Source: a virus
Reading direction: 5' to 3' (one strand)
IMG/VR virus record: IMGVR_UViG_3300030393_000016
Location: 1 to 53,564 of that record
DNA length: 53,564 nt
Part shown: piece after piece, positions 1-53,564 of the stretch
Numbering within the stretch: position 1 is the first letter of the stretch
How the letters are laid out: each line of letters begins with the position of its first letter
Position numbers and translations under genes: made by a program
Notes under the pieces: model-generated
Told to the model about the DNA's origin: nothing
What the model saw: the letters and a program-made list of their open reading frames with translations, nothing else
Database searches by the model: none

Positions 1-2109
1 ATGAAGTATATCCATTTTTTATTACTTATTACTTTAATAAGCTGTAAGGGTCAAAACACAAAATCGTTAGATGATAAACATACTAATGATCTTATACATG
101 AAACTAGCCCTTACTTATTACAACATGCTCATAATCCTGTAAACTGGAATGCTTGGAATGATGAAGTTTTGGCTAAGGCTAAAACTGAAAACAAACTTAT
201 ACTTATTAGTGTTGGTTATTCTGCTTGTCATTGGTGTCATGTTATGGAACATGAGAGCTTCGAAGATATATCGGTCGCGAAGGTTATGAATGATAACTTT
301 ATTAATATAAAGGTAGATCGAGAGGAACGCCCAGATGTAGACAAGGTATACATGAATGCGGTACAACTTATGACTGGTAGTGGTGGTTGGCCTATGAATG
401 TTATAGCTTTACCTGACGGGAGACCTATTTGGGGTGGTACTTATTTTAGAAAAAAGGAATGGGTTAGTGCTTTAAATCAGATATCGAAAGTATATACTGA
501 AGATCCTGATACATTATATGAGTATGCTGATAAATTAGAGCAAGGTATTAAATCGTTAGATATTGTTCAACTAAATACTAATGAACCCGTTTTTAATAAA
601 GGCTTTATAAAGAGTACTGTTAAAAAATGGTCTAGACATTTTGACCCTAATAATGGTGGTACTAATAGAGCTCCTAAGTTTATGATGCCTAATAATCTTC
701 ATTTTTTATTGCGATATGCTTACCAGACTAATGACGTTAAATTGCAAAATTATGTAAACTTAACACTTACAAAAATTGCTTATGGTGGTGTTTTTGACCA
801 AATTGGCGGCGGATTTTCTAGATATTCTGTTGATAATAAGTGGCATGTACCACATTTTGAGAAAATGTTGTACGATAATGGTCAGTTAGTGAGTTTATAT
901 GCCGACGCTTATCTTATTACAAAAAACAAACTATATAAAGATGTTGTTATTGAGACTTTAAAATATGCTAAACGAAACATGACTACCGATAATGGGGCTT
1001 TTTATTCATCATTAGATGCTGATAGCAATAACACTGATGGTAATCTTGAAGAAGGGGCTTTTTATGTTTGGAATAAAGTTCAATTAAAGCATATTTTAGG
1101 CGAAGAAGATTTTAAAATTTTTAAAGATTACTATAACATTAATAATTACGGACATTGGGAACATGGTAAATATGTACTTATCAGGAAGGATGACGATGCT
1201 TCGATTATTAAGAAGCACAATATAACAAGTGTTGTTTTAGCTGAAAAGAAAGCAAAATGGAAAAACACCTTATTAAAGGAGCGTAATAAACGAGATCACC
1301 CTCGACTGGACGATAAAACCTTAACTTCTTGGAATGCTTTAATGCTTAAAGGCTATATTGATGCATATAGAGTTTTGGGTGATAAAGATTATTTAGCTGC
1401 CGCTAAAAAGAATGCTGACTTTATTATTAATAATCAATTACGAAAAAATGGTGGCTTAAACCATAGTTATAAAAATGGTAAAAGCACTGTTAATGGCTAT
1501 CTAGAAGATTATGCTACTACCATAGATGCTTTTATAGCGTTATATGAAAATACTCTCGATGAAAAATGGCTTACTACAGCTAGAGATTTAGCTACTTATA
1601 CCTTTAATCATTTTTATGATGAGAACAATAAGATGTTTTACTTTACTTCTAGCCAAGATAAATCTTTAATATCTAGAAATATGGAGTACAGAGATAATGT
1701 TATTCCTGCTAGTAATTCTATAATGGCTAAAAATTTATTTAAGCTATCTCATTATTTTGATGACAAACACTTCTCTGAAACGGCCATGACCATGCTTAAT
1801 AATGTAAAGCCCGAAATACAAAAGTATCCTTCAGGCTATTCTAACTGGTTAGACTTGATGCTAAATTACACAAACCCTTATTATGAAGTAGCTATTGTAG
1901 GGAATAATGCACAGCAAAAACTGGCAGCTTTAAACAGAACATATATACCTAATAAGTTAATTGTAGGTAGTACCATTGCTAACGACAAACTGCCATTATT
2001 ACAAAACAGGTATGACCCTAACAAAACACTTATATATGTATGTGTAAATAAAGCTTGCAAAATACCTGTTGAAGATGTAAACAAAGCTATTTTACTTTTA
2101 AATGAATAA
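1..2109 (+). CDS. DUF255 thioredoxin-fold lipoprotein (YyaL/SSP411 family)
   Basis: A 702-aa protein with a lipoprotein signal (lipobox LISC, Cys15), so probably exported and lipid-anchored. The N-terminal thioredoxin-like domain (about 30-190) carries the family signature: [14 protein letters not shown], then CHWCH at 76-80, then [10 protein letters not shown] and GGWPMN. The rest matches the six-hairpin glycosidase-like half of the SSP411/spermatogenesis-associated protein 20 family, with [12 protein letters not shown] and a [12 protein letters not shown] segment. Length is typical. The true substrate of this family is not settled; many members are annotated only as thioredoxin-domain proteins. 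The gene begins at base 1 with ATG, so its promoter is outside the window. It looks like host chromosome rather than element DNA. Confidence 0.9.
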
Positions 2110-2129
2110 CCTCAGCGCTAACAACACCT

Positions 2130-2310
2130 ATATATTATAATACAAAAAGCCTGCATTGCTGCAGGCTTTTCCATCCAACTAAAAAATTATTAGAAATAAC
2201 TCCCGTTATTCCTATTGCTAAATTACATTTTAATACTACCCTGCCCCTTGTATATCGAGTAACGGAATACTAGTGCAGTTAGATGGTATTAAAGTATCGA
2301 CGAATGGTTT
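2130..2310. repeat. Imperfect direct repeat, copy 1
   Basis: About 180 bp repeated with roughly 70 percent identity at 2370-2550. Both copies run in the same order: an AT-rich lead, a hairpin AAAAAGCCTG..CAGGCTTTT, CATCCAACTAAAAAATTA, TTGCTAAATTACATTTTAA and TATNAAAGTATCGA. No gene is seen in it. It belongs to a 506-bp gap (2110-2615) that holds only these two repeats and a leader sequence for the next gene. Confidence 0.75.
2144..2170 (+). terminator. Rho-independent terminator after the DUF255 gene
   Basis: Stem AAAAAGCCTGCA / TGCAGGCTTTT with a TTGC loop, 34 bp after the stop codon at 2109. It sits inside direct-repeat copy 1. The A-run on the left means it could also work on the other strand. 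Confidence 0.75.
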
Positions 2311-2369
2311 TATAAAACACATTGTAAAATTCACATCGATGTTATTATCTCTTTACTGCTATGTACTAC

Positions 2370-2550
2370 TATATAAATAGAAAAAGCCTGTATTACTACA
2401 GGCTTTTTACATCCAACTAAAAAATTACTAGAAATAGTTTTACTTTATCTCTGTTGCTAAATTACATTTTAACAACATTTTCTATGTACAATATCAGGCA
2501 ACGGGAATGTTGCTGCCGATAAACGGTATAAAAGTATCGATGAACGGTAA
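2370..2550. repeat. Imperfect direct repeat, copy 2
   Basis: Second copy of the 180-bp unit of 2130-2310, again starting with a TATATAA-like lead and a GCCTGTA/TACAGGC hairpin and containing CATCCAACTAAAAAATTA. The two hairpins differ by compensating changes, so the stem is kept while the sequence drifts. Confidence 0.7.
2381..2408 (+). terminator. Terminator-like hairpin in repeat copy 2
   Basis: Perfect 12-bp stem AAAAAGCCTGTA / TACAGGCTTTTT with a TTAC loop. No gene ends directly before it, so it may be a duplicated terminator that no longer ends a transcript. Confidence 0.6.
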
Positions 2551-2573
2551 TCTACTAAGTATACAATTTAGAT

Positions 2574-2623
2574 ATTTTTAATACCTTGGCAAACCAATTC
2601 ATTAAATCCAACTAAATGAAAAA
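2574..2623 (+). repeat. 50-bp leader repeat, copy 1 (overlaps a start codon)
   Basis: About 50 bp ending in CATTAAATCCAACTAAATGAAAAA. It is repeated at 3659-3708 with most positions identical (shared ATTCATTARATCCAACTAA, then ATGAAAAA). In this copy the ATG is the start of the AbiC-like gene at 2616. The same CCAACTAA string stands 3 bases before the ATG of the lipoprotein gene read leftward from 8130. Confidence 0.65.
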
Positions 2624-3359
2624 CAACATATCAAACTATCATAAAATAGATTATAAACCAGCAATAATAATTACTATTATTATCATTATAACTTGTTTTA
2701 TATGGGGTACATTGGTCCTATTACCTCCGATAATTCCTTATTATGATTTCACAAATACTGGTCAACTAGGTGATACCATAGGAGGACTTACCTCTCCGAT
2801 AATTGGTATTGGTGGGGCATTTCTAGTATATGTATCTTTTCAGGCACAATTAAAGGCTAACAAAATGCAATGGGAAGCTTTTAATAAAGAAATTCATAAC
2901 CAAAATGCAGATAGATTTTACAATAAAAACTATGAATCAATAAAAGAATTTAAATCAAATTTAAATAACATAGAATTCTCTTGTCCAACTCCTGATAATA
3001 AAACTAACATAGTTTCAAATCAATACATCAATTATAAAGGATTTGATTCTATATCAATAGTTTCAGCTATAATTAGTGATCAAAATAAAAGCCAAACTGA
3101 AAACATATCCATTAGTACGTACCTTTCAAAACTAAGCTTAATCTTTTTAGATTTAGACCTAACAATTATGTCTATTAATAAAAATAAAGACTTATATACA
3201 GATGAATGTAAAGAATTAAAAGAAATTATAGCCTATATTAAAAGGTATCATTTAAACCTTTATTTTCATAATCTACTTGAGGAGCTTGAAGATGATAACT
3301 CATTTAAAGAATACATTTCCAAAATCTATAGTAGTATTGAAAATTGGGTAGCTAATTAA
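2616..3359 (+). CDS. AbiC-like membrane protein (putative phage abortive infection family)
   Basis: A 247-aa protein with two hydrophobic segments near the N-terminus (about 16-37 and 60-75) separated by a GQLGDTIGGLTSPIIG loop. A soluble, charged C-terminal part follows FQAQLKANKMQWE. A loop of this form (GxxGDxxGGxxxPI) between two membrane segments and a following FQxQ is what I recall for the putative phage abortive infection (putAbiC) family; those proteins are thought to arrest or kill infected cells from the inner membrane. The call rests on architecture and this motif only. It lies left of the first tRNA-His fragment, so outside the tandem elements as I define them. Start chosen at ATG 2616 after the CCAACTAA leader. 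Confidence 0.6.
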   Translation: MKNNISNYHKIDYKPAIIITIIIIITCFIWGTLVLLPPIIPYYDFTNTGQLGDTIGGLTSPIIGIGGAFLVYVSFQAQLKANKMQWEAFNKEIHNQNADRFYNKNYESIKEFKSNLNNIEFSCPTPDNKTNIVSNQYINYKGFDSISIVSAIISDQNKSQTENISISTYLSKLSLIFLDLDLTIMSINKNKDLYTDECKELKEIIAYIKRYHLNLYFHNLLEELEDDNSFKEYISKIYSSIENWVAN

Positions 3360-3373
3360 ACACTCTAAAAAAC

Positions 3374-3403
3374 AAAAAAGCCCTACGAAAAAATCGTAGG
3401 GCT
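3374..3403 (-). terminator. Terminator following the tRNA-His 3' half, copy 1
   Basis: Read on the minus strand: stem AGCCCTACGA / TCGTAGGGCT followed by TTTTTTGTTTTTT. It directly follows the acceptor end of the partial tRNA-His. This supports the idea that the fragment is the displaced 3' end of a real tRNA transcription unit. Confidence 0.85.
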
Positions 3404-3404
3404 G

Positions 3405-3450
3405 AAAGGGTGAAAGAGGGGTCTCGAACCCCCGACCTTCGGTACCACAA
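3405..3450 (-). repeat. 3' half of tRNA-His, copy 1 (probable attachment site)
   Basis: Read on the minus strand this is TTGTGGTACCGA (anticodon loop with GTG and the 3' anticodon strand), then the variable region AGGTC, a T-arm GGGGG-TTCGAGA-CCCCT and the acceptor strand CTTTCAC. The 5' half (it should begin GTGAAAG and give a TCGGT strand) is missing: the sequence before the loop does not pair. The 46 bp are identical to 6893-6938. Similarity continues weakly for about 25 bp on the far side, which fits related attP sequences. Known biology: tyrosine integrases often use tRNA 3' halves as att cores. Confidence 0.85.
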
Positions 3451-3545
3451 CATAGGCACCTTATTCCCACTACCCTATCAGTCCCTGAAAAACAGAATAT
3501 TACACAATTAATATTATTAATATATTATCTATTTACAATACATTC

Positions 3546-3567
3546 CGTACTGGTTAACGTACTAGTT
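3546..3567 (+). other. Tandem CGTACTGGTTAA motif, left end of small element
   Basis: Two adjacent units, CGTACTGGTTAA and CGTACTAGTT. The same pair (21 of 22 bases) occurs in the same orientation at 6792-6813. Both lie about 100 bp inside the tRNA-His fragments that bound the 3.4-6.9 kb element, which is the arrangement expected of recombinase arm sites. That role is inferred. Confidence 0.55.
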
Positions 3568-3612
3568 AATTAATAGTAAGTACAGATAACAAATTAAACG
3601 TTTATATTGTAA

Positions 3613-3644
3613 TAATAAAATAGCAAATATTTGCTATTTTATTA
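3613..3644. other. 32-bp perfect palindrome
   Basis: Left arm TAATAAAATAGCAAAT is followed directly by its reverse complement, centred between 3628 and 3629. It lies in the 501-bp gap 3360-3860, otherwise occupied by the tRNA-His fragment, the tandem motif and a leader repeat. It could be a cruciform, an operator or a bidirectional terminator (AT-only flanks make termination weak). Confidence 0.6.
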
Positions 3645-3658
3645 AGTCATTAATTTCA

Positions 3659-3708
3659 ATTTTAATAACTTAGAGAAACTAATTCATTAGATCCAACTAA
3701 ATGAAAAA
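3659..3708 (+). repeat. 50-bp leader repeat, copy 2
   Basis: Second copy of 2574-2623, again ending in ATCCAACTAA-ATGAAAAA. It leads into a 47-codon open frame at 3701 rather than a large gene. Confidence 0.6.
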
Positions 3709-3844
3709 TTATTATCTATCTCCAATGATGGTGCCTTCTTGTACCCGTCTATGTGTTTTAAAGTACTTTAAAATTTATACTACAATGTCTTCTAATTTAT
3801 CCATTAGTATAAATATTATACAATATCCTACTCTATTTTACTAA
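3701..3844 (+). CDS. Possible 47-aa small protein
   Basis: Open frame of 47 codons starting with the ATG of the leader repeat (MKNYYLSPMM...) and ending 16 bp before the nuclease gene at 3861. No domain is recognisable, and it is not clearly a membrane or signal peptide. Support is limited to the start context shared with the gene at 2616 and to its position in front of the nuclease. It may be a leader peptide, or a chance frame in a duplicated leader. Confidence 0.25.
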   Translation: MKNYYLSPMMVPSCTRLCVLKYFKIYTTMSSNLSISINIIQYPTLFY

Positions 3845-3860
3845 AATAAAATCACAGAAC

Positions 3861-5438
3861 ATGGAACACACCATCTCAAAAGAACAAAATGACTGGGCAA
3901 ATAAAATTAATGGTGATCCCATTCATATCGAAAATGCAGAAAGTGGCTTAAAAGGTTATTTCTGTATGGGATGTAATAAAGAAATGCAAGCAGTAAAACC
4001 TCGCGAAAAACAATCATATTTCAGACATCATGCTTTTAATGTTGATAAAAGTAATATTGAATGTGTTTATAGTAGTAGAAAGTATCGAGAAAAACTAGCT
4101 GAAGATATTTTACATCGACTAAAAGAACTAAATGTACCTTCTGTTTACAAATACCCTCCTCCTGGAGTGCAGGGAACTCCAAACTTATTAATGAAAAAAA
4201 GTTTAATACAGGCTTCAAAAGTAAAATCTCAACTAACTTTCTATGAAGATAGAAATGGAAATATCCAATATGGTAAAAATCCTGAGATAGAAGACCGTTA
4301 TCTCTTAATACGACCTGATATAACTTTTTTTGATAATGAAAATAATCCTACCCTATTTATTGAATTTGTTATCACTCATAAATTAAACGACGAGAAAAAA
4401 ATTAAATTAAAACGGTTAGGAATTAATACTATCCAAGTTATAATCCCTAAAGTTCCAGAAGAAGAACTAGAAAAAAAAATCAAAGCAACTCTTAACATTA
4501 AATGGGTATATAATGAACTCGAAGCAAACACCAAGTATATATCAACTTCCGAAAGAAAAACAGAGGGAATATCACCAGTTGATGAAGAGCAAAGAAAGCT
4601 TTTTACAGAATCTGTCGATTGCAGATCAGCGCAAATTAAAAATCTTATACGATCAATTAACGGACTCTTGGAATCTCAATCATACAGAAAAGCTGAACAA
4701 CACTTTGAACGAGAAATATCAAGAATTGAGGAGGCTACAGCAAACGAAAAATCAGAATTGGAACAAATGGAAAGGCAACTTGAGAGAGAAGTGCTTTCAG
4801 AATTTGAAGGAGAAGAACTCAACATTATCCAAAGAAGAAGAAACCTTGAAAAAGAAGAGGACTGGCTTCAACAATACTCTTCAAGAATGGGCAGAAGATA
4901 TAGTAGAAAAAAAGAAGAAATTAGAGGGGAAGAAAAATCACTATCTAAAAATATCAAAACAGCCCTCAAGTCTGAATCAACTGAAGCAGGAATTAGAACA
5001 AAATTTGAATCTGAAAAAGAAAGAATTAGAAGAAGTCTCGAAGAAGAAAGAGAGCGTATTAAGCTCATTAGCGATTATGAAACAGAAAAAATCGAGTTCC
5101 TTAGCCAACTTAAGAGAAACGCTCAAAATGACTTTGAACAACGAAGAAAAGAGCTTGAAAGAGCTAAAGAACAAATTGAATATAAAATCCGAAATTTTGG
5201 AGAAATTCAAAAAGAAGAAGAAAGAAAAATTATCATTGGAGAGGAAGAGTATAGAAAAGAATTTGCTAGACAAATTAATAATAGAGACGCTTCAGGAAAT
5301 CCCGAATTGTCCGAAAGAATTAACCCAATACTTAAAGCTACAAGATTTTTACGCAATTACAATGAAAGAAAAAACACTTTCGAGAGATATCGATCACACC
5401 TTGATATTGTTAGAAAAGGAACTTGGAAGTCATGGTAA
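3861..5438 (+). CDS. CoiA-like nuclease with long coiled-coil tail
   Basis: 525 aa. The N-terminal part matches the competence CoiA-like family: a zinc-ribbon-like segment (C35, C38, H56, H57, C68) and a PD-(D/E)xK-type nuclease core with RPDITFF (D153) and LFIEFVITHK (E168, K174). From about 230 it becomes a charged coiled coil rich in Glu, Lys and Arg up to a basic C-terminus. Family members are thought to act on DNA during uptake or recombination; in a mobile element a defence role is plausible but inferred. A second long frame overlaps 4513-5478, but third-position GC in a sampled stretch (about 22 versus 45 percent) favours this frame. It converges with the TIR gene. Confidence 0.75.
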   Translation: MEHTISKEQNDWANKINGDPIHIENAESGLKGYFCMGCNKEMQAVKPREKQSYFRHHAFNVDKSNIECVYSSRKYREKLAEDILHRLKELNVPSVYKYPPPGVQGTPNLLMKKSLIQASKVKSQLTFYEDRNGNIQYGKNPEIEDRYLLIRPDITFFDNENNPTLFIEFVITHKLNDEKKIKLKRLGINTIQVIIPKVPEEELEKKIKATLNIKWVYNELEANTKYISTSERKTEGISPVDEEQRKLFTESVDCRSAQIKNLIRSINGLLESQSYRKAEQHFEREISRIEEATANEKSELEQMERQLEREVLSEFEGEELNIIQRRRNLEKEEDWLQQYSSRMGRRYSRKKEEIRGEEKSLSKNIKTALKSESTEAGIRTKFESEKERIRRSLEEERERIKLISDYETEKIEFLSQLKRNAQNDFEQRRKELERAKEQIEYKIRNFGEIQKEEERKIIIGEEEYRKEFARQINNRDASGNPELSERINPILKATRFLRNYNERKNTFERYRSHLDIVRKGTWKSW

Positions 5439-5506
5439 AGATTACAAATGGTTCTGTGAAAATATAGAATCTAATTAATAATATACCCTCTACATATATA
5501 AAATAG

Positions 5507-5540
5507 TAAAAGTTGCCAAGTAGCAACTTTTATTATTTTA
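5507..5540 (+). terminator. Bidirectional terminator between convergent genes
   Basis: Stem AAAAGTTGC / GCAACTTTT with loop CAAGTA, T-rich on both strands. It lies between the nuclease gene (ends 5438) and the stop of the leftward TIR gene (5549). Confidence 0.8.
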
Positions 5541-5548
5541 TGTAGGAC

Positions 5549-6292
5549 CTATTCAAAACTATAATTAGCTTCATCTGCAGAGATCCCACCATCAGACAAT
5601 CCTGGTCCATTTTTTGACCTTCTCGGGTAACCATGCGCTCTAGGTGTTCTAGATACCTCATCACTCCTATCTGAATAAAGAGGGTTGCCTTTTAAACTTT
5701 GATTGGCTACAAATTTTAAGGTATTAACATTAGATCTAGTTAAATTAAGAAGTTCTTCTAATAGCTCTCTATCTGGTCTTTCTATAGATTCTGTTTTTTC
5801 TGTATTATTACTTTCTTTAATAATTTTTTCAATACTATCTTTTAATTCTGGAAAAGATCTTTCAAATGTCTTATTAAAAATTTCATCCGAAATACGTGCT
5901 TCTCCCAATTGAATATTAACTGTTCTTAAAAGTATTTTAAAATCTTCTTTATCAAAATCAGTAAGTTGAAACATACTAGTAGGTCCTTTTACTTGTGCTT
6001 TACTTACATTAAACAACAATGGACATACTCTTGCTTGATCCAACCTATTAGATAATGCACCTGCTTCAAAATGAAGCCAGGGACTATCTAAATTTTCGGG
6101 TGTTAAACAAATAATACCTATGGTACTCTCTTCTAGTTTTTTTGAAATATCACTTTGCCACTTATTACCCTTCTCAATATCATCTGGTGTAAAATATGGT
6201 TTTACTGCTTGTAAAACACTTGGTAGCCACCCCTTTAAAACCTTTGCTATTTCTTTACTAGTATTACCTGACCAACTTATAAATATCTTCAT
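5549..6292 (-). CDS. TIR-domain protein
   Basis: 247 aa. It begins MKIFISWSG, the usual first strand of bacterial TIR domains. It continues with KWQSDISKKLEESTIGIICLTPENL and WLHFEAGAL, where E76 is at the position of the catalytic Glu of NAD-cleaving TIRs. The TIR domain covers about 1-140. The rest holds a helical segment and a polar, low-complexity C-terminus (PRAHGYPRRSKNGPG). Known biology: many bacterial TIR proteins deplete NAD or make signalling nucleotides during phage infection. No SMODS or Thoeris ThsA-like partner is adjacent, so the partner, if any, could be the CoiA-like nuclease (inference). Confidence 0.85.
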   Translation of the reverse strand: MKIFISWSGNTSKEIAKVLKGWLPSVLQAVKPYFTPDDIEKGNKWQSDISKKLEESTIGIICLTPENLDSPWLHFEAGALSNRLDQARVCPLLFNVSKAQVKGPTSMFQLTDFDKEDFKILLRTVNIQLGEARISDEIFNKTFERSFPELKDSIEKIIKESNNTEKTESIERPDRELLEELLNLTRSNVNTLKFVANQSLKGNPLYSDRSDEVSRTPRAHGYPRRSKNGPGLSDGGISADEANYSFE

Positions 6293-6790
6293 TTTTTATT
6301 TCCTATTTTAGACTTAATCAAAGATATTTTTAGACGAATCATTAGTTCCCAATATATTATTCCACTTGACTATGTAATTTAAATGTTCTGTATTCATAAT
6401 TACTTAATAATTAAATTTAGTTGTGTACAATTTAACACTTTAGATTAAACCTTAAAAGCTAATCTTAATAATAATTGTACAACATACTTTAATACTAATT
6501 ATGATAGTTACTTTGCCATCTATAGTTTGAATGAAGACTTAAACATTCTTTCTTAACGGCATTCGGGTTACCTATCCAAGAGTCGTTTACAATTAAAAAA
6601 CGTAAAAACTTATTAATCAAATATATACGCTTTAAATAAATACTGAAAATTAACTAAAAATCTATCTCTAATTTCCTAGGCTGTAAAATGGTTACAGAGT
6701 TCTGTATATTTCTTTATCTTTTGAAAAACAAATGATTACAAAAAAACATTGATTAATACTTCTTTTATTTTATTTAAAATAGACCTTTCA
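6293..6790. other. AT-rich gap without recognisable genes
   Basis: No open frame with coding character is seen. The stretch contains the upstream region of the TIR gene and scattered short inverted repeats (GTACAATT and AATTGTAC near 6433 and 6475). The remainder of the gap up to 7130 holds the listed att, terminator and repeat sites. Confidence 0.6.
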
Positions 6791-6791
6791 A

Positions 6792-6813
6792 CGTACTGGT
6801 TAACGTACTGGTT
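6792..6813 (+). other. Tandem CGTACTGGTTAA motif, right end of small element
   Basis: CGTACTGGTTAA followed by CGTACTGGTT, matching 3546-3567 at 21 of 22 positions in the same orientation. It lies about 80 bp inside the second tRNA-His fragment. I see no further copy elsewhere in the window. Confidence 0.55.
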
Positions 6814-6842
6814 TTAAAAGGTACATACTTAACCATTGAGCA

Positions 6843-6882
6843 TAAAAAAAAGCTAAAGCCCAGTAAACACTGAGCTTTAGCT
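6843..6882 (-). terminator. Terminator following the tRNA-His 3' half, copy 2
   Basis: Minus strand: 14-bp stem AGCTAAAGCTCAGT / ACTGGGCTTTAGCT with one mismatch, loop GTTT, then eight T. Different in sequence from the terminator of copy 1, so each tRNA fragment has its own terminator. Confidence 0.85.
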
Positions 6883-6892
6883 AACATTTTTA

Positions 6893-6938
6893 AAAGGGTG
6901 AAAGAGGGGTCTCGAACCCCCGACCTTCGGTACCACAA
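6893..6938 (-). repeat. 3' half of tRNA-His, copy 2 (probable att junction of prophage and small element)
   Basis: 46 bp identical to 3405-3450, again lacking the 5' half of the tRNA. Beyond the anticodon loop the plus-strand sequence ATAGATGCCCTACTCTCACTA resembles the same region of copy 1 but not a tRNA-His 5' half. Taken as the left end of the prophage; the intact tRNA is expected right of the integrase gene, beyond the window. Confidence 0.8.
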
Positions 6939-6973
6939 AATAGATGCCCTACTCTCACTATTGTAAAGTTTTT

Positions 6974-7100
6974 GATTATCAAGTAATTACATTTAAGCCA
7001 AATTTGAAATTTATACTGTTTTTTTATATTACATTACCTTTTACATTGTCGTTTTTGAGTGTATATTTTAGTATGATATTTCGCAGATAATCAAGTATTT
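6974..7100 (+). repeat. Direct repeats GATWATCAAGTAWTT near prophage left end
   Basis: GATTATCAAGTAATT at 6974-6988 and GATAATCAAGTATTT at 7086-7100: 12 to 13 of 15 bases shared, same orientation, 112 bp apart. They lie just inside the att copy, where arm-type integrase sites are usually found. The role is inferred. Confidence 0.45.
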
Positions 7101-7130
7101 AAATTAAAACTAATAGCAACTAAAACATTG

Positions 7131-7466
7131 CTAGTCTTCACTCAAATACTTCAAAACCGCATTACGAGTAGCTTCGTCTTTTTTAAGGTGTTTGGCTAGT
7201 TGTAAGCTAAAGTCGTCTAGCCCTGTGGCAGCTTCATTATTAATTTCCATAACACCACGACCGTGCAGTAGCCAGTTGGCATTAAGCTCAGGGTAAGCAG
7301 TGGTAACACTCATTACGAGTTTCATGCCTAGTGAACGTGTACCACTTGTAACAGGTATAAGGGTATGGTAGTTTATACCATGTATTTCGGCAAACTCATT
7401 TAATTTATACCCTTTATGGCGTATAAAATACTCCAGCCTCTCTCCTGCTTTATTCAACACCTTCAA
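7131..7466 (-). CDS. Small HTH regulator of the phage repressor type
   Basis: 111 aa. The N-terminal helix-turn-helix-like segment (KLNEFAEIHGINYHTLIPVTSGTRSLG, about 20-46) and the following YPELNANWLLHGRG are typical of XRE-like phage regulators in Bacteroidota. The protein at 8158-8505 has the equivalent IPDLDVDWLLFGD. The first 17 bases overlap the end of the lipoprotein gene, so translation is probably coupled. Last gene of a three-gene leftward unit from the promoter near 8580. Probably a DNA-binding protein of the lysogeny module; target unknown. Confidence 0.7.
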   Translation of the reverse strand: MKVLNKAGERLEYFIRHKGYKLNEFAEIHGINYHTLIPVTSGTRSLGMKLVMSVTTAYPELNANWLLHGRGVMEINNEAATGLDDFSLQLAKHLKKDEATRNAVLKYLSED

Positions 7467-8130
7467 ATTTTTTATTGATTACATAATCAATATTAATATT
7501 TGATGTTTTGAGAACCTTTATTCTCATGCCTTTAAAACCAATGATATTACTTTCAGATAAATCATACTGTAAGTCTTGTGTAAAAGCAGCTCTAGCCATA
7601 TCATTTACATACTCTCTATAAGTAAATTTTATAGTATTTCCAGAACGTCCGTTGTACATAAACTGTTGCTTAAAATATTCTTTATTTCTATCTAAGTACT
7701 CAGATTCTATATATTCAATAGGAGTCTTTGTTTTATATAATTTTACACCAAAATCATTACTAATAAAAGCTGAAGTTTCACTCCCATCTTTTTTTATAGC
7801 AACTCCATAAGTATACATTGGTTTGTCTTCATCTATAGAATGATATAATGAATAACCCTTTATATCACTCATATGTACAAACATCTGTTTCTTATTTATT
7901 TTATTCTTTGCATGGTATGTTATACTTGCGTCTTCTGATGTTATTACTATCGCATCAAAAAACCTTCCTTCCTCATATTCTACCATGTCCTCTCCAACTT
8001 CCGCCGAGTATTCAACTCCAATTTTATTACCTATATCTTCAATTCTATTTGATGAAATATAGGTTTGTTTTACTCCACATGAAAAAAATAAAAAAAGTGG
8101 TAAAAGAAGTAGCAATTTTAAAAGTTTCAT
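7450..8130 (-). CDS. Lipoprotein of the lysogeny region
   Basis: 226 aa with an N-terminal signal and lipobox FFSC (Cys18), then a soluble beta-rich domain with no family I recognise. The start ATG at 8130 follows ATCCAACTAACTA, like the leader seen at 2605 and 3691. It sits between two repressor-like genes in one leftward transcription unit, so it should be made in the lysogen and placed in the cell envelope. This is the position of a lysogenic-conversion gene; surface modification or superinfection exclusion would be reasonable guesses but nothing in the sequence proves either. Confidence 0.7.
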   Translation of the reverse strand: MKLLKLLLLLPLFLFFSCGVKQTYISSNRIEDIGNKIGVEYSAEVGEDMVEYEEGRFFDAIVITSEDASITYHAKNKINKKQMFVHMSDIKGYSLYHSIDEDKPMYTYGVAIKKDGSETSAFISNDFGVKLYKTKTPIEYIESEYLDRNKEYFKQQFMYNGRSGNTIKFTYREYVNDMARAAFTQDLQYDLSESNIIGFKGMRIKVLKTSNINIDYVINKKFEGVE

Positions 8131-8157
8131 TAGTTAGTTGGATTGTTTAATTAGTAA

Positions 8158-8505
8158 TTATTTAGTTTTTTTAGTTATTAGTTCTAGTATGCGTTCCTGT
8201 ATATCTTCATCTTCTAAATATCTCATCAACATTTCCTTCCCAGGGTCTGATGTTGATTCTTGTATCACATTAGTATTTTCATTTATGTATAACTTTTTAG
8301 AAGTATCTCCAAAAAGAAGCCAATCCACATCTAAATCAGGGATGCTTTCTTTAAGCTGACGAAGAATATTCATCCCTAAAGCTCTTTCTCCATTAATTAT
8401 ATTGGACATTCCACTATAATTAAGATTATTTTTTTCACAAAACTTCCTTAAGGTAACACCCTGACTACCAATAACTTCCCTTAATCTACTTCCTGTATTA
8501 TCCAT
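8158..8505 (-). CDS. Phage repressor-like XRE regulator
   Basis: 115 aa. HTH of the XRE type at about 15-45 (GVTLRKFCEKNNLNYSGMSNIINGERALG), then DLDVDWLLFGD and a helical C-terminus ending in lysines. It lacks a LexA-like peptidase domain, so RecA-driven self-cleavage is not expected from this protein alone. It is the first gene of the leftward unit, divergent from the early gene at 8662, and the intervening DNA holds paired CATATATGT sites. Best candidate for the lysogeny repressor. Confidence 0.75.
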   Translation of the reverse strand: MDNTGSRLREVIGSQGVTLRKFCEKNNLNYSGMSNIINGERALGMNILRQLKESIPDLDVDWLLFGDTSKKLYINENTNVIQESTSDPGKEMLMRYLEDEDIQERILELITKKTK

Positions 8506-8522
8506 ATTTGAATAAAATAATT

Positions 8523-8553
8523 ATTCATATATGTGAATTATATCCATATATGT
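8523..8553. promoter_or_regulatory. Paired repressor operator sites
   Basis: CATATATGT at 8526-8534 and again at 8545-8553, 19 bp apart (about two helical turns). The first is the core of a near-palindrome ATTCATATATGTGAAT (8523-8538). They cover the -33 area and the spacer of the rightward early promoter. Confidence 0.6.
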
Positions 8554-8563
8554 ATTACATTTG
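8535..8563 (+). promoter_or_regulatory. Rightward early promoter
   Basis: TACATTTG at 8556-8563 fits the Bacteroidota -7 consensus TAnnTTTG. The -33 region has no good TTTG (GTGA at 8533-8536), so it may be weak or activator-dependent. The transcript would start near 8570 and reach the ATG at 8662. Confidence 0.5.
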
Positions 8564-8579
8564 TCATGTACAACTTATA

Positions 8580-8609
8580 CAAATATAATACAATTAGTCT
8601 TTACACAAA
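8580..8609 (-). promoter_or_regulatory. Leftward repressor promoter
   Basis: Minus strand: TTTG (8609-8606), 18 nt, TATATTTG (8587-8580), close to the Bacteroidota consensus. The transcript would start near 8573, run left across the early promoter and the operators, and reach the repressor start at 8505. Confidence 0.6.
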
Positions 8610-8661
8610 TAGCAATTAAATGCTATGAGAAGTATCTGCTAAAAATAGAACACAAAATTGT

Positions 8662-8928
8662 ATGATAACACCTGCAATACGAGAGCGCATTAAAACACAT
8701 TTGGGTAGCCATTATATTGACAATGTAATGGAAATATTGAATGAAAAAGGTATCACAAATCGTTTTGGAAACTCTCATAGTGTATCTACTATATCACAGG
8801 TAATGAATCAGCAAAGAAGAAATGCAGATATAGAAAAAGTATTACTTAGTATATATGAAGAAAGTGAAAATGAAATAAAAAAACCCGAGGTGGCCGCCTC
8901 AGGTTTTACACATAAAACTAATCCCTAA
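8662..8928 (+). CDS. Early gene, small DNA-binding-type protein
   Basis: 88 aa. The segment GSHYIDNVMEILNEKGITNRFGNSHSVSTISQVMNQQRRN looks like a helix-turn-helix in which the spacer before the recognition helix is long. The family is known to me only as a small phage regulator of Bacteroidota. It is the first rightward gene, opposite the repressor, the place of a cro-like gene. A hairpin lies over its last codons. Confidence 0.55.
   Translation: MITPAIRERIKTHLGSHYIDNVMEILNEKGITNRFGNSHSVSTISQVMNQQRRNADIEKVLLSIYEESENEIKKPEVAASGFTHKTNP
8881..8906 (+). terminator. Hairpin over the end of the early gene
   Basis: AAACCCGAGG / CCTCAGGTTT, 10-bp stem with one mismatch and loop TGGCCG, followed by TTTTAC. 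It lies within the coding end, 34 bases before the next start (8940). It may be a partial terminator or attenuator between the first early gene and the rest. Confidence 0.5.
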
Positions 8929-8939
8929 CGATTAAAATC

Positions 8940-9533
8940 ATGCACAGCAAATCTACAAAAGATAATCAATTTAAGCAAGCTTTTAGTTTGATACCTGGAT
9001 TATTACCTGGCGATCATTCAACCGAATTATTTGGTGATCGAGAAACAAGAAAAGTATATGGAGTAAGCGATGGTAAAACAATTCCATTCTATAACATACC
9101 TCCCACTTTAAAAGCTCAAATTTTTGAGAAAATGCTTAGCGATAAAATCGCCATGCAAGACCTAGAACACCTTCAACATGATGAGGCACTCGAAGAATAT
9201 GCTTTTTGTATTTATGGTGATGCTGATGGTGTGGCTGATTTCACAGAAAATGGCACTAATAATTCATCAGAAAATTTTACCTGCGGAGAAAACTGTAAGT
9301 GTTTAAAATGGAACTCTAAACAAATCTCCATTAATGGTAATAATCTAACTCCAAGAGAGGTACAGGTTACTAAACAATTAGCTAGCGATAAACCTGATAA
9401 GGCTATAGCCGATGAGTTAAAAATCAGCACACACACGCTAACACAGCACAAGCGAAGCTTGTATGAAAAAGCAGGAGTACAAAGTCGTTCAGGACTATTA
9501 GAGAAAGGATACCAACAACGTGTAATACATTAG
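8940..9533 (+). CDS. LuxR-type HTH protein with Cys cluster
   Basis: 197 aa. The C-terminal 55 residues (LTPREVQVTKQLASDKPDKAIADELKIS...) are a LuxR/FixJ-type helix-turn-helix. The N-terminal part is not a receiver domain. Just before the HTH lies CGENCKCLKW (about 115-124), a three-cysteine cluster that could bind a metal. Probably a transcription factor of the early region; it could be the activator for later genes, but that is inference from position. Confidence 0.7.
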   Translation: MHSKSTKDNQFKQAFSLIPGLLPGDHSTELFGDRETRKVYGVSDGKTIPFYNIPPTLKAQIFEKMLSDKIAMQDLEHLQHDEALEEYAFCIYGDADGVADFTENGTNNSSENFTCGENCKCLKWNSKQISINGNNLTPREVQVTKQLASDKPDKAIADELKISTHTLTQHKRSLYEKAGVQSRSGLLEKGYQQRVIH

Positions 9534-9535
9534 TT

Positions 9536-9736
9536 ATGGATACATTTTTAATGATACTACACTACGCTGCTACAATTATTTGGATCATAATGATACCCTA
9601 CACGGGCAAATATATACGACTAAGAATAAAAACTAATAGCATTCGCGATGCCTATAGATTAGAAAAACTAATACTGCTATGCTTTGGCCTTTTTGCTATC
9701 TCTTTTATAACCTACATATCAACTTCAACTTTATAA
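9536..9736 (+). CDS. Small two-segment membrane protein
   Basis: 66 aa with two hydrophobic helices (about 4-22 and 46-63) joined by a basic loop (KYIRLRIKTNSIRDAYRLEK). The ATG is one base after the LuxR-type gene's stop. No family recognised. Confidence 0.6.
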   Translation: MDTFLMILHYAATIIWIIMIPYTGKYIRLRIKTNSIRDAYRLEKLILLCFGLFAISFITYISTSTL

Positions 9737-9740
9737 TGAT

Positions 9741-10238
9741 ATGAAAGATTTTAGAAAGCAAGAAGAGGAAGCATGGAAAGCTGTTAAAGAACACTATCCC
9801 AACGATTGGCAAAAAATGGTTGCTAATGCTAGAGGAGAAATAAAAAGAACCATTAGGATTAAAAAATATGATGAAACTCCAGAACACACACGTAAAGCCG
9901 TCAGAGAGATTACTCATAACGAAAGCATACTGAATATAAAACCATTAGCATTACTAGCTGCAGCTCATGTAGTAAACTTAGAAAAAGATTTACAGCAACG
10001 CGGTCAAGAATATAATGATAGGGTTTTTAGAATTAATAGAGAATTAAATAAACTAGAAACTATTGACTGGGATGAAAGTCTTAAAATCATTTTAAGAGCT
10101 TTCTATAAAGGTAGGATAGAAAAGATAAATAGATATAGTGAAACTATACTAAATGAAATATTAGAAATAAGACTTCCATTATGTGAAGTTGTAAAAAATA
10201 AATCGAAACCATATATCAATAGGTCATTTAAAGCCTAA
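9741..10238 (+). CDS. Helical protein of unknown function
   Basis: 165 aa, mostly charged helices (EEEAWKAVKEHYPNDWQKM..., LEKDLQQRGQEYNDRVFRINREL). No domain recognised. It starts 4 bp after the preceding gene's stop and belongs to the early operon. The next 125 bp hold two hairpins. Confidence 0.6.
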   Translation: MKDFRKQEEEAWKAVKEHYPNDWQKMVANARGEIKRTIRIKKYDETPEHTRKAVREITHNESILNIKPLALLAAAHVVNLEKDLQQRGQEYNDRVFRINRELNKLETIDWDESLKIILRAFYKGRIEKINRYSETILNEILEIRLPLCEVVKNKSKPYINRSFKA

Positions 10239-10280
10239 TGAATAACAATAGTTTAGTTGAGTAATTTTTTAGTTGGATGA

Positions 10281-10330
10281 GGCTACAGCAATGTAGTCGC
10301 CCTTACTCTCCCTGTAGCCCATACAGGGAG
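10281..10330 (+). other. Two adjacent hairpins in the early leader
   Basis: GGCTACA-GCAA-TGTAGTC (10281-10298) and CTCCCTGTA-GCCCA-TACAGGGAG (10308-10330, perfect 9-bp stem). Neither has a T-run, so they are more likely RNA structure or protein sites ahead of the gene at 10364 than terminators. Confidence 0.5.
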
Positions 10331-10363
10331 GGGATATAGGGTTAATCATTAAGTACATTAATT

Positions 10364-10597
10364 ATGAGCAAAGCACAAAGAATAACCCATTTTAAAGAAA
10401 TACTAGCTACTGCAAAAAACTTGCAAGAGGTAGCCAGACAGCAATTAAAATCTGCTACACGTCTCGAAAGTGAAGCAATTTCTGCCCTCGAGGAGCTTGG
10501 GAGTTCCTCTGGGCAGGGTCGCAAGACCGAAGCTCTTACTCCTGAAGAAAAATTAAAATTAATGGCTGGGCTTACAGGAGGTAAAAGCCTAGCATAA
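10364..10597 (+). CDS. Small helical protein of unknown function
   Basis: 77 aa, one long amphipathic helix (KEILATAKNLQEVARQQLKSATRLESEAISALEEL), then a Ser/Gly linker and LTPEEKLKLMAGLTGG. No family recognised. It stands alone between the hairpins and the tRNA-like element. Confidence 0.55.
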   Translation: MSKAQRITHFKEILATAKNLQEVARQQLKSATRLESEAISALEELGSSSGQGRKTEALTPEEKLKLMAGLTGGKSLA

Positions 10598-10610
10598 CAA
10601 CCACACCACA

Positions 10611-10661
10611 GGCAGGATGCAAATGTATACAGGAGCTACAGGGTTCGAATCCCTTCCTGCC
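10611..10661 (+). ncRNA. 51-nt tRNA-like element
   Basis: GGCAGGA (10611-10617) pairs perfectly with TCCTGCC (10655-10661) as a 7-bp acceptor stem. Directly inside the 3' strand is a T-arm AGGG-TTCGAAT-CCCT with a canonical T-loop. Only 22 nt remain between the 5' strand and the T-arm (they include the self-complementary TGTATACA), too few for both D and anticodon arms. It could be a minimal tRNA mimic, a decayed phage tRNA or a relic att site. It lies in a gene-free gap. Confidence 0.5.
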
Positions 10662-10763
10662 CCTAAAACAACACCGGAGGCAAGTAGTACTTGCAATTTA
10701 CCCTAATGCTTGAGGCAGCTTGATAACTGCCTCCGCTGCAGGGAGAAACAACTATTGTTATTT

Positions 10764-12500
10764 ATGAACACACAACGAACCAGTCAAACTACAACAGCTT
10801 TTAACACGGCACAAAATCTTTTCGGGCATGTGTCGCCTAAAGCAGTTGCTAAAGAACCTAAAAAAGATCCTGACTGTTTTAAAGCAGTTTACCCTATGTT
10901 TAATGCTGAGGCATTTAAACTAACGATGGATAATTATAGGCAAAAGGTGAGTGAATATAACACCTCTGTAGAGTGGTTTAATGTAGACGTGTGTAACCAT
11001 AATCAAAACGTTGCTCTTTATTTAAAAAGGAAAGCAACCGACCTGCAAAAAAAGTATGCTGAATATTTCCCTAAGCTCAACAAAGAGCTTTCAATTAAAG
11101 CATACAACGCTGCTGCAGATAAAGCTAATAAAGAGAATGGACCAATAATTCTAAAGAAAGAGTTACAAACAGTAAAACCAAATACTGAACTCTTCTTTCA
11201 GAATTTCATTCATGTCTATAACGGACAACTCGAAAAACACAACAAAGAGTACATCCGCTTTGGTATTAAAACCCCTCGCCCACTACCTCCCATTAAGATC
11301 AATCCGTATTTTATTACGCAATTACAGCGCGCTGAAGGTGTTTTTAGCCTAAAGGTGTGCGCTAGAACTGTACGCAATCATAGAAAGCGATTAGAGGAGG
11401 CTGGAGTACTTGTAAATAGTAATTTTAGAGGACAAAACAGAGCTGTAGAAGTAGAAATTTCCCCCGAAATTTTATTCGTTTATGACGACTTCACACAACA
11501 AATAACATCTCCTGAAAATCAATCGCTTAACTCTTCTGAACGGAAAGAGTTTCCTTATAATAATGATACTACTAGATCATATAAAGAAGAATATAAAGAA
11601 GAGAACGATGCTGTGCAGTCGTTTGTTGATAAGGAGTCGCAAGCGACAACCTCTTCACATTACAAGAACAATTTTTACAAGAGCACCAGAAGCAAGCTAC
11701 AAAATTCACCAGAGGGCGCGCCGAGCGAAAATTTAAAAAAGCCAAAAACATTAAGTGATAATCTACGGGAACAGATACTACATCCGCAGGAACTAGCTGA
11801 ACAACTCACAAATAATGAGTATGATAACCATATCCCTATCGATATAAGGATATTATCAAAAGAAGCTATGTATGGCACAATGCCTAATGAAGAATACAGA
11901 CAGCTGGTGATTCAAGACTTATTCAAGCAATCAGCTAAAATGTGGAGAAACAGTACTCCCTACGTTGGTAGCTGGAAAAATGCAATAAACCACTGGTTAG
12001 AGCTTCGTTTCATGAGCAACATCACGAATAGCGAAAAAGTACCTTGGCATAAAAGCACAATACTCGAGAAGGTAACAGAGTACCGTTGGAGATTAGAGAA
12101 TGCTCGTAGATGGTTCCTGAAATCAAATGTAAAAGTAAAGCCACTCTACCCGTCTGATTATTTCGATACACAACGTAAAACTTCTCGAGAAGTAGGTTTT
12201 GAGTTTACAGAGAAGAACTGGAAAGACCATCTAAAATATACAGCCAAGTTACCTGAGAATAAGCGTAATAAGAAACTTGCAGCTGAAGAAAGAAAGCAAC
12301 GATTAAATGATTCTAAAAAACTTGAGCGAGTAATTAATCGTTTCATAAAAGAGAAAATAACTCTCGATCAACTCATCGAGTATGTACAGCATAATTTGCC
12401 AGAGCAATACTATGATGAACTCCCGAAAACATTACAACAAAAAATGGCCACTGGTGCATTGCCTCCAGGAATAAATATAGTAATCCCTAACAATTATTAA
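10764..12500 (+). CDS. Winged-helix replication-type protein
   Basis: 578 aa from ATG 10764; a TTG start at 10710 would add 18 residues, but their reading is Cys-rich and unlike the rest. The part around 190-245 (INPYFITQL..VCARTVRNHRKRLEEAGVLV...) reads as a winged-helix DNA-binding domain. A Ser/Gln/Glu-rich linker and a basic C-terminal half follow, with WRNSTPYVGSWKNAINHWLELRF. The largest early gene; its place before many small genes suggests a replication initiator or helicase loader. No polymerase, helicase or primase is visible elsewhere, so the phage would depend on host replication. Confidence 0.5.
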   Translation: MNTQRTSQTTTAFNTAQNLFGHVSPKAVAKEPKKDPDCFKAVYPMFNAEAFKLTMDNYRQKVSEYNTSVEWFNVDVCNHNQNVALYLKRKATDLQKKYAEYFPKLNKELSIKAYNAAADKANKENGPIILKKELQTVKPNTELFFQNFIHVYNGQLEKHNKEYIRFGIKTPRPLPPIKINPYFITQLQRAEGVFSLKVCARTVRNHRKRLEEAGVLVNSNFRGQNRAVEVEISPEILFVYDDFTQQITSPENQSLNSSERKEFPYNNDTTRSYKEEYKEENDAVQSFVDKESQATTSSHYKNNFYKSTRSKLQNSPEGAPSENLKKPKTLSDNLREQILHPQELAEQLTNNEYDNHIPIDIRILSKEAMYGTMPNEEYRQLVIQDLFKQSAKMWRNSTPYVGSWKNAINHWLELRFMSNITNSEKVPWHKSTILEKVTEYRWRLENARRWFLKSNVKVKPLYPSDYFDTQRKTSREVGFEFTEKNWKDHLKYTAKLPENKRNKKLAAEERKQRLNDSKKLERVINRFIKEKITLDQLIEYVQHNLPEQYYDELPKTLQQKMATGALPPGINIVIPNNY

Positions 12501-12502
12501 TC

Positions 12503-12625
12503 ATGTTAAATCTATTCAATGCTCAAATTGAGTGTATTTCAATTCATCAAATCGGGAATAAATCTCGGAATGAAAAAGTTTTTTTATCAGCTGTACCATA
12601 CAGCTTAAGAAAAAAAGTAGAATGA
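12503..12625 (+). CDS. 40-aa mini-protein, NdpA-like N-terminus
   Basis: Open frame of 40 codons whose stop overlaps the next start as ATGA (12622-12625), a common sign of translational coupling. The sequence (MLNLFNAQIECISIHQIGNK...) resembles, from memory, the first residues of the nucleoid-associated NdpA/YejK-like proteins of Bacteroidota, which continue for about 300 residues more. Here the frame simply ends. It is either a trimmed relic or a small protein in its own right. Confidence 0.45.
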   Translation: MLNLFNAQIECISIHQIGNKSRNEKVFLSAVPYSLRKKVE

Positions 12626-13005
12626 TGAATGAAGTAATACGAACAATTCAAACTAATACTGACGGTTGGTTTAAGCACTACATTGAGTTACTTTCAACTC
12701 ACCCAATGCCTGATGTGTTAGAGTACTTATACTCTCCAGATAAGATAGAAATTTACTTAGAAGAAAAAAGAAAGCAATTAACTTTTGAGATACTTGAGTG
12801 GCTAAAACACTCAAAAAAATACATCTATACTGAAACTGGAGAAAAGCTAATTGTAGATGATATTTTTATAGAAAGTAACTTCGAACTACAACTAAATAGA
12901 AGGCAATTTAAGTCTAAACTACTACAAGGTAAATTTTCTATTGAAAGGTTAATATTTTTCAATAAGACTCTTAATGATGAAAACATTTTTAGAAAAATAG
13001 ACTGA
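12622..13005 (+). CDS. Hypothetical early protein
   Basis: 127 aa, helical and charged, no domain recognised. Two ATG codons in a row (12622 and 12625); the first gives the ATGA overlap with the preceding mini-gene. The next gene starts 1 bp after its stop, so it is within a tight operon. Confidence 0.6.
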   Translation: MMNEVIRTIQTNTDGWFKHYIELLSTHPMPDVLEYLYSPDKIEIYLEEKRKQLTFEILEWLKHSKKYIYTETGEKLIVDDIFIESNFELQLNRRQFKSKLLQGKFSIERLIFFNKTLNDENIFRKID

Positions 13006-13006
13006 T

Positions 13007-13252
13007 ATGCCTAAAGTAACCAAAATATTAAATTTAGATATTACCTCTGAGATATTCTTAAACGAATGCTCAGATACAGAAATCTATGAACTATTCATAT
13101 TACTTCAAAGTGATAGATTTCAAGATATCATTCTAAAAGCTCAAGCAGGAGAAGAAGCAATTAATCACCTTAAAAAAGATTTTAATGCCCGCAATAAATT
13201 CAGAGAAGTCGGATGTGAAAATGGTGATACTAACATCACCAGGACAAGCTAA
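13007..13252 (+). CDS. Hypothetical early protein
   Basis: 81 aa. LDITSEIFLNECSDTEIYELFILLQSDRFQ suggests a short alpha-helical domain; no family recognised. Overlaps the next gene by 32 bases. Confidence 0.5.
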   Translation: MPKVTKILNLDITSEIFLNECSDTEIYELFILLQSDRFQDIILKAQAGEEAINHLKKDFNARNKFREVGCENGDTNITRTS

Positions 13253-13415
13253 TAAAACTTGGTATAGCTATGTAAAACATAACGGGCATCCCAAAAATAA
13301 AATTATAGAAGGAATGCTCCGACGATTTAAAGCAAATCCAATATCTAAAATCGCCCAGGTAGTACAGTTCTACGACAATCACACAGGTAATTTAATCCAA
13401 AAATACACATATTAA
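13221..13415 (+). CDS. Hypothetical small protein
   Basis: 64 aa from ATG 13221 (an upstream ATG at 13185 adds 12 residues inside the previous gene). Contains KTWYSYVKHNGHPKNK and VVQFYDNHTGNLIQKY, a small basic fold of unknown function. Confidence 0.5.
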   Translation: MVILTSPGQANKTWYSYVKHNGHPKNKIIEGMLRRFKANPISKIAQVVQFYDNHTGNLIQKYTY

Positions 13416-13417
13416 TA

Positions 13418-13732
13418 ATGGCAACACATTACTTTATACATAACGATCATAATTTACGTACTACTAATAAACTCCAAAAAGCAGTTTCAGAGTACATCAG
13501 ATCATTAAACGGTAAACTAATACTATCGCATGATTTAGAGCATGTAAAGGAATCTATAATTCAAAAAATACTAGAGCTTAATATACAATATAATAGATGT
13601 AAGCCAATAGATCCTCAATTTCATGAAATGCATTCTGGTGAGATATCATTATATGGATTAGATTTTAGTTGTTTACGGATTAGACCAGCTGAATTAAAAT
13701 ACAAACATCATTTCAGAAATCAAGGAGAATGA
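13418..13732 (+). CDS. Hypothetical early protein
   Basis: 104 aa, His-rich start (MATHYFIHNDHNLR), no known domain. It overlaps the next gene by 4 bases (ATGA). Confidence 0.55.
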   Translation: MATHYFIHNDHNLRTTNKLQKAVSEYIRSLNGKLILSHDLEHVKESIIQKILELNIQYNRCKPIDPQFHEMHSGEISLYGLDFSCLRIRPAELKYKHHFRNQGE

Positions 13733-14085
13733 AAAAAATAAAACTAGAAAAAGTATCACATTCAGAGGTTGTAGCGTTACAAAGTATATGTCAAGACTAC
13801 AATAGAAGCTTAACAATTAGACTGAAGCCACAACTCAGTGTATTATATTTTGAAACTATACTTTATGTTGATGTTCTCGTAAAATTGGTTTTATTTTTCA
13901 GAACAAAAATAGAAAACAATAGAGATACTCATAACTTCTCTGTTACAATTTCTCAAGCAGTAATTTTACTATACAGCTGTCAACAGACTATTAACTTATA
14001 CTGTGTTGACCCTAGAAATGAATATCTATATCACATAGCTGAGAAGTATAAGAATCTACTGGACCAAAAATTAAAATCAATCTAA
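13729..14085 (+). CDS. Hypothetical helical protein
   Basis: 118 aa with a hydrophobic stretch YFETILYVDVLVKLVLFF that could be a buried or membrane helix. No family recognised. Coupled to the preceding gene by an ATGA overlap. Confidence 0.55.
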   Translation: MKKIKLEKVSHSEVVALQSICQDYNRSLTIRLKPQLSVLYFETILYVDVLVKLVLFFRTKIENNRDTHNFSVTISQAVILLYSCQQTINLYCVDPRNEYLYHIAEKYKNLLDQKLKSI

Positions 14086-14108
14086 AATAATCCCTAACGA
14101 ATTAAATT

Positions 14109-14657
14109 ATGAGTAAAGAAGAAGTACAGAGTAACAACTTTACCATTACAAAAAGTGAAGTTCAATGTTACAAGTTAAGGAGTAATAACAGTGGTTTATG
14201 GGCAAATATTACAGTAGATAGCACAGGAGCAATACAAATAACATCTGACTACGGTGACTGGCAATACATTTGGAGATCTCCTGGAGAGCCTTTCAAATCA
14301 TTTCTTATTAGTCTTAATATAGAATATTTAGCACTTAATTTTAACTGTAACAACGAGTTTAAACCTGATCTAACGCTGATTGATATGCAAATAGAAATAT
14401 TGCGCGCTAGAAAATGTAATAGAATCACTAATTCACAAGCGAGATTTTGCTTTGATAGAGTAAAGGAAATAAAAAGGAAAAATATAACAGATCTTGATTT
14501 CTTTATTGGTAATTTTTACAATCATACATGGTTTGATATTTTCTCGTTTCCTCCTATTGTAAAAGGTATAGAAAATAGATTTCAGGCTTTTTTTGATTCT
14601 ATATGGACTGCTTTTATTAATGAATTAAAAATTGAACTAGAAAACGATAAATCATGA
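14109..14657 (+). CDS. Hypothetical phage protein
   Basis: 182 aa, beginning with a beta-rich part (ITVDSTGAIQITSDYGDWQYIWRSPGEPF) and followed by helices. I recall similar small unknown proteins in phages of several groups but no function. It overlaps the ParB-like gene by 4 bases. Confidence 0.55.
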   Translation: MSKEEVQSNNFTITKSEVQCYKLRSNNSGLWANITVDSTGAIQITSDYGDWQYIWRSPGEPFKSFLISLNIEYLALNFNCNNEFKPDLTLIDMQIEILRARKCNRITNSQARFCFDRVKEIKRKNITDLDFFIGNFYNHTWFDIFSFPPIVKGIENRFQAFFDSIWTAFINELKIELENDKS

Positions 14658-15385
14658 AAACACATATATTAGAAACAAACGATTATTCAATTTTCAGTTC
14701 AATAACTGGAAATAGAAATATATCAGTATTAAAAATCAATAAATTGGTAAAGGATATAAACTCTGGTTTTAATATGCTTCCCTATTGCCCTATAATAGTT
14801 TCAAAAACTACTGATGATAAATTCAGTATAATAGATGGCCAGCATAGGTTTGAAGCTAGTAAAGAAACAGGAAATCCAATTTACTATGTAATATGTGATA
14901 CTTTGAGTTTAAATAAGATTGCATTACTAAACAGTAGAGGAGATAAATGGAAACCTTCTGATTTTCTAAACTGTTATATCAAAATTGGTATTCCAGACTA
15001 CATTAAATTAAAATCAATTACAGATAAATATAAAGTTTCTATAAAAGTAGCTGTAGATCTGCTAATGTTTAACAAAGCCAATACAGGTAAACCTTCAGAT
15101 GCTTTCCAGTCTGGAGAATTTAAATGTAAATACCTAGAGGAAACTGAACATCTATTAGATCTTTCTATATCGCTTTTTGGTCGATATGTATTTACTATGG
15201 ATAGACATTTACTTGCTGCTATCCAAAAATTAATAGCATCAGGCAAATGTGACTTCGATATTCTTTCTAAAAAGATTGGCTTAAAACCAGTAAACATGAA
15301 TAAAAATGCAGATACAAAGTCATACCTAAGAAATATTGAAGATATCTACAATTACAAAAACTCAAAAAGACAAGTTCTATACTAA
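14654..15385 (+). CDS. ParB/Srx-like protein
   Basis: 243 aa. IIDGQHRFEAS (about 58-68) is the ParB box; the preceding ISVLKINKLVKDINSG and CPIIVS fit the N-terminal ParB-like nuclease fold. The segment after it has an HTH-like helical part (about 115-140). In phages such proteins act as CTPase-type clamps, transcription factors or anti-silencers; which one applies is not visible. There is no ParA neighbour, so partition as such is unlikely. Confidence 0.7.
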   Translation: MKTHILETNDYSIFSSITGNRNISVLKINKLVKDINSGFNMLPYCPIIVSKTTDDKFSIIDGQHRFEASKETGNPIYYVICDTLSLNKIALLNSRGDKWKPSDFLNCYIKIGIPDYIKLKSITDKYKVSIKVAVDLLMFNKANTGKPSDAFQSGEFKCKYLEETEHLLDLSISLFGRYVFTMDRHLLAAIQKLIASGKCDFDILSKKIGLKPVNMNKNADTKSYLRNIEDIYNYKNSKRQVLY

Positions 15386-15410
15386 TATCAATAATTGATA
15401 ACAGAAAAAA

Positions 15411-15794
15411 ATGAAACTAATATCTCTAATAATCTTTAAAGTTGCTATATACAACTACCGATCAAAAATAGCACGCAAGACTTACCATAAATATAGAAAA
15501 GAGTTAAAATTATATTTACCTAAAAGCTATTTTCCTTTCAGTAGATTAAACCGTTTAACAGATGAGAACCTGCACAAGCTCCATGAGGCTACATCCATTG
15601 ATAAAGAAAAATTAATTCAACTTCAAAATATCTTAAGAGTTACCTATCAAGATATGTGTTCGTTTTACCTAGCAATAGGGTTTCTGCCTACAAAAGATAT
15701 TGCCATAGGTATAAAACATTTTGGAATCGATCTAGTATTAGAGGCACATAAAAACATTCAAACATCAGCAAATATATCTTATCAGAATGACTAA
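15411..15794 (+). CDS. Hypothetical early protein
   Basis: 127 aa, basic N-terminus with a short hydrophobic start (MKLISLIIFKVAIYNY), then helices. No domain recognised. Overlaps the following gene by 8 bases. Confidence 0.5.
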   Translation: MKLISLIIFKVAIYNYRSKIARKTYHKYRKELKLYLPKSYFPFSRLNRLTDENLHKLHEATSIDKEKLIQLQNILRVTYQDMCSFYLAIGFLPTKDIAIGIKHFGIDLVLEAHKNIQTSANISYQND

Positions 15795-16215
15795 ATATCT
15801 AGTAGAACTATTATTATTTAAGAACGTTGATGTAGCGGATCAAAAATCCCTCAATATTTTATTACAAAATATTGAGGGAAATGATCTTATAATCCTACTG
15901 GATTTCAGTAAATATGAAACTGATAAAGTAGCTAACCTTAAAGACTATAAAGGACTAATGAATGAAGAATTAGGTGTAAAGCTCAACACTACTATTTTGA
16001 GTGTTAGTTTAGAAATTTATGACGAGGATTTTGATAATACAATTTCAAAAGAAATTAAAGACTACACTATCAAAGCCCTAAAAGAAAGATCTGCCTTTTT
16101 CGAGAAAGAAATAACTACCCAAAAAAAAGGGGGTATACAAACCGTATTATTTATCGATTTATATAACCCCTACCCTAAACATTTTGATCTACAAAAATTT
16201 GTAGATAGTCTGTAA
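15787..16215 (+). CDS. Hypothetical protein, last early gene
   Basis: 142 aa, alpha/beta in appearance (LIILLDFSKYETD, TILSVSLEIYDED, IQTVLFIDLYNP). No family recognised. Its stop codon is part of the palindromic terminator that closes the early region. Confidence 0.55.
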   Translation: MTKYLVELLLFKNVDVADQKSLNILLQNIEGNDLIILLDFSKYETDKVANLKDYKGLMNEELGVKLNTTILSVSLEIYDEDFDNTISKEIKDYTIKALKERSAFFEKEITTQKKGGIQTVLFIDLYNPYPKHFDLQKFVDSL

Positions 16216-16246
16216 TTTCTAGCTCTTTTTAAAAAGAGCTAGAAAT
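16215..16246. terminator. 32-bp palindromic bidirectional terminator
   Basis: Left arm ATTTCTAGCTCTTTTT is followed by its exact reverse complement. It contains the stop codons of both convergent genes (TAA at 16213-16215 on plus, TAG at 16219-16221 on minus), so it ends both transcripts. Confidence 0.8.
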
Positions 16247-16659
16247 CTTTTTCGTTCAGATGCTCTTAATTGCATCCAAACAAATGGATAGCCGAAAGGT
16301 AAAATAAAAACTAAAGCTCCTACTCCACCCCAAAAACTAAACCCACTGATATGATGCCCTGAAAAATCAAGGATCATAAAATTGATAGTTAATGTTACAA
16401 CTGTAGCAATAATACCACTCATCATATCACTTACTTCCATTACACCATTTTTAGTTTTTCCCTGCCAAATCTCGAGGCAAACAACAACTAAAGAAGTAAA
16501 TAGAGCTGCTGTAACTGCAGAAAAATGTGCATTTACACCTACTGTACAAAAACTTTTAAATGTACCCACAAAAAGGAGTACAGCACCAATAGCATGGTCG
16601 ATCCAATCAAAACCCGTAAAGCGCATGATATTTAGCACTTTTAAAAATAAATTTTTCAT
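16219..16659 (-). CDS. Integral membrane protein (accessory gene)
   Basis: 146 aa with three or four transmembrane helices (about 22-38, 45-65, 80-98, 108-130) and a basic tail. It is the only leftward gene in this stretch and has its own -7 box, marking it as an accessory gene that could be expressed in the lysogen. Role unknown; superinfection exclusion or a holin-related function would be guesses. Confidence 0.65.
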   Translation of the reverse strand: MKNLFLKVLNIMRFTGFDWIDHAIGAVLLFVGTFKSFCTVGVNAHFSAVTAALFTSLVVVCLEIWQGKTKNGVMEVSDMMSGIIATVVTLTINFMILDFSGHHISGFSFWGGVGALVFILPFGYPFVWMQLRASERKRFLALFKKS

Positions 16660-16671
16660 ATAGTTATGTTT

Positions 16672-16706
16672 TTTGACAAAAATAAAACAAGAAGTTAACT
16701 TTTTTG
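16672..16706 (+). promoter_or_regulatory. Divergent promoters for the tail unit and the membrane gene
   Basis: Rightward: TTTG at 16672-16675, 20 nt, then TAACTTTTTTG ending at 16706, resembling TAnnTTTG with extra T. Leftward: TATTTTTG on the minus strand (plus 16677-16684). The rightward transcript would lead into the ATG at 16735. Confidence 0.5.
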
Positions 16707-16734
16707 CTAATTTAGCGTTAGAAAATAATCATTT

Positions 16735-17241
16735 ATGAGTACCTCTCTTGATAAAGTAAAAGCATTACCAAACATCTGTGGTATAGAGATTTCCACTACT
16801 GGTACTATGCTACCTGCTACAATAGAAGGTTACGAACCATTCTATAATACTATACCTTCAGGAGCAGACTTCAAAAAAACATATACAGGCAAAGCAGCTG
16901 TAGCTTTTAGAGAAGAATCTACAGAGAGTAATGCAGGTATCTCTTACAAGCAAAAACTAACAATACAATTTCCTGTATCAGATAAAGCTCGAGCAAAACG
17001 ATTAGCCTATATGCAGCAGGTAAAGTATATCAAAATTGTACTTTCTACAGGTAAAAATTTATTGTTAGGCCGTAATGATTTCGAACAAAATATAAGACCA
17101 CAAGTAACTATAAAAACAGACGAACGTTTAGGCCAGGTAACATTCAATACTGTATCTATATTCCCTACTGGATATACTCCATCATTAGATACAGGACTAC
17201 CTGCAATGTTCCCTATAAGTTTCATTCCTGATAACGATTAA
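16735..17241 (+). CDS. Probable tail structural protein
   Basis: 168 aa, beta-rich. The segment ISYKQKLTIQFPVSDKARAKRLAYMQQVKYIKIVLSTGKN has the same layout as TITYKQKVEAEHP..GKNVIVIFG in the tail-tube-like protein at 24763. Both may share the tail-tube fold, which would make this a tube, tail-terminator or baseplate component. First gene of the tail-fibre unit. The likeness is by eye and weak. Confidence 0.5.
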   Translation: MSTSLDKVKALPNICGIEISTTGTMLPATIEGYEPFYNTIPSGADFKKTYTGKAAVAFREESTESNAGISYKQKLTIQFPVSDKARAKRLAYMQQVKYIKIVLSTGKNLLLGRNDFEQNIRPQVTIKTDERLGQVTFNTVSIFPTGYTPSLDTGLPAMFPISFIPDND

Positions 17242-17242
17242 T

Positions 17243-17803
17243 ATGCCAGAAGAAAATATACTACCATTAGAAATAGAAGATAAAGTGAACCATCCCGAAT
17301 TAGAAGCTATGATGGAAGCCTTTGGTTCTCAATTTTTTCTATCTGCAGAAGAATTTAATCGCTTCAAAGAAGGAGTAAATCAGTTATATACAGTATTTCA
17401 AAACAATGCAGGTGTTGTCAATGATGCCACTCCAGAAATAAAAGGGATTCTGCAACTTACAAACGACCTTGGAGGAACAGCTACTAATCCTACTGTACCG
17501 ACTAAAATAAGTAAACCTATAGAGCTTCCTCCAGCTGGAGAAATATTAGTTATTGCCATTGACGAGAATGGAAATACTGTACCTATACCGACTAAAGAAG
17601 TTTTTCATGTCGATCAAATTGATACACCTTATAATACTATAAATGATCTTGTTAATACAGGTGAATATAGTACTGCAAATGGTTATACTAAAGGAACACA
17701 AATAATCTGCCCTGGAGTAATTCCTCCAAGGGTATATCTAAAAACAGGAGATAATGATACTGATTGGTTAGTAATTAACGGTGCAACTTTACCTTTAGAA
17801 TAA
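17243..17803 (+). CDS. Tail-fibre-type protein
   Basis: 186 aa. The phrase PEIKGILQLTNDLGGTATNPTVP (about 65-87) is typical of phage tail-fibre shafts, where similar units join the shaft to the tip. The N-terminus is helical and may attach to the tail. It overlaps the next gene by one base, suggesting joint synthesis with the LRR protein. Confidence 0.6.
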   Translation: MPEENILPLEIEDKVNHPELEAMMEAFGSQFFLSAEEFNRFKEGVNQLYTVFQNNAGVVNDATPEIKGILQLTNDLGGTATNPTVPTKISKPIELPPAGEILVIAIDENGNTVPIPTKEVFHVDQIDTPYNTINDLVNTGEYSTANGYTKGTQIICPGVIPPRVYLKTGDNDTDWLVINGATLPLE

Positions 17804-19425
17804 TGAGAATAGCTACTACACAGGCTCAGGTTTTTACTATAGGTGGCTTTGCTCCTATCATCTCTCCTGATGGAGAAATTATCCTTAAACTAACAACACG
17901 CGGTACGTGCTTTCCTGCGCGTGCTGATGGCTACTCAACACGTTCGTGTTTTTTTCAAGTACGCTCATTTAATAATATAGCGAATAGTGTGCTTATTGAT
18001 TATAGCGATGGTACAGGGTGGCACGAATATAATCTAGTGCAGAATGGTAGCCGTACCGAAAGAATATTTCGCGTAAACGATTCTGATGATCCTACTACTA
18101 TCACCCCTAGTTCTTCAGATATTTATGTAAGTCCTAATGATGGTTTGGGAGGTGGAGAATTTGGAATCCATTTCTACCAAGACTTACAAGACCCTGCAAA
18201 AATTGATACCGTAGATCACTATTATAACCAGGAGAGAGAAATCTTCATAAAGTTCCAAACTCCTAGTAAAATACAAGCTATATCTTTTCAGAATGTAGTG
18301 CTGTTGGGTACATTCCCCTCGCTGGCACGCTTGAGAAATTTAGTTATACTAGAGCTTGAGTACTTACCGTTGCTTTCAGCTTTCGAGAACGAAGCTGTAA
18401 ACACTTTTTTAAAAATAGTTTCATTGTCGTTTATAGGTTCTACTGCGACAAGCGTACCAATATGGATCAAGAACTCGCCTATTACTTATTTAAACTTATC
18501 GAGCTATATAACATTATCAGATGCTAATCATCTTGAGAATGAAATTATAACACCATTTAAAACAACATTAAATATACTATCGCTCAATAAATGTAACCTT
18601 AATTATCAATTACCAGAAAGTTTTGGTGAGATAGTAAACCTAAATACATTCTCATGTAGGTCTATGCCTGCAAGCGAAAATTTCAAGTTCCCTACTGATC
18701 TTTCGAATTTGACAGACTTTAAGTCGCTAAATATTAGTGACTCTAATAATTTTCCATTTTCAGAAGTAAAAAGGTACATACAAGATGTTCCCTCAACAGG
18801 AAAATACCTAAATATTAGAAATTTCGGATCAACCGTAACACAGGTAGATTTTGCTCTTGATACCGACGATTACAGCGTTGAAAGTTTCGATGCCTCTTAT
18901 GGGAGATGGAACAACGGAACACCTCCTACTTGTATAGGGCAAATGAAAGCATTGGAAACACTCGTTATGTACGGGAGCTATAACTATTCAGTATATAGTG
19001 GACGTTTTAATTTACTTAACTGGGGCGACTTCTCAAGCGCAACAGCATTAAGAGAGATCAATTTTAGGTGGCAGCAAAAAATGGATCTTACCTTCCCAAC
19101 ATGGTTAGTAAACCTTACTAACCTTAAAATTTTTGATTGTCATGCGAGTTTTGAAACACAAGAAAAAATGGATCAGTTTGTGGATAGTGTTTATGATTTT
19201 ATCACAACAAATGCATCCATTACAGAAGGTAATAGCCCTTTTCGAATAATGCACATAAAAACATACCGATCTGCTTCTCCCCTTAATTCTTTTCATCCTA
19301 CAGGGATATATCAAGAACCTACTGAATATGTACAAGGTAGTGCTAACGGAACACCAACAACCCCACTAGAGAAAGTGTGGGTATTGACACATCAATACCA
19401 ACATACGTGGGTTTTAAAACCATAA
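17803..19425 (+). CDS. Leucine-rich-repeat receptor-binding protein candidate
   Basis: 540 aa. The first 170 residues form a beta-rich head. About 165-450 holds irregular leucine-rich repeats with L-x-x-L-x-L spacing, e.g. LARLRNLVILELEYLPLL, TTLNILSLNKCNLNYQLPESFGEIVNLNTFSC and LTDFKSLNISDSN. No signal peptide. Placed between a fibre gene and small genes of the tail unit, it is a good candidate for the part that binds the host surface. LRR proteins are usually host adhesins, so a virion role is an inference from context. Confidence 0.65.
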   Translation: MRIATTQAQVFTIGGFAPIISPDGEIILKLTTRGTCFPARADGYSTRSCFFQVRSFNNIANSVLIDYSDGTGWHEYNLVQNGSRTERIFRVNDSDDPTTITPSSSDIYVSPNDGLGGGEFGIHFYQDLQDPAKIDTVDHYYNQEREIFIKFQTPSKIQAISFQNVVLLGTFPSLARLRNLVILELEYLPLLSAFENEAVNTFLKIVSLSFIGSTATSVPIWIKNSPITYLNLSSYITLSDANHLENEIITPFKTTLNILSLNKCNLNYQLPESFGEIVNLNTFSCRSMPASENFKFPTDLSNLTDFKSLNISDSNNFPFSEVKRYIQDVPSTGKYLNIRNFGSTVTQVDFALDTDDYSVESFDASYGRWNNGTPPTCIGQMKALETLVMYGSYNYSVYSGRFNLLNWGDFSSATALREINFRWQQKMDLTFPTWLVNLTNLKIFDCHASFETQEKMDQFVDSVYDFITTNASITEGNSPFRIMHIKTYRSASPLNSFHPTGIYQEPTEYVQGSANGTPTTPLEKVWVLTHQYQHTWVLKP

Positions 19426-19429
19426 CAAT

Positions 19430-19642
19430 ATGGATCAGTACTTAATCTGCTTTTATGAAAAAACAATCATCTCAGTTACTGAAATTGAAGATGAGGGCTG
19501 TATGCTAGGTAAACACAACGACCATGAGATTTTACCCCTTACTGAAGCTATTGTGAAATTCAATAATGATGGGTTTGATGTTAGCCTTTTAGTTAAAGTG
19601 TTTGAAAAACCAGAAGAGGAAGAAGAAACAACTTATATATAA
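19430..19642 (+). CDS. Hypothetical small acidic protein
   Basis: 70 aa, acidic C-terminus (EKPEEEEETTYI), starts 4 bp after the LRR gene. No domain recognised; its place suggests a chaperone or accessory for the fibre. Confidence 0.5.
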   Translation: MDQYLICFYEKTIISVTEIEDEGCMLGKHNDHEILPLTEAIVKFNNDGFDVSLLVKVFEKPEEEEETTYI

Positions 19643-19647
19643 ACTCT

Positions 19648-20196
19648 ATGAGCATAGTTCCTGTACACATACGGCCACACTTAATCCCCTTCTTTTTCAA
19701 AGAATTTGAAGGAGAGCAGGCTACTTATCTCAATAAAGAAGTAACAGCAATAAAGATATCTACCCGATCATCATTAGGTAAAATGATCAGGATGTTTATG
19801 ATTAAGGCTGAAACTCCTGTAAAGTCTGAATTTTACCAACTATACTTATCGGTGGCCGATACTCCATCAGGAAAGGCTTTCGAGGGAACTGCTTATTCTT
19901 TTGAGTCAGGTTCTAAAAGTTTCCTAGAACTCCCTCCAGATGTCAACAAAGTAATCAATGATTTACTGGAGGATATCTTCAGAATAACATTTGTATTCTT
20001 TGTACAAGGCTATATGCATCATGGCAAACCTAACATTACAAAGGCAATCAATGAATTTATTGATATGTACGATCTTCTCGAGGTAGGCTTTTGTAATGAG
20101 AAACTAAGACAGCTCTATTATCGCGAAAAAAGGAAGAACAAAAAAGTATCTCGCCTGCAATTCCGTATCGCTAATAGAGTTACAAACTACAGCTAA
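19648..20196 (+). CDS. Hypothetical protein of the tail-fibre unit
   Basis: 182 aa, helical C-terminal half with a basic end (YREKRKNKKVSRLQFRIANRV). No domain recognised. Last gene before the first CATATCACAA-type late promoter. Confidence 0.55.
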   Translation: MSIVPVHIRPHLIPFFFKEFEGEQATYLNKEVTAIKISTRSSLGKMIRMFMIKAETPVKSEFYQLYLSVADTPSGKAFEGTAYSFESGSKSFLELPPDVNKVINDLLEDIFRITFVFFVQGYMHHGKPNITKAINEFIDMYDLLEVGFCNEKLRQLYYREKRKNKKVSRLQFRIANRVTNYS

Positions 20197-20200
20197 AAAA

Positions 20201-20238
20201 CATATCACAAGAGTTTATCTCTTCTACCATTAAGTTTG
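20201..20238 (+). promoter_or_regulatory. Late promoter candidate, lysis unit
   Basis: CATATCACAA at 20201-20210, then 20 nt, then TAAGTTTG (20231-20238), a full match to TAnnTTTG. The start codon of the holin-like gene is 24 bases further on. Confidence 0.65.
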
Positions 20239-20262
20239 GAGCAAAATTTAACCTCCTGACTA

Positions 20263-20598
20263 ATGAAACCTACTACTTTATCTATAATACAAATCCTAAA
20301 AGATTTCGGCTTTGATGTCATACTATTTATAGCAGGACTAGCAGGTGGTATTGTTGTTTTAAATAGAAGCAATAAACTTACTCGTATTCAAAAATTTTCA
20401 ACAGTACTCTCTGGAGGGCTTACAGCTAACTACCTAACACCTTTAGTAGCAGAATGGTTAAATCTTTCAGATAAAACGCTCTACGGGCTTGCATTTATTT
20501 TAGGATATGGTGGTTTAAAATTTGTAGAAATTTTCTACATCTCCTTTCACAACAAATTTTCAACATCAAAAATAACTAAATCAGAAACTGATGAGTAG
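20263..20598 (+). CDS. Holin-like membrane protein
   Basis: 111 aa with hydrophobic segments at about 15-34, 45-62 and 72-92 and a charged, acidic C-terminus (KITKSETDE). Placed directly before and overlapping the amidase gene by 8 bases. Size, topology and place fit a holin; the sequence itself belongs to no holin family I can name. Confidence 0.65.
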   Translation: MKPTTLSIIQILKDFGFDVILFIAGLAGGIVVLNRSNKLTRIQKFSTVLSGGLTANYLTPLVAEWLNLSDKTLYGLAFILGYGGLKFVEIFYISFHNKFSTSKITKSETDE

Positions 20599-21106
20599 AG
20601 CTAAAAAAATAAAGTACATCACAGTGCACTGTTCTGCAGGTTTTTCAGGTATTAAAGCCATAAAAGCCTTTTGGAAAAGATTAGGATGGCGATCTCCTGG
20701 TTACCATATTCTTATAAATCGTAACGGTAAAGTACACCAATTGCACGATTTCAATAGAATTAGTAACGGTGTAAGAGGATATAATACACAATGTATCAAT
20801 ATCTGTTATATAGGAGGTGTCGAAAAAACAGCAGCAGGAAAATACATTGGTAAAGATACCAGGACTCCTGAACAAAAGGAAGCATTAGAAAATGAGATTA
20901 TTAAAGCTATCGAGTGGGTTAAAAACAATGGAGGTAATATCGAAGAGCTTTCTATTCTAGGCCATCGCGATTTCTCTCCAGATGTAAATGGTAACAATGT
21001 AATTGAGTCATTCGAAAGAATAAAAGAGTGCCCGAGCTTCAATGCTATACAAGAATATAAGCATCTACTCGATCATAAAAAAATAATATTACCCTCAAAC
21101 AGATAG
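20591..21106 (+). CDS. N-acetylmuramoyl-L-alanine amidase (endolysin)
   Basis: 171 aa Amidase_2 domain: YITVHCSA with zinc ligand H13, PGYHILINRNGKVHQL, and ILGHRDFSP...ECPSF with H125 and C147 as the other ligands. No signal peptide, so release would need the holin. It cuts the amide bond between N-acetylmuramic acid and the stem peptide. Full domain, normal length. Confidence 0.9.
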   Translation: MSRAKKIKYITVHCSAGFSGIKAIKAFWKRLGWRSPGYHILINRNGKVHQLHDFNRISNGVRGYNTQCINICYIGGVEKTAAGKYIGKDTRTPEQKEALENEIIKAIEWVKNNGGNIEELSILGHRDFSPDVNGNNVIESFERIKECPSFNAIQEYKHLLDHKKIILPSNR

Positions 21107-21108
21107 CT

Positions 21109-21654
21109 ATGAAAAAAGTAGTAATTATAATATCATCCCTCCTGGTAATAGCTTGCGGAACTCGTAAAGTTCAAGTCAGGAAAAACAAAATACAGTATTC
21201 TTTTAATACTGAGGTCGATACAACTAATACTACTCAAGCTACTGAGGCAATTGTAAAAGAACAACAAACAACTGCAGTATCATTTTTAGATAATTTAAAC
21301 ATCGAATATCAAGGACTCAAAAAAGGTGATTCAATCACTTTATACAAACTTGAGAAAGATGGAAAAATACACTCTGGAGCTGTATTAAAAGGTACAGGTA
21401 AAATAGTTATTTCCTCAAAAAAAGAAACTGCTACAGCTAATACCGTTGTAAAAGAAAATAGTAGCAGAGAAAACTCTAAAACTACTGCAGGAACTACAAA
21501 AATGCAAAAAGAGGTTCGATCTGATAATAAAGAAAAAGAATCGGAATCAAGCTCTTACTGGTGGTTACTACTAATCGCAGTGATATTAATCATTAGGTTT
21601 TTTTGGAAAAGATACAATCGATTAAAAAACATATCACAACAAAAGTTTTTGTAA
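21109..21654 (+). CDS. Unimolecular spanin candidate
   Basis: 181 aa. It starts with a lipoprotein signal (LLVIACG, Cys16) and ends with a transmembrane helix (about 149-167, YWWLLLIAVILIIRFFW) and a basic tail. In between is a polar Lys/Thr/Glu-rich linker. An outer-membrane lipid anchor plus a C-terminal inner-membrane helix in one chain is the defining layout of u-spanins, which fuse the two membranes at lysis. It follows the endolysin by 2 bp. Assignment by topology and place, not by homology. Confidence 0.7.
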   Translation: MKKVVIIISSLLVIACGTRKVQVRKNKIQYSFNTEVDTTNTTQATEAIVKEQQTTAVSFLDNLNIEYQGLKKGDSITLYKLEKDGKIHSGAVLKGTGKIVISSKKETATANTVVKENSSRENSKTTAGTTKMQKEVRSDNKEKESESSSYWWLLLIAVILIIRFFWKRYNRLKNISQQKFL

Positions 21655-21667
21655 AACAGCAATTTCG
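21630..21667 (+). promoter_or_regulatory. Late promoter candidate, capsid unit (weak -7)
   Basis: CATATCACAA at 21630-21639 inside the end of the spanin gene, 20 nt, then CAATTTCG (21660-21667), a poorer fit to TAnnTTTG. The protease start is 15 bases further. Confidence 0.45.
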
Positions 21668-21682
21668 TAAAAAATAATAAGG

Positions 21683-22555
21683 ATGAAAGTAAATCCAATG
21701 TTAATGGAACTGGCTCGTGGTGAATGGTTGATGGATGTTAATACATTATCAACATGGAGTCCTATAGCTTATAAAATTCTCTCTGGAGAAGATTTCTCAA
21801 TTGACTCTTCTACGGCTTCTATAATGACTGTTGTAGATAGCAAAGGTGTAATGCATCATCCTGACAAAGATGGTCACATAGAAACTCCTAAAGGTTCAGT
21901 AGCCATCATTAATATGATCGGCCCCATTTTAAAATATGGAGATTGGTGTGCCTATGGCGCCGATGATATTGTAAATGCATTAAAAGCAGCAGACAATAAC
22001 CCGAACATAAAAGGTACAGTGTTTATAGTCGATGGACCAGGAGGTGCAGTATCAGCTATAGGACCTTTTATTGAGTTTGCAAAAACTAAAACCAAGCCAG
22101 TAATTGGTTTGGCCGATGAAGCATTTTCACTCCATTATTGGGCACTATGTGCCGTATCAGATTATAAAATGGCAGATAATAACGTTTCTGCAGGTTTTGG
22201 ATCTGTAGGTGTAGTTGCATCTTACCTAGATAACAGAGAGCATTTAGAAAAGTTAGGATTCAAGTTTCATGATATTTACCCAGACGAGAGTAAACATAAA
22301 AACGAAGCTGTGAAGCTAGCCCTGGAGGGTAAGTATGATCTAATCAAAAAAGAACATCTCTCTCCTGTTGCTATTAAGTTTCAAGATGCAGTACGAGCTG
22401 CATGCCCTTCTTTAAAAGAAGCTACAGGAGTACTTACAGGGAAAACATTCTCTGCAGATAAAGCACTCGAGTATGGTATGATCGATGGTATTGGTAGTCT
22501 TGATAAAGCCATCGAAAAAATACATGTACTCTCAGAAATTAACGCGTTACAATAA
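21683..22555 (+). CDS. S49-family (SppA-like) prohead protease
   Basis: 290 aa. The core shows VAIINMIGPI, GTVFIVDGPGGAVSA, then DEAFSLHYWALCAVSDYKMADNNVSAGFGSVGVVAS, the S49 layout in which the Ser of the FSLHYW segment would be the nucleophile. In phages this family cleaves scaffold and capsid precursors during head maturation. Directly before the capsid gene. No signal peptide, in line with a cytosolic phage enzyme and unlike host SppA. Confidence 0.8.
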   Translation: MKVNPMLMELARGEWLMDVNTLSTWSPIAYKILSGEDFSIDSSTASIMTVVDSKGVMHHPDKDGHIETPKGSVAIINMIGPILKYGDWCAYGADDIVNALKAADNNPNIKGTVFIVDGPGGAVSAIGPFIEFAKTKTKPVIGLADEAFSLHYWALCAVSDYKMADNNVSAGFGSVGVVASYLDNREHLEKLGFKFHDIYPDESKHKNEAVKLALEGKYDLIKKEHLSPVAIKFQDAVRAACPSLKEATGVLTGKTFSADKALEYGMIDGIGSLDKAIEKIHVLSEINALQ

Positions 22556-22585
22556 TCAATAAATCAATTTTAAATCACAAAAAGT

Positions 22586-24751
22586 ATGAAATGGAAAGCA
22601 TTAGCTAAAACTGCAGCAGCAATAAAAAAGATGTTTAACATCGAGGAGATCCCTATAAATGCTGAGGGAACAGAAACAGATTTCACCCCCGAACAGAAAG
22701 AAAAATTAGAGGCTGCAATAGGGGTTGAAAATGCAGCTAAAATGATTAAAGGTTTCTCTCAAGAATTGAGAAACATGACCCAAAATGATCAGAGTCTAAA
22801 AGCTGTAAAAGACGAGATCGATGCTCTAGTGTTAGAAGCTAACCTAACGGAAGAGCAAATGCAAAATTTTGAAGGTAAAAATGGTAATGAAGAGCTTAGT
22901 GCAAAAATACAAGCTATTAAAGACAAACAGAAAGAACAAGGACAACTCATTAATAAACTATTACAAGATCCTGAAGGAGATGTGCCTACAGCAATTATTC
23001 AAGGATTAGGAAATAAAACTATGAAACATTCAGACAGTCACTTATTTGCAACAGGCAAAAGTTATGATGCTTTTGAAAAACGTCCTTGGAATGCTCGATT
23101 TAGAGATGGTAATGTAAAAGCTACTGACTTTAATAATGAAAGTAACATACCTACACTCCAGGATGATCTTAAACATTTTGTTACAGAAAACCCATCAGTA
23201 ATTAACTCGTTATTTAGCGATTTTGAAGGACTACCCGAAGAATGGAGCCGTAGAACAGGTGTGCTAGATCGTGTCGAGGATGGTTTTGTAATTGCAGGTG
23301 AAGTAGTACAGGGTAGAAAAAAAGGATGGTCACCTAAAGGTCGATTCAAGTTCTCTACAGAACAAGGTAGAGTATATAGAAAGAAAATTGATATCACATT
23401 TGATGGCTACGAGCTTCAAGAGATTGAGAATACGTGGTTACGTATTAAAAACTCTGATGGTTCACACCCTTGGAAAATGTCATTTATCGGATTCCTGCTT
23501 TCAGAGCTAGTAAAAAGACAAAAAGTAGATGACAGAAATGCTCAGATTAATGGAATTTTCGTAGAAACTCCAGAAGGTCATGATATGCCTGGTGCAGCAG
23601 TCAATTCACAAAACGGATTGCTTTACCTATGGTGGTTCTATAGAGATGTTGCAAAAAAATACCGCCCATTTACATCAGGAGAATTATTAGGAGGACTTCC
23701 TACTAACTCTAATATTGTAGACTATATCGAGGAAATGATTAATAATATTCCTGAAGATTATAGAAAAATGAAAGGTTTAGAAATTCAACTATCTGACAAA
23801 TGGATGCGTATCTATAGAAAGAGAGCTGGAGAAATCTACAATCTACAATATAATACAGATCAGGGAAAAAAAGAATATGATTTACCACACCCTATAGATA
23901 GACCTAACTTTAAATTTCAGGTGCTAAAGGATATGACAAATACTGATTTCATTGGTATTACATTTTCTGAAAACGTGCAAATTTTAGATTTTGATGCTAG
24001 CGAAAAAGGGAAATTTACCATTACTCATGAAAAAAGAGATACACATATATTCGCTGACTATAGGCAAGGTATTCGTTTCATTTATGTGGGTAATAAACTT
24101 GCAACAGGAGAACCAGAGCATTTTGAAGTACAATACCTGTGGTCTAATAATGCGCCTATATTTAATAAAGAGATTACTGTTCCAGCTTTTGATGATAGAA
24201 CAGCTCTGCTTAAAATGAGTTATCCTTCAATTGAGATTGACGAAAAATGGGTAACTGATATCGTTGATATTGAAGGAAACCTTGTTCCTGGGCAAATCGT
24301 TCGTATTAAAGGGAATGCTGCAATGGCAGGGGTTAAGAACCTTAAAAATAATGCAAAATTTGATCTCGCATCAGATTACCCACTTAATACCGATGGTACA
24401 ATTACCCTGTATGTAAAAGAGGATAAAACGCTAAAGGAAATTAGCCGAACAAACGAAGCTCCTACAGCAGCTGATACAGCTATTAAATTTGATACTACAT
24501 CAATAGATGCTAATGAGGGTATTGAGTTTAAATATACAGGAACTACAGCTACTGTAGAAGATATACTAAACGGTATCGAAGGTAAAACGATTAGTATATA
24601 CGGATCAGATACTGCAAATGTAACACTTACCCTTACAACAGCAGGTAATATAAATATGGCATCAGATGCTGCTTTAGCATCATCTAATGATTACGTACAG
24701 TTAACATTGATAGATGGTAGCTGGATAGAAACAAAACGTGTAATAGCTTAA
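22586..24751 (+). CDS. Major capsid protein with scaffold-like N-terminus
   Basis: 721 aa, long for a capsid. Residues 1-140 are charged helices (PEQKEKLEAAIG, LSAKIQAIKDKQKEQGQLINKLL) like a scaffold or delta domain. About 170-550 would be the capsid fold. The last 170 residues read as a beta-sandwich with Thr-rich strands, probably surface decoration. Placed right after the S49 protease, which would remove the N-terminal part. No close sequence signature of HK97 is visible to me, so the call rests mainly on size, layout and neighbours. Confidence 0.65.
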   Translation: MKWKALAKTAAAIKKMFNIEEIPINAEGTETDFTPEQKEKLEAAIGVENAAKMIKGFSQELRNMTQNDQSLKAVKDEIDALVLEANLTEEQMQNFEGKNGNEELSAKIQAIKDKQKEQGQLINKLLQDPEGDVPTAIIQGLGNKTMKHSDSHLFATGKSYDAFEKRPWNARFRDGNVKATDFNNESNIPTLQDDLKHFVTENPSVINSLFSDFEGLPEEWSRRTGVLDRVEDGFVIAGEVVQGRKKGWSPKGRFKFSTEQGRVYRKKIDITFDGYELQEIENTWLRIKNSDGSHPWKMSFIGFLLSELVKRQKVDDRNAQINGIFVETPEGHDMPGAAVNSQNGLLYLWWFYRDVAKKYRPFTSGELLGGLPTNSNIVDYIEEMINNIPEDYRKMKGLEIQLSDKWMRIYRKRAGEIYNLQYNTDQGKKEYDLPHPIDRPNFKFQVLKDMTNTDFIGITFSENVQILDFDASEKGKFTITHEKRDTHIFADYRQGIRFIYVGNKLATGEPEHFEVQYLWSNNAPIFNKEITVPAFDDRTALLKMSYPSIEIDEKWVTDIVDIEGNLVPGQIVRIKGNAAMAGVKNLKNNAKFDLASDYPLNTDGTITLYVKEDKTLKEISRTNEAPTAADTAIKFDTTSIDANEGIEFKYTGTTATVEDILNGIEGKTISIYGSDTANVTLTLTTAGNINMASDAALASSNDYVQLTLIDGSWIETKRVIA

Positions 24752-24762
24752 TAACAACAACA

Positions 24763-25584
24763 ATGTATATACCAAGAAGCATAGTAAAGCCCTCAGGAGT
24801 ATCTCCTGGGGCTGGGGCTCCAAAAGAGCCCAATGTAACAATTGTGATTGTCGATGATATCCTAGTATTTCCCATGCGTGATGGCGGAGGGGTGAAAATA
24901 TTAGGTAACATCGTCATGAAGCCTGGTGCAAAAATGTACCAATTTTATCAAACAGCCTCAAAATTCAAAGCAGGCTTCGAATCTGAAGGGGATGAAGATA
25001 CGATTACTTACAAGCAAAAAGTAGAAGCAGAACACCCTGGTGATGGACTTGATATTAATGAGTTTATTACCAACTGGACTGGTAAAAACGTAATTGTAAT
25101 ATTCGGTAGTTGTTCTGATAATTTCCAAAAAGTATACGGTACTAAATGTGCACCATTACAATTAAAGGCGACAAGTCAGGATGATAATGATGCTCGTAAA
25201 AAAATGCTTGTTTTTGAGCAATATGCTAAGTCAGCTTACTTACCAGGGCACTATACAGGAAGTCTAGCGCTTTCTGAACCGTTTGCAGCTGCAGCTGCAG
25301 CACTAGATGTAAATGCTGCAAATGGTACACAGTATAGTTTACCATCTTTAGATGCTACAGCTGCAGTATCATTTACAACAATGGAATTAGAACCTGGTCA
25401 AATAGTAACTCTAATAGGTACAGGGGGAGATGATCCTGCTACACTAGCACAAGGTACAGCTGGATCAGTAGAAGTATTACTTACAACTGGGTCTACATGG
25501 GTTGCATTACAAAATGCAACTATAAATCTACAGGTATTTAATACTGGTGCGACTACTCACCTTATAGAAGTGTCTAGGTCTTAA
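24763..25584 (+). CDS. Tail-tube-like structural protein
   Basis: 273 aa, beta-rich N-terminal 170 residues with DTITYKQKVEAEHPGDG and GKNVIVIFGSCSDN, followed by an Ala-rich linker (FAAAAAALD) and a small beta domain (about 195-273) like the C-terminal addition of the capsid. Could be a tail-tube or head-decoration protein. A terminator follows at 25607. Confidence 0.55.
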   Translation: MYIPRSIVKPSGVSPGAGAPKEPNVTIVIVDDILVFPMRDGGGVKILGNIVMKPGAKMYQFYQTASKFKAGFESEGDEDTITYKQKVEAEHPGDGLDINEFITNWTGKNVIVIFGSCSDNFQKVYGTKCAPLQLKATSQDDNDARKKMLVFEQYAKSAYLPGHYTGSLALSEPFAAAAAALDVNAANGTQYSLPSLDATAAVSFTTMELEPGQIVTLIGTGGDDPATLAQGTAGSVEVLLTTGSTWVALQNATINLQVFNTGATTHLIEVSRS

Positions 25585-25606
25585 TAATTAGAAAAAGATA
25601 ATTACA

Positions 25607-25637
25607 CAAAAGGCGCACTATTTAGTGCGCCTTTTTT
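25607..25637 (+). terminator. Terminator of the capsid unit
   Basis: AAAAGGCGCACTA / TAGTGCGCCTTTTTT, a 13-bp stem with a T-run. The next late promoter motif begins one base further. Confidence 0.9.
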
Positions 25638-25675
25638 CATATCACAACATTTTACAATAGAGCTTACCATCTTTG
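25638..25675 (+). promoter_or_regulatory. Late promoter candidate, packaging unit
   Basis: CATATCACAA at 25638-25647, 20 nt, then CATCTTTG (25668-25675), 7 of 8 to TAnnTTTG. The start codon is 28 bases on, and a terminator lies directly before, as expected of an independent unit. Confidence 0.6.
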
Positions 25676-25703
25676 ATAAAAGTTTTAATTAAATACAAAA
25701 GTC

Positions 25704-26513
25704 ATGAATAGAAATGAAGTAATTGAATTTTTCCAGAACCTACCAAAAAGCGAAATAGATCAATTTAATAAAGCACTTGAGCTTTACCGTAAAAACCCAA
25801 AACACAACCAAGGGTTAATGCGTAGATATAATGCTTCAGGGTATACTAAAAGTGCATTACAAAATCTACTTTATGATTTAAAACAACTATACGCTATTAA
25901 AGATGTAGAAATCCGATCGAAAAAAACAGTTAACGTTCCTACTTCTACTCCATCGGCAACAACTGCAACCGATATAAATGATATAGATGTTGTACACGAT
26001 GATGTAACTGATGATAAACAGGAGGTAAAATTCAGAGATCAATATTCGTTCTTACAAGAAGAGGACTGCCCTAACGAGCTTAAAGTTTTAGCTGCAGATA
26101 AAATTACAGCTTACAATAACTATAAACTAGCACATGAAGAGCTGCAAAAAGCTGAGTCTGGAACGATTGAAATTTCTGAAGAAGAGAAAGCTGTACTCGC
26201 AAAAAATGTTACTACTTATTTTGAAGAAAATGAAGAAATCAAAGCTGAATTAGTCTATTACCAGGAGAACAAAAAAATATTAGGTAAGCACTCAATTTTC
26301 GCAAAACTTAAATTTGAAAGGATAGTAGAAAATATGTCAGCTGATGATTGTTTTAAATTTGTTAAAAATACACCTTCTTATATTTCTAAAAAGAAAACAA
26401 AGATAAAAGATGCTGTTTCAGAAGATAAGAAAAAGCAATTTCAGAACGATATTGACAATCGAAATTTGATGTTATCAATAGTCAATAAAAAGTTAGGATT
26501 AGGTGGCAAATAG
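25704..26513 (+). CDS. Hypothetical protein of the packaging unit
   Basis: 269 aa in two helical parts joined by an acidic, Thr/Asp-rich linker (about 75-110). VIEFFQNLPKSEIDQFNKALELYRKNP at the start; a basic C-terminus ending in KLGLGGK. No family recognised. First gene of the packaging unit and overlapped by the next. Confidence 0.55.
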   Translation: MNRNEVIEFFQNLPKSEIDQFNKALELYRKNPKHNQGLMRRYNASGYTKSALQNLLYDLKQLYAIKDVEIRSKKTVNVPTSTPSATTATDINDIDVVHDDVTDDKQEVKFRDQYSFLQEEDCPNELKVLAADKITAYNNYKLAHEELQKAESGTIEISEEEKAVLAKNVTTYFEENEEIKAELVYYQENKKILGKHSIFAKLKFERIVENMSADDCFKFVKNTPSYISKKKTKIKDAVSEDKKKQFQNDIDNRNLMLSIVNKKLGLGGK

Positions 26514-27105
26514 GTTCTTCGACTATAAAGAACATTTAGAGCAAGAAGAAGATCCTAATGATGAAACATTACCTAAAAAGTGGGAATCTAAATATTTAAA
26601 TTTTCATTTTGAAAAAATAACCAATCTTCAAGAAGATCTTACAAGGTTGCCTACTCCTGGAGAGAGTTTCTTTCTCCAGACAGAAGGTGCTTTTAATGCA
26701 TTTACATTTATTCCGCTTATAGCACGAAGTACTCCTATAAAAGAATTGTTTGCTAGTACTTACAGTATTAACAAACGAGTTACAGAGGCCATAATCGAAA
26801 TGCACGATAAAGGAATGATCGAGCAGGTTACATTATTAATATCAGATAGCATGATAAAGCGTAACCCTGTAACTATAGATAACCTTATGGCAATGGCAAA
26901 AACACGACCTAATGTGAAAGTGCTATATGCATGGGTACATGCTAAAGTATGTTTACTAAAAACACATGACTTCCATTTTATAATTGAAGGTTCTGGAAAC
27001 TGGAGCGAAAATGCCCAGTACGAACAATACCTATTCGCAAACGATAAAGGATTGTATGATTTCAGGATGCAATTATTTACAACGTCTAAACTTAAAAAGT
27101 ATTAA
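26503..27105 (+). CDS. Phospholipase D-like protein with single HKD-type motif
   Basis: 200 aa from GTG at 26503, overlapping the previous stop by 11 bases. The segment WVHAKVCLLK...FHFIIEGSGNWSENAQYEQY (about 144-176) matches the HxK...GSxN core of phospholipase D-like nucleases, though the Asp of HxK(x)4D is displaced. One motif per chain would need a dimer for catalysis. A DNA-end or nuclease role beside terminase is plausible; it might also be an inactive structural relative. Confidence 0.65.
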   Translation: MANRFFDYKEHLEQEEDPNDETLPKKWESKYLNFHFEKITNLQEDLTRLPTPGESFFLQTEGAFNAFTFIPLIARSTPIKELFASTYSINKRVTEAIIEMHDKGMIEQVTLLISDSMIKRNPVTIDNLMAMAKTRPNVKVLYAWVHAKVCLLKTHDFHFIIEGSGNWSENAQYEQYLFANDKGLYDFRMQLFTTSKLKKY

Positions 27106-27106
27106 C

Positions 27107-27334
27107 ATGGATTTCATTTTATTAATCTTAGCAGTATTAGCATTTATTGTAATACAATCAATTATTTCCGATGTATTTAAATCGCTTAAAATAAATCATA
27201 AAAAAAATAGGTTTAAGTATCTAGTATTAAATTTTTTAGGTACAACTGTATTGTTAGCATTATCCTTTTTAATATCAATTCTAATATTACTATTATCGAT
27301 TTCGCCTATAATTATTATATGGAAAATTTGCTAA
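27107..27334 (+). CDS. Small membrane protein
   Basis: 75 aa from ATG 27107 (a longer frame from 26984 would overlap the preceding gene by 122 bases). Two or three hydrophobic helices (about 2-20, 38-56, 58-72) around a basic loop. Placed within the packaging unit; possibly an accessory gene. No family recognised. Confidence 0.55.
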   Translation: MDFILLILAVLAFIVIQSIISDVFKSLKINHKKNRFKYLVLNFLGTTVLLALSFLISILILLLSISPIIIIWKIC

Positions 27335-27344
27335 ACTTTCAATT

Positions 27345-27665
27345 ATGGCTTTACTACCCCTACCTGCTTTAACAGACGATCAGATTAAAACAATAGAAGA
27401 TCTAGCAGCTGCAAGTTACTCTCCAGAGAAAATTGCTTTATACCTAGATCTTGATAAAAAACAATTTCTTGAAAGTTGGTATGATAAACTAAGTGAAGCT
27501 CGTACCGCTTATGACAAAGGGCAACTCGAAGCTGAGTTTTTGATTAATCAAAAACAGCTTGAGCTTGCAAAAGCAGGAAATATAACAGCTGCACAAATAG
27601 CGTTAAAGGAAATTGAAAAAGTAAAAACAGACAATATTTTAAACCAGGTACTTTTTGGAGCATGA
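27345..27665 (+). CDS. Probable small terminase subunit (HTH part)
   Basis: 106 aa. LTDDQIKTIEDLAAASYSPEKIALYLDLDKKQFLESW is an HTH such as those of small terminase subunits, followed by a helical oligomerisation-like region (LINQKQLELAKAGNITAAQIALKEI). It overlaps the next gene by 4 bases and precedes the large subunit. Confidence 0.65.
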   Translation: MALLPLPALTDDQIKTIEDLAAASYSPEKIALYLDLDKKQFLESWYDKLSEARTAYDKGQLEAEFLINQKQLELAKAGNITAAQIALKEIEKVKTDNILNQVLFGA

Positions 27666-28300
27666 AGAAAGAAAAGTTAGAAGATATAGATATACACGAC
27701 CTCTATGAGTTTATGGAGCATGGCAGTATGCAAAATGCTCCAGATAAAATAAGAGAATATGTAGAGCTGTTAGATAAAGTAAGAGGGATGTACTTGCGAA
27801 TAGATCGATATGGCAGTCCTGATGCTATAATAAAACATCTTATAACTATTGAGGGGTTGTCAAGACTAAAAGCAAAAAAAATCTACGAAGAAACCCTGGA
27901 GTATTTTTATTGTGATAGCCACGTTTCTAAAGCAGCTTATAGAAACATATATGCCGATAAAATCGACAAGATGATAAACTTCTCTATGCTTACGGTAAAA
28001 GATCCTTCTGATGCTGCAAAGGTGGTTAAAATGGTTGTAGATGCTGCTAATGTACGTGCATTAGACGAGCCTGATAAAGAAGAGCTGCCAGAAGAACTAT
28101 TCAATCAACCTATCAAAGTATATACAGCTGATGCTGCATCTTTAGGTTTACCAGTTGCTAATAGATCAAAACTAAAAGAACTTATCGAGTCATTGCCTGA
28201 GCTTACCGAAAAAGAAAGACAACGAATGATGCAAGAGGCTGATATAGATAAAACCTTTAAAATGTTCCCTAATGACGAAGAGGATCCGCGTAAACATTAA
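27662..28300 (+). CDS. Terminase-associated protein
   Basis: 212 aa, helical. The middle (about 45-120) has SPDAIIKHLITIEGLSRLKAKKIYEETLEYF, which may be a second DNA-binding HTH. It is translationally coupled to its upstream neighbour and overlaps the large terminase by 29 bases. Together with the 106-aa protein it may make a two-part small terminase; that is inference from place. Confidence 0.5.
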   Translation: MKKEKLEDIDIHDLYEFMEHGSMQNAPDKIREYVELLDKVRGMYLRIDRYGSPDAIIKHLITIEGLSRLKAKKIYEETLEYFYCDSHVSKAAYRNIYADKIDKMINFSMLTVKDPSDAAKVVKMVVDAANVRALDEPDKEELPEELFNQPIKVYTADAASLGLPVANRSKLKELIESLPELTEKERQRMMQEADIDKTFKMFPNDEEDPRKH

Positions 28301-29969
28301 TGATGATGATGTAGAAGGACGATATGCATCAAAAGTAAAAATAGCTGTAGATCTTATCGCTCCTAAAAATCTTGCCTTGATCGGTGGTCGTGCAACAGCC
28401 AAAACATCGGACTACATGGCCGAGCGTTCTATGGATATCATTTATGATATGCCTGGGAGCTACCAGGTACTTGTTTCTGATACCTACGTTAACGCTTTGA
28501 AGAATGTTGTACCTGCATTGTTTGAGGGATGGCGACGTAAGGGTTGGCGAGAAGGAATCCATTATATTACCGATAAACGCCCTCCCTCCCATTTTAAGCT
28601 ACCCTACAAGCCCCCATTAGCTTTTAAACATACCATATCATTATTTAATGGCTGCTTTTTTAACATAGGGAGTCTCGATCAGCCAAGTGGCCTTGCAGGT
28701 GGTTCATACCAACATATGTATGGTGATGAAGCACGTTTATTAAAATTCGAAAAACTAAAAAGATTAACCCCTGCCATAAGGGGTGAGTACGAGCGGTTCT
28801 CTCATTCGGTATACTACAGAGGTCGTACATTTTTTACTGATATGCCTAATATTCTTTCGGGGGATGAAGATTGGATATGGAATATGCAGAAAGAAATGGA
28901 TAAAGAACAAGCGCAGCTTGCCTTACAGATAGGTTTAGAGCTTAATAAAATTAAGTGTGAGCTTATTAACTATAGTAAAGCTGGAGATCATAAAAAAATT
29001 AAGAATCTGAAAAGACAAGTACTCAAGTGGAAAGAGTACTGGATTAGAGCGCGTAAAGAACTTACATTTTTTTATGTAGTATCATCCTTTGTTAATGCAG
29101 ATGTGTTGTCCGAAGGTTTTTTCTTTGACAACCTCAAAGCTCTAGGACTTGAGGAATTTAAAAGTGCTATACTTTCATTTCAAGTAGATATCAAAAAAGG
29201 AGAGAAATTTTACGGTCACCTGGGCGAACATCATTTTATGAATGATGGTATTAATTCTGCTTACTATGATAAATACAAACTAGGAGAAGAAATACAAGAA
29301 AGTAGCCTTGCACTAAAATATATCGATCATAACAGGCCATTAGATATTGGTGTCGATTTTGGAGGTATGTGCAGCATGGTGTCTGGCCAACATAGAGGAG
29401 AGTATTTATATCTCTTAAAAGAATTTTTCACCTTAGCGCCTGAAAGCTCCCTTCAGCTAGCAAATAAATTCACCGAGTTTTATAAAGATCATAAGCATAA
29501 AGTAGTAAACATGTATTACGATCGATCAGGAAATCAATACCAAAGTATTAATCGTGACTGGGCATCAGAGCTAAAAGGCTTTATAGAGTATAAAGATGGA
29601 GTGAGTACAGGTTGGGTTGTAAATTTAATAAGTAGAAATCAATCAACCATTTACCAAGCTGAAGAGTATAATTTTGCCAAGCAATTAATGGGAGAAACGC
29701 ATATAGGTCTACCAAAATTAAAGATTGATAAGTTTGGTTGTAAAAACCTTAAAAGTAGCTTAGAGCTTACCAAAATACTTACTAAGACTGATAAAAAAGG
29801 CTCTAAAACAATTCATAAAGACAAATCTTCTGAAAAATTGGCATTACATTTATTACCAATGTATTCTACCAATTTTTCAGATGCGTTTAAATATTTCATC
29901 TTCAGACCAGAATTTTTAAAGTACACTAAAAAATCAAATACAACTATTAGTGGTATTAGTGTGCATTAA
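28272..29969 (+). CDS. Terminase large subunit
   Basis: 565 aa. Walker A GGRATAKT (38-45), Walker B HMYGDEA (148-154) and the RNase-H-type nuclease with PLDIGVDFGG (D357 and D361 region) and MYYDRSGN (about 414-421). The ATPase pumps DNA into the prohead and the nuclease cuts concatemers. The gene is complete. Start chosen at ATG 28272, overlapping the previous gene. It ends before a two-way terminator that also closes the reversed anti-restriction operon. Confidence 0.9.
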   Translation: MTKRIRVNINDDDVEGRYASKVKIAVDLIAPKNLALIGGRATAKTSDYMAERSMDIIYDMPGSYQVLVSDTYVNALKNVVPALFEGWRRKGWREGIHYITDKRPPSHFKLPYKPPLAFKHTISLFNGCFFNIGSLDQPSGLAGGSYQHMYGDEARLLKFEKLKRLTPAIRGEYERFSHSVYYRGRTFFTDMPNILSGDEDWIWNMQKEMDKEQAQLALQIGLELNKIKCELINYSKAGDHKKIKNLKRQVLKWKEYWIRARKELTFFYVVSSFVNADVLSEGFFFDNLKALGLEEFKSAILSFQVDIKKGEKFYGHLGEHHFMNDGINSAYYDKYKLGEEIQESSLALKYIDHNRPLDIGVDFGGMCSMVSGQHRGEYLYLLKEFFTLAPESSLQLANKFTEFYKDHKHKVVNMYYDRSGNQYQSINRDWASELKGFIEYKDGVSTGWVVNLISRNQSTIYQAEEYNFAKQLMGETHIGLPKLKIDKFGCKNLKSSLELTKILTKTDKKGSKTIHKDKSSEKLALHLLPMYSTNFSDAFKYFIFRPEFLKYTKKSNTTISGISVH

Positions 29970-30019
29970 AAATTCTGGTTGTTCCGTTAGCCGAGCGCGG
30001 AGCGCGAGAAATTTTAATA

Positions 30020-30050
30020 AAGCCCCTGTTAAGGGGCATAATTTTATTTT
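30020..30050. terminator. Bidirectional terminator after terminase
   Basis: GCCCC-TGTTAA-GGGGC (30022-30037), T-rich to the right (ATAATTTTATTTT) and A-rich to the left (AATTTTAATAAA), between the terminase end (29969) and the leftward operon end (30044). A second GC-rich inverted stretch, CGCGGAGCGCG, lies near 29996. Confidence 0.75.
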
Positions 30051-30274
30051 AAATGTGTAAGTATATACTGTTTAAACTCTTCTTCACTCATTTCTTCAAA
30101 AAAAGAAACACTCTCTTTGTGTATATTAATACTGCCAGTTTTTAAAAACATGGCTTTATCAAAATTTAGTCTAATTTTTTGAGGTAATAAATTCCATCTT
30201 CTAAAACCTAAAGACATACTTTTGTTTTTATAAATTTCTGAATTTATTATATTATTATAGATTGAAATATTCAT
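30044..30274 (-). CDS. Small protein of the anti-restriction operon
   Basis: 76 aa. SMSLGFRRWNLLPQKIRLNFDKAMFLKTGSINIHKES is basic, and the C-terminus EEMSEEEFKQYILTHLK is acidic and helical. No family recognised. Last of four leftward genes; separated from the methyltransferase-like gene by 4 bases. Confidence 0.55.
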   Translation of the reverse strand: MNISIYNNIINSEIYKNKSMSLGFRRWNLLPQKIRLNFDKAMFLKTGSINIHKESVSFFEEMSEEEFKQYILTHLK

Positions 30275-30278
30275 GTTA

Positions 30279-30935
30279 TTAGTTATTTGATGAGTAATAA
30301 AATATACTATTGATTTTGCTATCTATATAGTTATAGTTAACCGCTAAAGAAAAACGAGGGGCACTGTAAGCAATTACATCTCTACAATGTATCTCACCTC
30401 TAATATTGTGAAAGCATAAATTTATAGCGGTCATTTTACAGCAAATCGGGTCTATATCTTCACATACATAATAATTACCGCTTACAACTTTATCGGCTGC
30501 GAGTATGTTTCTACCACTACCCGAGCAAGGTTCATAAATTTTTAAGTTTTTTTTGCTTTTATCAATGGTTAAACTTGCCATAAGATCACAAAGCCCTTTA
30601 GGAGTGAAAAACTGCCCGAACCCCGATTTTTTGTGTTTGCTTGCTAATGCTTCGTAATACTCGCCTAACGGATCGCACCACTCTTCAAACGTTAAGTTTT
30701 TAGCATAGATTTTAACTAATTCAACAAACATCTTACTAAATGTATCAAGTTGAGTTCTACTGTATTTTTTAATAGTACTCAAATATAAACCCTCCTTTGT
30801 TCCTTTCGCCATACAACAAACAACTATAGTTAAAAAATCATCAAACAAAATCGAAATATCAAACTCATATTTAAATGTATTAAATAGGTTGTTTAAGGGT
30901 CTTAATTCTTCCTTTATATCTGTATTCTTTACCAT
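30279..30935 (-). CDS. N6-adenine methyltransferase-like protein lacking motif IV
   Basis: 218 aa. FGQFFTPKGLCDLMA (106-120) is motif X of type I-like N6 methyltransferases and EPCSGSGRN (135-143) is motif I, with CEDIDPICCKMTAINL following as expected. Where the catalytic NPPF/DPPY should come, after GEIHCRDVI, the chain reads AYSAPRFSLAVNYNYI and then ends. So it should bind S-adenosylmethionine but lacks the usual catalytic motif. It is either a SAM-binding decoy or a member of a phage subgroup using another sequence. It sits with ArdA, which points to a counter-defence role (inference). Confidence 0.75.
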   Translation of the reverse strand: MVKNTDIKEELRPLNNLFNTFKYEFDISILFDDFLTIVVCCMAKGTKEGLYLSTIKKYSRTQLDTFSKMFVELVKIYAKNLTFEEWCDPLGEYYEALASKHKKSGFGQFFTPKGLCDLMASLTIDKSKKNLKIYEPCSGSGRNILAADKVVSGNYYVCEDIDPICCKMTAINLCFHNIRGEIHCRDVIAYSAPRFSLAVNYNYIDSKINSIFYYSSNN

Positions 30936-30938
30936 TAT

Positions 30939-31346
30939 TTAATTTATAGTGCAAATGTTGTTTTCGTAGTTAATAATCGCATTATTTAACGTGTTAATGG
31001 TGGCTAACAAGTTATCATCTGTAAGCTCACAATCTTGATTTAATAGCATTGTAGTATCAGTAAGGGAGCTTTTACAGGCTTCAAATAAAATTTTTGTTTT
31101 TTCTATTTCTTGGTTTTTTCGAAACTCATCAAGATCAATAAATCGTACATAGTCAATTAGTGGATTTATTTCACCATCATTAAAAGCCTCTTGAAAGTCC
31201 ATAAGGTCAAACTCTCTTCCATCTTCCGATTTTCTACATAGTTTAATAAAGTCTTTATCTGTATGATAATTTTTAATATGCTCTTTCTCTTGTTCTGTAC
31301 AGCTACTAATAACAAAAGCGATAATATTTTTGCTCTCTACGCTCAT
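30939..31346 (-). CDS. Hypothetical protein of the anti-restriction operon
   Basis: 135 aa, acidic (DLMDFQEAFNDGEINPLIDYVRFIDLDEF) and helical at the end. Acidic composition fits a DNA mimic or a binding partner of ArdA, but no family is recognised. Within 12 bases of both neighbours. Confidence 0.55.
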   Translation of the reverse strand: MSVESKNIIAFVISSCTEQEKEHIKNYHTDKDFIKLCRKSEDGREFDLMDFQEAFNDGEINPLIDYVRFIDLDEFRKNQEIEKTKILFEACKSSLTDTTMLLNQDCELTDDNLLATINTLNNAIINYENNICTIN

Positions 31347-31357
31347 AATATTTTAAT

Positions 31358-31921
31358 TTATAGTGAATAACTTTCTTTATTTTCAATAATGTGTGCTATA
31401 ATTTCCTCTTTATCTATACGAGTTTCGATTAAATCTTCAGAAATGCTTTCCAAATTTCCATAACCGTTAAACTCGATATAATCATCGCTCCAATTTATTT
31501 TCCCAAAACTTGCAGCCATTGCTGCATTCGTAGGGTTATCAAAAAAATGAGTATCAAAAAAATCATCTGTAAATTCGTAGATATAATTATCAACACCTGT
31601 GTTATTACAATACTCATTATTTAGATATACCCAGTTGACATCTTCTAAATCATCTATAAGCTCTACATATTCATAAATGCGCTTTAACTCGCTAAGGCTA
31701 GCGGATTCACTGTATAAAAAGTCTGGTAAATATTCTTGATCTTGAAACATAAATTCTGGCTGTTCTTCATCACAGTGTAATTCTTTGCAAGCCTCTAAAA
31801 ATTCCTCTGCATCTGAATAGTCTGTTAATGTTAACCAATCCCCCGAAATTGAGCAATTGTTATACTTTTCATACGTTCCTACATATAAACTTGGCTGAGT
31901 TGAAAAATCAAAGTTTGACAT
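31358..31921 (-). CDS. ardA: Anti-restriction protein ArdA
   Basis: 187 aa and strongly acidic. It opens with PSLYVGTYEKYNNCSISGDWLTLTDY, then EFLEACKELHCDEEQPEFMFQDQEYLP, matching the first domains of ArdA. ArdA folds as an elongated mimic of about 42 bp of bent DNA and blocks type I restriction-modification enzymes. First gene of the leftward operon, behind the palindrome at 31980-32004. The family is usual on plasmids and conjugative elements and rarer in phages. Confidence 0.85.
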   Translation of the reverse strand: MSNFDFSTQPSLYVGTYEKYNNCSISGDWLTLTDYSDAEEFLEACKELHCDEEQPEFMFQDQEYLPDFLYSESASLSELKRIYEYVELIDDLEDVNWVYLNNEYCNNTGVDNYIYEFTDDFFDTHFFDNPTNAAMAASFGKINWSDDYIEFNGYGNLESISEDLIETRIDKEEIIAHIIENKESYSL

Positions 31922-31978
31922 CTTTTTTATATTTAATTTTAATTGTTAATTATCTCTCTTTCAATACTTAAAGATAAT

Positions 31979-32004
31979 CAAATGTAGCGTTATACGCAAC
32001 ATTT
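31979..32004 (-). promoter_or_regulatory. ardA operon promoter and 25-bp palindromic operator
   Basis: 31980-32004 reads AAATGTAGCGT-TAT-ACGCAACATTT: 11-bp arms with one mismatch. The minus-strand -7 match TACATTTG (plus 31979-31986) lies within it, so a bound protein would block the promoter. The right half TACGCAACATTT is identical in the palindrome at 36645-36669. Confidence 0.65.
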
Positions 32005-32380
32005 TGAAGCAAAAAGGAGCTTTAAAAATGTTAAAATAAACTATAAAGAACCTATCTAAATAGGCGGAAACTACATTTAAAAAACATCAAAAAACAGGTT
32101 TAAAATAAATACTAAAAATCGTAAACATCAGAAAATCAACAAACAAACCCTTTTCGGGTTGTTTTGTTGGTTTTTGTCTGTTTGTGAACCCCAGCCCGCT
32201 AAGTTTTCGAAAATCAGTTGCCAGTTGCCTTTTTTTTGGGATATATGAGAGGGCGCACCACCCACGCGGTGAGGCACTCACCACCTTATAAACTCGCAAA
32301 GCCCTTGTTTTACTGGGGTTTGCTTCATATCACAACATAAGGTAATTGCCTTGCTTATCATTGCAATAAATGGCAATTGC
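32005..32380. other. Gap between the anti-restriction operon and the portal unit
   Basis: No convincing gene. It includes a T-rich hairpin near 32143-32170 (AACAAACCC-TTTT-CGGGTTGTT) and a GC-richer stretch around 32215-32300 with inverted repeats (CACCCACGCGGTG, GGTGAGGCACTCACC). The right end carries a late promoter motif. Composition differs from the surrounding genes, so it may be a structured RNA, a packaging site or a relic. Confidence 0.45.
32326..32363 (+). promoter_or_regulatory. Late promoter candidate, portal unit
   Basis: CATATCACAA at 32326-32335, 20 nt, TATCATTG (32356-32363), 7 of 8 to TAnnTTTG. The ATG at 32381 is 17 bases on. TTCATATCACAACATA here is also close to the version at 43595. 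Confidence 0.6.
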
Positions 32381-32668
32381 ATGGATAACAAGACAAGCAC
32401 CACCTACCAAGCTATAAAGCGAATGCGAGAGCATACCGAATTGGGTATTCCTTTTAGTATTGAGTTTGTAGCATACAACTCAACTAAGGATGAGTATGGC
32501 GGATTAAGAAAGGTAGATAAGGTACTATTAAGAAAAGGGCTAAGAAACGACCAGAGCGACAAGGCTAATACTCTTATAGCTTATACCGATCATAGCGGAA
32601 CGGGTGCGCCCCGTTTCTTTCATTTATCGCTATTAATGAAGTTTAACGAATACACCATTAAACCATAA
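32381..32668 (+). CDS. Hypothetical protein before portal
   Basis: 95 aa from ATG 32381; an upstream TTG at 32351 would start inside the promoter, so it is rejected. Beta-rich pattern (IPFSIEFVAYNSTKDEYGG, TLIAYTDHSG..RFFHLSLLMKFN). No family named; place suggests a head or packaging accessory. Confidence 0.6.
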   Translation: MDNKTSTTYQAIKRMREHTELGIPFSIEFVAYNSTKDEYGGLRKVDKVLLRKGLRNDQSDKANTLIAYTDHSGTGAPRFFHLSLLMKFNEYTIKP

Positions 32669-32670
32669 TT

Positions 32671-34038
32671 ATGAATGTAATAGAACGTGTAGGTAGTAGT
32701 GCTATTGTACAATCAGGTACTGTTGCATACACCTATGAAGCATCGGAAAGTCCTAGAGATTTTGATAGATACAAGACTGTTAGTAATGACAACCTGAACT
32801 GGAGCAGTCAGCACAACTTTATAGGCGATTATGTAGTATATCCGTATGGTAGTAACAATGATTTACCAGAACAGATAAAGGAGGTTGTACAAAACAATAA
32901 CCTTGCTCCTGGTATCTTGACTAAGAAAACGCAATTGTTGTGGGGTTCTGGTCCTGCATTGTACAGAGATACTACTGTTGATGGTAAACGACAACGTGTG
33001 TGGGAGGAGGATGAAGCTATACTGAACTGGCTAGAGAGTTGGGATTTTGAAGATTACTTATTGCGCTTATGTGTAGACTATCAGCATATGCAGGGTGTGT
33101 ATAGCCGTATCATTCAATCTCGAGGCACTAGAGTGGGTAATAACTTCATTGCTAGGTTAGAACACATACCTACTGATAAAGCGCGTTTAGCGAGCTTAAA
33201 AGCAGCGCAAAGCAAAGCAGCTACTCATATTGTAACTACAGACTGGAGCTTTGCTACTCCTGATGCTTTAAGTGAATACAGGGCTTATAATATTTTTGAT
33301 TTTACGCGCCCTTTTAAACATAAAAATGCAATACTGTATTCGAACATGTATAGCTTTTGTACGGACTATTATACAGTGCCAGACCTTTATGGTTCTATGG
33401 AGTGGTTGCGACGATCTACAGCTGTACCATTGATATTTAAAGCTCTATCTAAAAATGGCATCAACTTGAAATATCACATTGTGTCGCCACAACAATATTG
33501 GGATGATAAAGCAGAGGCTTTAAGATCAGAGTGCGTAAAAAAAGGGCAAGAGTATAAAGAATCGATGCTTGAAGAGTACAAAGATGGAGTGCTTAAAACA
33601 ATATCGAAAGTATTATCTGGAGAAGAAAATACAGGTAAGTTTCTACATACCTCAAAAACTATAAAAATTGAAGGGGCTACCCTATCAGAGCATGGTTGGG
33701 AGGTAAAAGTAGTAGATCAGAAAATTAAAGACTATGTGGAATCTCAGATAAAAATTGCTGATAGAGCTGATGTGGCCGTAACATCAGGTATTGGTTTGCA
33801 CGGATCGCTTGGTAACATTGCTGTGAATGGTAAGGCAGATAGCGGATCAGAGCAGCTATATGCACTTAAAAACTTTATGGCTACAGGTATTGATATTCCT
33901 GAAATGATTATCACTAAAGCTATTAACTATGCGATAAAAGCCAACTTCCCTACTACTCGATTAAAGATTGGTTTTTATCACATGGTGCCCGAAAAAGAGC
34001 AAGATGTTAACCCAAAAGATAGAATGAAAAACAACTAG
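32671..34038 (+). CDS. Portal protein candidate
   Basis: 455 aa. Features such as NDLPEQIKEVVQNNNLAPGILTKKTQLLWGSGPALYRD and a middle part with TTDWSFATPDALSEYRAYNIFDF and LYGSMEWLRRSTAVPLIFKAL resemble portal proteins of Bacteroidota siphoviruses, which form the dodecameric DNA gate of the head. Size is normal for a portal. It follows terminase with the anti-restriction block between. No short diagnostic motif exists, so the call is by general likeness and order. Confidence 0.6.
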   Translation: MNVIERVGSSAIVQSGTVAYTYEASESPRDFDRYKTVSNDNLNWSSQHNFIGDYVVYPYGSNNDLPEQIKEVVQNNNLAPGILTKKTQLLWGSGPALYRDTTVDGKRQRVWEEDEAILNWLESWDFEDYLLRLCVDYQHMQGVYSRIIQSRGTRVGNNFIARLEHIPTDKARLASLKAAQSKAATHIVTTDWSFATPDALSEYRAYNIFDFTRPFKHKNAILYSNMYSFCTDYYTVPDLYGSMEWLRRSTAVPLIFKALSKNGINLKYHIVSPQQYWDDKAEALRSECVKKGQEYKESMLEEYKDGVLKTISKVLSGEENTGKFLHTSKTIKIEGATLSEHGWEVKVVDQKIKDYVESQIKIADRADVAVTSGIGLHGSLGNIAVNGKADSGSEQLYALKNFMATGIDIPEMIITKAINYAIKANFPTTRLKIGFYHMVPEKEQDVNPKDRMKNN

Positions 34039-34040
34039 CT

Positions 34041-34997
34041 ATGAAACTATTATTTGAAAAAGAGGGTGTTAATGGTAGTACTGAACTAAAGGAACTCTTA
34101 GGGTTTATAGATGCTGATATCAAATTTAGTAGTATAAAGCCTGATGTTATTACAGCTACTCACGAAATGATACGGGTAATAGGAAACCCCGTTTATAATA
34201 TGGTTCATAGTGGCTATATCGCTGGAGCTGAAGATCAGGAAGAGTTACTATACATGATGCGCTATCCTATAGCTATTCGATCGTACAGCTTACTTGCTCC
34301 TAATAAAGATATATCGCATACTAACAATGGCCGAAAGATGCGCCAAGCCGATCATGAGAAGCAGGCTTTTGAGTGGATGATTGACAGAGATAATGCTGCG
34401 TTAGAGCGTAGGTTCTATAGGTCAATGGATGATTTTCTGCATTACCTTGACAATCATAGTGCGGAATGGAAAGCATCTGAGGCCTATGTTAAATCGCATC
34501 GTTTATTTTTGAGAACCACCGATGATTTTAATACTTACTTTCCTATTCATTCGCGTTATGTTCTCATAAAATTAGAACCTGGTATAAGACAATGTGAACA
34601 AGACGAGATACTGCCTCGAATAGGTAAAGATCGTTTTGATGTGTTAAAGCAGAAATTACAGACTGATACCGCTGTTACTGATGAGGAACTACAGCTGCTA
34701 TCGTTAATACAAGAAGCGTGCGTGTATCATGCGCTAGCATGGGCAATGATACGCTTATCTGTACATATATTTCCTGAAGGAGTTTTGCAATCTTATACTT
34801 CAGATAGACAAACTACTCAAGCCAAGCAGGCATCTCAAAAACTAGAAGCGCAAGCTGCACGACAAGCCTTTATGGCCGATGCAGCAACGGTATTAAAAAA
34901 AATAGAAACATTACTTACCCCTACTCCTATTGCTTCAGATAGTACTGATAGTACTATTGCAGGTGCAACGGAAGGATCAAACTATTTAGGATTATAA
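34041..34997 (+). CDS. Head-completion-type protein (DUF6712-like)
   Basis: 318 aa, helical. ELKELLGFIDADIKFSSIKPDVITATHEMIRVIGNPVYN is typical of a connector-associated family (I recall it as DUF6712) next to portals in Bacteroidota phages. The C-terminal 60 residues are Ala/Gln/Thr-rich. Overlaps the next start. Confidence 0.5.
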   Translation: MKLLFEKEGVNGSTELKELLGFIDADIKFSSIKPDVITATHEMIRVIGNPVYNMVHSGYIAGAEDQEELLYMMRYPIAIRSYSLLAPNKDISHTNNGRKMRQADHEKQAFEWMIDRDNAALERRFYRSMDDFLHYLDNHSAEWKASEAYVKSHRLFLRTTDDFNTYFPIHSRYVLIKLEPGIRQCEQDEILPRIGKDRFDVLKQKLQTDTAVTDEELQLLSLIQEACVYHALAWAMIRLSVHIFPEGVLQSYTSDRQTTQAKQASQKLEAQAARQAFMADAATVLKKIETLLTPTPIASDSTDSTIAGATEGSNYLGL

Positions 34998-35302
34998 TGA
35001 TGAAAAAATTAAAAGATTTATTCTACAGAATTTGGTATTTCAGAACAATTAAACGTTTTAATGGTTATAATAATAAACTAGCTAAAGCTATTAAAGATAG
35101 AGAGGTAGACCAGCTGATACTAAAACACTCTATAGTCACTTATATGCGCCGTTATATGGGTATAGATGTACAATCTGCTTTCATTCCGAAAAGCTATAAG
35201 AGCATCGAGAAAAGCAAACAGCAGGTTTTAGGTCGCTTTGGCGATGAGATGGAAAAATTAGGAATAACAATTAACGATAAGCTCGAGCTATGCACTCAAT
35301 AG
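34997..35302 (+). CDS. Small basic connector-region protein
   Basis: 101 aa, basic helices (MKKLKDLFYRIWYFRTIKRFNGYNNKLAKAIKDREVD). No family recognised. Starts at the stop of the preceding gene and overlaps the next by 13 bases. Confidence 0.5.
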   Translation: MMKKLKDLFYRIWYFRTIKRFNGYNNKLAKAIKDREVDQLILKHSIVTYMRRYMGIDVQSAFIPKSYKSIEKSKQQVLGRFGDEMEKLGITINDKLELCTQ

Positions 35303-36210
35303 AAATTCCAGAAGCAGCATTAAAATTATTCATACCTGAAAATTTGGCTGAATGCGAGCGCGATCAGTACTTGGATATGTGCGCGTTATTGTATCAAGTA
35401 GCTACAGGATCTATTTCTTTTGAGCAAATGAAAGTACAGGCTGTGTATCGATTGTTGAATATAGTACCTGGTCGAAAACATGATGATACTTTTGATGATA
35501 TGGACGAACATCAAAAATGGGATAATGTAACTCAGCTTTCAATACTTGTAGACTCATTTTTTACTGATGATAATGGGCAAAAAGTAATAAGGCAAGACTA
35601 TACGCATAACCCTGTGCCTAAAATAAGACCATTGCTCAAAAATTATTTTGGACCAGCTGATAGCTTTACGAATGTAACCTTTGGAGAGTACAACGATGGC
35701 CTGCGCTTATTTTTAGAATATAGCACTACTGGAGAGTATGAAAAGTTGTACTTGCTTGCTGCTATATTTTATCGTCCTAAAAAGAAATGGTTATGGTTAG
35801 AGCGTAAGAAGGTAGACTATAATGGAGATGTAAGGGAGCAATATAACGCGAACAGTATAGCAAGTAGAGCTGCTAAGATAAAACAATATCATCCTGGCTT
35901 TGCTTATGGGTTTTATCTGCTATTTGCAAGTTTTCAGAAGTGCTTGACTCAAGCAGTGATCCCTTGGGGAAATAGAGAGCTAGATTTGTCGATACTATTT
36001 GATGCTGATGCTGCAGGAGAAAGTGATGATGAAGCGGTGCCTGGTATAGGGATGGATAGCTTGGCTTATGCAATTGCTGAGAGTGGCGAGTTTGGAACTA
36101 TAGAGGATGTACGGAACACTAACCTTTGGGAGGTACTAATACGACTGTATGACCTCAAGAAAAAAGATCTCGATTACAAACAAAACGAAAAAGATAATGC
36201 TATTAATTAG
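35290..36210 (+). CDS. Hypothetical structural-region protein
   Basis: 306 aa, helical. FIPENLAECERDQYLDMCALLYQVATGSISFEQMKVQAVYRLL at the start and an acidic C-terminal part (DADAAGESDDEAVPG). Probably a connector or head-tail protein by place; I know of no function. Confidence 0.5.
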   Translation: MHSIEIPEAALKLFIPENLAECERDQYLDMCALLYQVATGSISFEQMKVQAVYRLLNIVPGRKHDDTFDDMDEHQKWDNVTQLSILVDSFFTDDNGQKVIRQDYTHNPVPKIRPLLKNYFGPADSFTNVTFGEYNDGLRLFLEYSTTGEYEKLYLLAAIFYRPKKKWLWLERKKVDYNGDVREQYNANSIASRAAKIKQYHPGFAYGFYLLFASFQKCLTQAVIPWGNRELDLSILFDADAAGESDDEAVPGIGMDSLAYAIAESGEFGTIEDVRNTNLWEVLIRLYDLKKKDLDYKQNEKDNAIN

Positions 36211-36646
36211 TGAGCTTAAAAATTATACTGAAGAAGTAGTACAAGCAATTGCATCTGTAAAAAAGGGGAAAGTTGTGGTTACTGTAGATGATCTATTTAA
36301 ATTCATGAAAGAACATACTGCAGAAGATAATATCCTGATGATCGCTTTAGTGCCTGAACATGGAGTAAATGGCAGTGAAGATGCTGTGCAGTGGGAAAAC
36401 ATGACAGGGTTTTACTTTATGGATAAAACCGATTATTCAGCACACGACTATGATAGTTACCTCGCTATATTTGAGCGTACACAAGCTGCTGCTTGTGAAT
36501 TTGTAGAGAAGTTACTCACAGATAAAAGCGAAGGATGTAACCTCTTCAGATTACTAGAACAAGACAGTATTAGTATTAGTCCTGTTAAGAATTTAGAGAG
36601 TTGTAACGGATATTTTGTACAACTTTCTATGGGATCTAAGTTTTAA
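36197..36646 (+). CDS. Hypothetical structural-region protein
   Basis: 149 aa from ATG 36197; the frame extends back to 36149 but then overlaps the previous gene by 62 bases. Alpha/beta pattern (VVVTVDDLFKFMKEHTAEDNILMIALVPEHG). Its place, five genes after portal, suggests a head-tail joining or tail-terminator protein. Confidence 0.5.
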   Translation: MLLISELKNYTEEVVQAIASVKKGKVVVTVDDLFKFMKEHTAEDNILMIALVPEHGVNGSEDAVQWENMTGFYFMDKTDYSAHDYDSYLAIFERTQAAACEFVEKLLTDKSEGCNLFRLLEQDSISISPVKNLESCNGYFVQLSMGSKF

Positions 36647-36669
36647 ATGTTGTAAATTACGCAACATTT
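36645..36669. promoter_or_regulatory. 25-bp palindromic operator before the HTH gene
   Basis: AAATGTTG-TAAATTACG-CAACATTT: perfect 8-bp arms. Its right 12 bases, TACGCAACATTT, are identical to those of the ardA operator at 31980-32004. It begins at the stop codon of the gene before and ends 9 bases before the HTH gene's ATG. Confidence 0.65.
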
Positions 36670-36678
36670 AAAACTAAA

Positions 36679-36885
36679 ATGATGAACGAAGAAGATATAA
36701 AACAAGCATTTGACAAAGCAATATCAGTAAGAGGTATAAGTAAGCAATTAGATATCAGCCGTAGCAGAGTTTCTCATTGGAGAAACGATGAGAAGGTACC
36801 GTTTAGCACTATGCTCGAGGTGCTTTATAAACTCGACAAGATAAAGATATTACCAAATGACGAAGCAGGAACAGCAGCTGGATGA
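36679..36885 (+). CDS. Small HTH regulator
   Basis: 68 aa. IKQAFDKAISVRGISKQLDISRSRVSHWRNDEKVPFSTMLEVLYKL is a full XRE-type HTH with a clear recognition helix (SRSRVSHWRND). Two ATG codons in a row start it. The operator directly before it suggests self-regulation, and the matching operator before ardA suggests it controls that operon too. Overlaps the next gene by 29 bases. Confidence 0.75.
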   Translation: MMNEEDIKQAFDKAISVRGISKQLDISRSRVSHWRNDEKVPFSTMLEVLYKLDKIKILPNDEAGTAAG

Positions 36886-37216
36886 TGTGCTAAAAGGACG
36901 TTTTGTAAAACGAGTGCTTAGTACTCAAGCTACAGCTATAAACCTTGCCCAGGTTAAATACATGGCGAGTAACAACTTTACTAGTTCTGACTGGATTAAT
37001 GATCGAGGTTTTACAACTACAGAAACTGCTTTGGAATATAGCCAAAAACTCAAGCATCGTTTTGTGGATATGAAAACGAGAAAAAATAGTAAAGGCAATA
37101 AAAAAAGAAAGGTGCAGCACCCTATTCATAATAAAATAATCTGGGGTCATTATAATAATATTGTGCGCGAGCTTGCTCATGGTTATACTGAAGCTGTGAA
37201 AGAAGAATTGAGCTAA
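36857..37216 (+). CDS. Hypothetical tail-assembly-region protein
   Basis: 119 aa, basic (KTRKNSKGNKKRKVQHPIHNKIIWGHYNNIVREL). Probably a small head-tail or tail protein at the end of the portal unit. No family recognised. Confidence 0.5.
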   Translation: MTKQEQQLDDVLKGRFVKRVLSTQATAINLAQVKYMASNNFTSSDWINDRGFTTTETALEYSQKLKHRFVDMKTRKNSKGNKKRKVQHPIHNKIIWGHYNNIVRELAHGYTEAVKEELS

Positions 37217-37249
37217 ATGGAATAATGTTAAAATAAATTTTATTAATCC

Positions 37250-37284
37250 TTTGTTTTCTTTTATTTTAGCTTATTTAATACTTG
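37250..37284 (+). promoter_or_regulatory. Promoter candidate of the defence-like cassette
   Basis: TTTG at 37250-37253, 22 nt, then TAATACTTG (37276-37284), a near match to the Bacteroidota -7. The methyltransferase starts at 37301. Confidence 0.4.
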
Positions 37285-37300
37285 ATTTTATAAAATTCAA

Positions 37301-38362
37301 ATGAAATTAAAAGCAATAGATTTGTTCAGCGGAGCAGGAGGCATGAGTGTAGGTGCTTCAATGGTTGGGATAGAAGTTGTTGTAGCTGTTGAATCTGACT
37401 CACATGCTGCTGAATCATTCAAGGCTAATCATGCAAATGCTGAAATAATTCAAAATGATATAAGAGAAATCTCTTTAGATCCAAAATACAAAGATCTTTT
37501 TATACTATTTGGAGGCCCACCTTGTCAAGGTTTTTCTATTTCTAACACAAAAACCCGAAATTCCGAAAATAAAAACAACTCATTGTTTCATGAGTTTATT
37601 AGACAAGTTGACGAGATGAACCCAAAATGGTTTGTTTTTGAAAATGTAGAGGGTATTACAACTTTTGAAAAAGGAACTATCGTTGCCAAGTTGGAAAAAA
37701 AATTCGAAAAATTAGGATATAAAACTAGTTGGAAAGTTCTCACTGCATCAGATTACGGTGTTCCGCAAAATAGAAATCGATTTTTTATGGTAGGTAACAG
37801 ATTAGGAATTGATTTTTCATTTCCTGATAAAGAAGAGGAAGTAATTACTGTAAAGGAAGCTATTAAAGATTTACCTAAACTAGAAAATGGAGCTAATCAT
37901 GATCTTCTAAATTACAAAAAAGTAAAGATTACTCCTTATATTAAACTCATGAGAGGCAATTCAAAAAAACCTTCTCAAAATTATGTTTCCAAAAATCAAC
38001 CATATGTTATCGAAAGGTATAAACATATAAAACCAGGGCAAAATTGGAAAGCTATACCAGTAGAATTAATGACTAATTACAAAAATACATCTAATTGTCA
38101 CAGTGGTATATACAAACGTCTCGATCCTAAAAAACCATCGGTGGTAATTGCAAATTACAGAAAAAACATGCTCATTCACCCCTATGAGCATAGAGGACTT
38201 TCTGTTAGAGAAGCAGCACGAATTCAAAGTTTCCCCGATAATTTCATGTTTAAAGGAAATCTATCTTTTCAACAGCAACAAATAGGTAATGCGGTTCCGC
38301 CTTTATTGGCTAAAGCAATTTTTAAACAAATTATTGAATCATATAAAACATCAAAAAAATAA
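37301..38362 (+). CDS. DNA cytosine-5 methyltransferase
   Basis: 353 aa with every main motif in order: I DLFSGAGGMSVG (7-18), IV GGPPCQGFS (71-79, catalytic C75), VI ENVEG (about 114), VIII QNRNRFFMV (about 157), then a target-recognition region (about 185-270), and IX/X RGLSVREAARIQSFPDNF and QIGNAVPP. It should be active and move a methyl group from S-adenosylmethionine to C5 of cytosine in a specific sequence. No restriction endonuclease follows; the next genes are a GHKL ATPase, a receiver and a CHAT-like protein. The cassette is more AT-rich than the structural genes around it, a sign of separate origin. Confidence 0.95.
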   Translation: MKLKAIDLFSGAGGMSVGASMVGIEVVVAVESDSHAAESFKANHANAEIIQNDIREISLDPKYKDLFILFGGPPCQGFSISNTKTRNSENKNNSLFHEFIRQVDEMNPKWFVFENVEGITTFEKGTIVAKLEKKFEKLGYKTSWKVLTASDYGVPQNRNRFFMVGNRLGIDFSFPDKEEEVITVKEAIKDLPKLENGANHDLLNYKKVKITPYIKLMRGNSKKPSQNYVSKNQPYVIERYKHIKPGQNWKAIPVELMTNYKNTSNCHSGIYKRLDPKKPSVVIANYRKNMLIHPYEHRGLSVREAARIQSFPDNFMFKGNLSFQQQQIGNAVPPLLAKAIFKQIIESYKTSKK

Positions 38363-38379
38363 CCTGTTACTAAAACTTT

Positions 38380-40500
38380 ATGGCTAAAAAAGAAACAAAT
38401 TTTTTGAAATTCAATTTTGACGTAAGTGCATATAGACTTTTAGGACGTGAATTGATTACAGATCGAATCACAGCATTATTTGAATTGGTTAAAAATTCTT
38501 ATGATTCTAACGCAAATGAAGTTAATATCCAGTTTATCAATGTTAACCCTATCTCTTTAGATTCCAAAATCATTATTTCAGATGATGGTTTTGGAATGGA
38601 TTATGGTGATATTAAAAATAGATGGATGGTAATTGGAACTAGTAGTAAAAGGAGAGAAAGAAGAACTCCTCCCCCATATAATCGTTTAGTTTCTGGTAAA
38701 AAAGGAGTAGGACGTTTCGCTGTAGATAAACTTGGAGCAAAGTTAGTCCTAAAAACAAAGAAAAAAGGCACTAATAAACTTTTCTGTTTAGAAACAGATT
38801 GGATAAATTATTCTAAAATTGAAGAACAACAGTTATCCATTAATTTTGAAAAAGAAAAAGATTTTTTTACTGATATTAAAAATCGATATTGGTTAGAAGA
38901 TGCAGATATAGATCAACATGGTACTTCTCTAGAAATATCTAGGATTAATCAAGAATGGACCGAAAAAGATATAAATAGAGCTATTAAAGAATTATCTAAA
39001 CTAATTTCACCTAATAATGAGCATAAACAGTTTCCATTTCGTATTAGATTAAAAACAGATTATGAAAATTTTAAAGATACTGATGTTAAGGTACAGTTAG
39101 TAGATTTTGCGACTTTAAAATTTGAACTAGGGTATAATTCAGAATCTAAAACACAAGAAATTTTACAATTTAAAAAAGATAATTTAGAAGTAATAAATAT
39201 ACCGTATAGAGATTTTGGTCCTTTTAAAGCTACAATTTATTATTTCGATCAAACTGCAAAAGCTAAATATAGAAAACATTTTAATTCAGAAATTGATGGT
39301 ATAAAAATATATAGAGATGGTCTTATAACTACTCCATTTGCTGAATACGTAGATACTCAAAATGAACAAAAAGATATTTTAGGAATAGATAAAAGGAGAT
39401 GGTCTGGTTTTTTTGATAAGCTCGGATCTAGAGATCTTTTAGGGTTTATTGAAATTACTGATGAGTTAAACCCATTGATCGTTGAATCTACAAACAGACA
39501 GGGTTTTGTTGACAACAATGAGTTTGATCAATTAAAAAAAATTGTAATTGAACAGATTCAACAAATTGAAAAATACCTTCAAAGTCAAAAAATAAAATCT
39601 CGTGAAAAAACAAAATCAGGACTTAGTGCTGCTAGGGGGACAATAAAAGATTTAAAAGGTGATATTTCTAGAATTAAAGATAATGCCACCCCTGAAGTAA
39701 AAGGAGTTTTAGAAGAAATCGAAACAAATTTATCTAAATTACAAGGGACTGTAAATAAAAGCATTACAGATTACAATAAATTAGAAGAAGAATCAAAGCA
39801 AAAAGAAGACCTTTTTAAAAGTTTAGTCTCTTTACAAACTTTTGCAGCAATGTTTTCACATATGGCAAGACATACCATTGGTCATATATTAACTAGTGCT
39901 GAATATTTCAATAATAATTTCCCTAATCCAAATTTAGAGCATCGTTTTAAAAAAATTTCTAAAAAAATTTTCAATGAAATGATTAAACTAAAAACTGGAG
40001 TTGACTTTATGCTTAAATATGCACAGTCTAATAGCGATATGGAAGAAATTAGTATGAAAGCAGTTATAGAAAACTTGTTCTATATTATTTATGATGAAAT
40101 ACTTAGCAAAGAAAAGATTAAAACAGAAGTGATTTTAGATAAAGATTTAATAGTAACTTATAATAGAAAATCAATTGAAGATATAATCGATAATTTGATT
40201 TCAAATTCAATTAAAGCTCTTAAAAACACCAAAGACAAAAAAATAAAATGCAGTGGTATTTTGAATGATAAAAATTTTACTCTGTATTTTTCTGACAATG
40301 GTATGGGAGTAGATGAGCAAGATAAATATAGGATTTTTGATGTGTTTTTTACAACTACTCCGCATGAAGGTGGTGCTGGATTGGGCTTATATATGGTCAA
40401 AACTAGAATTGAATCAATGGGGGGAGAAATAGAGCTGATAGAAAATGAATTTAAACCAACTGGAGCTACATTTAAAATTACTATACCATTTAAAAAATAG
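38380..40500 (+). CDS. Double GHKL ATPase: MORC/Hsp90-like plus histidine-kinase-like
   Basis: 706 aa with two separate Bergerat folds. First: ALFELVKNSYDSNAN (N39), SDDGFGMD (67-74), and GKKGVGRFAVDKLG (106-119), the MORC/Hsp90/MutL type, followed by a transducer-like region to about 390. Then a coiled coil (about 400-480). Second: FAAMFSHMARHTIGH (H494/H498, H-box-like), EDIIDNLISNSIKAL (N-box, about 601-615), SDNGMGV and GGAGLGLYMVK, the histidine-kinase type. No membrane segment. It could sense DNA or protein by the first domain and phosphorylate the neighbouring receiver by the second. The function is inferred; the domains are plain. Confidence 0.9.
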   Translation: MAKKETNFLKFNFDVSAYRLLGRELITDRITALFELVKNSYDSNANEVNIQFINVNPISLDSKIIISDDGFGMDYGDIKNRWMVIGTSSKRRERRTPPPYNRLVSGKKGVGRFAVDKLGAKLVLKTKKKGTNKLFCLETDWINYSKIEEQQLSINFEKEKDFFTDIKNRYWLEDADIDQHGTSLEISRINQEWTEKDINRAIKELSKLISPNNEHKQFPFRIRLKTDYENFKDTDVKVQLVDFATLKFELGYNSESKTQEILQFKKDNLEVINIPYRDFGPFKATIYYFDQTAKAKYRKHFNSEIDGIKIYRDGLITTPFAEYVDTQNEQKDILGIDKRRWSGFFDKLGSRDLLGFIEITDELNPLIVESTNRQGFVDNNEFDQLKKIVIEQIQQIEKYLQSQKIKSREKTKSGLSAARGTIKDLKGDISRIKDNATPEVKGVLEEIETNLSKLQGTVNKSITDYNKLEEESKQKEDLFKSLVSLQTFAAMFSHMARHTIGHILTSAEYFNNNFPNPNLEHRFKKISKKIFNEMIKLKTGVDFMLKYAQSNSDMEEISMKAVIENLFYIIYDEILSKEKIKTEVILDKDLIVTYNRKSIEDIIDNLISNSIKALKNTKDKKIKCSGILNDKNFTLYFSDNGMGVDEQDKYRIFDVFFTTTPHEGGAGLGLYMVKTRIESMGGEIELIENEFKPTGATFKITIPFKK

Positions 40501-40504
40501 ACTT

Positions 40505-41107
40505 ATGGAATTAACAATTGTAATAATTGACGATAGTCCTGCAATAGAAGAACATGCACTATTATATACCTTAGAAGATAATTATCGAAATGTAAAATTC
40601 TTTTTAAAACCGGAAGAAGGGTTAGATTATATTTTAAATCATCTTCATTTAAATATTATTGTCTTATTAGATATAGAATTTTCACCAACAGATAAAGAAG
40701 ATGGTCATTCCATTTTAAAAAAAATAAAAAGTAAGTCAAGCCTTGTTCCTGTTATTTTATGGAGTGCCATCAATGAAAATGAAGAGTCATTTAGTGACTT
40801 TATTAATAATCATGCATTCGGTTTTATTCATAAAGATGAAACTATAGAAAAATCAATGGTTATTATTAATAAAGCCGTTACATTCCTAGAAACAAGTCTT
40901 GATAATATCATCGAAGATTGGATTATCAGTAAAAATGAAGATAAAGACAAACCTATTTATTTAACTTCTGATGGTCAATCTTTCTCCTTAAACGATATAC
41001 TATTTGAAGTAAGAAATCAAACTGAAGTAGGGAAAGATTTTTCTAGAAAATTAAATTCTTTAACAATAGATTTATTATTAAGAAAAAAAGAGACCATCAA
41101 TGATTGA
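40505..41107 (+). CDS. Receiver-domain protein (response regulator)
   Basis: 200 aa from ATG 40505 (an upstream ATG at 40445 lies inside the ATPase gene). Receiver residues are all present: D9-D10, phospho-acceptor D56 in VLLDIEF, S87 in ILWSA, K110 in FIHKD. The C-terminal 80 residues are helical and not a DNA-binding domain I know. Four bases after the kinase-like gene's stop and overlapping the next gene by 8, so the three are made together. Likely phosphorylated by the histidine-kinase-like half of its neighbour. Confidence 0.85.
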   Translation: MELTIVIIDDSPAIEEHALLYTLEDNYRNVKFFLKPEEGLDYILNHLHLNIIVLLDIEFSPTDKEDGHSILKKIKSKSSLVPVILWSAINENEESFSDFINNHAFGFIHKDETIEKSMVIINKAVTFLETSLDNIIEDWIISKNEDKDKPIYLTSDGQSFSLNDILFEVRNQTEVGKDFSRKLNSLTIDLLLRKKETIND

Positions 41108-41705
41108 TACAGTTTTAGTAATAGATGAATCTGATAATACTTTAGGTAGTTTTTTTCAATCATGTCAAAATGATTTATATGCTTTTTTTAATCTGACAGG
41201 TGTTAACCCTACCCTAATAAATAGTAATCGTTTAAATGACTTGTCAATAAAAGTCACAACCGAACCTCTTGAAAAATTTATTTTTGGAGCATATTCACAT
41301 GGAGATAAAAATTGTCTCGTAAAAGCACAATTACCTTATATATCAACAGCATTAAACAATTCTTTTTTTAAAAATTCTTTTTTTTATACTTTCTCGTGTA
41401 GCTCTGGATATGAGTTAGGAAGCAACTTAATTGAAAATGGTTGTCTCACTTTTATTGGATATAATCAGGTCATCTCAATTTGGAGCACATATATTAAGCC
41501 TTTCGTAGAATGCGCAAATTATGGATTAATTCGTTTTTACGATGGAGAAGATACTTATTCAATTGTTGAACAAATGAAGGTTAAATATACCAATGAAATA
41601 GACTCTATTTATTCGAGTGATTTTTTAATTGCTTCTATACTTAGGGAGAATAGAGATGCCTTAGTTATACATGGGGAAAATATTAATATTAATAACATAA
41701 AGTAA
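41100..41705 (+). CDS. CHAT/caspase-like protease candidate (effector)
   Basis: 201 aa. FGAYSHGDKN supplies a His-Gly (H67-G68), and FFYTFSCSSGYELGSNLIENGCLTFIGYNQVISIW supplies the Cys (C100) with a following Gly and a buried strand. This is the order and spacing of the catalytic dyad in CHAT and other caspase-like (clan CD) peptidases, where the pattern is HG...SACxTGxG...GxxxVIGxxW. No other domain. Last gene of the cassette and translationally coupled to the receiver. Likely kept inactive until signalled; target unknown. Confidence is moderate because the family is divergent. Confidence 0.6.
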   Translation: MIDTVLVIDESDNTLGSFFQSCQNDLYAFFNLTGVNPTLINSNRLNDLSIKVTTEPLEKFIFGAYSHGDKNCLVKAQLPYISTALNNSFFKNSFFYTFSCSSGYELGSNLIENGCLTFIGYNQVISIWSTYIKPFVECANYGLIRFYDGEDTYSIVEQMKVKYTNEIDSIYSSDFLIASILRENRDALVIHGENININNIK

Positions 41706-41733
41706 TTAGTATAAAACACTAAAAAACATTACT

Positions 41734-41757
41734 AAACCTGCATAAGCAGGTTTTTTT
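41734..41757 (+). terminator. Terminator of the defence-like cassette
   Basis: AAACCTGC-ATAA-GCAGGTTT followed by TTTT, 29 bases after the last stop. It sets the right edge of the cassette. Confidence 0.85.
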
Positions 41758-41777
41758 ATATCCGCAAATAAAAACAA

Positions 41778-41800
41778 TATTTGCCGTGACCAAATTACTA
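41778..41800 (+). repeat. 23-bp direct repeat, copy 1
   Basis: TATTTGCCGTGACCAAATTA-CTA, repeated at 42091-42113 with two differences. The stop codon of the leftward 63-aa gene is inside it. Confidence 0.65.
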
Positions 41801-41989
41801 ATCTTCTAGGGTTCTCAATGTAATCGTTATTGTGTTTTTATCCCAGTCCTCTATTATTTCAGAGATTTTCCAATATAACGTATGCCATATTATTACTCTA
41901 CCTATAGGTGGAATATTAATATTTTTTTTCTCTTCTTGAAACAATAAATTAGCATTCTCATCAAAGTATTTCACTCTAGTTTTTCCCAT
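41798..41989 (-). CDS. Hypothetical 63-aa protein
   Basis: 63 aa, beta-rich (TRVKYFDENANLLFQEEK..., WKISEIIEDWDKNTITITLRTLED), of the sort often annotated as small phage proteins of unknown role. It lies between two 23-bp direct repeats, reversed relative to its neighbours. Confidence 0.5.
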   Translation of the reverse strand: MGKTRVKYFDENANLLFQEEKKNINIPPIGRVIIWHTLYWKISEIIEDWDKNTITITLRTLED

Positions 41990-42036
41990 AATTAATATAT
42001 TTTTAAGCTAATTTATTACACCAAAGCGATATTGCC

Positions 42037-42052
42037 TTACGGTTTACCGTAA
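42037..42052. other. 16-bp perfect palindrome
   Basis: TTACGGTTTACCGTAA, 48 bases upstream of the start of the leftward 63-aa gene; possible operator. Confidence 0.45.
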
Positions 42053-42090
42053 AGACAAAGATTATATTGCATATTCTATTATCATCCCTA

Positions 42091-42113
42091 TATTTGCCAT
42101 GTCCAAATTACTA
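42091..42113 (+). repeat. 23-bp direct repeat, copy 2
   Basis: TATTTGCCATGTCCAAATTA-CTA, 21 of 23 with 41778-41800. It overlaps the 5' strand of the inverted repeat that closes the structured region 42100-42223. Confidence 0.65.
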
Positions 42114-42223
42114 GAGGTGAAAACCTTTAGACTTTTATTTTTTTACAATAATACGGCAAGCCCAATTACTATGGTGATGGAGAAGGAAACGACTCCTAAA
42201 TCTTACCTTTGGTAATTTGGACA
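42100..42223 (+). ncRNA. Candidate structured RNA
   Basis: TGTCCAAATTAC (42100-42111) is the exact reverse complement of GTAATTTGGACA (42212-42223), closing about 100 nt. Inside: a 6-bp hairpin AGAGGT-GAAA-ACCTTT with a GAAA tetraloop (42113-42128), a GGAG/CTCC pair (42179-42182 and 42193-42196), and TTACC-TTT-GGTAA (42203-42215), which competes with the long stem. UAUGG (42170-42174) and CCUAAA (42195-42200) resemble the two strands of a GAAA-tetraloop receptor. No coding frame. It matches no RNA class I can name. The gap 41990-42362 otherwise holds nothing recognisable. Confidence 0.45.
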
Positions 42224-42362
42224 CACCTACGGTGTTGGGTGAGCTGTGTCTAAATTTTTTCGATATGTCCAAAGAAAAAGTTACCATTCGCGATTGCATA
42301 ACGTTTCATTATCAAATCGTTAACTTCAAAAACACATCTGTTTTTCTGTAAATTAGCAGACT

Positions 42363-42770
42363 ATGGATGTGTGTACTACTGTTATTGTACGGTTCCTAGA
42401 TGGAACGGTACAAGAGCATCTTAATGTTAGCATTAAAGATGTAGCCAGGATGTATAGTACTAAACGCTATACATTGGGTAAAGAGCCTTTACTAATCAGT
42501 TGCCCTAATATCAATCAGCAACTGTATTATGATGCAGAACAATTAAAACAGTATATCCAAAACGACATTGACTTTACAGCGTTATATGATGCGCTATGGT
42601 GTGATGGATTATACAGGAATGTAATTACACTTAAGGCAGAGCAAAAAAATGAAGTAGAACCAAACTGCCTATGGTTACACCAAAAAGAAATATTATTACT
42701 GGTAGACGATGATCGCCACATAACAACCAGTTTTAATAATTCACAAGATTTTTTCACTAAAATAGCATGA
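42363..42770 (+). CDS. Hypothetical protein
   Basis: 135 aa; TTVIVRFLDGTVQEHLNVSIKDVARMY and a later hydrophobic strand EILLLVDDDRHI. No family recognised. A single-gene rightward unit with its own terminator. Confidence 0.55.
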   Translation: MDVCTTVIVRFLDGTVQEHLNVSIKDVARMYSTKRYTLGKEPLLISCPNINQQLYYDAEQLKQYIQNDIDFTALYDALWCDGLYRNVITLKAEQKNEVEPNCLWLHQKEILLLVDDDRHITTSFNNSQDFFTKIA

Positions 42771-42775
42771 TAACG

Positions 42776-42807
42776 AAAAAGCCACTCCTTATAGAGAGTG
42801 GCTTTTT
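42776..42807. terminator. Bidirectional terminator
   Basis: AAAAAGCCACTC / GAGTGGCTTTTT with an 8-base loop, between the rightward gene ending 42770 and the leftward lipoprotein gene ending 42832. Confidence 0.9.
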
Positions 42808-42831
42808 CTAAATATAATAAATCCCAATTTA

Positions 42832-43470
42832 TTAGCATTCTTTTCCGCAAACTCTAGTTTTAGATAATCCTACTGAAATATGAATATCTAAACAATCTCC
42901 TACACTACTTAAACTTGTAGATAAATAAGATTGTAAAGCTCCTCCAATACAGTTTTCTGGATTATTAAAATTACTACAGCTAGCTAGTTGTTCATATCCG
43001 CTTGGGCATCTTGCTCCGTTTATTGCTGCTGACATAAACTGAAGTGATGGTGCACTATGTGGTTTATAGCTATCAGTAGCTGCATCATAATAAAACCCTT
43101 CGACTAGCTCTTGTTTGTTTTCGTCATAAAATAAAAACTCATTCACATACGCTTTTCCTCCAGATATTTTTACATTAGTTAGCATCTGTGTAGCATCTGT
43201 TCTTTCTCCTAAATCCTCCTTAGAGTCAACAATAAGATCAGCGACTGCTGCATCAACTAATTGTTGAGCTTCAGATACATTGGTATAAGAAAACAATATA
43301 ATCTGACTTCCAATATTCAGTTTTTTAAGACTTACAGGAATTTCTTTTAACGAAACCTCTTGTGTTTGCTCTCCAGAACCTGTATCTGCTTGCCCTGAAT
43401 CATTAGAACAAGAATAAAGCATTCCTGCTGCTAATAACAGTAATAGTTTAAGTTTGAAAGTAGCTTTCAT
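42832..43470 (-). CDS. Cys-rich lipoprotein (accessory gene)
   Basis: 212 aa. Signal with lipobox LYSC (Cys21), a Ser/Gly/Thr/Gln-rich linker, then a domain whose last 60 residues hold six cysteines (RCPSGYEQLASCSN..ENCIGG..GDCLD..RVCGKEC), likely disulfides outside the cytoplasm. No family recognised. Its own promoter-like -7 and reversed direction mark it as an accessory gene; expression in the lysogen and a surface role are inferred. Confidence 0.7.
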   Translation of the reverse strand: MKATFKLKLLLLLAAGMLYSCSNDSGQADTGSGEQTQEVSLKEIPVSLKKLNIGSQIILFSYTNVSEAQQLVDAAVADLIVDSKEDLGERTDATQMLTNVKISGGKAYVNEFLFYDENKQELVEGFYYDAATDSYKPHSAPSLQFMSAAINGARCPSGYEQLASCSNFNNPENCIGGALQSYLSTSLSSVGDCLDIHISVGLSKTRVCGKEC

Positions 43471-43505
43471 AAAGTAATATTTAATTAATAAATTTTTAGT
43501 TAGTA

Positions 43506-43513
43506 CAAACTTA
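43506..43513 (-). promoter_or_regulatory. -7 element for the Cys-rich lipoprotein
   Basis: TAAGTTTG on the minus strand, a full TAnnTTTG match, 36 bases before the start codon. No clear -33 partner. Confidence 0.4.
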
Positions 43514-43596
43514 CTATTATTTCCACTCTAACCTATGTTATTATCGATAAAGTGTTCATTATTAAGGATAAAACACACATTTCCTTCTCTTTTTTT

Positions 43597-43634
43597 CATG
43601 TTACAACTTAGGTAAATGGCAATTGCCACTTTTG
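43597..43634 (+). promoter_or_regulatory. Late promoter candidate, tape-measure unit
   Basis: CATGTTACAA at 43597-43606 (variant of CATATCACAA), 20 nt including a perfect palindrome TGGCAATTGCCA (43617-43628), then CACTTTTG (43627-43634). The start codon is 16 bases on. Confidence 0.5.
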
Positions 43635-43650
43635 GAGAAATTCCGAAAGT

Positions 43651-46600
43651 ATGGCAAAGAAAATCTCCGATGAGAAATTAAAATTAACCATTATTATTAA
43701 TGGTAATGAGGCGCAAAAAGAGCTTTTCGACCTAGAAAAATCAATGCGCGATCTTAATGGCCAACAAAAAGAACTTCGAAAAGAAAAGCAATTACTCGAG
43801 AAACAGAATAAAAAATCAACTAATAGGTATAAGGCTGTTAATAAAGCTATAAGGGAAAACAATGCTACTTTAAGAGTAAACAAGACCCGAATGAAAGAAC
43901 TGCAAGATCAAATTGGTCTTACAGGTTTAACTTTTAGTCAACTACGAAATAAAGCTAATCTATTAAGATTAAAGCTACAACACGTAATACCAGGTTCTAC
44001 AGACTATAAGCGTTATGATGCGGAATTGAAACAGATTACTGCTCGAATGGATCAGCTTAAAGGCAAGAGCCGTGCTGCTGCCTGGAGCATTGGAGGACTT
44101 GCAGATAAATTTAATCGTTTTGCTGCATTAGGTGCTACCCTAGTCGCCATGACTACTGGTGTCATACTCTCCTTGCAAAAAATGATTGACTATAATGGTA
44201 AGTTAGCAGGCGCACAGTCTAATGTACGTAAGACAGTAGGCTTGACTAAAAAGGAAGTTGATGAGCTTACAAAATCTTTCGGTATGTTACGATCACGTAC
44301 CGCCCGTATTGACTTACTTAAAATAGCAGAGGAAGGTGGTCGTATTGGTATAGTAAAAGACGAGATACAGGAATTTGTAGGGGTTATGGATAAAGCCAAT
44401 GTTGCTCTTGGTGATAGTTTTAAAGGTGGCCCTGAAGAAGTTGCCGAAAAACTAGGTAAGATTAAATTCTTATTTAAGGAAACTAAGGAAATGGGGGTTC
44501 AAGAATCATATATGGCTATTGGTAGTGCTATTAATGAGTTAGGAGCGAATGGACTGGCAAGCGAACGTAATATTGCCAACTTCACGAATAGGATAGGATC
44601 ACTTACCGATGTGTTGAAACCATCAGTATCTGAAACACTTGCATTAGGAGCTGCCTTTGAAGAATCGGGTATTGAAGCAGAGGTATCTTCCAGAGCTTAT
44701 AATATTTTCATGAAACAAGCAGCCAACCACGCTGGTAAGTTTGGTAAAGTCATGGGTAAATCACGTGAAGAAATAGAAGCATTAATAAATGCTAATCCAT
44801 TAGAGTTTATGCTACAATTTTCTGAAGGTTTACGAGGTATGAACGCTACTAATGTTGCCAAGACATTAAAATATCTAGGGCTTAATGCTGATGGTGCCAA
44901 TAAAGCCATTGGAGCAATGGGGAATAATACTGATCGATTTAGAGAGCTACTTATACTATCTAATGAAGCGTTTGAAGAAGGAACTTCATTAATCGATGAG
45001 TACAACATTAAAAACAATGACCTGGAGGCAACACTCTCTAAAATTAAAAAGACAGTTACTGGTTGGTTCTCTAGCGAGGGATTAGTGGCATGGCTTGCAG
45101 CTGCTGCAGAATGGTTTGCAAAGTTTATAGGAGCTACAGATGATGCTGATGGATCGGGTAAAAAATGGCGCGATACATTAGCATTTACAGCTAAGGCACT
45201 TGCCGTAGTTATTGCTGCAATGGTTACAAGTACTGCTTGGATGAAACTAATGTTATTATGGCAAACACGTAATACACAAGCAGGTTTGCTTTATAATCTC
45301 GGATTAAAAACAAAAGCTGCTTTAGAGGCTATAGCCGTTGTTAGAACAAGAGCAATGGTGTTAGCGCAAAACCTACTTAATTTAAATATTAGAGGATCTA
45401 TACAGGCTTTTAAGGCACTTAGCGCTGCTATGATGACTACTCCTTTTGGTTTAATTCTAGGTATAATAGCAGCTGTTACTACAGCTTATATCGCTTTCAG
45501 GGATAGTGCAAATGAAGCTGCAGCTGCAGTAAAAACAATTAGTGCTACTGCAGATGTTCAAAATGAGCACATGAAAGCACTTAGTAAAACCACTACAGAG
45601 CTAAAAAGCAAGATAGAGCCATTGATAAAAATACTGAAAGATGAAAGTGCCTCACTTGCAATACGAAAAATAGCCTATGAAAATTTAATAAAAATAAGCC
45701 CTGATTTTATTGATACCGTTGATAAGGAGTTTAAGGCGACGAATAAACTTACCGAAGCCTATGATGCCTTGATAAAAAAACTAGACCAAGCTGCACTGGC
45801 TAAAGCTAGAGAGAAAGTAAGGAAGGACAGATCTAATGCTGTAGCGGATGCTGAAGCTGCTGAATTTGATGCGAAATTAAAAGCAGATGCTGAAGCTGCT
45901 GAAAATGAAAGAAAGAGAAAGTCTAATGAAAAAGAAGCTGCTAAGGCATTAGAACGAATGCGTACAAGCACGAGTGAATATGCAGGGTATCATGCTCGAC
46001 AAGAAAACTACAGTTATGAAGCTCAGGAAGCCTATGAAAAGGCTAAAAAAGAGCATGCTGAAGCACGTAAAGCTCTGCAGAATTTCTCCGATTATCAATC
46101 TGAAACGATAGCCAAACTACAGGAGGAGCTTAAAAAACATAAAGAAGGGTCTAAAGAAGCATTACGCATACAAGCAGAAATTGATGCATTACTAGGTAAC
46201 ATAGGAAGCTCTACAACTCCTAATGGAAACTCAGGATATACAGTTGTAGAGGAAGGTGCTGAAAAAGCAACTCAAAAATCACATGATAAACGAATGAAAG
46301 CTCTTGAAAAATTTCAGGCTGAAATTTTAGGTTTATCTCGAAAAAGTATAGATGCGCGCCTTGCTTTAATGGAGGAAGGTATTGATAAAGAAGAAGCTAT
46401 CGAAATAGAAAGCCATCGTCGTAAGGTAGAAGGTCTTAAAAAGCAATTAATTGCTCAAGATGATATTCGTAATGCAGATAAAAAAATAAGCGATCCTAAA
46501 TCATCAGAACAAGATGTTGCCTACTGGACGAAACAGAAAGAGGTTTGGTTAGAAAAAAATAAACATATTTATGAGCTTCTTGAGCTGCAGTTATATACTC

Positions 46601-48000
46601 ATCGTTTACGAATGGCTAAAATAACAGAGCAAGGCGAGAATAATAAAATAGATAAACTTCAAGAACAATTTGAAGCTGAAAGAATAGTAAGAAAAACAGC
46701 TCATAATTACGAACTAACCGCTTTAGGGGCTAATGAAATAGCTAAGGAAGAACTACAGCGAGAATTTGATAGTAAGGAACTACAAAGGCAAGAAGCGCAT
46801 CTAAAAGAACTTTTAGATACTAAGGTAGCGATACTACAAGATCGAAATAAGAACATTGATTTTAGTTTGTTAACTCCTGAACAGCGAACAGCAATGGAGC
46901 AGGAAATAGCAGATCTAAAACTAAAGATATCTGAAATTGTAAAAGCTAAAGGAGATCTTTCTAGGAAAGGAGGAACAGACAATGTAGCTGATGCTTTCGG
47001 GCAGGCATTCGGCAGTGCTGATGTACTTGGGTATACTGCCGATCAGTGGGGTGCTACCTTTAGTAGTCTTGATACATTATCAGAAAAACTAGAAGCTACA
47101 AAAATGGTCATTGGCTCATTGCAGAATGTCTGGGGAACATACAATGAGTTTGTTAATTCTAATGAAAATGCACAGGTAAGAAGTTTTGCGAGCAATACTG
47201 ATTATAAAAAGAAGAGGTTAAAATGGCAATTAGATAATGGTTTCATTAACCAGGTACAATATACTCGAGAAGTTGAGCGACTTGATACAGAACTGGATCA
47301 TAAAAAGGCTGATGTTGAGTATAAGCAGGCTAAACGACAAAAAGCAATGGCAGCGATAAATATTCTTTTGAATACCTCTCAGGCTATTATGGGTATATGG
47401 GCACAAGTACCGAAATTCGATTTTGGTGTATCAGCTGGATTACTTACTAAAGTAGTCGCTGCTCTAGGAGCTGTGCAATTAGGTATGGTTTTAAAACAAC
47501 CGTTACCAGCTCGAGGGTATGAAAAGGGGCTTTATCCTGAATACGTAAAAAGAGAGCAAGATGGAAAACTATTCCGATCAACTTATGGAGGTACAACCCG
47601 ATCAGGATTAGTTACAAAACCTACACACTTTTTAACGGGAGAGAATGGTCCTGAAATGATAATTGACAGTAAGGCTTACAGGCAAATGTCACCCGAAACT
47701 AAAAATGCATTAGTGCGAGAGCTTCGCGGTATTAAAGGTTTTGAACAAGGGTATTATAGCGACAAACTAAAAGAATCACGTTATGAAGTACCTGGAGCTG
47801 CTACTGCACCACAAAACACTACAGAAAATACAATATCTACAGAATATCTATTAAGTGTTATTAGTCGTAATAGTGATATTATGGAGCGCGCTATAGAGGA
47901 AGGCTTTACAGGCTACTTCTCAAGAGATCCTCGCGACCTTAATAAACTGAAGAAAGAAATGGATCGTATTGAAAAATCAAAAGAAAAAGCAAGGAACTAA
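43651..48000 (+). CDS. Tail tape measure protein
   Basis: 1449 aa, the longest gene. N-terminal coiled coil (about 20-140), hydrophobic segments near 155-175, 515-535 and 590-615, a tail-tape-measure core (LAGAQSNVRKTVGLTKKEVDELTKSFGML and SSRAYNIFMKQAANHAGKFGKVMGKSREEIEAL), then long coiled coils to about 1250, and a C-terminal GYEKGLYPEYVKREQDGKLF.. part. It sets tail length and is expelled during DNA entry. At about 0.15 nm per residue its helical length would give a tail of roughly 200 nm (rule of thumb). Confidence 0.9.
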   Translation: MAKKISDEKLKLTIIINGNEAQKELFDLEKSMRDLNGQQKELRKEKQLLEKQNKKSTNRYKAVNKAIRENNATLRVNKTRMKELQDQIGLTGLTFSQLRNKANLLRLKLQHVIPGSTDYKRYDAELKQITARMDQLKGKSRAAAWSIGGLADKFNRFAALGATLVAMTTGVILSLQKMIDYNGKLAGAQSNVRKTVGLTKKEVDELTKSFGMLRSRTARIDLLKIAEEGGRIGIVKDEIQEFVGVMDKANVALGDSFKGGPEEVAEKLGKIKFLFKETKEMGVQESYMAIGSAINELGANGLASERNIANFTNRIGSLTDVLKPSVSETLALGAAFEESGIEAEVSSRAYNIFMKQAANHAGKFGKVMGKSREEIEALINANPLEFMLQFSEGLRGMNATNVAKTLKYLGLNADGANKAIGAMGNNTDRFRELLILSNEAFEEGTSLIDEYNIKNNDLEATLSKIKKTVTGWFSSEGLVAWLAAAAEWFAKFIGATDDADGSGKKWRDTLAFTAKALAVVIAAMVTSTAWMKLMLLWQTRNTQAGLLYNLGLKTKAALEAIAVVRTRAMVLAQNLLNLNIRGSIQAFKALSAAMMTTPFGLILGIIAAVTTAYIAFRDSANEAAAAVKTISATADVQNEHMKALSKTTTELKSKIEPLIKILKDESASLAIRKIAYENLIKISPDFIDTVDKEFKATNKLTEAYDALIKKLDQAALAKAREKVRKDRSNAVADAEAAEFDAKLKADAEAAENERKRKSNEKEAAKALERMRTSTSEYAGYHARQENYSYEAQEAYEKAKKEHAEARKALQNFSDYQSETIAKLQEELKKHKEGSKEALRIQAEIDALLGNIGSSTTPNGNSGYTVVEEGAEKATQKSHDKRMKALEKFQAEILGLSRKSIDARLALMEEGIDKEEAIEIESHRRKVEGLKKQLIAQDDIRNADKKISDPKSSEQDVAYWTKQKEVWLEKNKHIYELLELQLYTHRLRMAKITEQGENNKIDKLQEQFEAERIVRKTAHNYELTALGANEIAKEELQREFDSKELQRQEAHLKELLDTKVAILQDRNKNIDFSLLTPEQRTAMEQEIADLKLKISEIVKAKGDLSRKGGTDNVADAFGQAFGSADVLGYTADQWGATFSSLDTLSEKLEATKMVIGSLQNVWGTYNEFVNSNENAQVRSFASNTDYKKKRLKWQLDNGFINQVQYTREVERLDTELDHKKADVEYKQAKRQKAMAAINILLNTSQAIMGIWAQVPKFDFGVSAGLLTKVVAALGAVQLGMVLKQPLPARGYEKGLYPEYVKREQDGKLFRSTYGGTTRSGLVTKPTHFLTGENGPEMIIDSKAYRQMSPETKNALVRELRGIKGFEQGYYSDKLKESRYEVPGAATAPQNTTENTISTEYLLSVISRNSDIMERAIEEGFTGYFSRDPRDLNKLKKEMDRIEKSKEKARN

Positions 48001-48395
48001 TGAACTTCTCAATAAACAAAACCTTTAAAGATAGTAGCGTTAATGCGCTATTAGATAATTTGTATTATCAACTTGAAAAACATTTTCCCGAAGTTGATAC
48101 AAGTAAAAATTTTGTACTTACAGGCAGGGCTGCTGCTATACTACAAGGTAGTGAAGCAAATGACCTCGATAACATTGTATTTATCACCAGTGATAAAGAT
48201 GTATTTTCTTTTGTACAGCAAAAGTTAAATCAATACCTCAAGACTAAAGGTGCAGTACTGTTTAAAGAAAGAGTATTGTTTTATTTTGACGGCTTGCATC
48301 TTGAGATATGGACTACTGATGATGCTTTAAATGTGGTGAATAAGAACCAAATTTTTATACAACATATTGACGATATAAACCCAGTACTATTATGA
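48000..48395 (+). CDS. Nucleotidyltransferase-fold-like tail-region protein
   Basis: 131 aa. NFVLTGRAAAILQGSEANDLDNIVFIT and LHLEIWTTD have the look of a degenerate nucleotidyltransferase (a GxAxxxxG..DxD-like and later LEIW strand), but the catalytic D-x-D is not clear (DLDN). Overlaps both neighbours by 1 and 4 bases, so it is part of the tail unit. Confidence 0.45.
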   Translation: MNFSINKTFKDSSVNALLDNLYYQLEKHFPEVDTSKNFVLTGRAAAILQGSEANDLDNIVFITSDKDVFSFVQQKLNQYLKTKGAVLFKERVLFYFDGLHLEIWTTDDALNVVNKNQIFIQHIDDINPVLL

Positions 48396-50518
48396 GTTTA
48401 CTTACCTTAAATCCTGTACAACAAAACATACAAGTATTTAGTACTGCGTTTGTACAGGACTGGGATTTTAATCCTGATGAAATAATTATAGATTATTACC
48501 AGGGCACACCCATGCCTAACCCTATTGTGGGAACTACTAAAATAAAAGATATACTAGGCACTCCTGCAGTAAATGGAATGACTGATATTCGATATCGTAC
48601 TTATGTACAGGTAAGTGGGTTTCCAGAGTGTGTAGTAATGAGTGGTGATCTCTATACAGGTAGTACCGCTACTAACCCTATTACAGCAAGTGGTATTCAG
48701 GGAACAATGACATATACTTTCCAAAATTTAAACTTACTACCTGTAAGTAGTGGTAACGGTTATGTGTTCAATATGAAACACGTAATTTATGGCACAAGTG
48801 AAAGTACTGGAGGTACAATTACACTAGCTTCAAAAACTTTTCCTATTAGAATAAATGTATATCCTGACACCGCCCCTATCATCTCCCCTGCTGCACCTCA
48901 TTTTGTTTGGCAAATAGGCAATCAGGAAGCAATGACAGTACCGCTTACAATCAATGCTCCGCATTGGGATATTCGAATACCTGCTATATTATTCCCTGGA
49001 GGTTCAGGATTTGATATTGCAACCTTACCTGAAGGAGGAAATATAGTATCAGGTACAGGAGAAACAACAATTGACCTGCTATTGTTTTCTACTATCGAAA
49101 CCTACGATACGTCAAGTAATCCCTTTACTATCGAATTAATTGTAAATGGGGGATTAATGACTATCCCGGTGCAGATAATGATTCTCCAAAACTCGGGAAT
49201 GTTTTTAGAAAAAACAGCATTGTATTTTGAAGCCTATAAAGGTATTACTACTCCTGAAACACAACATATACAAACCTACTACCCTGGGCAATATAATTTC
49301 ATTGTTCCACCTTGGTTAACAGTAGTGCCTGCCCCTGCTAGTTATAGTAATAACCTTGGTTTCTCGGTACTCAATGCTGACTCAATGGAACCAGGTATAT
49401 ACGAGGCTGATGTTATCGTAATTAATTCTGAAAATAGTCAGGAACTAGCTACTATTCAAGTAGTGTATAATGTTATCGGTAATATACATCTGCCCTATCC
49501 AAAAGGTGGCAATGCTTTTACACTCGATAATAATATTGTTACCTTCTCTTCTCAGCAAGAAAACACTTATTATGATGTAGTGCTCAAAGCACGTGTATTT
49601 GCTTTTTATACCAACGAACCAAAAGACTACAGTTTTACATTTAAAGTGCCATTGTTTAATAAAAAGCAAGAGATCAATATTGGTAAAAAAGTAGATCGAT
49701 TAATGAGCACTATGCCTGATTTTACTACTCACGATACAACTCCATATTTACCTGCTCAAATAGGGCTTGATATTACAGAAAAGAGTTTTTCTGATCCTGA
49801 TTACACACAGGAATATCAAATTGAGAATATCAATTTCATAGCAGGCCTCTCTCCAGAACTATACAATGGTAGTGGTTTTTTAGAGGTAAATACATTACCC
49901 TCAAGACAAACTCCCAATAGTTATGCGTACTTAAATGTACTTGTGGCCAACTATCCTTATTTGAAGATCTTTAAAAATGGAGAGCTTCTTACTACTATAG
50001 GACTATTACAGGGAATTGTTAGTTTAAAAGTGAATTTTGAAACGTATCAAGCTAAACAAGGTGATATTTTTGAATACCAAATAGAAACCTCACAAGGCAA
50101 CTTTTCTAAACAGTATAAAATTTTCCCTCCAGGATATGATTCTAATACGATTGTTTGGGAAAATGAATACAAATTAAAAAGCGCACTAGAGTTTACAGGA
50201 AAATACACCTTAAAGGCTACTCTGGAGAACCGTGGCCAGTCGCTACAGAAAAACTTAGTCGCAGCACTTGTAAAGCTGGAGAATAACAAAACCTATAAAT
50301 TAACGATCAATACAGGTTATATCTTAAAATCAGATGTGCCAAGTATAGAGAGTCTTTGTAGGGCCAAGAGAGCTGCATTGGTATTACCAAATCAAACAAT
50401 AAACTTAGTACCTATACAAAAAACAATTACAGCTATAGATAGTGATGCTGCATTAATTGCCTATGATATAGAGTTTGAAATAAACAGAACATACGATGAG
50501 GAAGTTTATACATTCTAG
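48392..50518 (+). CDS. Tail protein with Ig-like repeats
   Basis: 708 aa, beta-rich. At least two or three Ig/BACON-like domains around 60-370 (YFEAYKGITTPETQHIQTYYPGQYNFIVPPWLTV is typical of BACON-like strands). Probably a distal-tail or tail-tip component. Overlaps the next gene by 23 bases. Confidence 0.6.
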   Translation: MSLLTLNPVQQNIQVFSTAFVQDWDFNPDEIIIDYYQGTPMPNPIVGTTKIKDILGTPAVNGMTDIRYRTYVQVSGFPECVVMSGDLYTGSTATNPITASGIQGTMTYTFQNLNLLPVSSGNGYVFNMKHVIYGTSESTGGTITLASKTFPIRINVYPDTAPIISPAAPHFVWQIGNQEAMTVPLTINAPHWDIRIPAILFPGGSGFDIATLPEGGNIVSGTGETTIDLLLFSTIETYDTSSNPFTIELIVNGGLMTIPVQIMILQNSGMFLEKTALYFEAYKGITTPETQHIQTYYPGQYNFIVPPWLTVVPAPASYSNNLGFSVLNADSMEPGIYEADVIVINSENSQELATIQVVYNVIGNIHLPYPKGGNAFTLDNNIVTFSSQQENTYYDVVLKARVFAFYTNEPKDYSFTFKVPLFNKKQEINIGKKVDRLMSTMPDFTTHDTTPYLPAQIGLDITEKSFSDPDYTQEYQIENINFIAGLSPELYNGSGFLEVNTLPSRQTPNSYAYLNVLVANYPYLKIFKNGELLTTIGLLQGIVSLKVNFETYQAKQGDIFEYQIETSQGNFSKQYKIFPPGYDSNTIVWENEYKLKSALEFTGKYTLKATLENRGQSLQKNLVAALVKLENNKTYKLTINTGYILKSDVPSIESLCRAKRAALVLPNQTINLVPIQKTITAIDSDAALIAYDIEFEINRTYDEEVYTF

Positions 50519-52316
50519 TTTTGAGATAGATCTATCAGTATATGAAATTACTGATACGGCCGAGAACCCTTGGTTTACAGAAAACTATTTCGCGAAATAT
50601 AGCTATCCTTTCGAAATACCCCTAACCGACAAGTATAACAACGCTATGGGGTTTATTGATACTATTAATTCAAAATCGAACGAAACGTTATTTGAGGGGG
50701 TCTATGTACATGATAACGTTATGGAGAAGGCAATACTCGAGATAGAAGAGTATGAACAGGCACTATCGGTTACACTTCGGTATGGACTCGAGGATTTTCC
50801 GAATTTTAAAAAGAAATTATCTGAATTACAACTCATACGTATGCCTGTAGATAATATCTACGAGCATGCTGCAGGGGTGATTGCTCAAACGTGGCCTGCA
50901 GTTAACTATAACTTTCCGCAAATTCATACGGATAAGATTGAGCCTGAAGATAATGATACATGGTTTGCCTTTGAAAAAATCATCAACAACTATAAGAATG
51001 GAGCTTTCCTGATTAATGAAGTTGATACAGTAGAAGAAATAACCTATAATAGAAATATTATTCAACCTGTTCCTTACCTACTCTACTTATTACAGGCAGG
51101 TGTGGCCGATGCTGGATATACATTGCATGGCGATATACTGCAAGATGAAACCTTGCAAAAAACATTAGTCTATTCTGACAATGAATACTACTCGAATATC
51201 TCTCAAGAAAGTACCGCTTTCCAGATGTTGGCTAAAGATTATGATACCATGTCCTCTCTCGAACCACCCTATATTTACATGGATCGGAATTTTCCAATTC
51301 CGCAACCAGGTAGATATCGCATTACAGGAACTGTAAGGCTTCGTCGTGTTATTGTAGGTGCACCCACTCGGTTTAAAGTCTATTACAGAGAAACATTAGT
51401 ATATGAAACCTCCTTTAGTTTTTGGCAGGATTTTATCACATTCATTGATTTTGATTTAGATATAACAATTGATACTATAGCCGATGGTAATCCTGATTAC
51501 CTTCAATTTTCTTTTGATACAGGCTACAATGAGGATGATGTACTGCTAGCGGTAGATATTAATCCTGTATTTTTATATAACGATACCGGAGCAGCTGTAC
51601 CTTCAATTCTAAACCCGAATAATATCGAATTGAATAGAGCTGTTCCTGATATGCTTTTTGGTGATTTATTTAAAACGATACTTACATTAAAAAGAATGTC
51701 TATCGATATAAAAGATAAGCAAGTATGGGTAAACTTTATTAGTAATGAAATGGCAACTAAGCCAATCATCGATCTATCTGCATTCGAAATAAAGTTTCCT
51801 AAAAGAACATTTAGCCGTGGGAGTTCCTTTCTACTCAAGTATGAAGATCCTGGTTCTGAAGATTACCTGTATGCCGAGGTGTTTCAAGATACAGCTGGAG
51901 CTGTTACTACAGGGTTTACTAAAGATGATAAAACAACCGAAACGGTGCTAAAAGCATTACCATTGCCGTTACTTCATCGTAATAACGTACAAACAGCTTA
52001 TGCCTTTAGTAGTGATAACGCTAAACCTTTATTCGTTTTATATGATGGGGTCACTGCAGGAGTTAATAGTAGTAAAGATCCTGCACCGTTGTTACTACCA
52101 TCATTACACCAACAACATCATTACAGCTGGTATGCAGCACGAATAAAAGGACAAGCGGTGTCATGGCAGTTCCTAGCCCACACAGAACAGCTGCAAGGCT
52201 TAACCGCTAAAAGCAGAATACATGCTTACAGCACAATTCATTTGGTTAAGTCTTTACAGAAAACACAAGTAAGTCCTGATTTATTTGAGGTTGAAATTGA
52301 AACGGAAATCATTTAA
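50496..52316 (+). CDS. Distal tail protein
   Basis: 606 aa. NPWFTENYFAKYSYPFEIPLTDKYNNAMGF at the start is a pattern I associate with Bacteroidota phage tail proteins downstream of tape measure. The remainder is beta-rich and ends HLVKSLQKTQVSPDLFEVEIETEII. Last structural gene; its final 36 bases overlap the end of the integrase gene on the other strand. Confidence 0.55.
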   Translation: MRKFIHSSFEIDLSVYEITDTAENPWFTENYFAKYSYPFEIPLTDKYNNAMGFIDTINSKSNETLFEGVYVHDNVMEKAILEIEEYEQALSVTLRYGLEDFPNFKKKLSELQLIRMPVDNIYEHAAGVIAQTWPAVNYNFPQIHTDKIEPEDNDTWFAFEKIINNYKNGAFLINEVDTVEEITYNRNIIQPVPYLLYLLQAGVADAGYTLHGDILQDETLQKTLVYSDNEYYSNISQESTAFQMLAKDYDTMSSLEPPYIYMDRNFPIPQPGRYRITGTVRLRRVIVGAPTRFKVYYRETLVYETSFSFWQDFITFIDFDLDITIDTIADGNPDYLQFSFDTGYNEDDVLLAVDINPVFLYNDTGAAVPSILNPNNIELNRAVPDMLFGDLFKTILTLKRMSIDIKDKQVWVNFISNEMATKPIIDLSAFEIKFPKRTFSRGSSFLLKYEDPGSEDYLYAEVFQDTAGAVTTGFTKDDKTTETVLKALPLPLLHRNNVQTAYAFSSDNAKPLFVLYDGVTAGVNSSKDPAPLLLPSLHQQHHYSWYAARIKGQAVSWQFLAHTEQLQGLTAKSRIHAYSTIHLVKSLQKTQVSPDLFEVEIETEII

Positions 52317-53564
52317 TGGTAAGCAATTACCTGTTACTTTACTCTCATTAGTAGTAGGGGCAAATGTATTGGTCATAGAGCGAACACTATTCATTTCTCT
52401 ATTCGAATAACCTACATCGTAATGTTTTTTAATCATTGCAGTTGATGTATGCCCTGCTGCTTTTGCAGCATCCTTGGCCGATCTACGTTCGGCAATCTCT
52501 GTAAGGTTACTATGTTTTAAGCTGTAAATATCTGCTGTAATGTTCAGTTTCTTTTTTACATGCTCTCTCCATCTACGAGTAACCTGATCGCGCCTGATGC
52601 GTTGCTCTCCAGGAACAAGACCTACCGAAAATATATAATCTCCTTTTTTAGCCCCTAACAACGCTTTTTCCCAATAGGGTACAGCTATTTTTTTTATAGG
52701 CAATATTTTTATTTTAGGCTTCCCTCCTTTCAATACTTCTACTTTTAGCTCGAGGTTGATTAAATCAACATCTTCATATTTTACCTTCAGTAATTCTACC
52801 TCTCTACATCCTGAATGAAAGAATACATTACAAAATAACATAAAGTTAGGATAGTTTACACTAAGATGGTTCTGTATCAGCTTACGCTGTGTTGCTGTTA
52901 AAGTTTCTCGAGGTTGTATGATCGTCTTTTTTTTCTCATAACCTTCCATTGGATTAATTTTTATAATCCCTTTATGTTTAAGTATTGAAAAAAGACGATG
53001 CAGATATCCCTGATATTTATTGTATCTCTTATCAGAGAGCTTCCTTACATTTCTCACAAGGTTATCCATTATTAAATCAATATGCACTCCTATAATAGTA
53101 TTTACAGGGGCATAATCGTACTTTAATTGTACAGCTGATTCAATAAAGTATTTTAAGACAGAACGAAAATCTTTTTTAGTATCTCCTTCATAGCGTGCTA
53201 ACTCAATTCCTAGTGCTAAAGCATCTTTTAAAGGCATAGTACCATCTAGTTTTGCTTTACTACCATTAATCTTAGTAGGCATAAAAATTTTAGTAATAGG
53301 ATTGAATCCCTCTTTCTCTAGTAGTATAGGTATCTGATCTAATAGAAGTCTTATAGCTTCTTTTCTTCCCTCAAGAGTTTTAATTTTATTAAGCTTTTTT
53401 CTAAAAGGAAAACCATTGGGATACTTTTCTTTAAAAGCAGGGTCATAGAAATTACACTGAATATACCAATTATCATTTAAAGCCGACTTAGCTTTAACTG
53501 TTTTCCAGTTTTTAGGTGATACCCATATATCCGAAAATGAGCATCCATTAAAAGTTTTTGTCAT
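52281..53564 (-). CDS. int: Tyrosine recombinase (phage integrase)
   Basis: 427 aa, complete (ATG at 53564). The N-terminal arm/core-binding part reaches to about 210. Catalytic part: HSGCREVELL with Arg I, a Lys in the beta-hairpin (LKGGKPK), YSLKHSNLTE where the usual HxLRH reads YSLKH, so Arg II is shifted or replaced as in many Bacteroidota integrases, and GHTSTAMIKKHYDVGY with the nucleophile Tyr. A 40-residue tail follows the Tyr. Probably recombines within the tRNA-His 3' half. Its promoter is outside the window. Confidence 0.9.
   Translation of the reverse strand: MTKTFNGCSFSDIWVSPKNWKTVKAKSALNDNWYIQCNFYDPAFKEKYPNGFPFRKKLNKIKTLEGRKEAIRLLLDQIPILLEKEGFNPITKIFMPTKINGSKAKLDGTMPLKDALALGIELARYEGDTKKDFRSVLKYFIESAVQLKYDYAPVNTIIGVHIDLIMDNLVRNVRKLSDKRYNKYQGYLHRLFSILKHKGIIKINPMEGYEKKKTIIQPRETLTATQRKLIQNHLSVNYPNFMLFCNVFFHSGCREVELLKVKYEDVDLINLELKVEVLKGGKPKIKILPIKKIAVPYWEKALLGAKKGDYIFSVGLVPGEQRIRRDQVTRRWREHVKKKLNITADIYSLKHSNLTEIAERRSAKDAAKAAGHTSTAMIKKHYDVGYSNREMNSVRSMTNTFAPTTNESKVTGNCLPLNDFRFNFNLK

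Follow-up and report, generated by a model that had tools for sequence, protein, structure and literature searches.

An integrase-less island and a Labanvirus-like prophage stacked at one tRNA-His gene

Cis-mobilizable elements (CIMEs) keep their attL and attR sites, are devoid of integrase and transfer genes, and are accreted in tandem to an integrative element (PMC5704250). Composite excision has been reported for a tandem at a tRNA-Lys gene, even though the two integrases involved are under 30% identical and the att sites differ greatly (PMC5704250). Here we describe a tandem at a tRNA-His gene in IMG/VR record IMGVR_UViG_3300030393_000016, of which the whole stretch of 53,564 bp was analysed (hereafter, the window). 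The window corresponds to C12:247-53810 of a host genome of 2.52 Mb in 22 contigs, estimated to be 83.8% complete, and starts 246 bp from a contig end. The host genus is presumably Flavobacterium, judging from the Flavobacterium phage relatives of the prophage. The locus comprises, in this order, the chromosome, a first tRNA-His fragment, a small island (element B), a second tRNA-His fragment, a prophage, an intact tRNA-His, and a PIG-L-type gene. The stacked insertion could be confirmed by sequence alone, and both ends were fixed for the Labanvirus-like prophage and for the small defence-like island. We consider it likely that element B is a CIME-like remnant which derives from an earlier integrated element, and that the prophage accreted later at the same tRNA-His.

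Attachment sites at the tRNA-His gene

The first-pass annotation reported two identical 46-bp tRNA-His 3' halves in the window, and both were found on the minus strand, at 3405-3450 (fragment 1) and 6893-6938 (fragment 2). No other match to tRNA-His in the window is significant (E values of 6e-20 and 1e-20 for the two halves; next best, 0.18). As ARAGORN detected zero tRNAs inside the window, both copies are 5'-truncated, in agreement with the reported lack of a 5' half. Both start at the anticodon loop (TTGTGG), as had been noticed, and so do the second halves present in three related species (G009, G032, and G033). Fragment 1 is the left attachment site of element B and represents the original chromosomal half. 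Fragment 2, at the junction between element B and the prophage, is the prophage left attachment site and places the left end of the prophage near 6.9 kb, where it had been predicted. A terminator on the minus strand had also been proposed for each copy, and terminator-like hairpins are present on this strand on the 3' sides of both, at 3379-3403 (AGCCCTACGAAAAAATCGTAGGGCT) and at 6851-6882. The second of these forms the right-hand limit of the element B non-coding region beside fragment 2 and was compared with the phage hairpin. A third terminator-like hairpin is located between the intact tRNA-His and the prophage integrase, P0004. The hairpin at 3379-3403 is similar to those located 3' of the distal fragments in G009, G032, and G033 and probably represents the terminator of the chromosomal tRNA-His.

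An intact tRNA-His had been predicted to the right of position 53,564. The gene is present beside the integrase, as a tRNA-His(GTG) on the minus strand at C12:53939-54013 (53693-53767 in window numbering, 128 bp past the window end); its 5' end, however, is GTGAATG instead of the predicted GTGAAAG. Three exact copies of the core are present in the 2.52-Mb genome, the third at C12:53941-53981. Dispersed repeats at unrelated places were looked for, and the core is absent from the genome beyond these three copies, all on the same contig. No degenerate further tRNA-His copy was found left of 3405, and Rfam gave no matches at the gathering threshold. In the host tRNA-His (L004:440-514), the acceptor stem includes a U-U mismatch, and a T31-A39 pair is present where the relatives examined exhibit A-T or T-G; A39 is common to all three tRNA-His cores.

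With regard to other genomes, the same tRNA-His is occupied in G009, G032, and G033 by single elements of approximately 32, 24, and 26 kb, which have their integrase directly after the tRNA and a second tRNA 3' half at the far end. As the fragments of these elements start at the same base, they support site-specific integration, the crossover being no earlier than where the anticodon loop begins. As far as these genomes indicate, tRNA-His is an integration hotspot. Together with the intact tRNA, these single elements support the earlier proposal that two elements are stacked at one tRNA-His. The three elements resemble the present locus in their target tRNA, fragment start, integrase position beside the tRNA, and tandem arm repeats. 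In contrast, they are unstacked and encode clade-II integrases, which are approximately 25-27% identical to P0004 and are found at tRNA-His and other tRNAs. Of 150 genomes of the genus, 147 have a PIG-L gene, which adjoins tRNA-His in the 20 loci examined; as it is near-universal and located beside tRNA-His, this gene serves as a marker for the ancestral tRNA side. The left-flank gene (window positions 1-2109), which was sought in order to find an empty site, was not found in stretches of up to 20 kb beside tRNA-His in 20 related genomes.

No tRNA-His fragment was found within the stretches examined in the remaining genomes of the genus, which have one to five intact tRNA-His genes each. In several genomes of the genus, this site has a tandem array of two to five intact tRNA-His genes (L062, L063, L066, L068, L070, and L071). 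Such arrays are compatible with a reading of the two fragments as the decayed remains of tRNA-His genes in tandem, or as dispersed repeats, and not as attachment sites. Nevertheless, the fragments have their first base at the same position in the anticodon loop, are spaced by 3.5 and 47 kb, and are flanked by paired arm repeats, their core is found nowhere else in the genome, and the intact tRNA is located beside the integrase, which makes this reading scarcely credible.

Gene content of the prophage and of element B

The Labanvirus-like prophage extends from 6939 to 53564 and continues for about 130 bp past the window to the intact tRNA-His, for a length of approximately 46.8 kb. Its tyrosine integrase P0004 (52281-53564, minus strand, 427 aa) matches Pfam PF00589 (E=3.5e-8) and a PHROG integrase family. 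The best match of P0004 among phage records is that of Cellulophaga phage phi46:1, at 36%, and no relatives were detected in IMG/VR by a peptide-pattern scan. The tape measure also exhibits a PHROG match. Of the proteins of Flavobacterium phage vB_FspS_laban6-1 (Duneviridae, Labanvirus), 15 were tested and 12 match the prophage with 28-64% identity, and the structural genes are in the same order, whereas the laban integrase exhibits no match to P0004. A search of IMG/VR for the excised phage form with a 25-bp junction pattern gave no match.

Element B measures 3,488 bp from core to core. Its ORFs of at least 200 aa comprise that of a 525-aa protein, an overlapping frame within this ORF, and a TIR gene. 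The first gene (3861-5438, plus strand) encodes the 525-aa protein, which is CoiA-like, has no Pfam match, and is defence-associated by context. Its closest relative found (47%) is located in a defence island of F. flabelliforme, another relative (27%) is annotated as CoiA family, and a peptide-pattern scan of IMG/VR revealed no relatives. The second gene (5549-6292, minus strand) encodes a 247-aa protein with a TIR domain (Pfam E=4.7e-10) and a PADLOC TIR-TM match over the first 194 residues. This protein has 41% identity over 202 aa to a protein encoded by E. coli phage P2_AC1, with which it has a PW..FEAGAL motif in common, and 38% identity to that of mEp390. The hairpin between the two convergent genes (5508-5531; AAAAGTTGCCAAGTAGCAACTTTT) is probably their shared terminator. 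Judging from this context, a defence role of the cargo is likely. No integrase was found in element B, and the Pfam and PADLOC searches revealed no recognisable regulator, packaging-hijack, or transfer genes. A candidate integrase remnant within element B (best E of 0.013 over 29 residues) was taken as a chance match. No larger relative of element B was found in searches that covered a subset of the genomes of the genus and family.

In the left chromosomal flank, a DsbH-like gene with a thioredoxin domain is accompanied by an ORF of 247 aa (2616-3359) with a hydrophobic N terminus. The product of this ORF has no Pfam, NCBIfam, or PADLOC match and, by eye, resembles abortive-infection membrane proteins. 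To the left of this ORF, a diverged tandem duplication of approximately 238 bp (2145-2620) exhibits a hairpin at the start of each unit. The 50-bp stretch before the ORF recurs at 82% in element B (3659-3708), and the 23-bp core of this stretch is found only in these two places in the genome.

Arm repeats and integrase lineages

In lambda-type tyrosine-recombinase systems, the N-terminal domain binds arm sites. Repeats that we predict to be such arm-type sites are present at both ends of each element. In element B, two 12-bp units are located on the left at 3543-3566 (minus strand; ACTAGTACGTTA and ACCAGTACGGAA; -116/-104 from the core) and two on the right at 6790-6815 (minus strand; AACCAGTACGTT; +84/+96 from the core). 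These two ends have an 18-nt exact match in common, whereas 300 dinucleotide shuffles reach 14 at most. In the prophage, the left repeats are located at 7028-7051 (minus strand; CGACAATGTAAA and AGGTAATGTAAT; -113/-101 from the core), and the right pair, at +73/+85 from the core, is located outside the window, at about L004:341-365. The prophage combines a tyrosine recombinase domain beside a tRNA with 12-bp arms, of the type found in its integrase clade, between the terminator and the start codon.

This clade (clade I) comprises integrases that are 31-46% identical to P0004 and that, elsewhere in the genus, adjoin tRNA-Met, tRNA-Arg, and tRNA-Asn, with tandem 12-bp repeats between the terminator and the integrase start. 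The repeats are of the CGGCAATGTAAA or CGGCAACCCTAA type in the closer integrases and of the CGTCAATAAAAA type in the most distant. Both ends were found for four clade-I elements (G261 and G113 at tRNA-Met, G025 at tRNA-Arg, and G091 at tRNA-Asn), and the motif recurs at the far end; the far arm copy of G025 was seen in the sequence but is under the scoring threshold, and that of G091 sits nearer the core. These observations point to a new feature of clade-I elements, which appear to exhibit 12-bp arm repeats at both ends with a motif that tracks the integrase lineage and not the tRNA. Arm repeats of this kind may help to assign integrase-less islands of the genus to an integrase type, and such an assignment makes the trans-mobilisation of these islands directly testable.

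Two further sites exhibit clade-I features. In G078:C181 (L242), the tRNA-His at 8237-8311 has P0004-type arm repeats (CGGTAATGTAAACGGTAATATAAA) just 3' of it, with no integrase after them; a clade-I element has probably been lost from this tRNA-His, with the repeats left as a scar. The host genome itself has a further integrase of clade I near a contig end, at G000:C12:232700-233923 (L264, minus strand, about 4730-6400), with 46% identity to P0004 and three in-frame TAA codons. It adjoins the 3' half of a tRNA-Met, and that of a tRNA-Asn is located approximately 300 bp away; the site is apparently another remnant attachment array.

The first-pass annotation had suggested that the two elements of the window have related attP sites and may share one integrase. 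The relatedness is supported by the layout and by the bases next to the core, 15 of 24 of which are common to both elements (p about 5e-4), with CCTTTTAAAAA after the core in both, so the attP sites are probably related. The same likeness, together with the common target tRNA, could also indicate that P0004 recognises both types of ends, the two elements sharing this integrase or travelling as a composite. As the tRNA-Lys composite was excised although its att sites are unlike (PMC5704250), unlike arms would still allow joint mobilisation by P0004. Nevertheless, the prophage ends exhibit CGGYAATGTAAA, which is the motif of its integrase clade, whereas the element B motif, AACCAGTACGTT, differs at both ends. 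Element B lacks CGGCAATGTAAA-type repeats at its ends and agrees with the P0004 clade in layout only, whereas the clade motif is kept among integrases that are only 35-46% identical and located at different tRNAs. The use of P0004 by both elements is thus disfavoured, and we regard it as quite improbable. As the motif follows the integrase lineage across tRNAs, that of element B points to an integrase other than P0004.

In clade II (L271-L300), the 12-bp tandem units are located in the first codons of the integrase, after the terminator T-run and the ATG. As these repeats are inside the integrase's own coding sequence, the att arm would also encode the integrase N terminus. An assignment of element B to clade II via the G032 arm (AACGAATACGTT, 10/12) was considered but not retained. 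When tandem units were roughly scanned against the element B motif, the best cyclic match was only 8/12 in 30 clade-II loci (6-7 in clade-I loci), and the clade-II left arms are located nearer the core (about -80) than the left arm of element B.

Origin of the tandem and comparison with known systems

Three cores, an intact tRNA, arm repeats, and no integrase in element B were observed at this locus. In the explanation that we prefer, an earlier element with a tyrosine integrase would have inserted via a crossover in the anticodon loop, rebuilding the tRNA 3' half and displacing the original one. Element B would be the leftover of this earlier element, with its two attachment ends and two defence-like genes and without an integrase. 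A Labanvirus-like temperate phage encoding P0004 would then have entered the restored tRNA-His by the same route, and element B would have become distal. As a newcomer at an intact tRNA displaces the older element, the distal position of element B suggests that it is the older of the two. P0004 would act on the prophage's own ends, which bear the arm repeats of its clade, and the ends of element B would have been made by another integrase of the same att layout, since lost. As the genome is estimated to be 83.8% complete, this cognate integrase could also be encoded in sequence that the assembly lacks. A clade-II integrase gene at G000:C21:1238-1771 (L301) lacks its 5' part; the C-terminal half that it encodes shares 60% identity with its G032 counterpart. 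This truncated gene suggests that a second integrase lineage was once present in the host genome.

Alternatively, element B could be a live, minimal defence island of 3.5 kb built without an integrase, exhibiting the clade-I att layout with its own arms, and mobilised in trans by an integrase with specificity for AACCAGTACGTT. This would be consistent with the intact state of both arm pairs and both cores, with the compact cargo (two complete ORFs that converge on a hairpin), and with the absence of integrase debris, which fits decay no better than integrase-less construction. However, neither a second copy of the arm motif nor a cognate integrase was found in 399 same-genus genomes, only two 2-mismatch hits, with no integrase match nearby, were obtained in 397 same-family genomes, and IMG/VR yielded no exact match. 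As a single example cannot demonstrate mobility either, we consider it unlikely that element B is a live island of this kind. Sixteen relaxed hits to the motif in IMG/VR were rejected, as they have no integrase match nearby and resemble repetitive coding sequence.

Several known systems can be compared with element B as a leftover of an earlier insertion. PICI- and P4-like phage satellites have their own integrase, regulator, and packaging-hijack genes, none of which is recognisable in element B with Pfam and PADLOC. The TIR genes of the Escherichia phages P2_AC1 and mEp390 have the TIR domain in common with the element B protein, whereas the TIR gene described here is located in a 3.5-kb island adjoining a prophage. 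CIME tandems have an ICE or an IME as neighbour, whereas the neighbour of element B is a prophage. As in a CIME, attL and attR are kept in element B, with identical cores and paired arm repeats, and integrase and transfer genes are absent. As in CIME accretion, the later element sits at the restored tRNA end, and the stacked insertion described here represents a known kind of arrangement.

Follow-up and report, generated by a model that had tools for sequence, protein, structure and literature searches.

A prophage-borne cassette of methyltransferase, double-GHKL kinase, receiver and predicted caspase-like protease recurs in other bacterial genomes and mobile DNA

We detected a four-gene cassette in a prophage (IMG/VR record IMGVR_UViG_3300030393_000016; the whole 53,564-nucleotide stretch analysed is hereafter the window) in which a cytosine DNA methyltransferase is followed by a histidine kinase with two GHKL ATPase folds, a receiver protein and a putative cysteine protease. 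The order of kinase, receiver and small protease-like gene was found at 12 loci by searches seeded with the kinase or the protease and, judged by this conservation, the four genes are one unit. They most likely constitute a defence or addiction module. The fuller reading, that the cassette is a mobile immunity module which probably also stabilizes its carrier, is one to which the sequence evidence leads us to give about even weight.

Cassette organization and prophage setting

The cassette occupies positions 37301–41705 and comprises four rightward genes on the + strand: a C5-cytosine DNA methyltransferase (353 aa; 37301–38362; Pfam DNA_methylase, 4.4e-76), a paraMORC-type GHKL ATPase/histidine kinase (706 aa; 38380–40500), a receiver (200 aa; 40505–41107; Pfam Response_reg, 3.6e-9) and a putative cysteine protease of predicted CHAT/caspase fold (201 aa; 41100–41705). 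The receiver start at 40505 was chosen by homology, the longest open reading frame beginning at 40445. Successive genes are separated by 17 bp and 4 bp and finally overlap by 8 bp, which bears out the tightly packed arrangement described in the original prediction, and the terminator proposed after the cassette corresponds to a terminator-like hairpin followed by a T-run (41734–41753, + strand). The promoter-like site placed ahead of the cassette did not hold up: a scan of 37000–42000 with the E. coli consensus only returned 28 sites against 29.2 (sd 5.8) expected, and none of them lay on the + strand in 37217–37300. No nuclease gene was recognized in the operon (Pfam, PADLOC, operon ORFs), and an ordinary type II restriction-modification system was ruled out on the lack of such a gene beside the methylase.

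The proposed prophage location agrees with the surrounding genes, as endolysin (20591–21106) and head maturation protease (21683–22555) genes are found upstream and a tape measure gene (43651–48000) downstream. The cassette had also been described as an AT-rich block. Its GC content is indeed 27–31%, compared with 33–40% immediately outside, but the window at 2–9 kb and 30–32 kb is equally AT-rich, so this composition alone marks nothing. Near the start of the prophage, a gene at 5549–6292 (−), the product of which starts with MKIFISWSGNTS, is TIR-like by eye and is possibly a further defence gene.

Since the window copy is located in the late structural region, and the copy on a viral contig (L025) lies after lysis-type genes (by eye), the cassette could potentially serve the phage's own cycle, for example through late-timed proteolysis or modification, instead of defence. 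We consider this very improbable, given that the operon of the window ends in a terminator-like hairpin of its own and that 10 of the 12 copies lie outside sequence recognized as phage, these two being the only phage-borne ones.

Domains and conserved residues

The cytosine methyltransferase anticipated as the first gene is confirmed by its Pfam match, and it is 60–76% identical to the copies in loci L008, L017 and L018 and 34% identical to that in L019. The kinase contains, as predicted, two GHKL folds in a single chain, namely HATPase_c_3 at aa 31–166 (38470–38877, + strand; Pfam, 5.9e-23) and HATPase_c at aa 597–705 (40168–40494, + strand; Pfam, 4.3e-22). The N-terminal ATPase, which by its family is of the MORC/MutL kind, carries eight residues (E35, N39, D68, G70, G72, G106, G109, and G111) that are identical in all five aligned sequences, the window's included, and this part of the kinase resembles the BbrUII/HgiDII restriction enzymes (NCBIfam, 2.9e-21; 75.7 bits, the cut-off being 550). 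In the same alignment, H494 and 17 other ATP-domain positions are identical in 5/5 sequences. H494 (codon 39859–39861, + strand) is the candidate phosphorylated histidine of what we read, by motif, as an H-box, and no DHp family was matched in the window kinase. This histidine was absent from the residues listed originally. The kinase has no 19-residue hydrophobic stretch resembling a membrane helix (maximum 1.03).

All the receiver residues that had been named are present. D9, D10, the phosphoacceptor D56 (codon 40670–40672) and S87 are identical in five of five aligned sequences (window included) and K110 in four. Pfam recognized no DNA-binding domain in the receiver. The parts of a two-component system, i.e., an H-box histidine (by motif only), a kinase ATP domain and a receiver aspartate, are thus all found. 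In PADLOC, the kinase and methylase match generic restriction models, while the receiver and protease match no model.

Scans of Pfam, NCBIfam, PADLOC and PHROGs, within the limits applied, gave no family match for the fourth protein, and therefore none to a curated CHAT or caspase sequence family in these collections. Its structure model, built from six sequences, has a mean pLDDT of 94.5. The first Foldseek matches of the model are SAVED-CHAT (top, 3.7e-5), separase, gingipain R and caspase-7, with Craspase TPR-CHAT likewise below 0.001, and a VIA comparison with SAVED-CHAT 8tl0_C gave a Z of 17.3 (rmsd 2.5, 173 of 201 residues). Model strands 60–65 and 93–98 directly precede H67 (codon 41298–41300) and C100 (codon 41397–41399), which stand at the positions of the caspase dyad. 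The fourth protein is hence predicted to be a putative cysteine protease of CHAT/caspase fold, in keeping with its original description as CHAT-like; a structural check that could have exposed a non-protease fold yielded this one instead. The His-Gly/Cys pair noted in the window protein is found in 12/12 cassette proteases.

Recurrence of the gene order

In addition to the prophage copy in the window, the cassette was found in L008 from Flavobacterium hercynium, where an HNH_2 endonuclease gene overlaps the protease gene, and in L017 and L116, both in chromosomal settings with no mobile genes recognized by eye. The order is conserved in L018, L030 and L062, while the kinase of L061 is split into two frames. 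Among the others, L025 lies on the viral contig mentioned above and L019 on a plasmid filed under Stenotrophomonas rhizophila (27–35% GC). The cassette of L114 is preceded by a small XRE-type gene (by eye) and its flanks end at the contig ends, and in L115 an FRG-domain-like gene (1778–2590, by eye) directly follows the protease gene. The cassette hosts other than the two species named above, together with the window's genome, represent six families of one class (f1, f2, f11, f59, f66, and f73). A feature confined to a single phage lineage can therefore be rejected, as the order recurs in other bacteria and on mobile DNA, including a plasmid and a viral contig. Association with known defence genes, which had also been suggested as a check, was noted at one locus: the L019 cassette (370–11008) is flanked at one end by TniQ together with PDC-S25, a candidate defence gene of SIR2 type (PADLOC), and at the opposite end by an annotated TnsA. 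The L019 cassette is cargo of a Tn7-like element.

The methyltransferase is the first gene in 11 of the 12 loci, i.e., wherever this position is visible, the L115 contig starting inside the kinase gene. Such constancy, with several of the copies being carried by mobile DNA (a prophage, a viral contig and a plasmid), would suit post-segregational addiction, whereby loss of the methylase causes the kinase to fire and the protease to kill, so that the prophage is retained and phage defence is secondary. Chromosomal copies without recognized mobile genes also occur (L008, L017, and L116; by eye), which argues against this explanation, and as an account of the cassette we regard it as unlikely.

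The protease profiles alone led to seven further proteins that were followed up, and six of these (G457, G621, G230, G1033, G853, and G983) lie in cassette order. The seventh, G895 (E 5e-4), lies outside it, in what by eye is a type I restriction-like locus. Weak profile hits were left aside, namely G318, G510 and G448 (39–74 profile positions, internal stops) and G236 (34 positions, one stop). The pattern HG...[SA]C fits 8 of the 109 ORFs of 180–260 aa in the scanned loci, all eight being cassette proteins, a count that shows specificity only because the pattern was drawn from cassette proteins. The window protease alone, searched against 296 phylum genomes, matched only itself, and against plasmids it matched nothing. 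Similarly, no matches were obtained in viral_contigs with profiles A1, A2 and A4 and the phage protein at 35290–36210, in phages with the L025 protease, or in plasmids with the L062 and L030 proteases; the L019 protease matched only its own two records among plasmids.

The cassette is rare. In even draws of 395 genomes each, it was found in six from the class, among them the window's own, and in at least four from the phylum (G000, G230, G688, and G088). A remnant in the window's genus (L066, 4796–6452, −) retains only the methylase, at 66% identity, and the first 190 kinase residues. It contains neither receiver nor protease and, as in L114, has a small XRE-type gene (by eye) ahead of the methylase.

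Relationships among the cassette proteases

The clear relatives of the window protease are those of L008, L017, L018, L114 and L115, which are 30–45% identical to it. A second branch comprises L025, L030, L061, L062 and L116, and the L019 protease is also remote (26% probability, E 7e-4). The six remote proteins share position, size and the His-Gly/Cys pair with the window's. Comparison of one branch profile with the other aligned the HG and C at 47% probability (E 2e-4), while a mixed profile that contains members of both branches gave 96.6% (E 5e-10). The two-sequence profile A1 (window and F. hercynium) gave no match to A12 (E 0.17), a comparison that misses three second-branch members. Alignment profile A8 missed L019, L061 and L062 at 1e-3, and these were recognized by position and motif. 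It is possible that the 12 proteases are one family, and also possible that two caspase-like families were recruited to the same slot, the structure model representing the window protein only.

Outputs of related kinase loci

At E ≤ 1e-20, the N-terminal kinase profile matched at 64 places in 54 of the 395 phylum genomes. Regions covering 43 of these were read, including the window and L030, and the 21 weaker or shorter ones were left out. Several kinds of output were seen in them. Receiver tails of RNxxAH type follow double-GHKL kinases in L026, L027, L029, L063–L065 and L067–L070, and in these receivers of ~300 aa, R247, N248 and H252 are invariant in 10/10 aligned sequences (seven from the draw and three viral). 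We take the RNxxAH motif to be HEPN-like. Pfam recognized no HEPN domain in the four tails scanned; the structure model of the tail is weak (block means 42–82), and the Foldseek matches displayed were receivers and response regulators. A HEPN fold is thus suggested for the tail by motif only. A HEPN-type output is nevertheless plausible because a 2013 article describes paraMORCs of restriction loci that are fused to HEPN domains (PMC3710099, in the available part).

An HNH nuclease gene lies behind the receiver gene in several loci (L063 and L089 by Pfam; L064, L094 and L096 by eye; plasmid L021 by annotation). A metallo-beta-lactamase-fold gene occupies the slot after kinase and receiver in L093 (3284–4264, −; Pfam) and follows them in L091 (4573–5628; by eye). 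Long receivers, most with a conserved ‘xCD’ motif in the second half that marks a candidate output domain, were observed in L020, L028, L071, L073, L074, L076–L084 and L086–L088. The ‘xCD’ group used in the first tree is a rough one of 17 rows, of which 10 were assigned by pattern and seven by eye or from the length of the receiver. A later motif check upheld six of those seven, with the exception of L085, and added L078 and L087 as further carriers of the motif.

In each of the two kinase trees, caspase-like genes are found in at least two groups of loci, which are separated by RNxxAH loci. A single clade of CHAT-linked kinases was rejected (p-AU 7.6e-56; 32 chosen kinases, quick method) in a test whose groups were named after the first tree and which did not include L115 (cut) and L061 (split). 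The fragments L026 and L066 were excluded from the first tree. As the CHAT-linked kinases are not one clade, at least two kinase lineages have a caspase-like output, and this pattern suggests that effectors have been exchanged under one kind of sensor relay.

The HNH genes could potentially indicate a different role, in which the kinase and receiver regulate restriction-modification, the caspase-like protein is a regulatory protease within it, and the nuclease is missing from the window copy through loss. The HNH_2 gene overlapping the L008 protease gene, HNH_2 after the receivers in L063 (Pfam) and L064 (by eye) and the XRE-type genes before the methylase in L114 and L066 (by eye) are in line with such control, as is the regulation of restriction proposed for the 2021 relatives in the main text of PMC8011034. 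Opposing it, no HNH or other nuclease was recognized beside the other 11 cassettes by eye and scans (the flanks of L114 and L115 being cut), and the receiver has no recognized DNA-binding domain. We judge restriction control to be improbable for the cassette.

Comparison with described systems

Chains of HATPase_c_3, H-box and HATPase_c beside receiver and C5 methylase genes were described in 2021, and HNH_2 and Vsr occur in their vicinity (Bellieny-Rabelo et al., PMC8011034, main text). The cassette resembles these HEF_HK/Response_reg_2 elements in having both HATPase domains, an H-box, an adjacent receiver and an upstream C5 methylase, and HNH_2 is found nearby in some members of both sets. 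It differs from the elements described there (PMC8011034) in that the window proteins lack PF19191 and PF19192 and the kinase falls in another tree branch. HEF_HK (PF19191) gave no match to the window kinase at E ≤ 1, while the L092 kinase, from a branch other than the window's, matches it above the cut-off and served as positive control. Elsewhere in the window's genome, PF19191 has only two matches, both below the cut-off. Response_reg_2 (PF19192) was not found in the window's genome at E ≤ 10, with no positive control above the cut-off for this model. With both profiles unmatched and a different tree branch, membership of the 2021 family was rejected.

The words caspase, protease, CHAT, HEPN, peptidase and phage are all absent from the main text of PMC8011034, though a protease could be among the uncharacterized neighbour groups it lists. 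The novelty proposed originally for the four-part set does not extend to its first three parts: within the open-licence literature, no described system joining these parts with a protease was found, while the first three parts as a set have been known since 2021 (PMC8011034, main text).

Other systems share single parts with the cassette. The paraMORC/BbrUII-HgiDII restriction ATPases also place an N-terminal GHKL ATPase by DNA methylases (NCBIfam NF050001; PMC2292703, available part), but are coupled to nucleases or helicases, whereas in the cassette the partners are a kinase half and a receiver encoded separately. In VcSduA, a Shedu protein with a GHKL domain, the paraMORC-type ATPase domain is required for phage defence; it controls a defence effector, as it may in the cassette, although that of VcSduA is a fused nuclease without a phosphorelay (PMC12137116, available part). 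DefensePredictor names HATPase + REC in a figure legend of unvalidated predictions (PMC13092281, available part).

The cassette protease resembles the CRISPR CHAT proteases (SAVED-CHAT 8tl0 and Craspase TPR-CHAT) in predicted fold and His/Cys positions. The CRISPR proteases are switched on by a nucleotide messenger or target RNA, whereas the cassette protease has no such partner and neighbours a receiver. Detocs uses two-component parts in phage defence, as the cassette may, but has another effector and is not known to include a methylase.

Proposed pathway

A pathway ending in an effector is suggested by the combination of a marker, a sensor kinase, a receiver without a recognized DNA-binding domain, a stand-alone protease and killing-type domains elsewhere in the same slot. 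The methyltransferase would mark cognate sites in the lysogen, and the kinase would read foreign or unmarked DNA via its MORC/MutL-like N-terminal ATPase, methylation being the presumed signal. The kinase would then autophosphorylate on H494 and pass the phosphate to D56 of the receiver, which may contact and switch on the caspase-like protease; cleavage of a cellular or phage protein would stop the infection. This route from unmarked DNA through H494 and D56 to the protease is proposed because the ATPase is of the MORC/MutL kind and because defence by VcSduA needs its paraMORC-type domain (PMC12137116, available part). The same pathway would fire if the methylase were lost by segregation, and defence and addiction are therefore not exclusive.

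The mobile immunity module is supported by the domains and active-site residues, the predicted protease fold, the conserved order and the differing outputs of related loci, which are of nuclease or toxin type. More tentatively, and short of favouring it, we put forward the general scheme that the self-mark of a restriction system is sensed by a kinase of MORC type and passed on as a His-Asp phosphate to an exchangeable killing module, i.e., the caspase-like protease here, and a HEPN-like tail, an HNH nuclease or a metallo-beta-lactamase-fold enzyme in relatives. If true, restriction would become a signalling pathway instead of direct cutting. The cassette itself joins bacterial MORC-type ATPases and caspase-fold proteases in one predicted pathway, and it supplies the methylase, paraMORC-kinase and receiver elements of 2021, described without tested function, with a concrete candidate output open to mutation and assay, the predicted caspase-like protease.

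Several observations count against the module: the position of G895 outside the cassette, the rarity of the cassette, the weak links to the remote proteases, the L066 remnant with its methylase and kinase fragment only, and the HNH endonuclease of L008, which could itself do the killing. Finally, inspection by eye placed a caspase-like protein (HG...SC) of L117 (5516–6160, −) in a type I restriction-like locus, where an hsdS-like gene and a large ATPase-like gene flank it.
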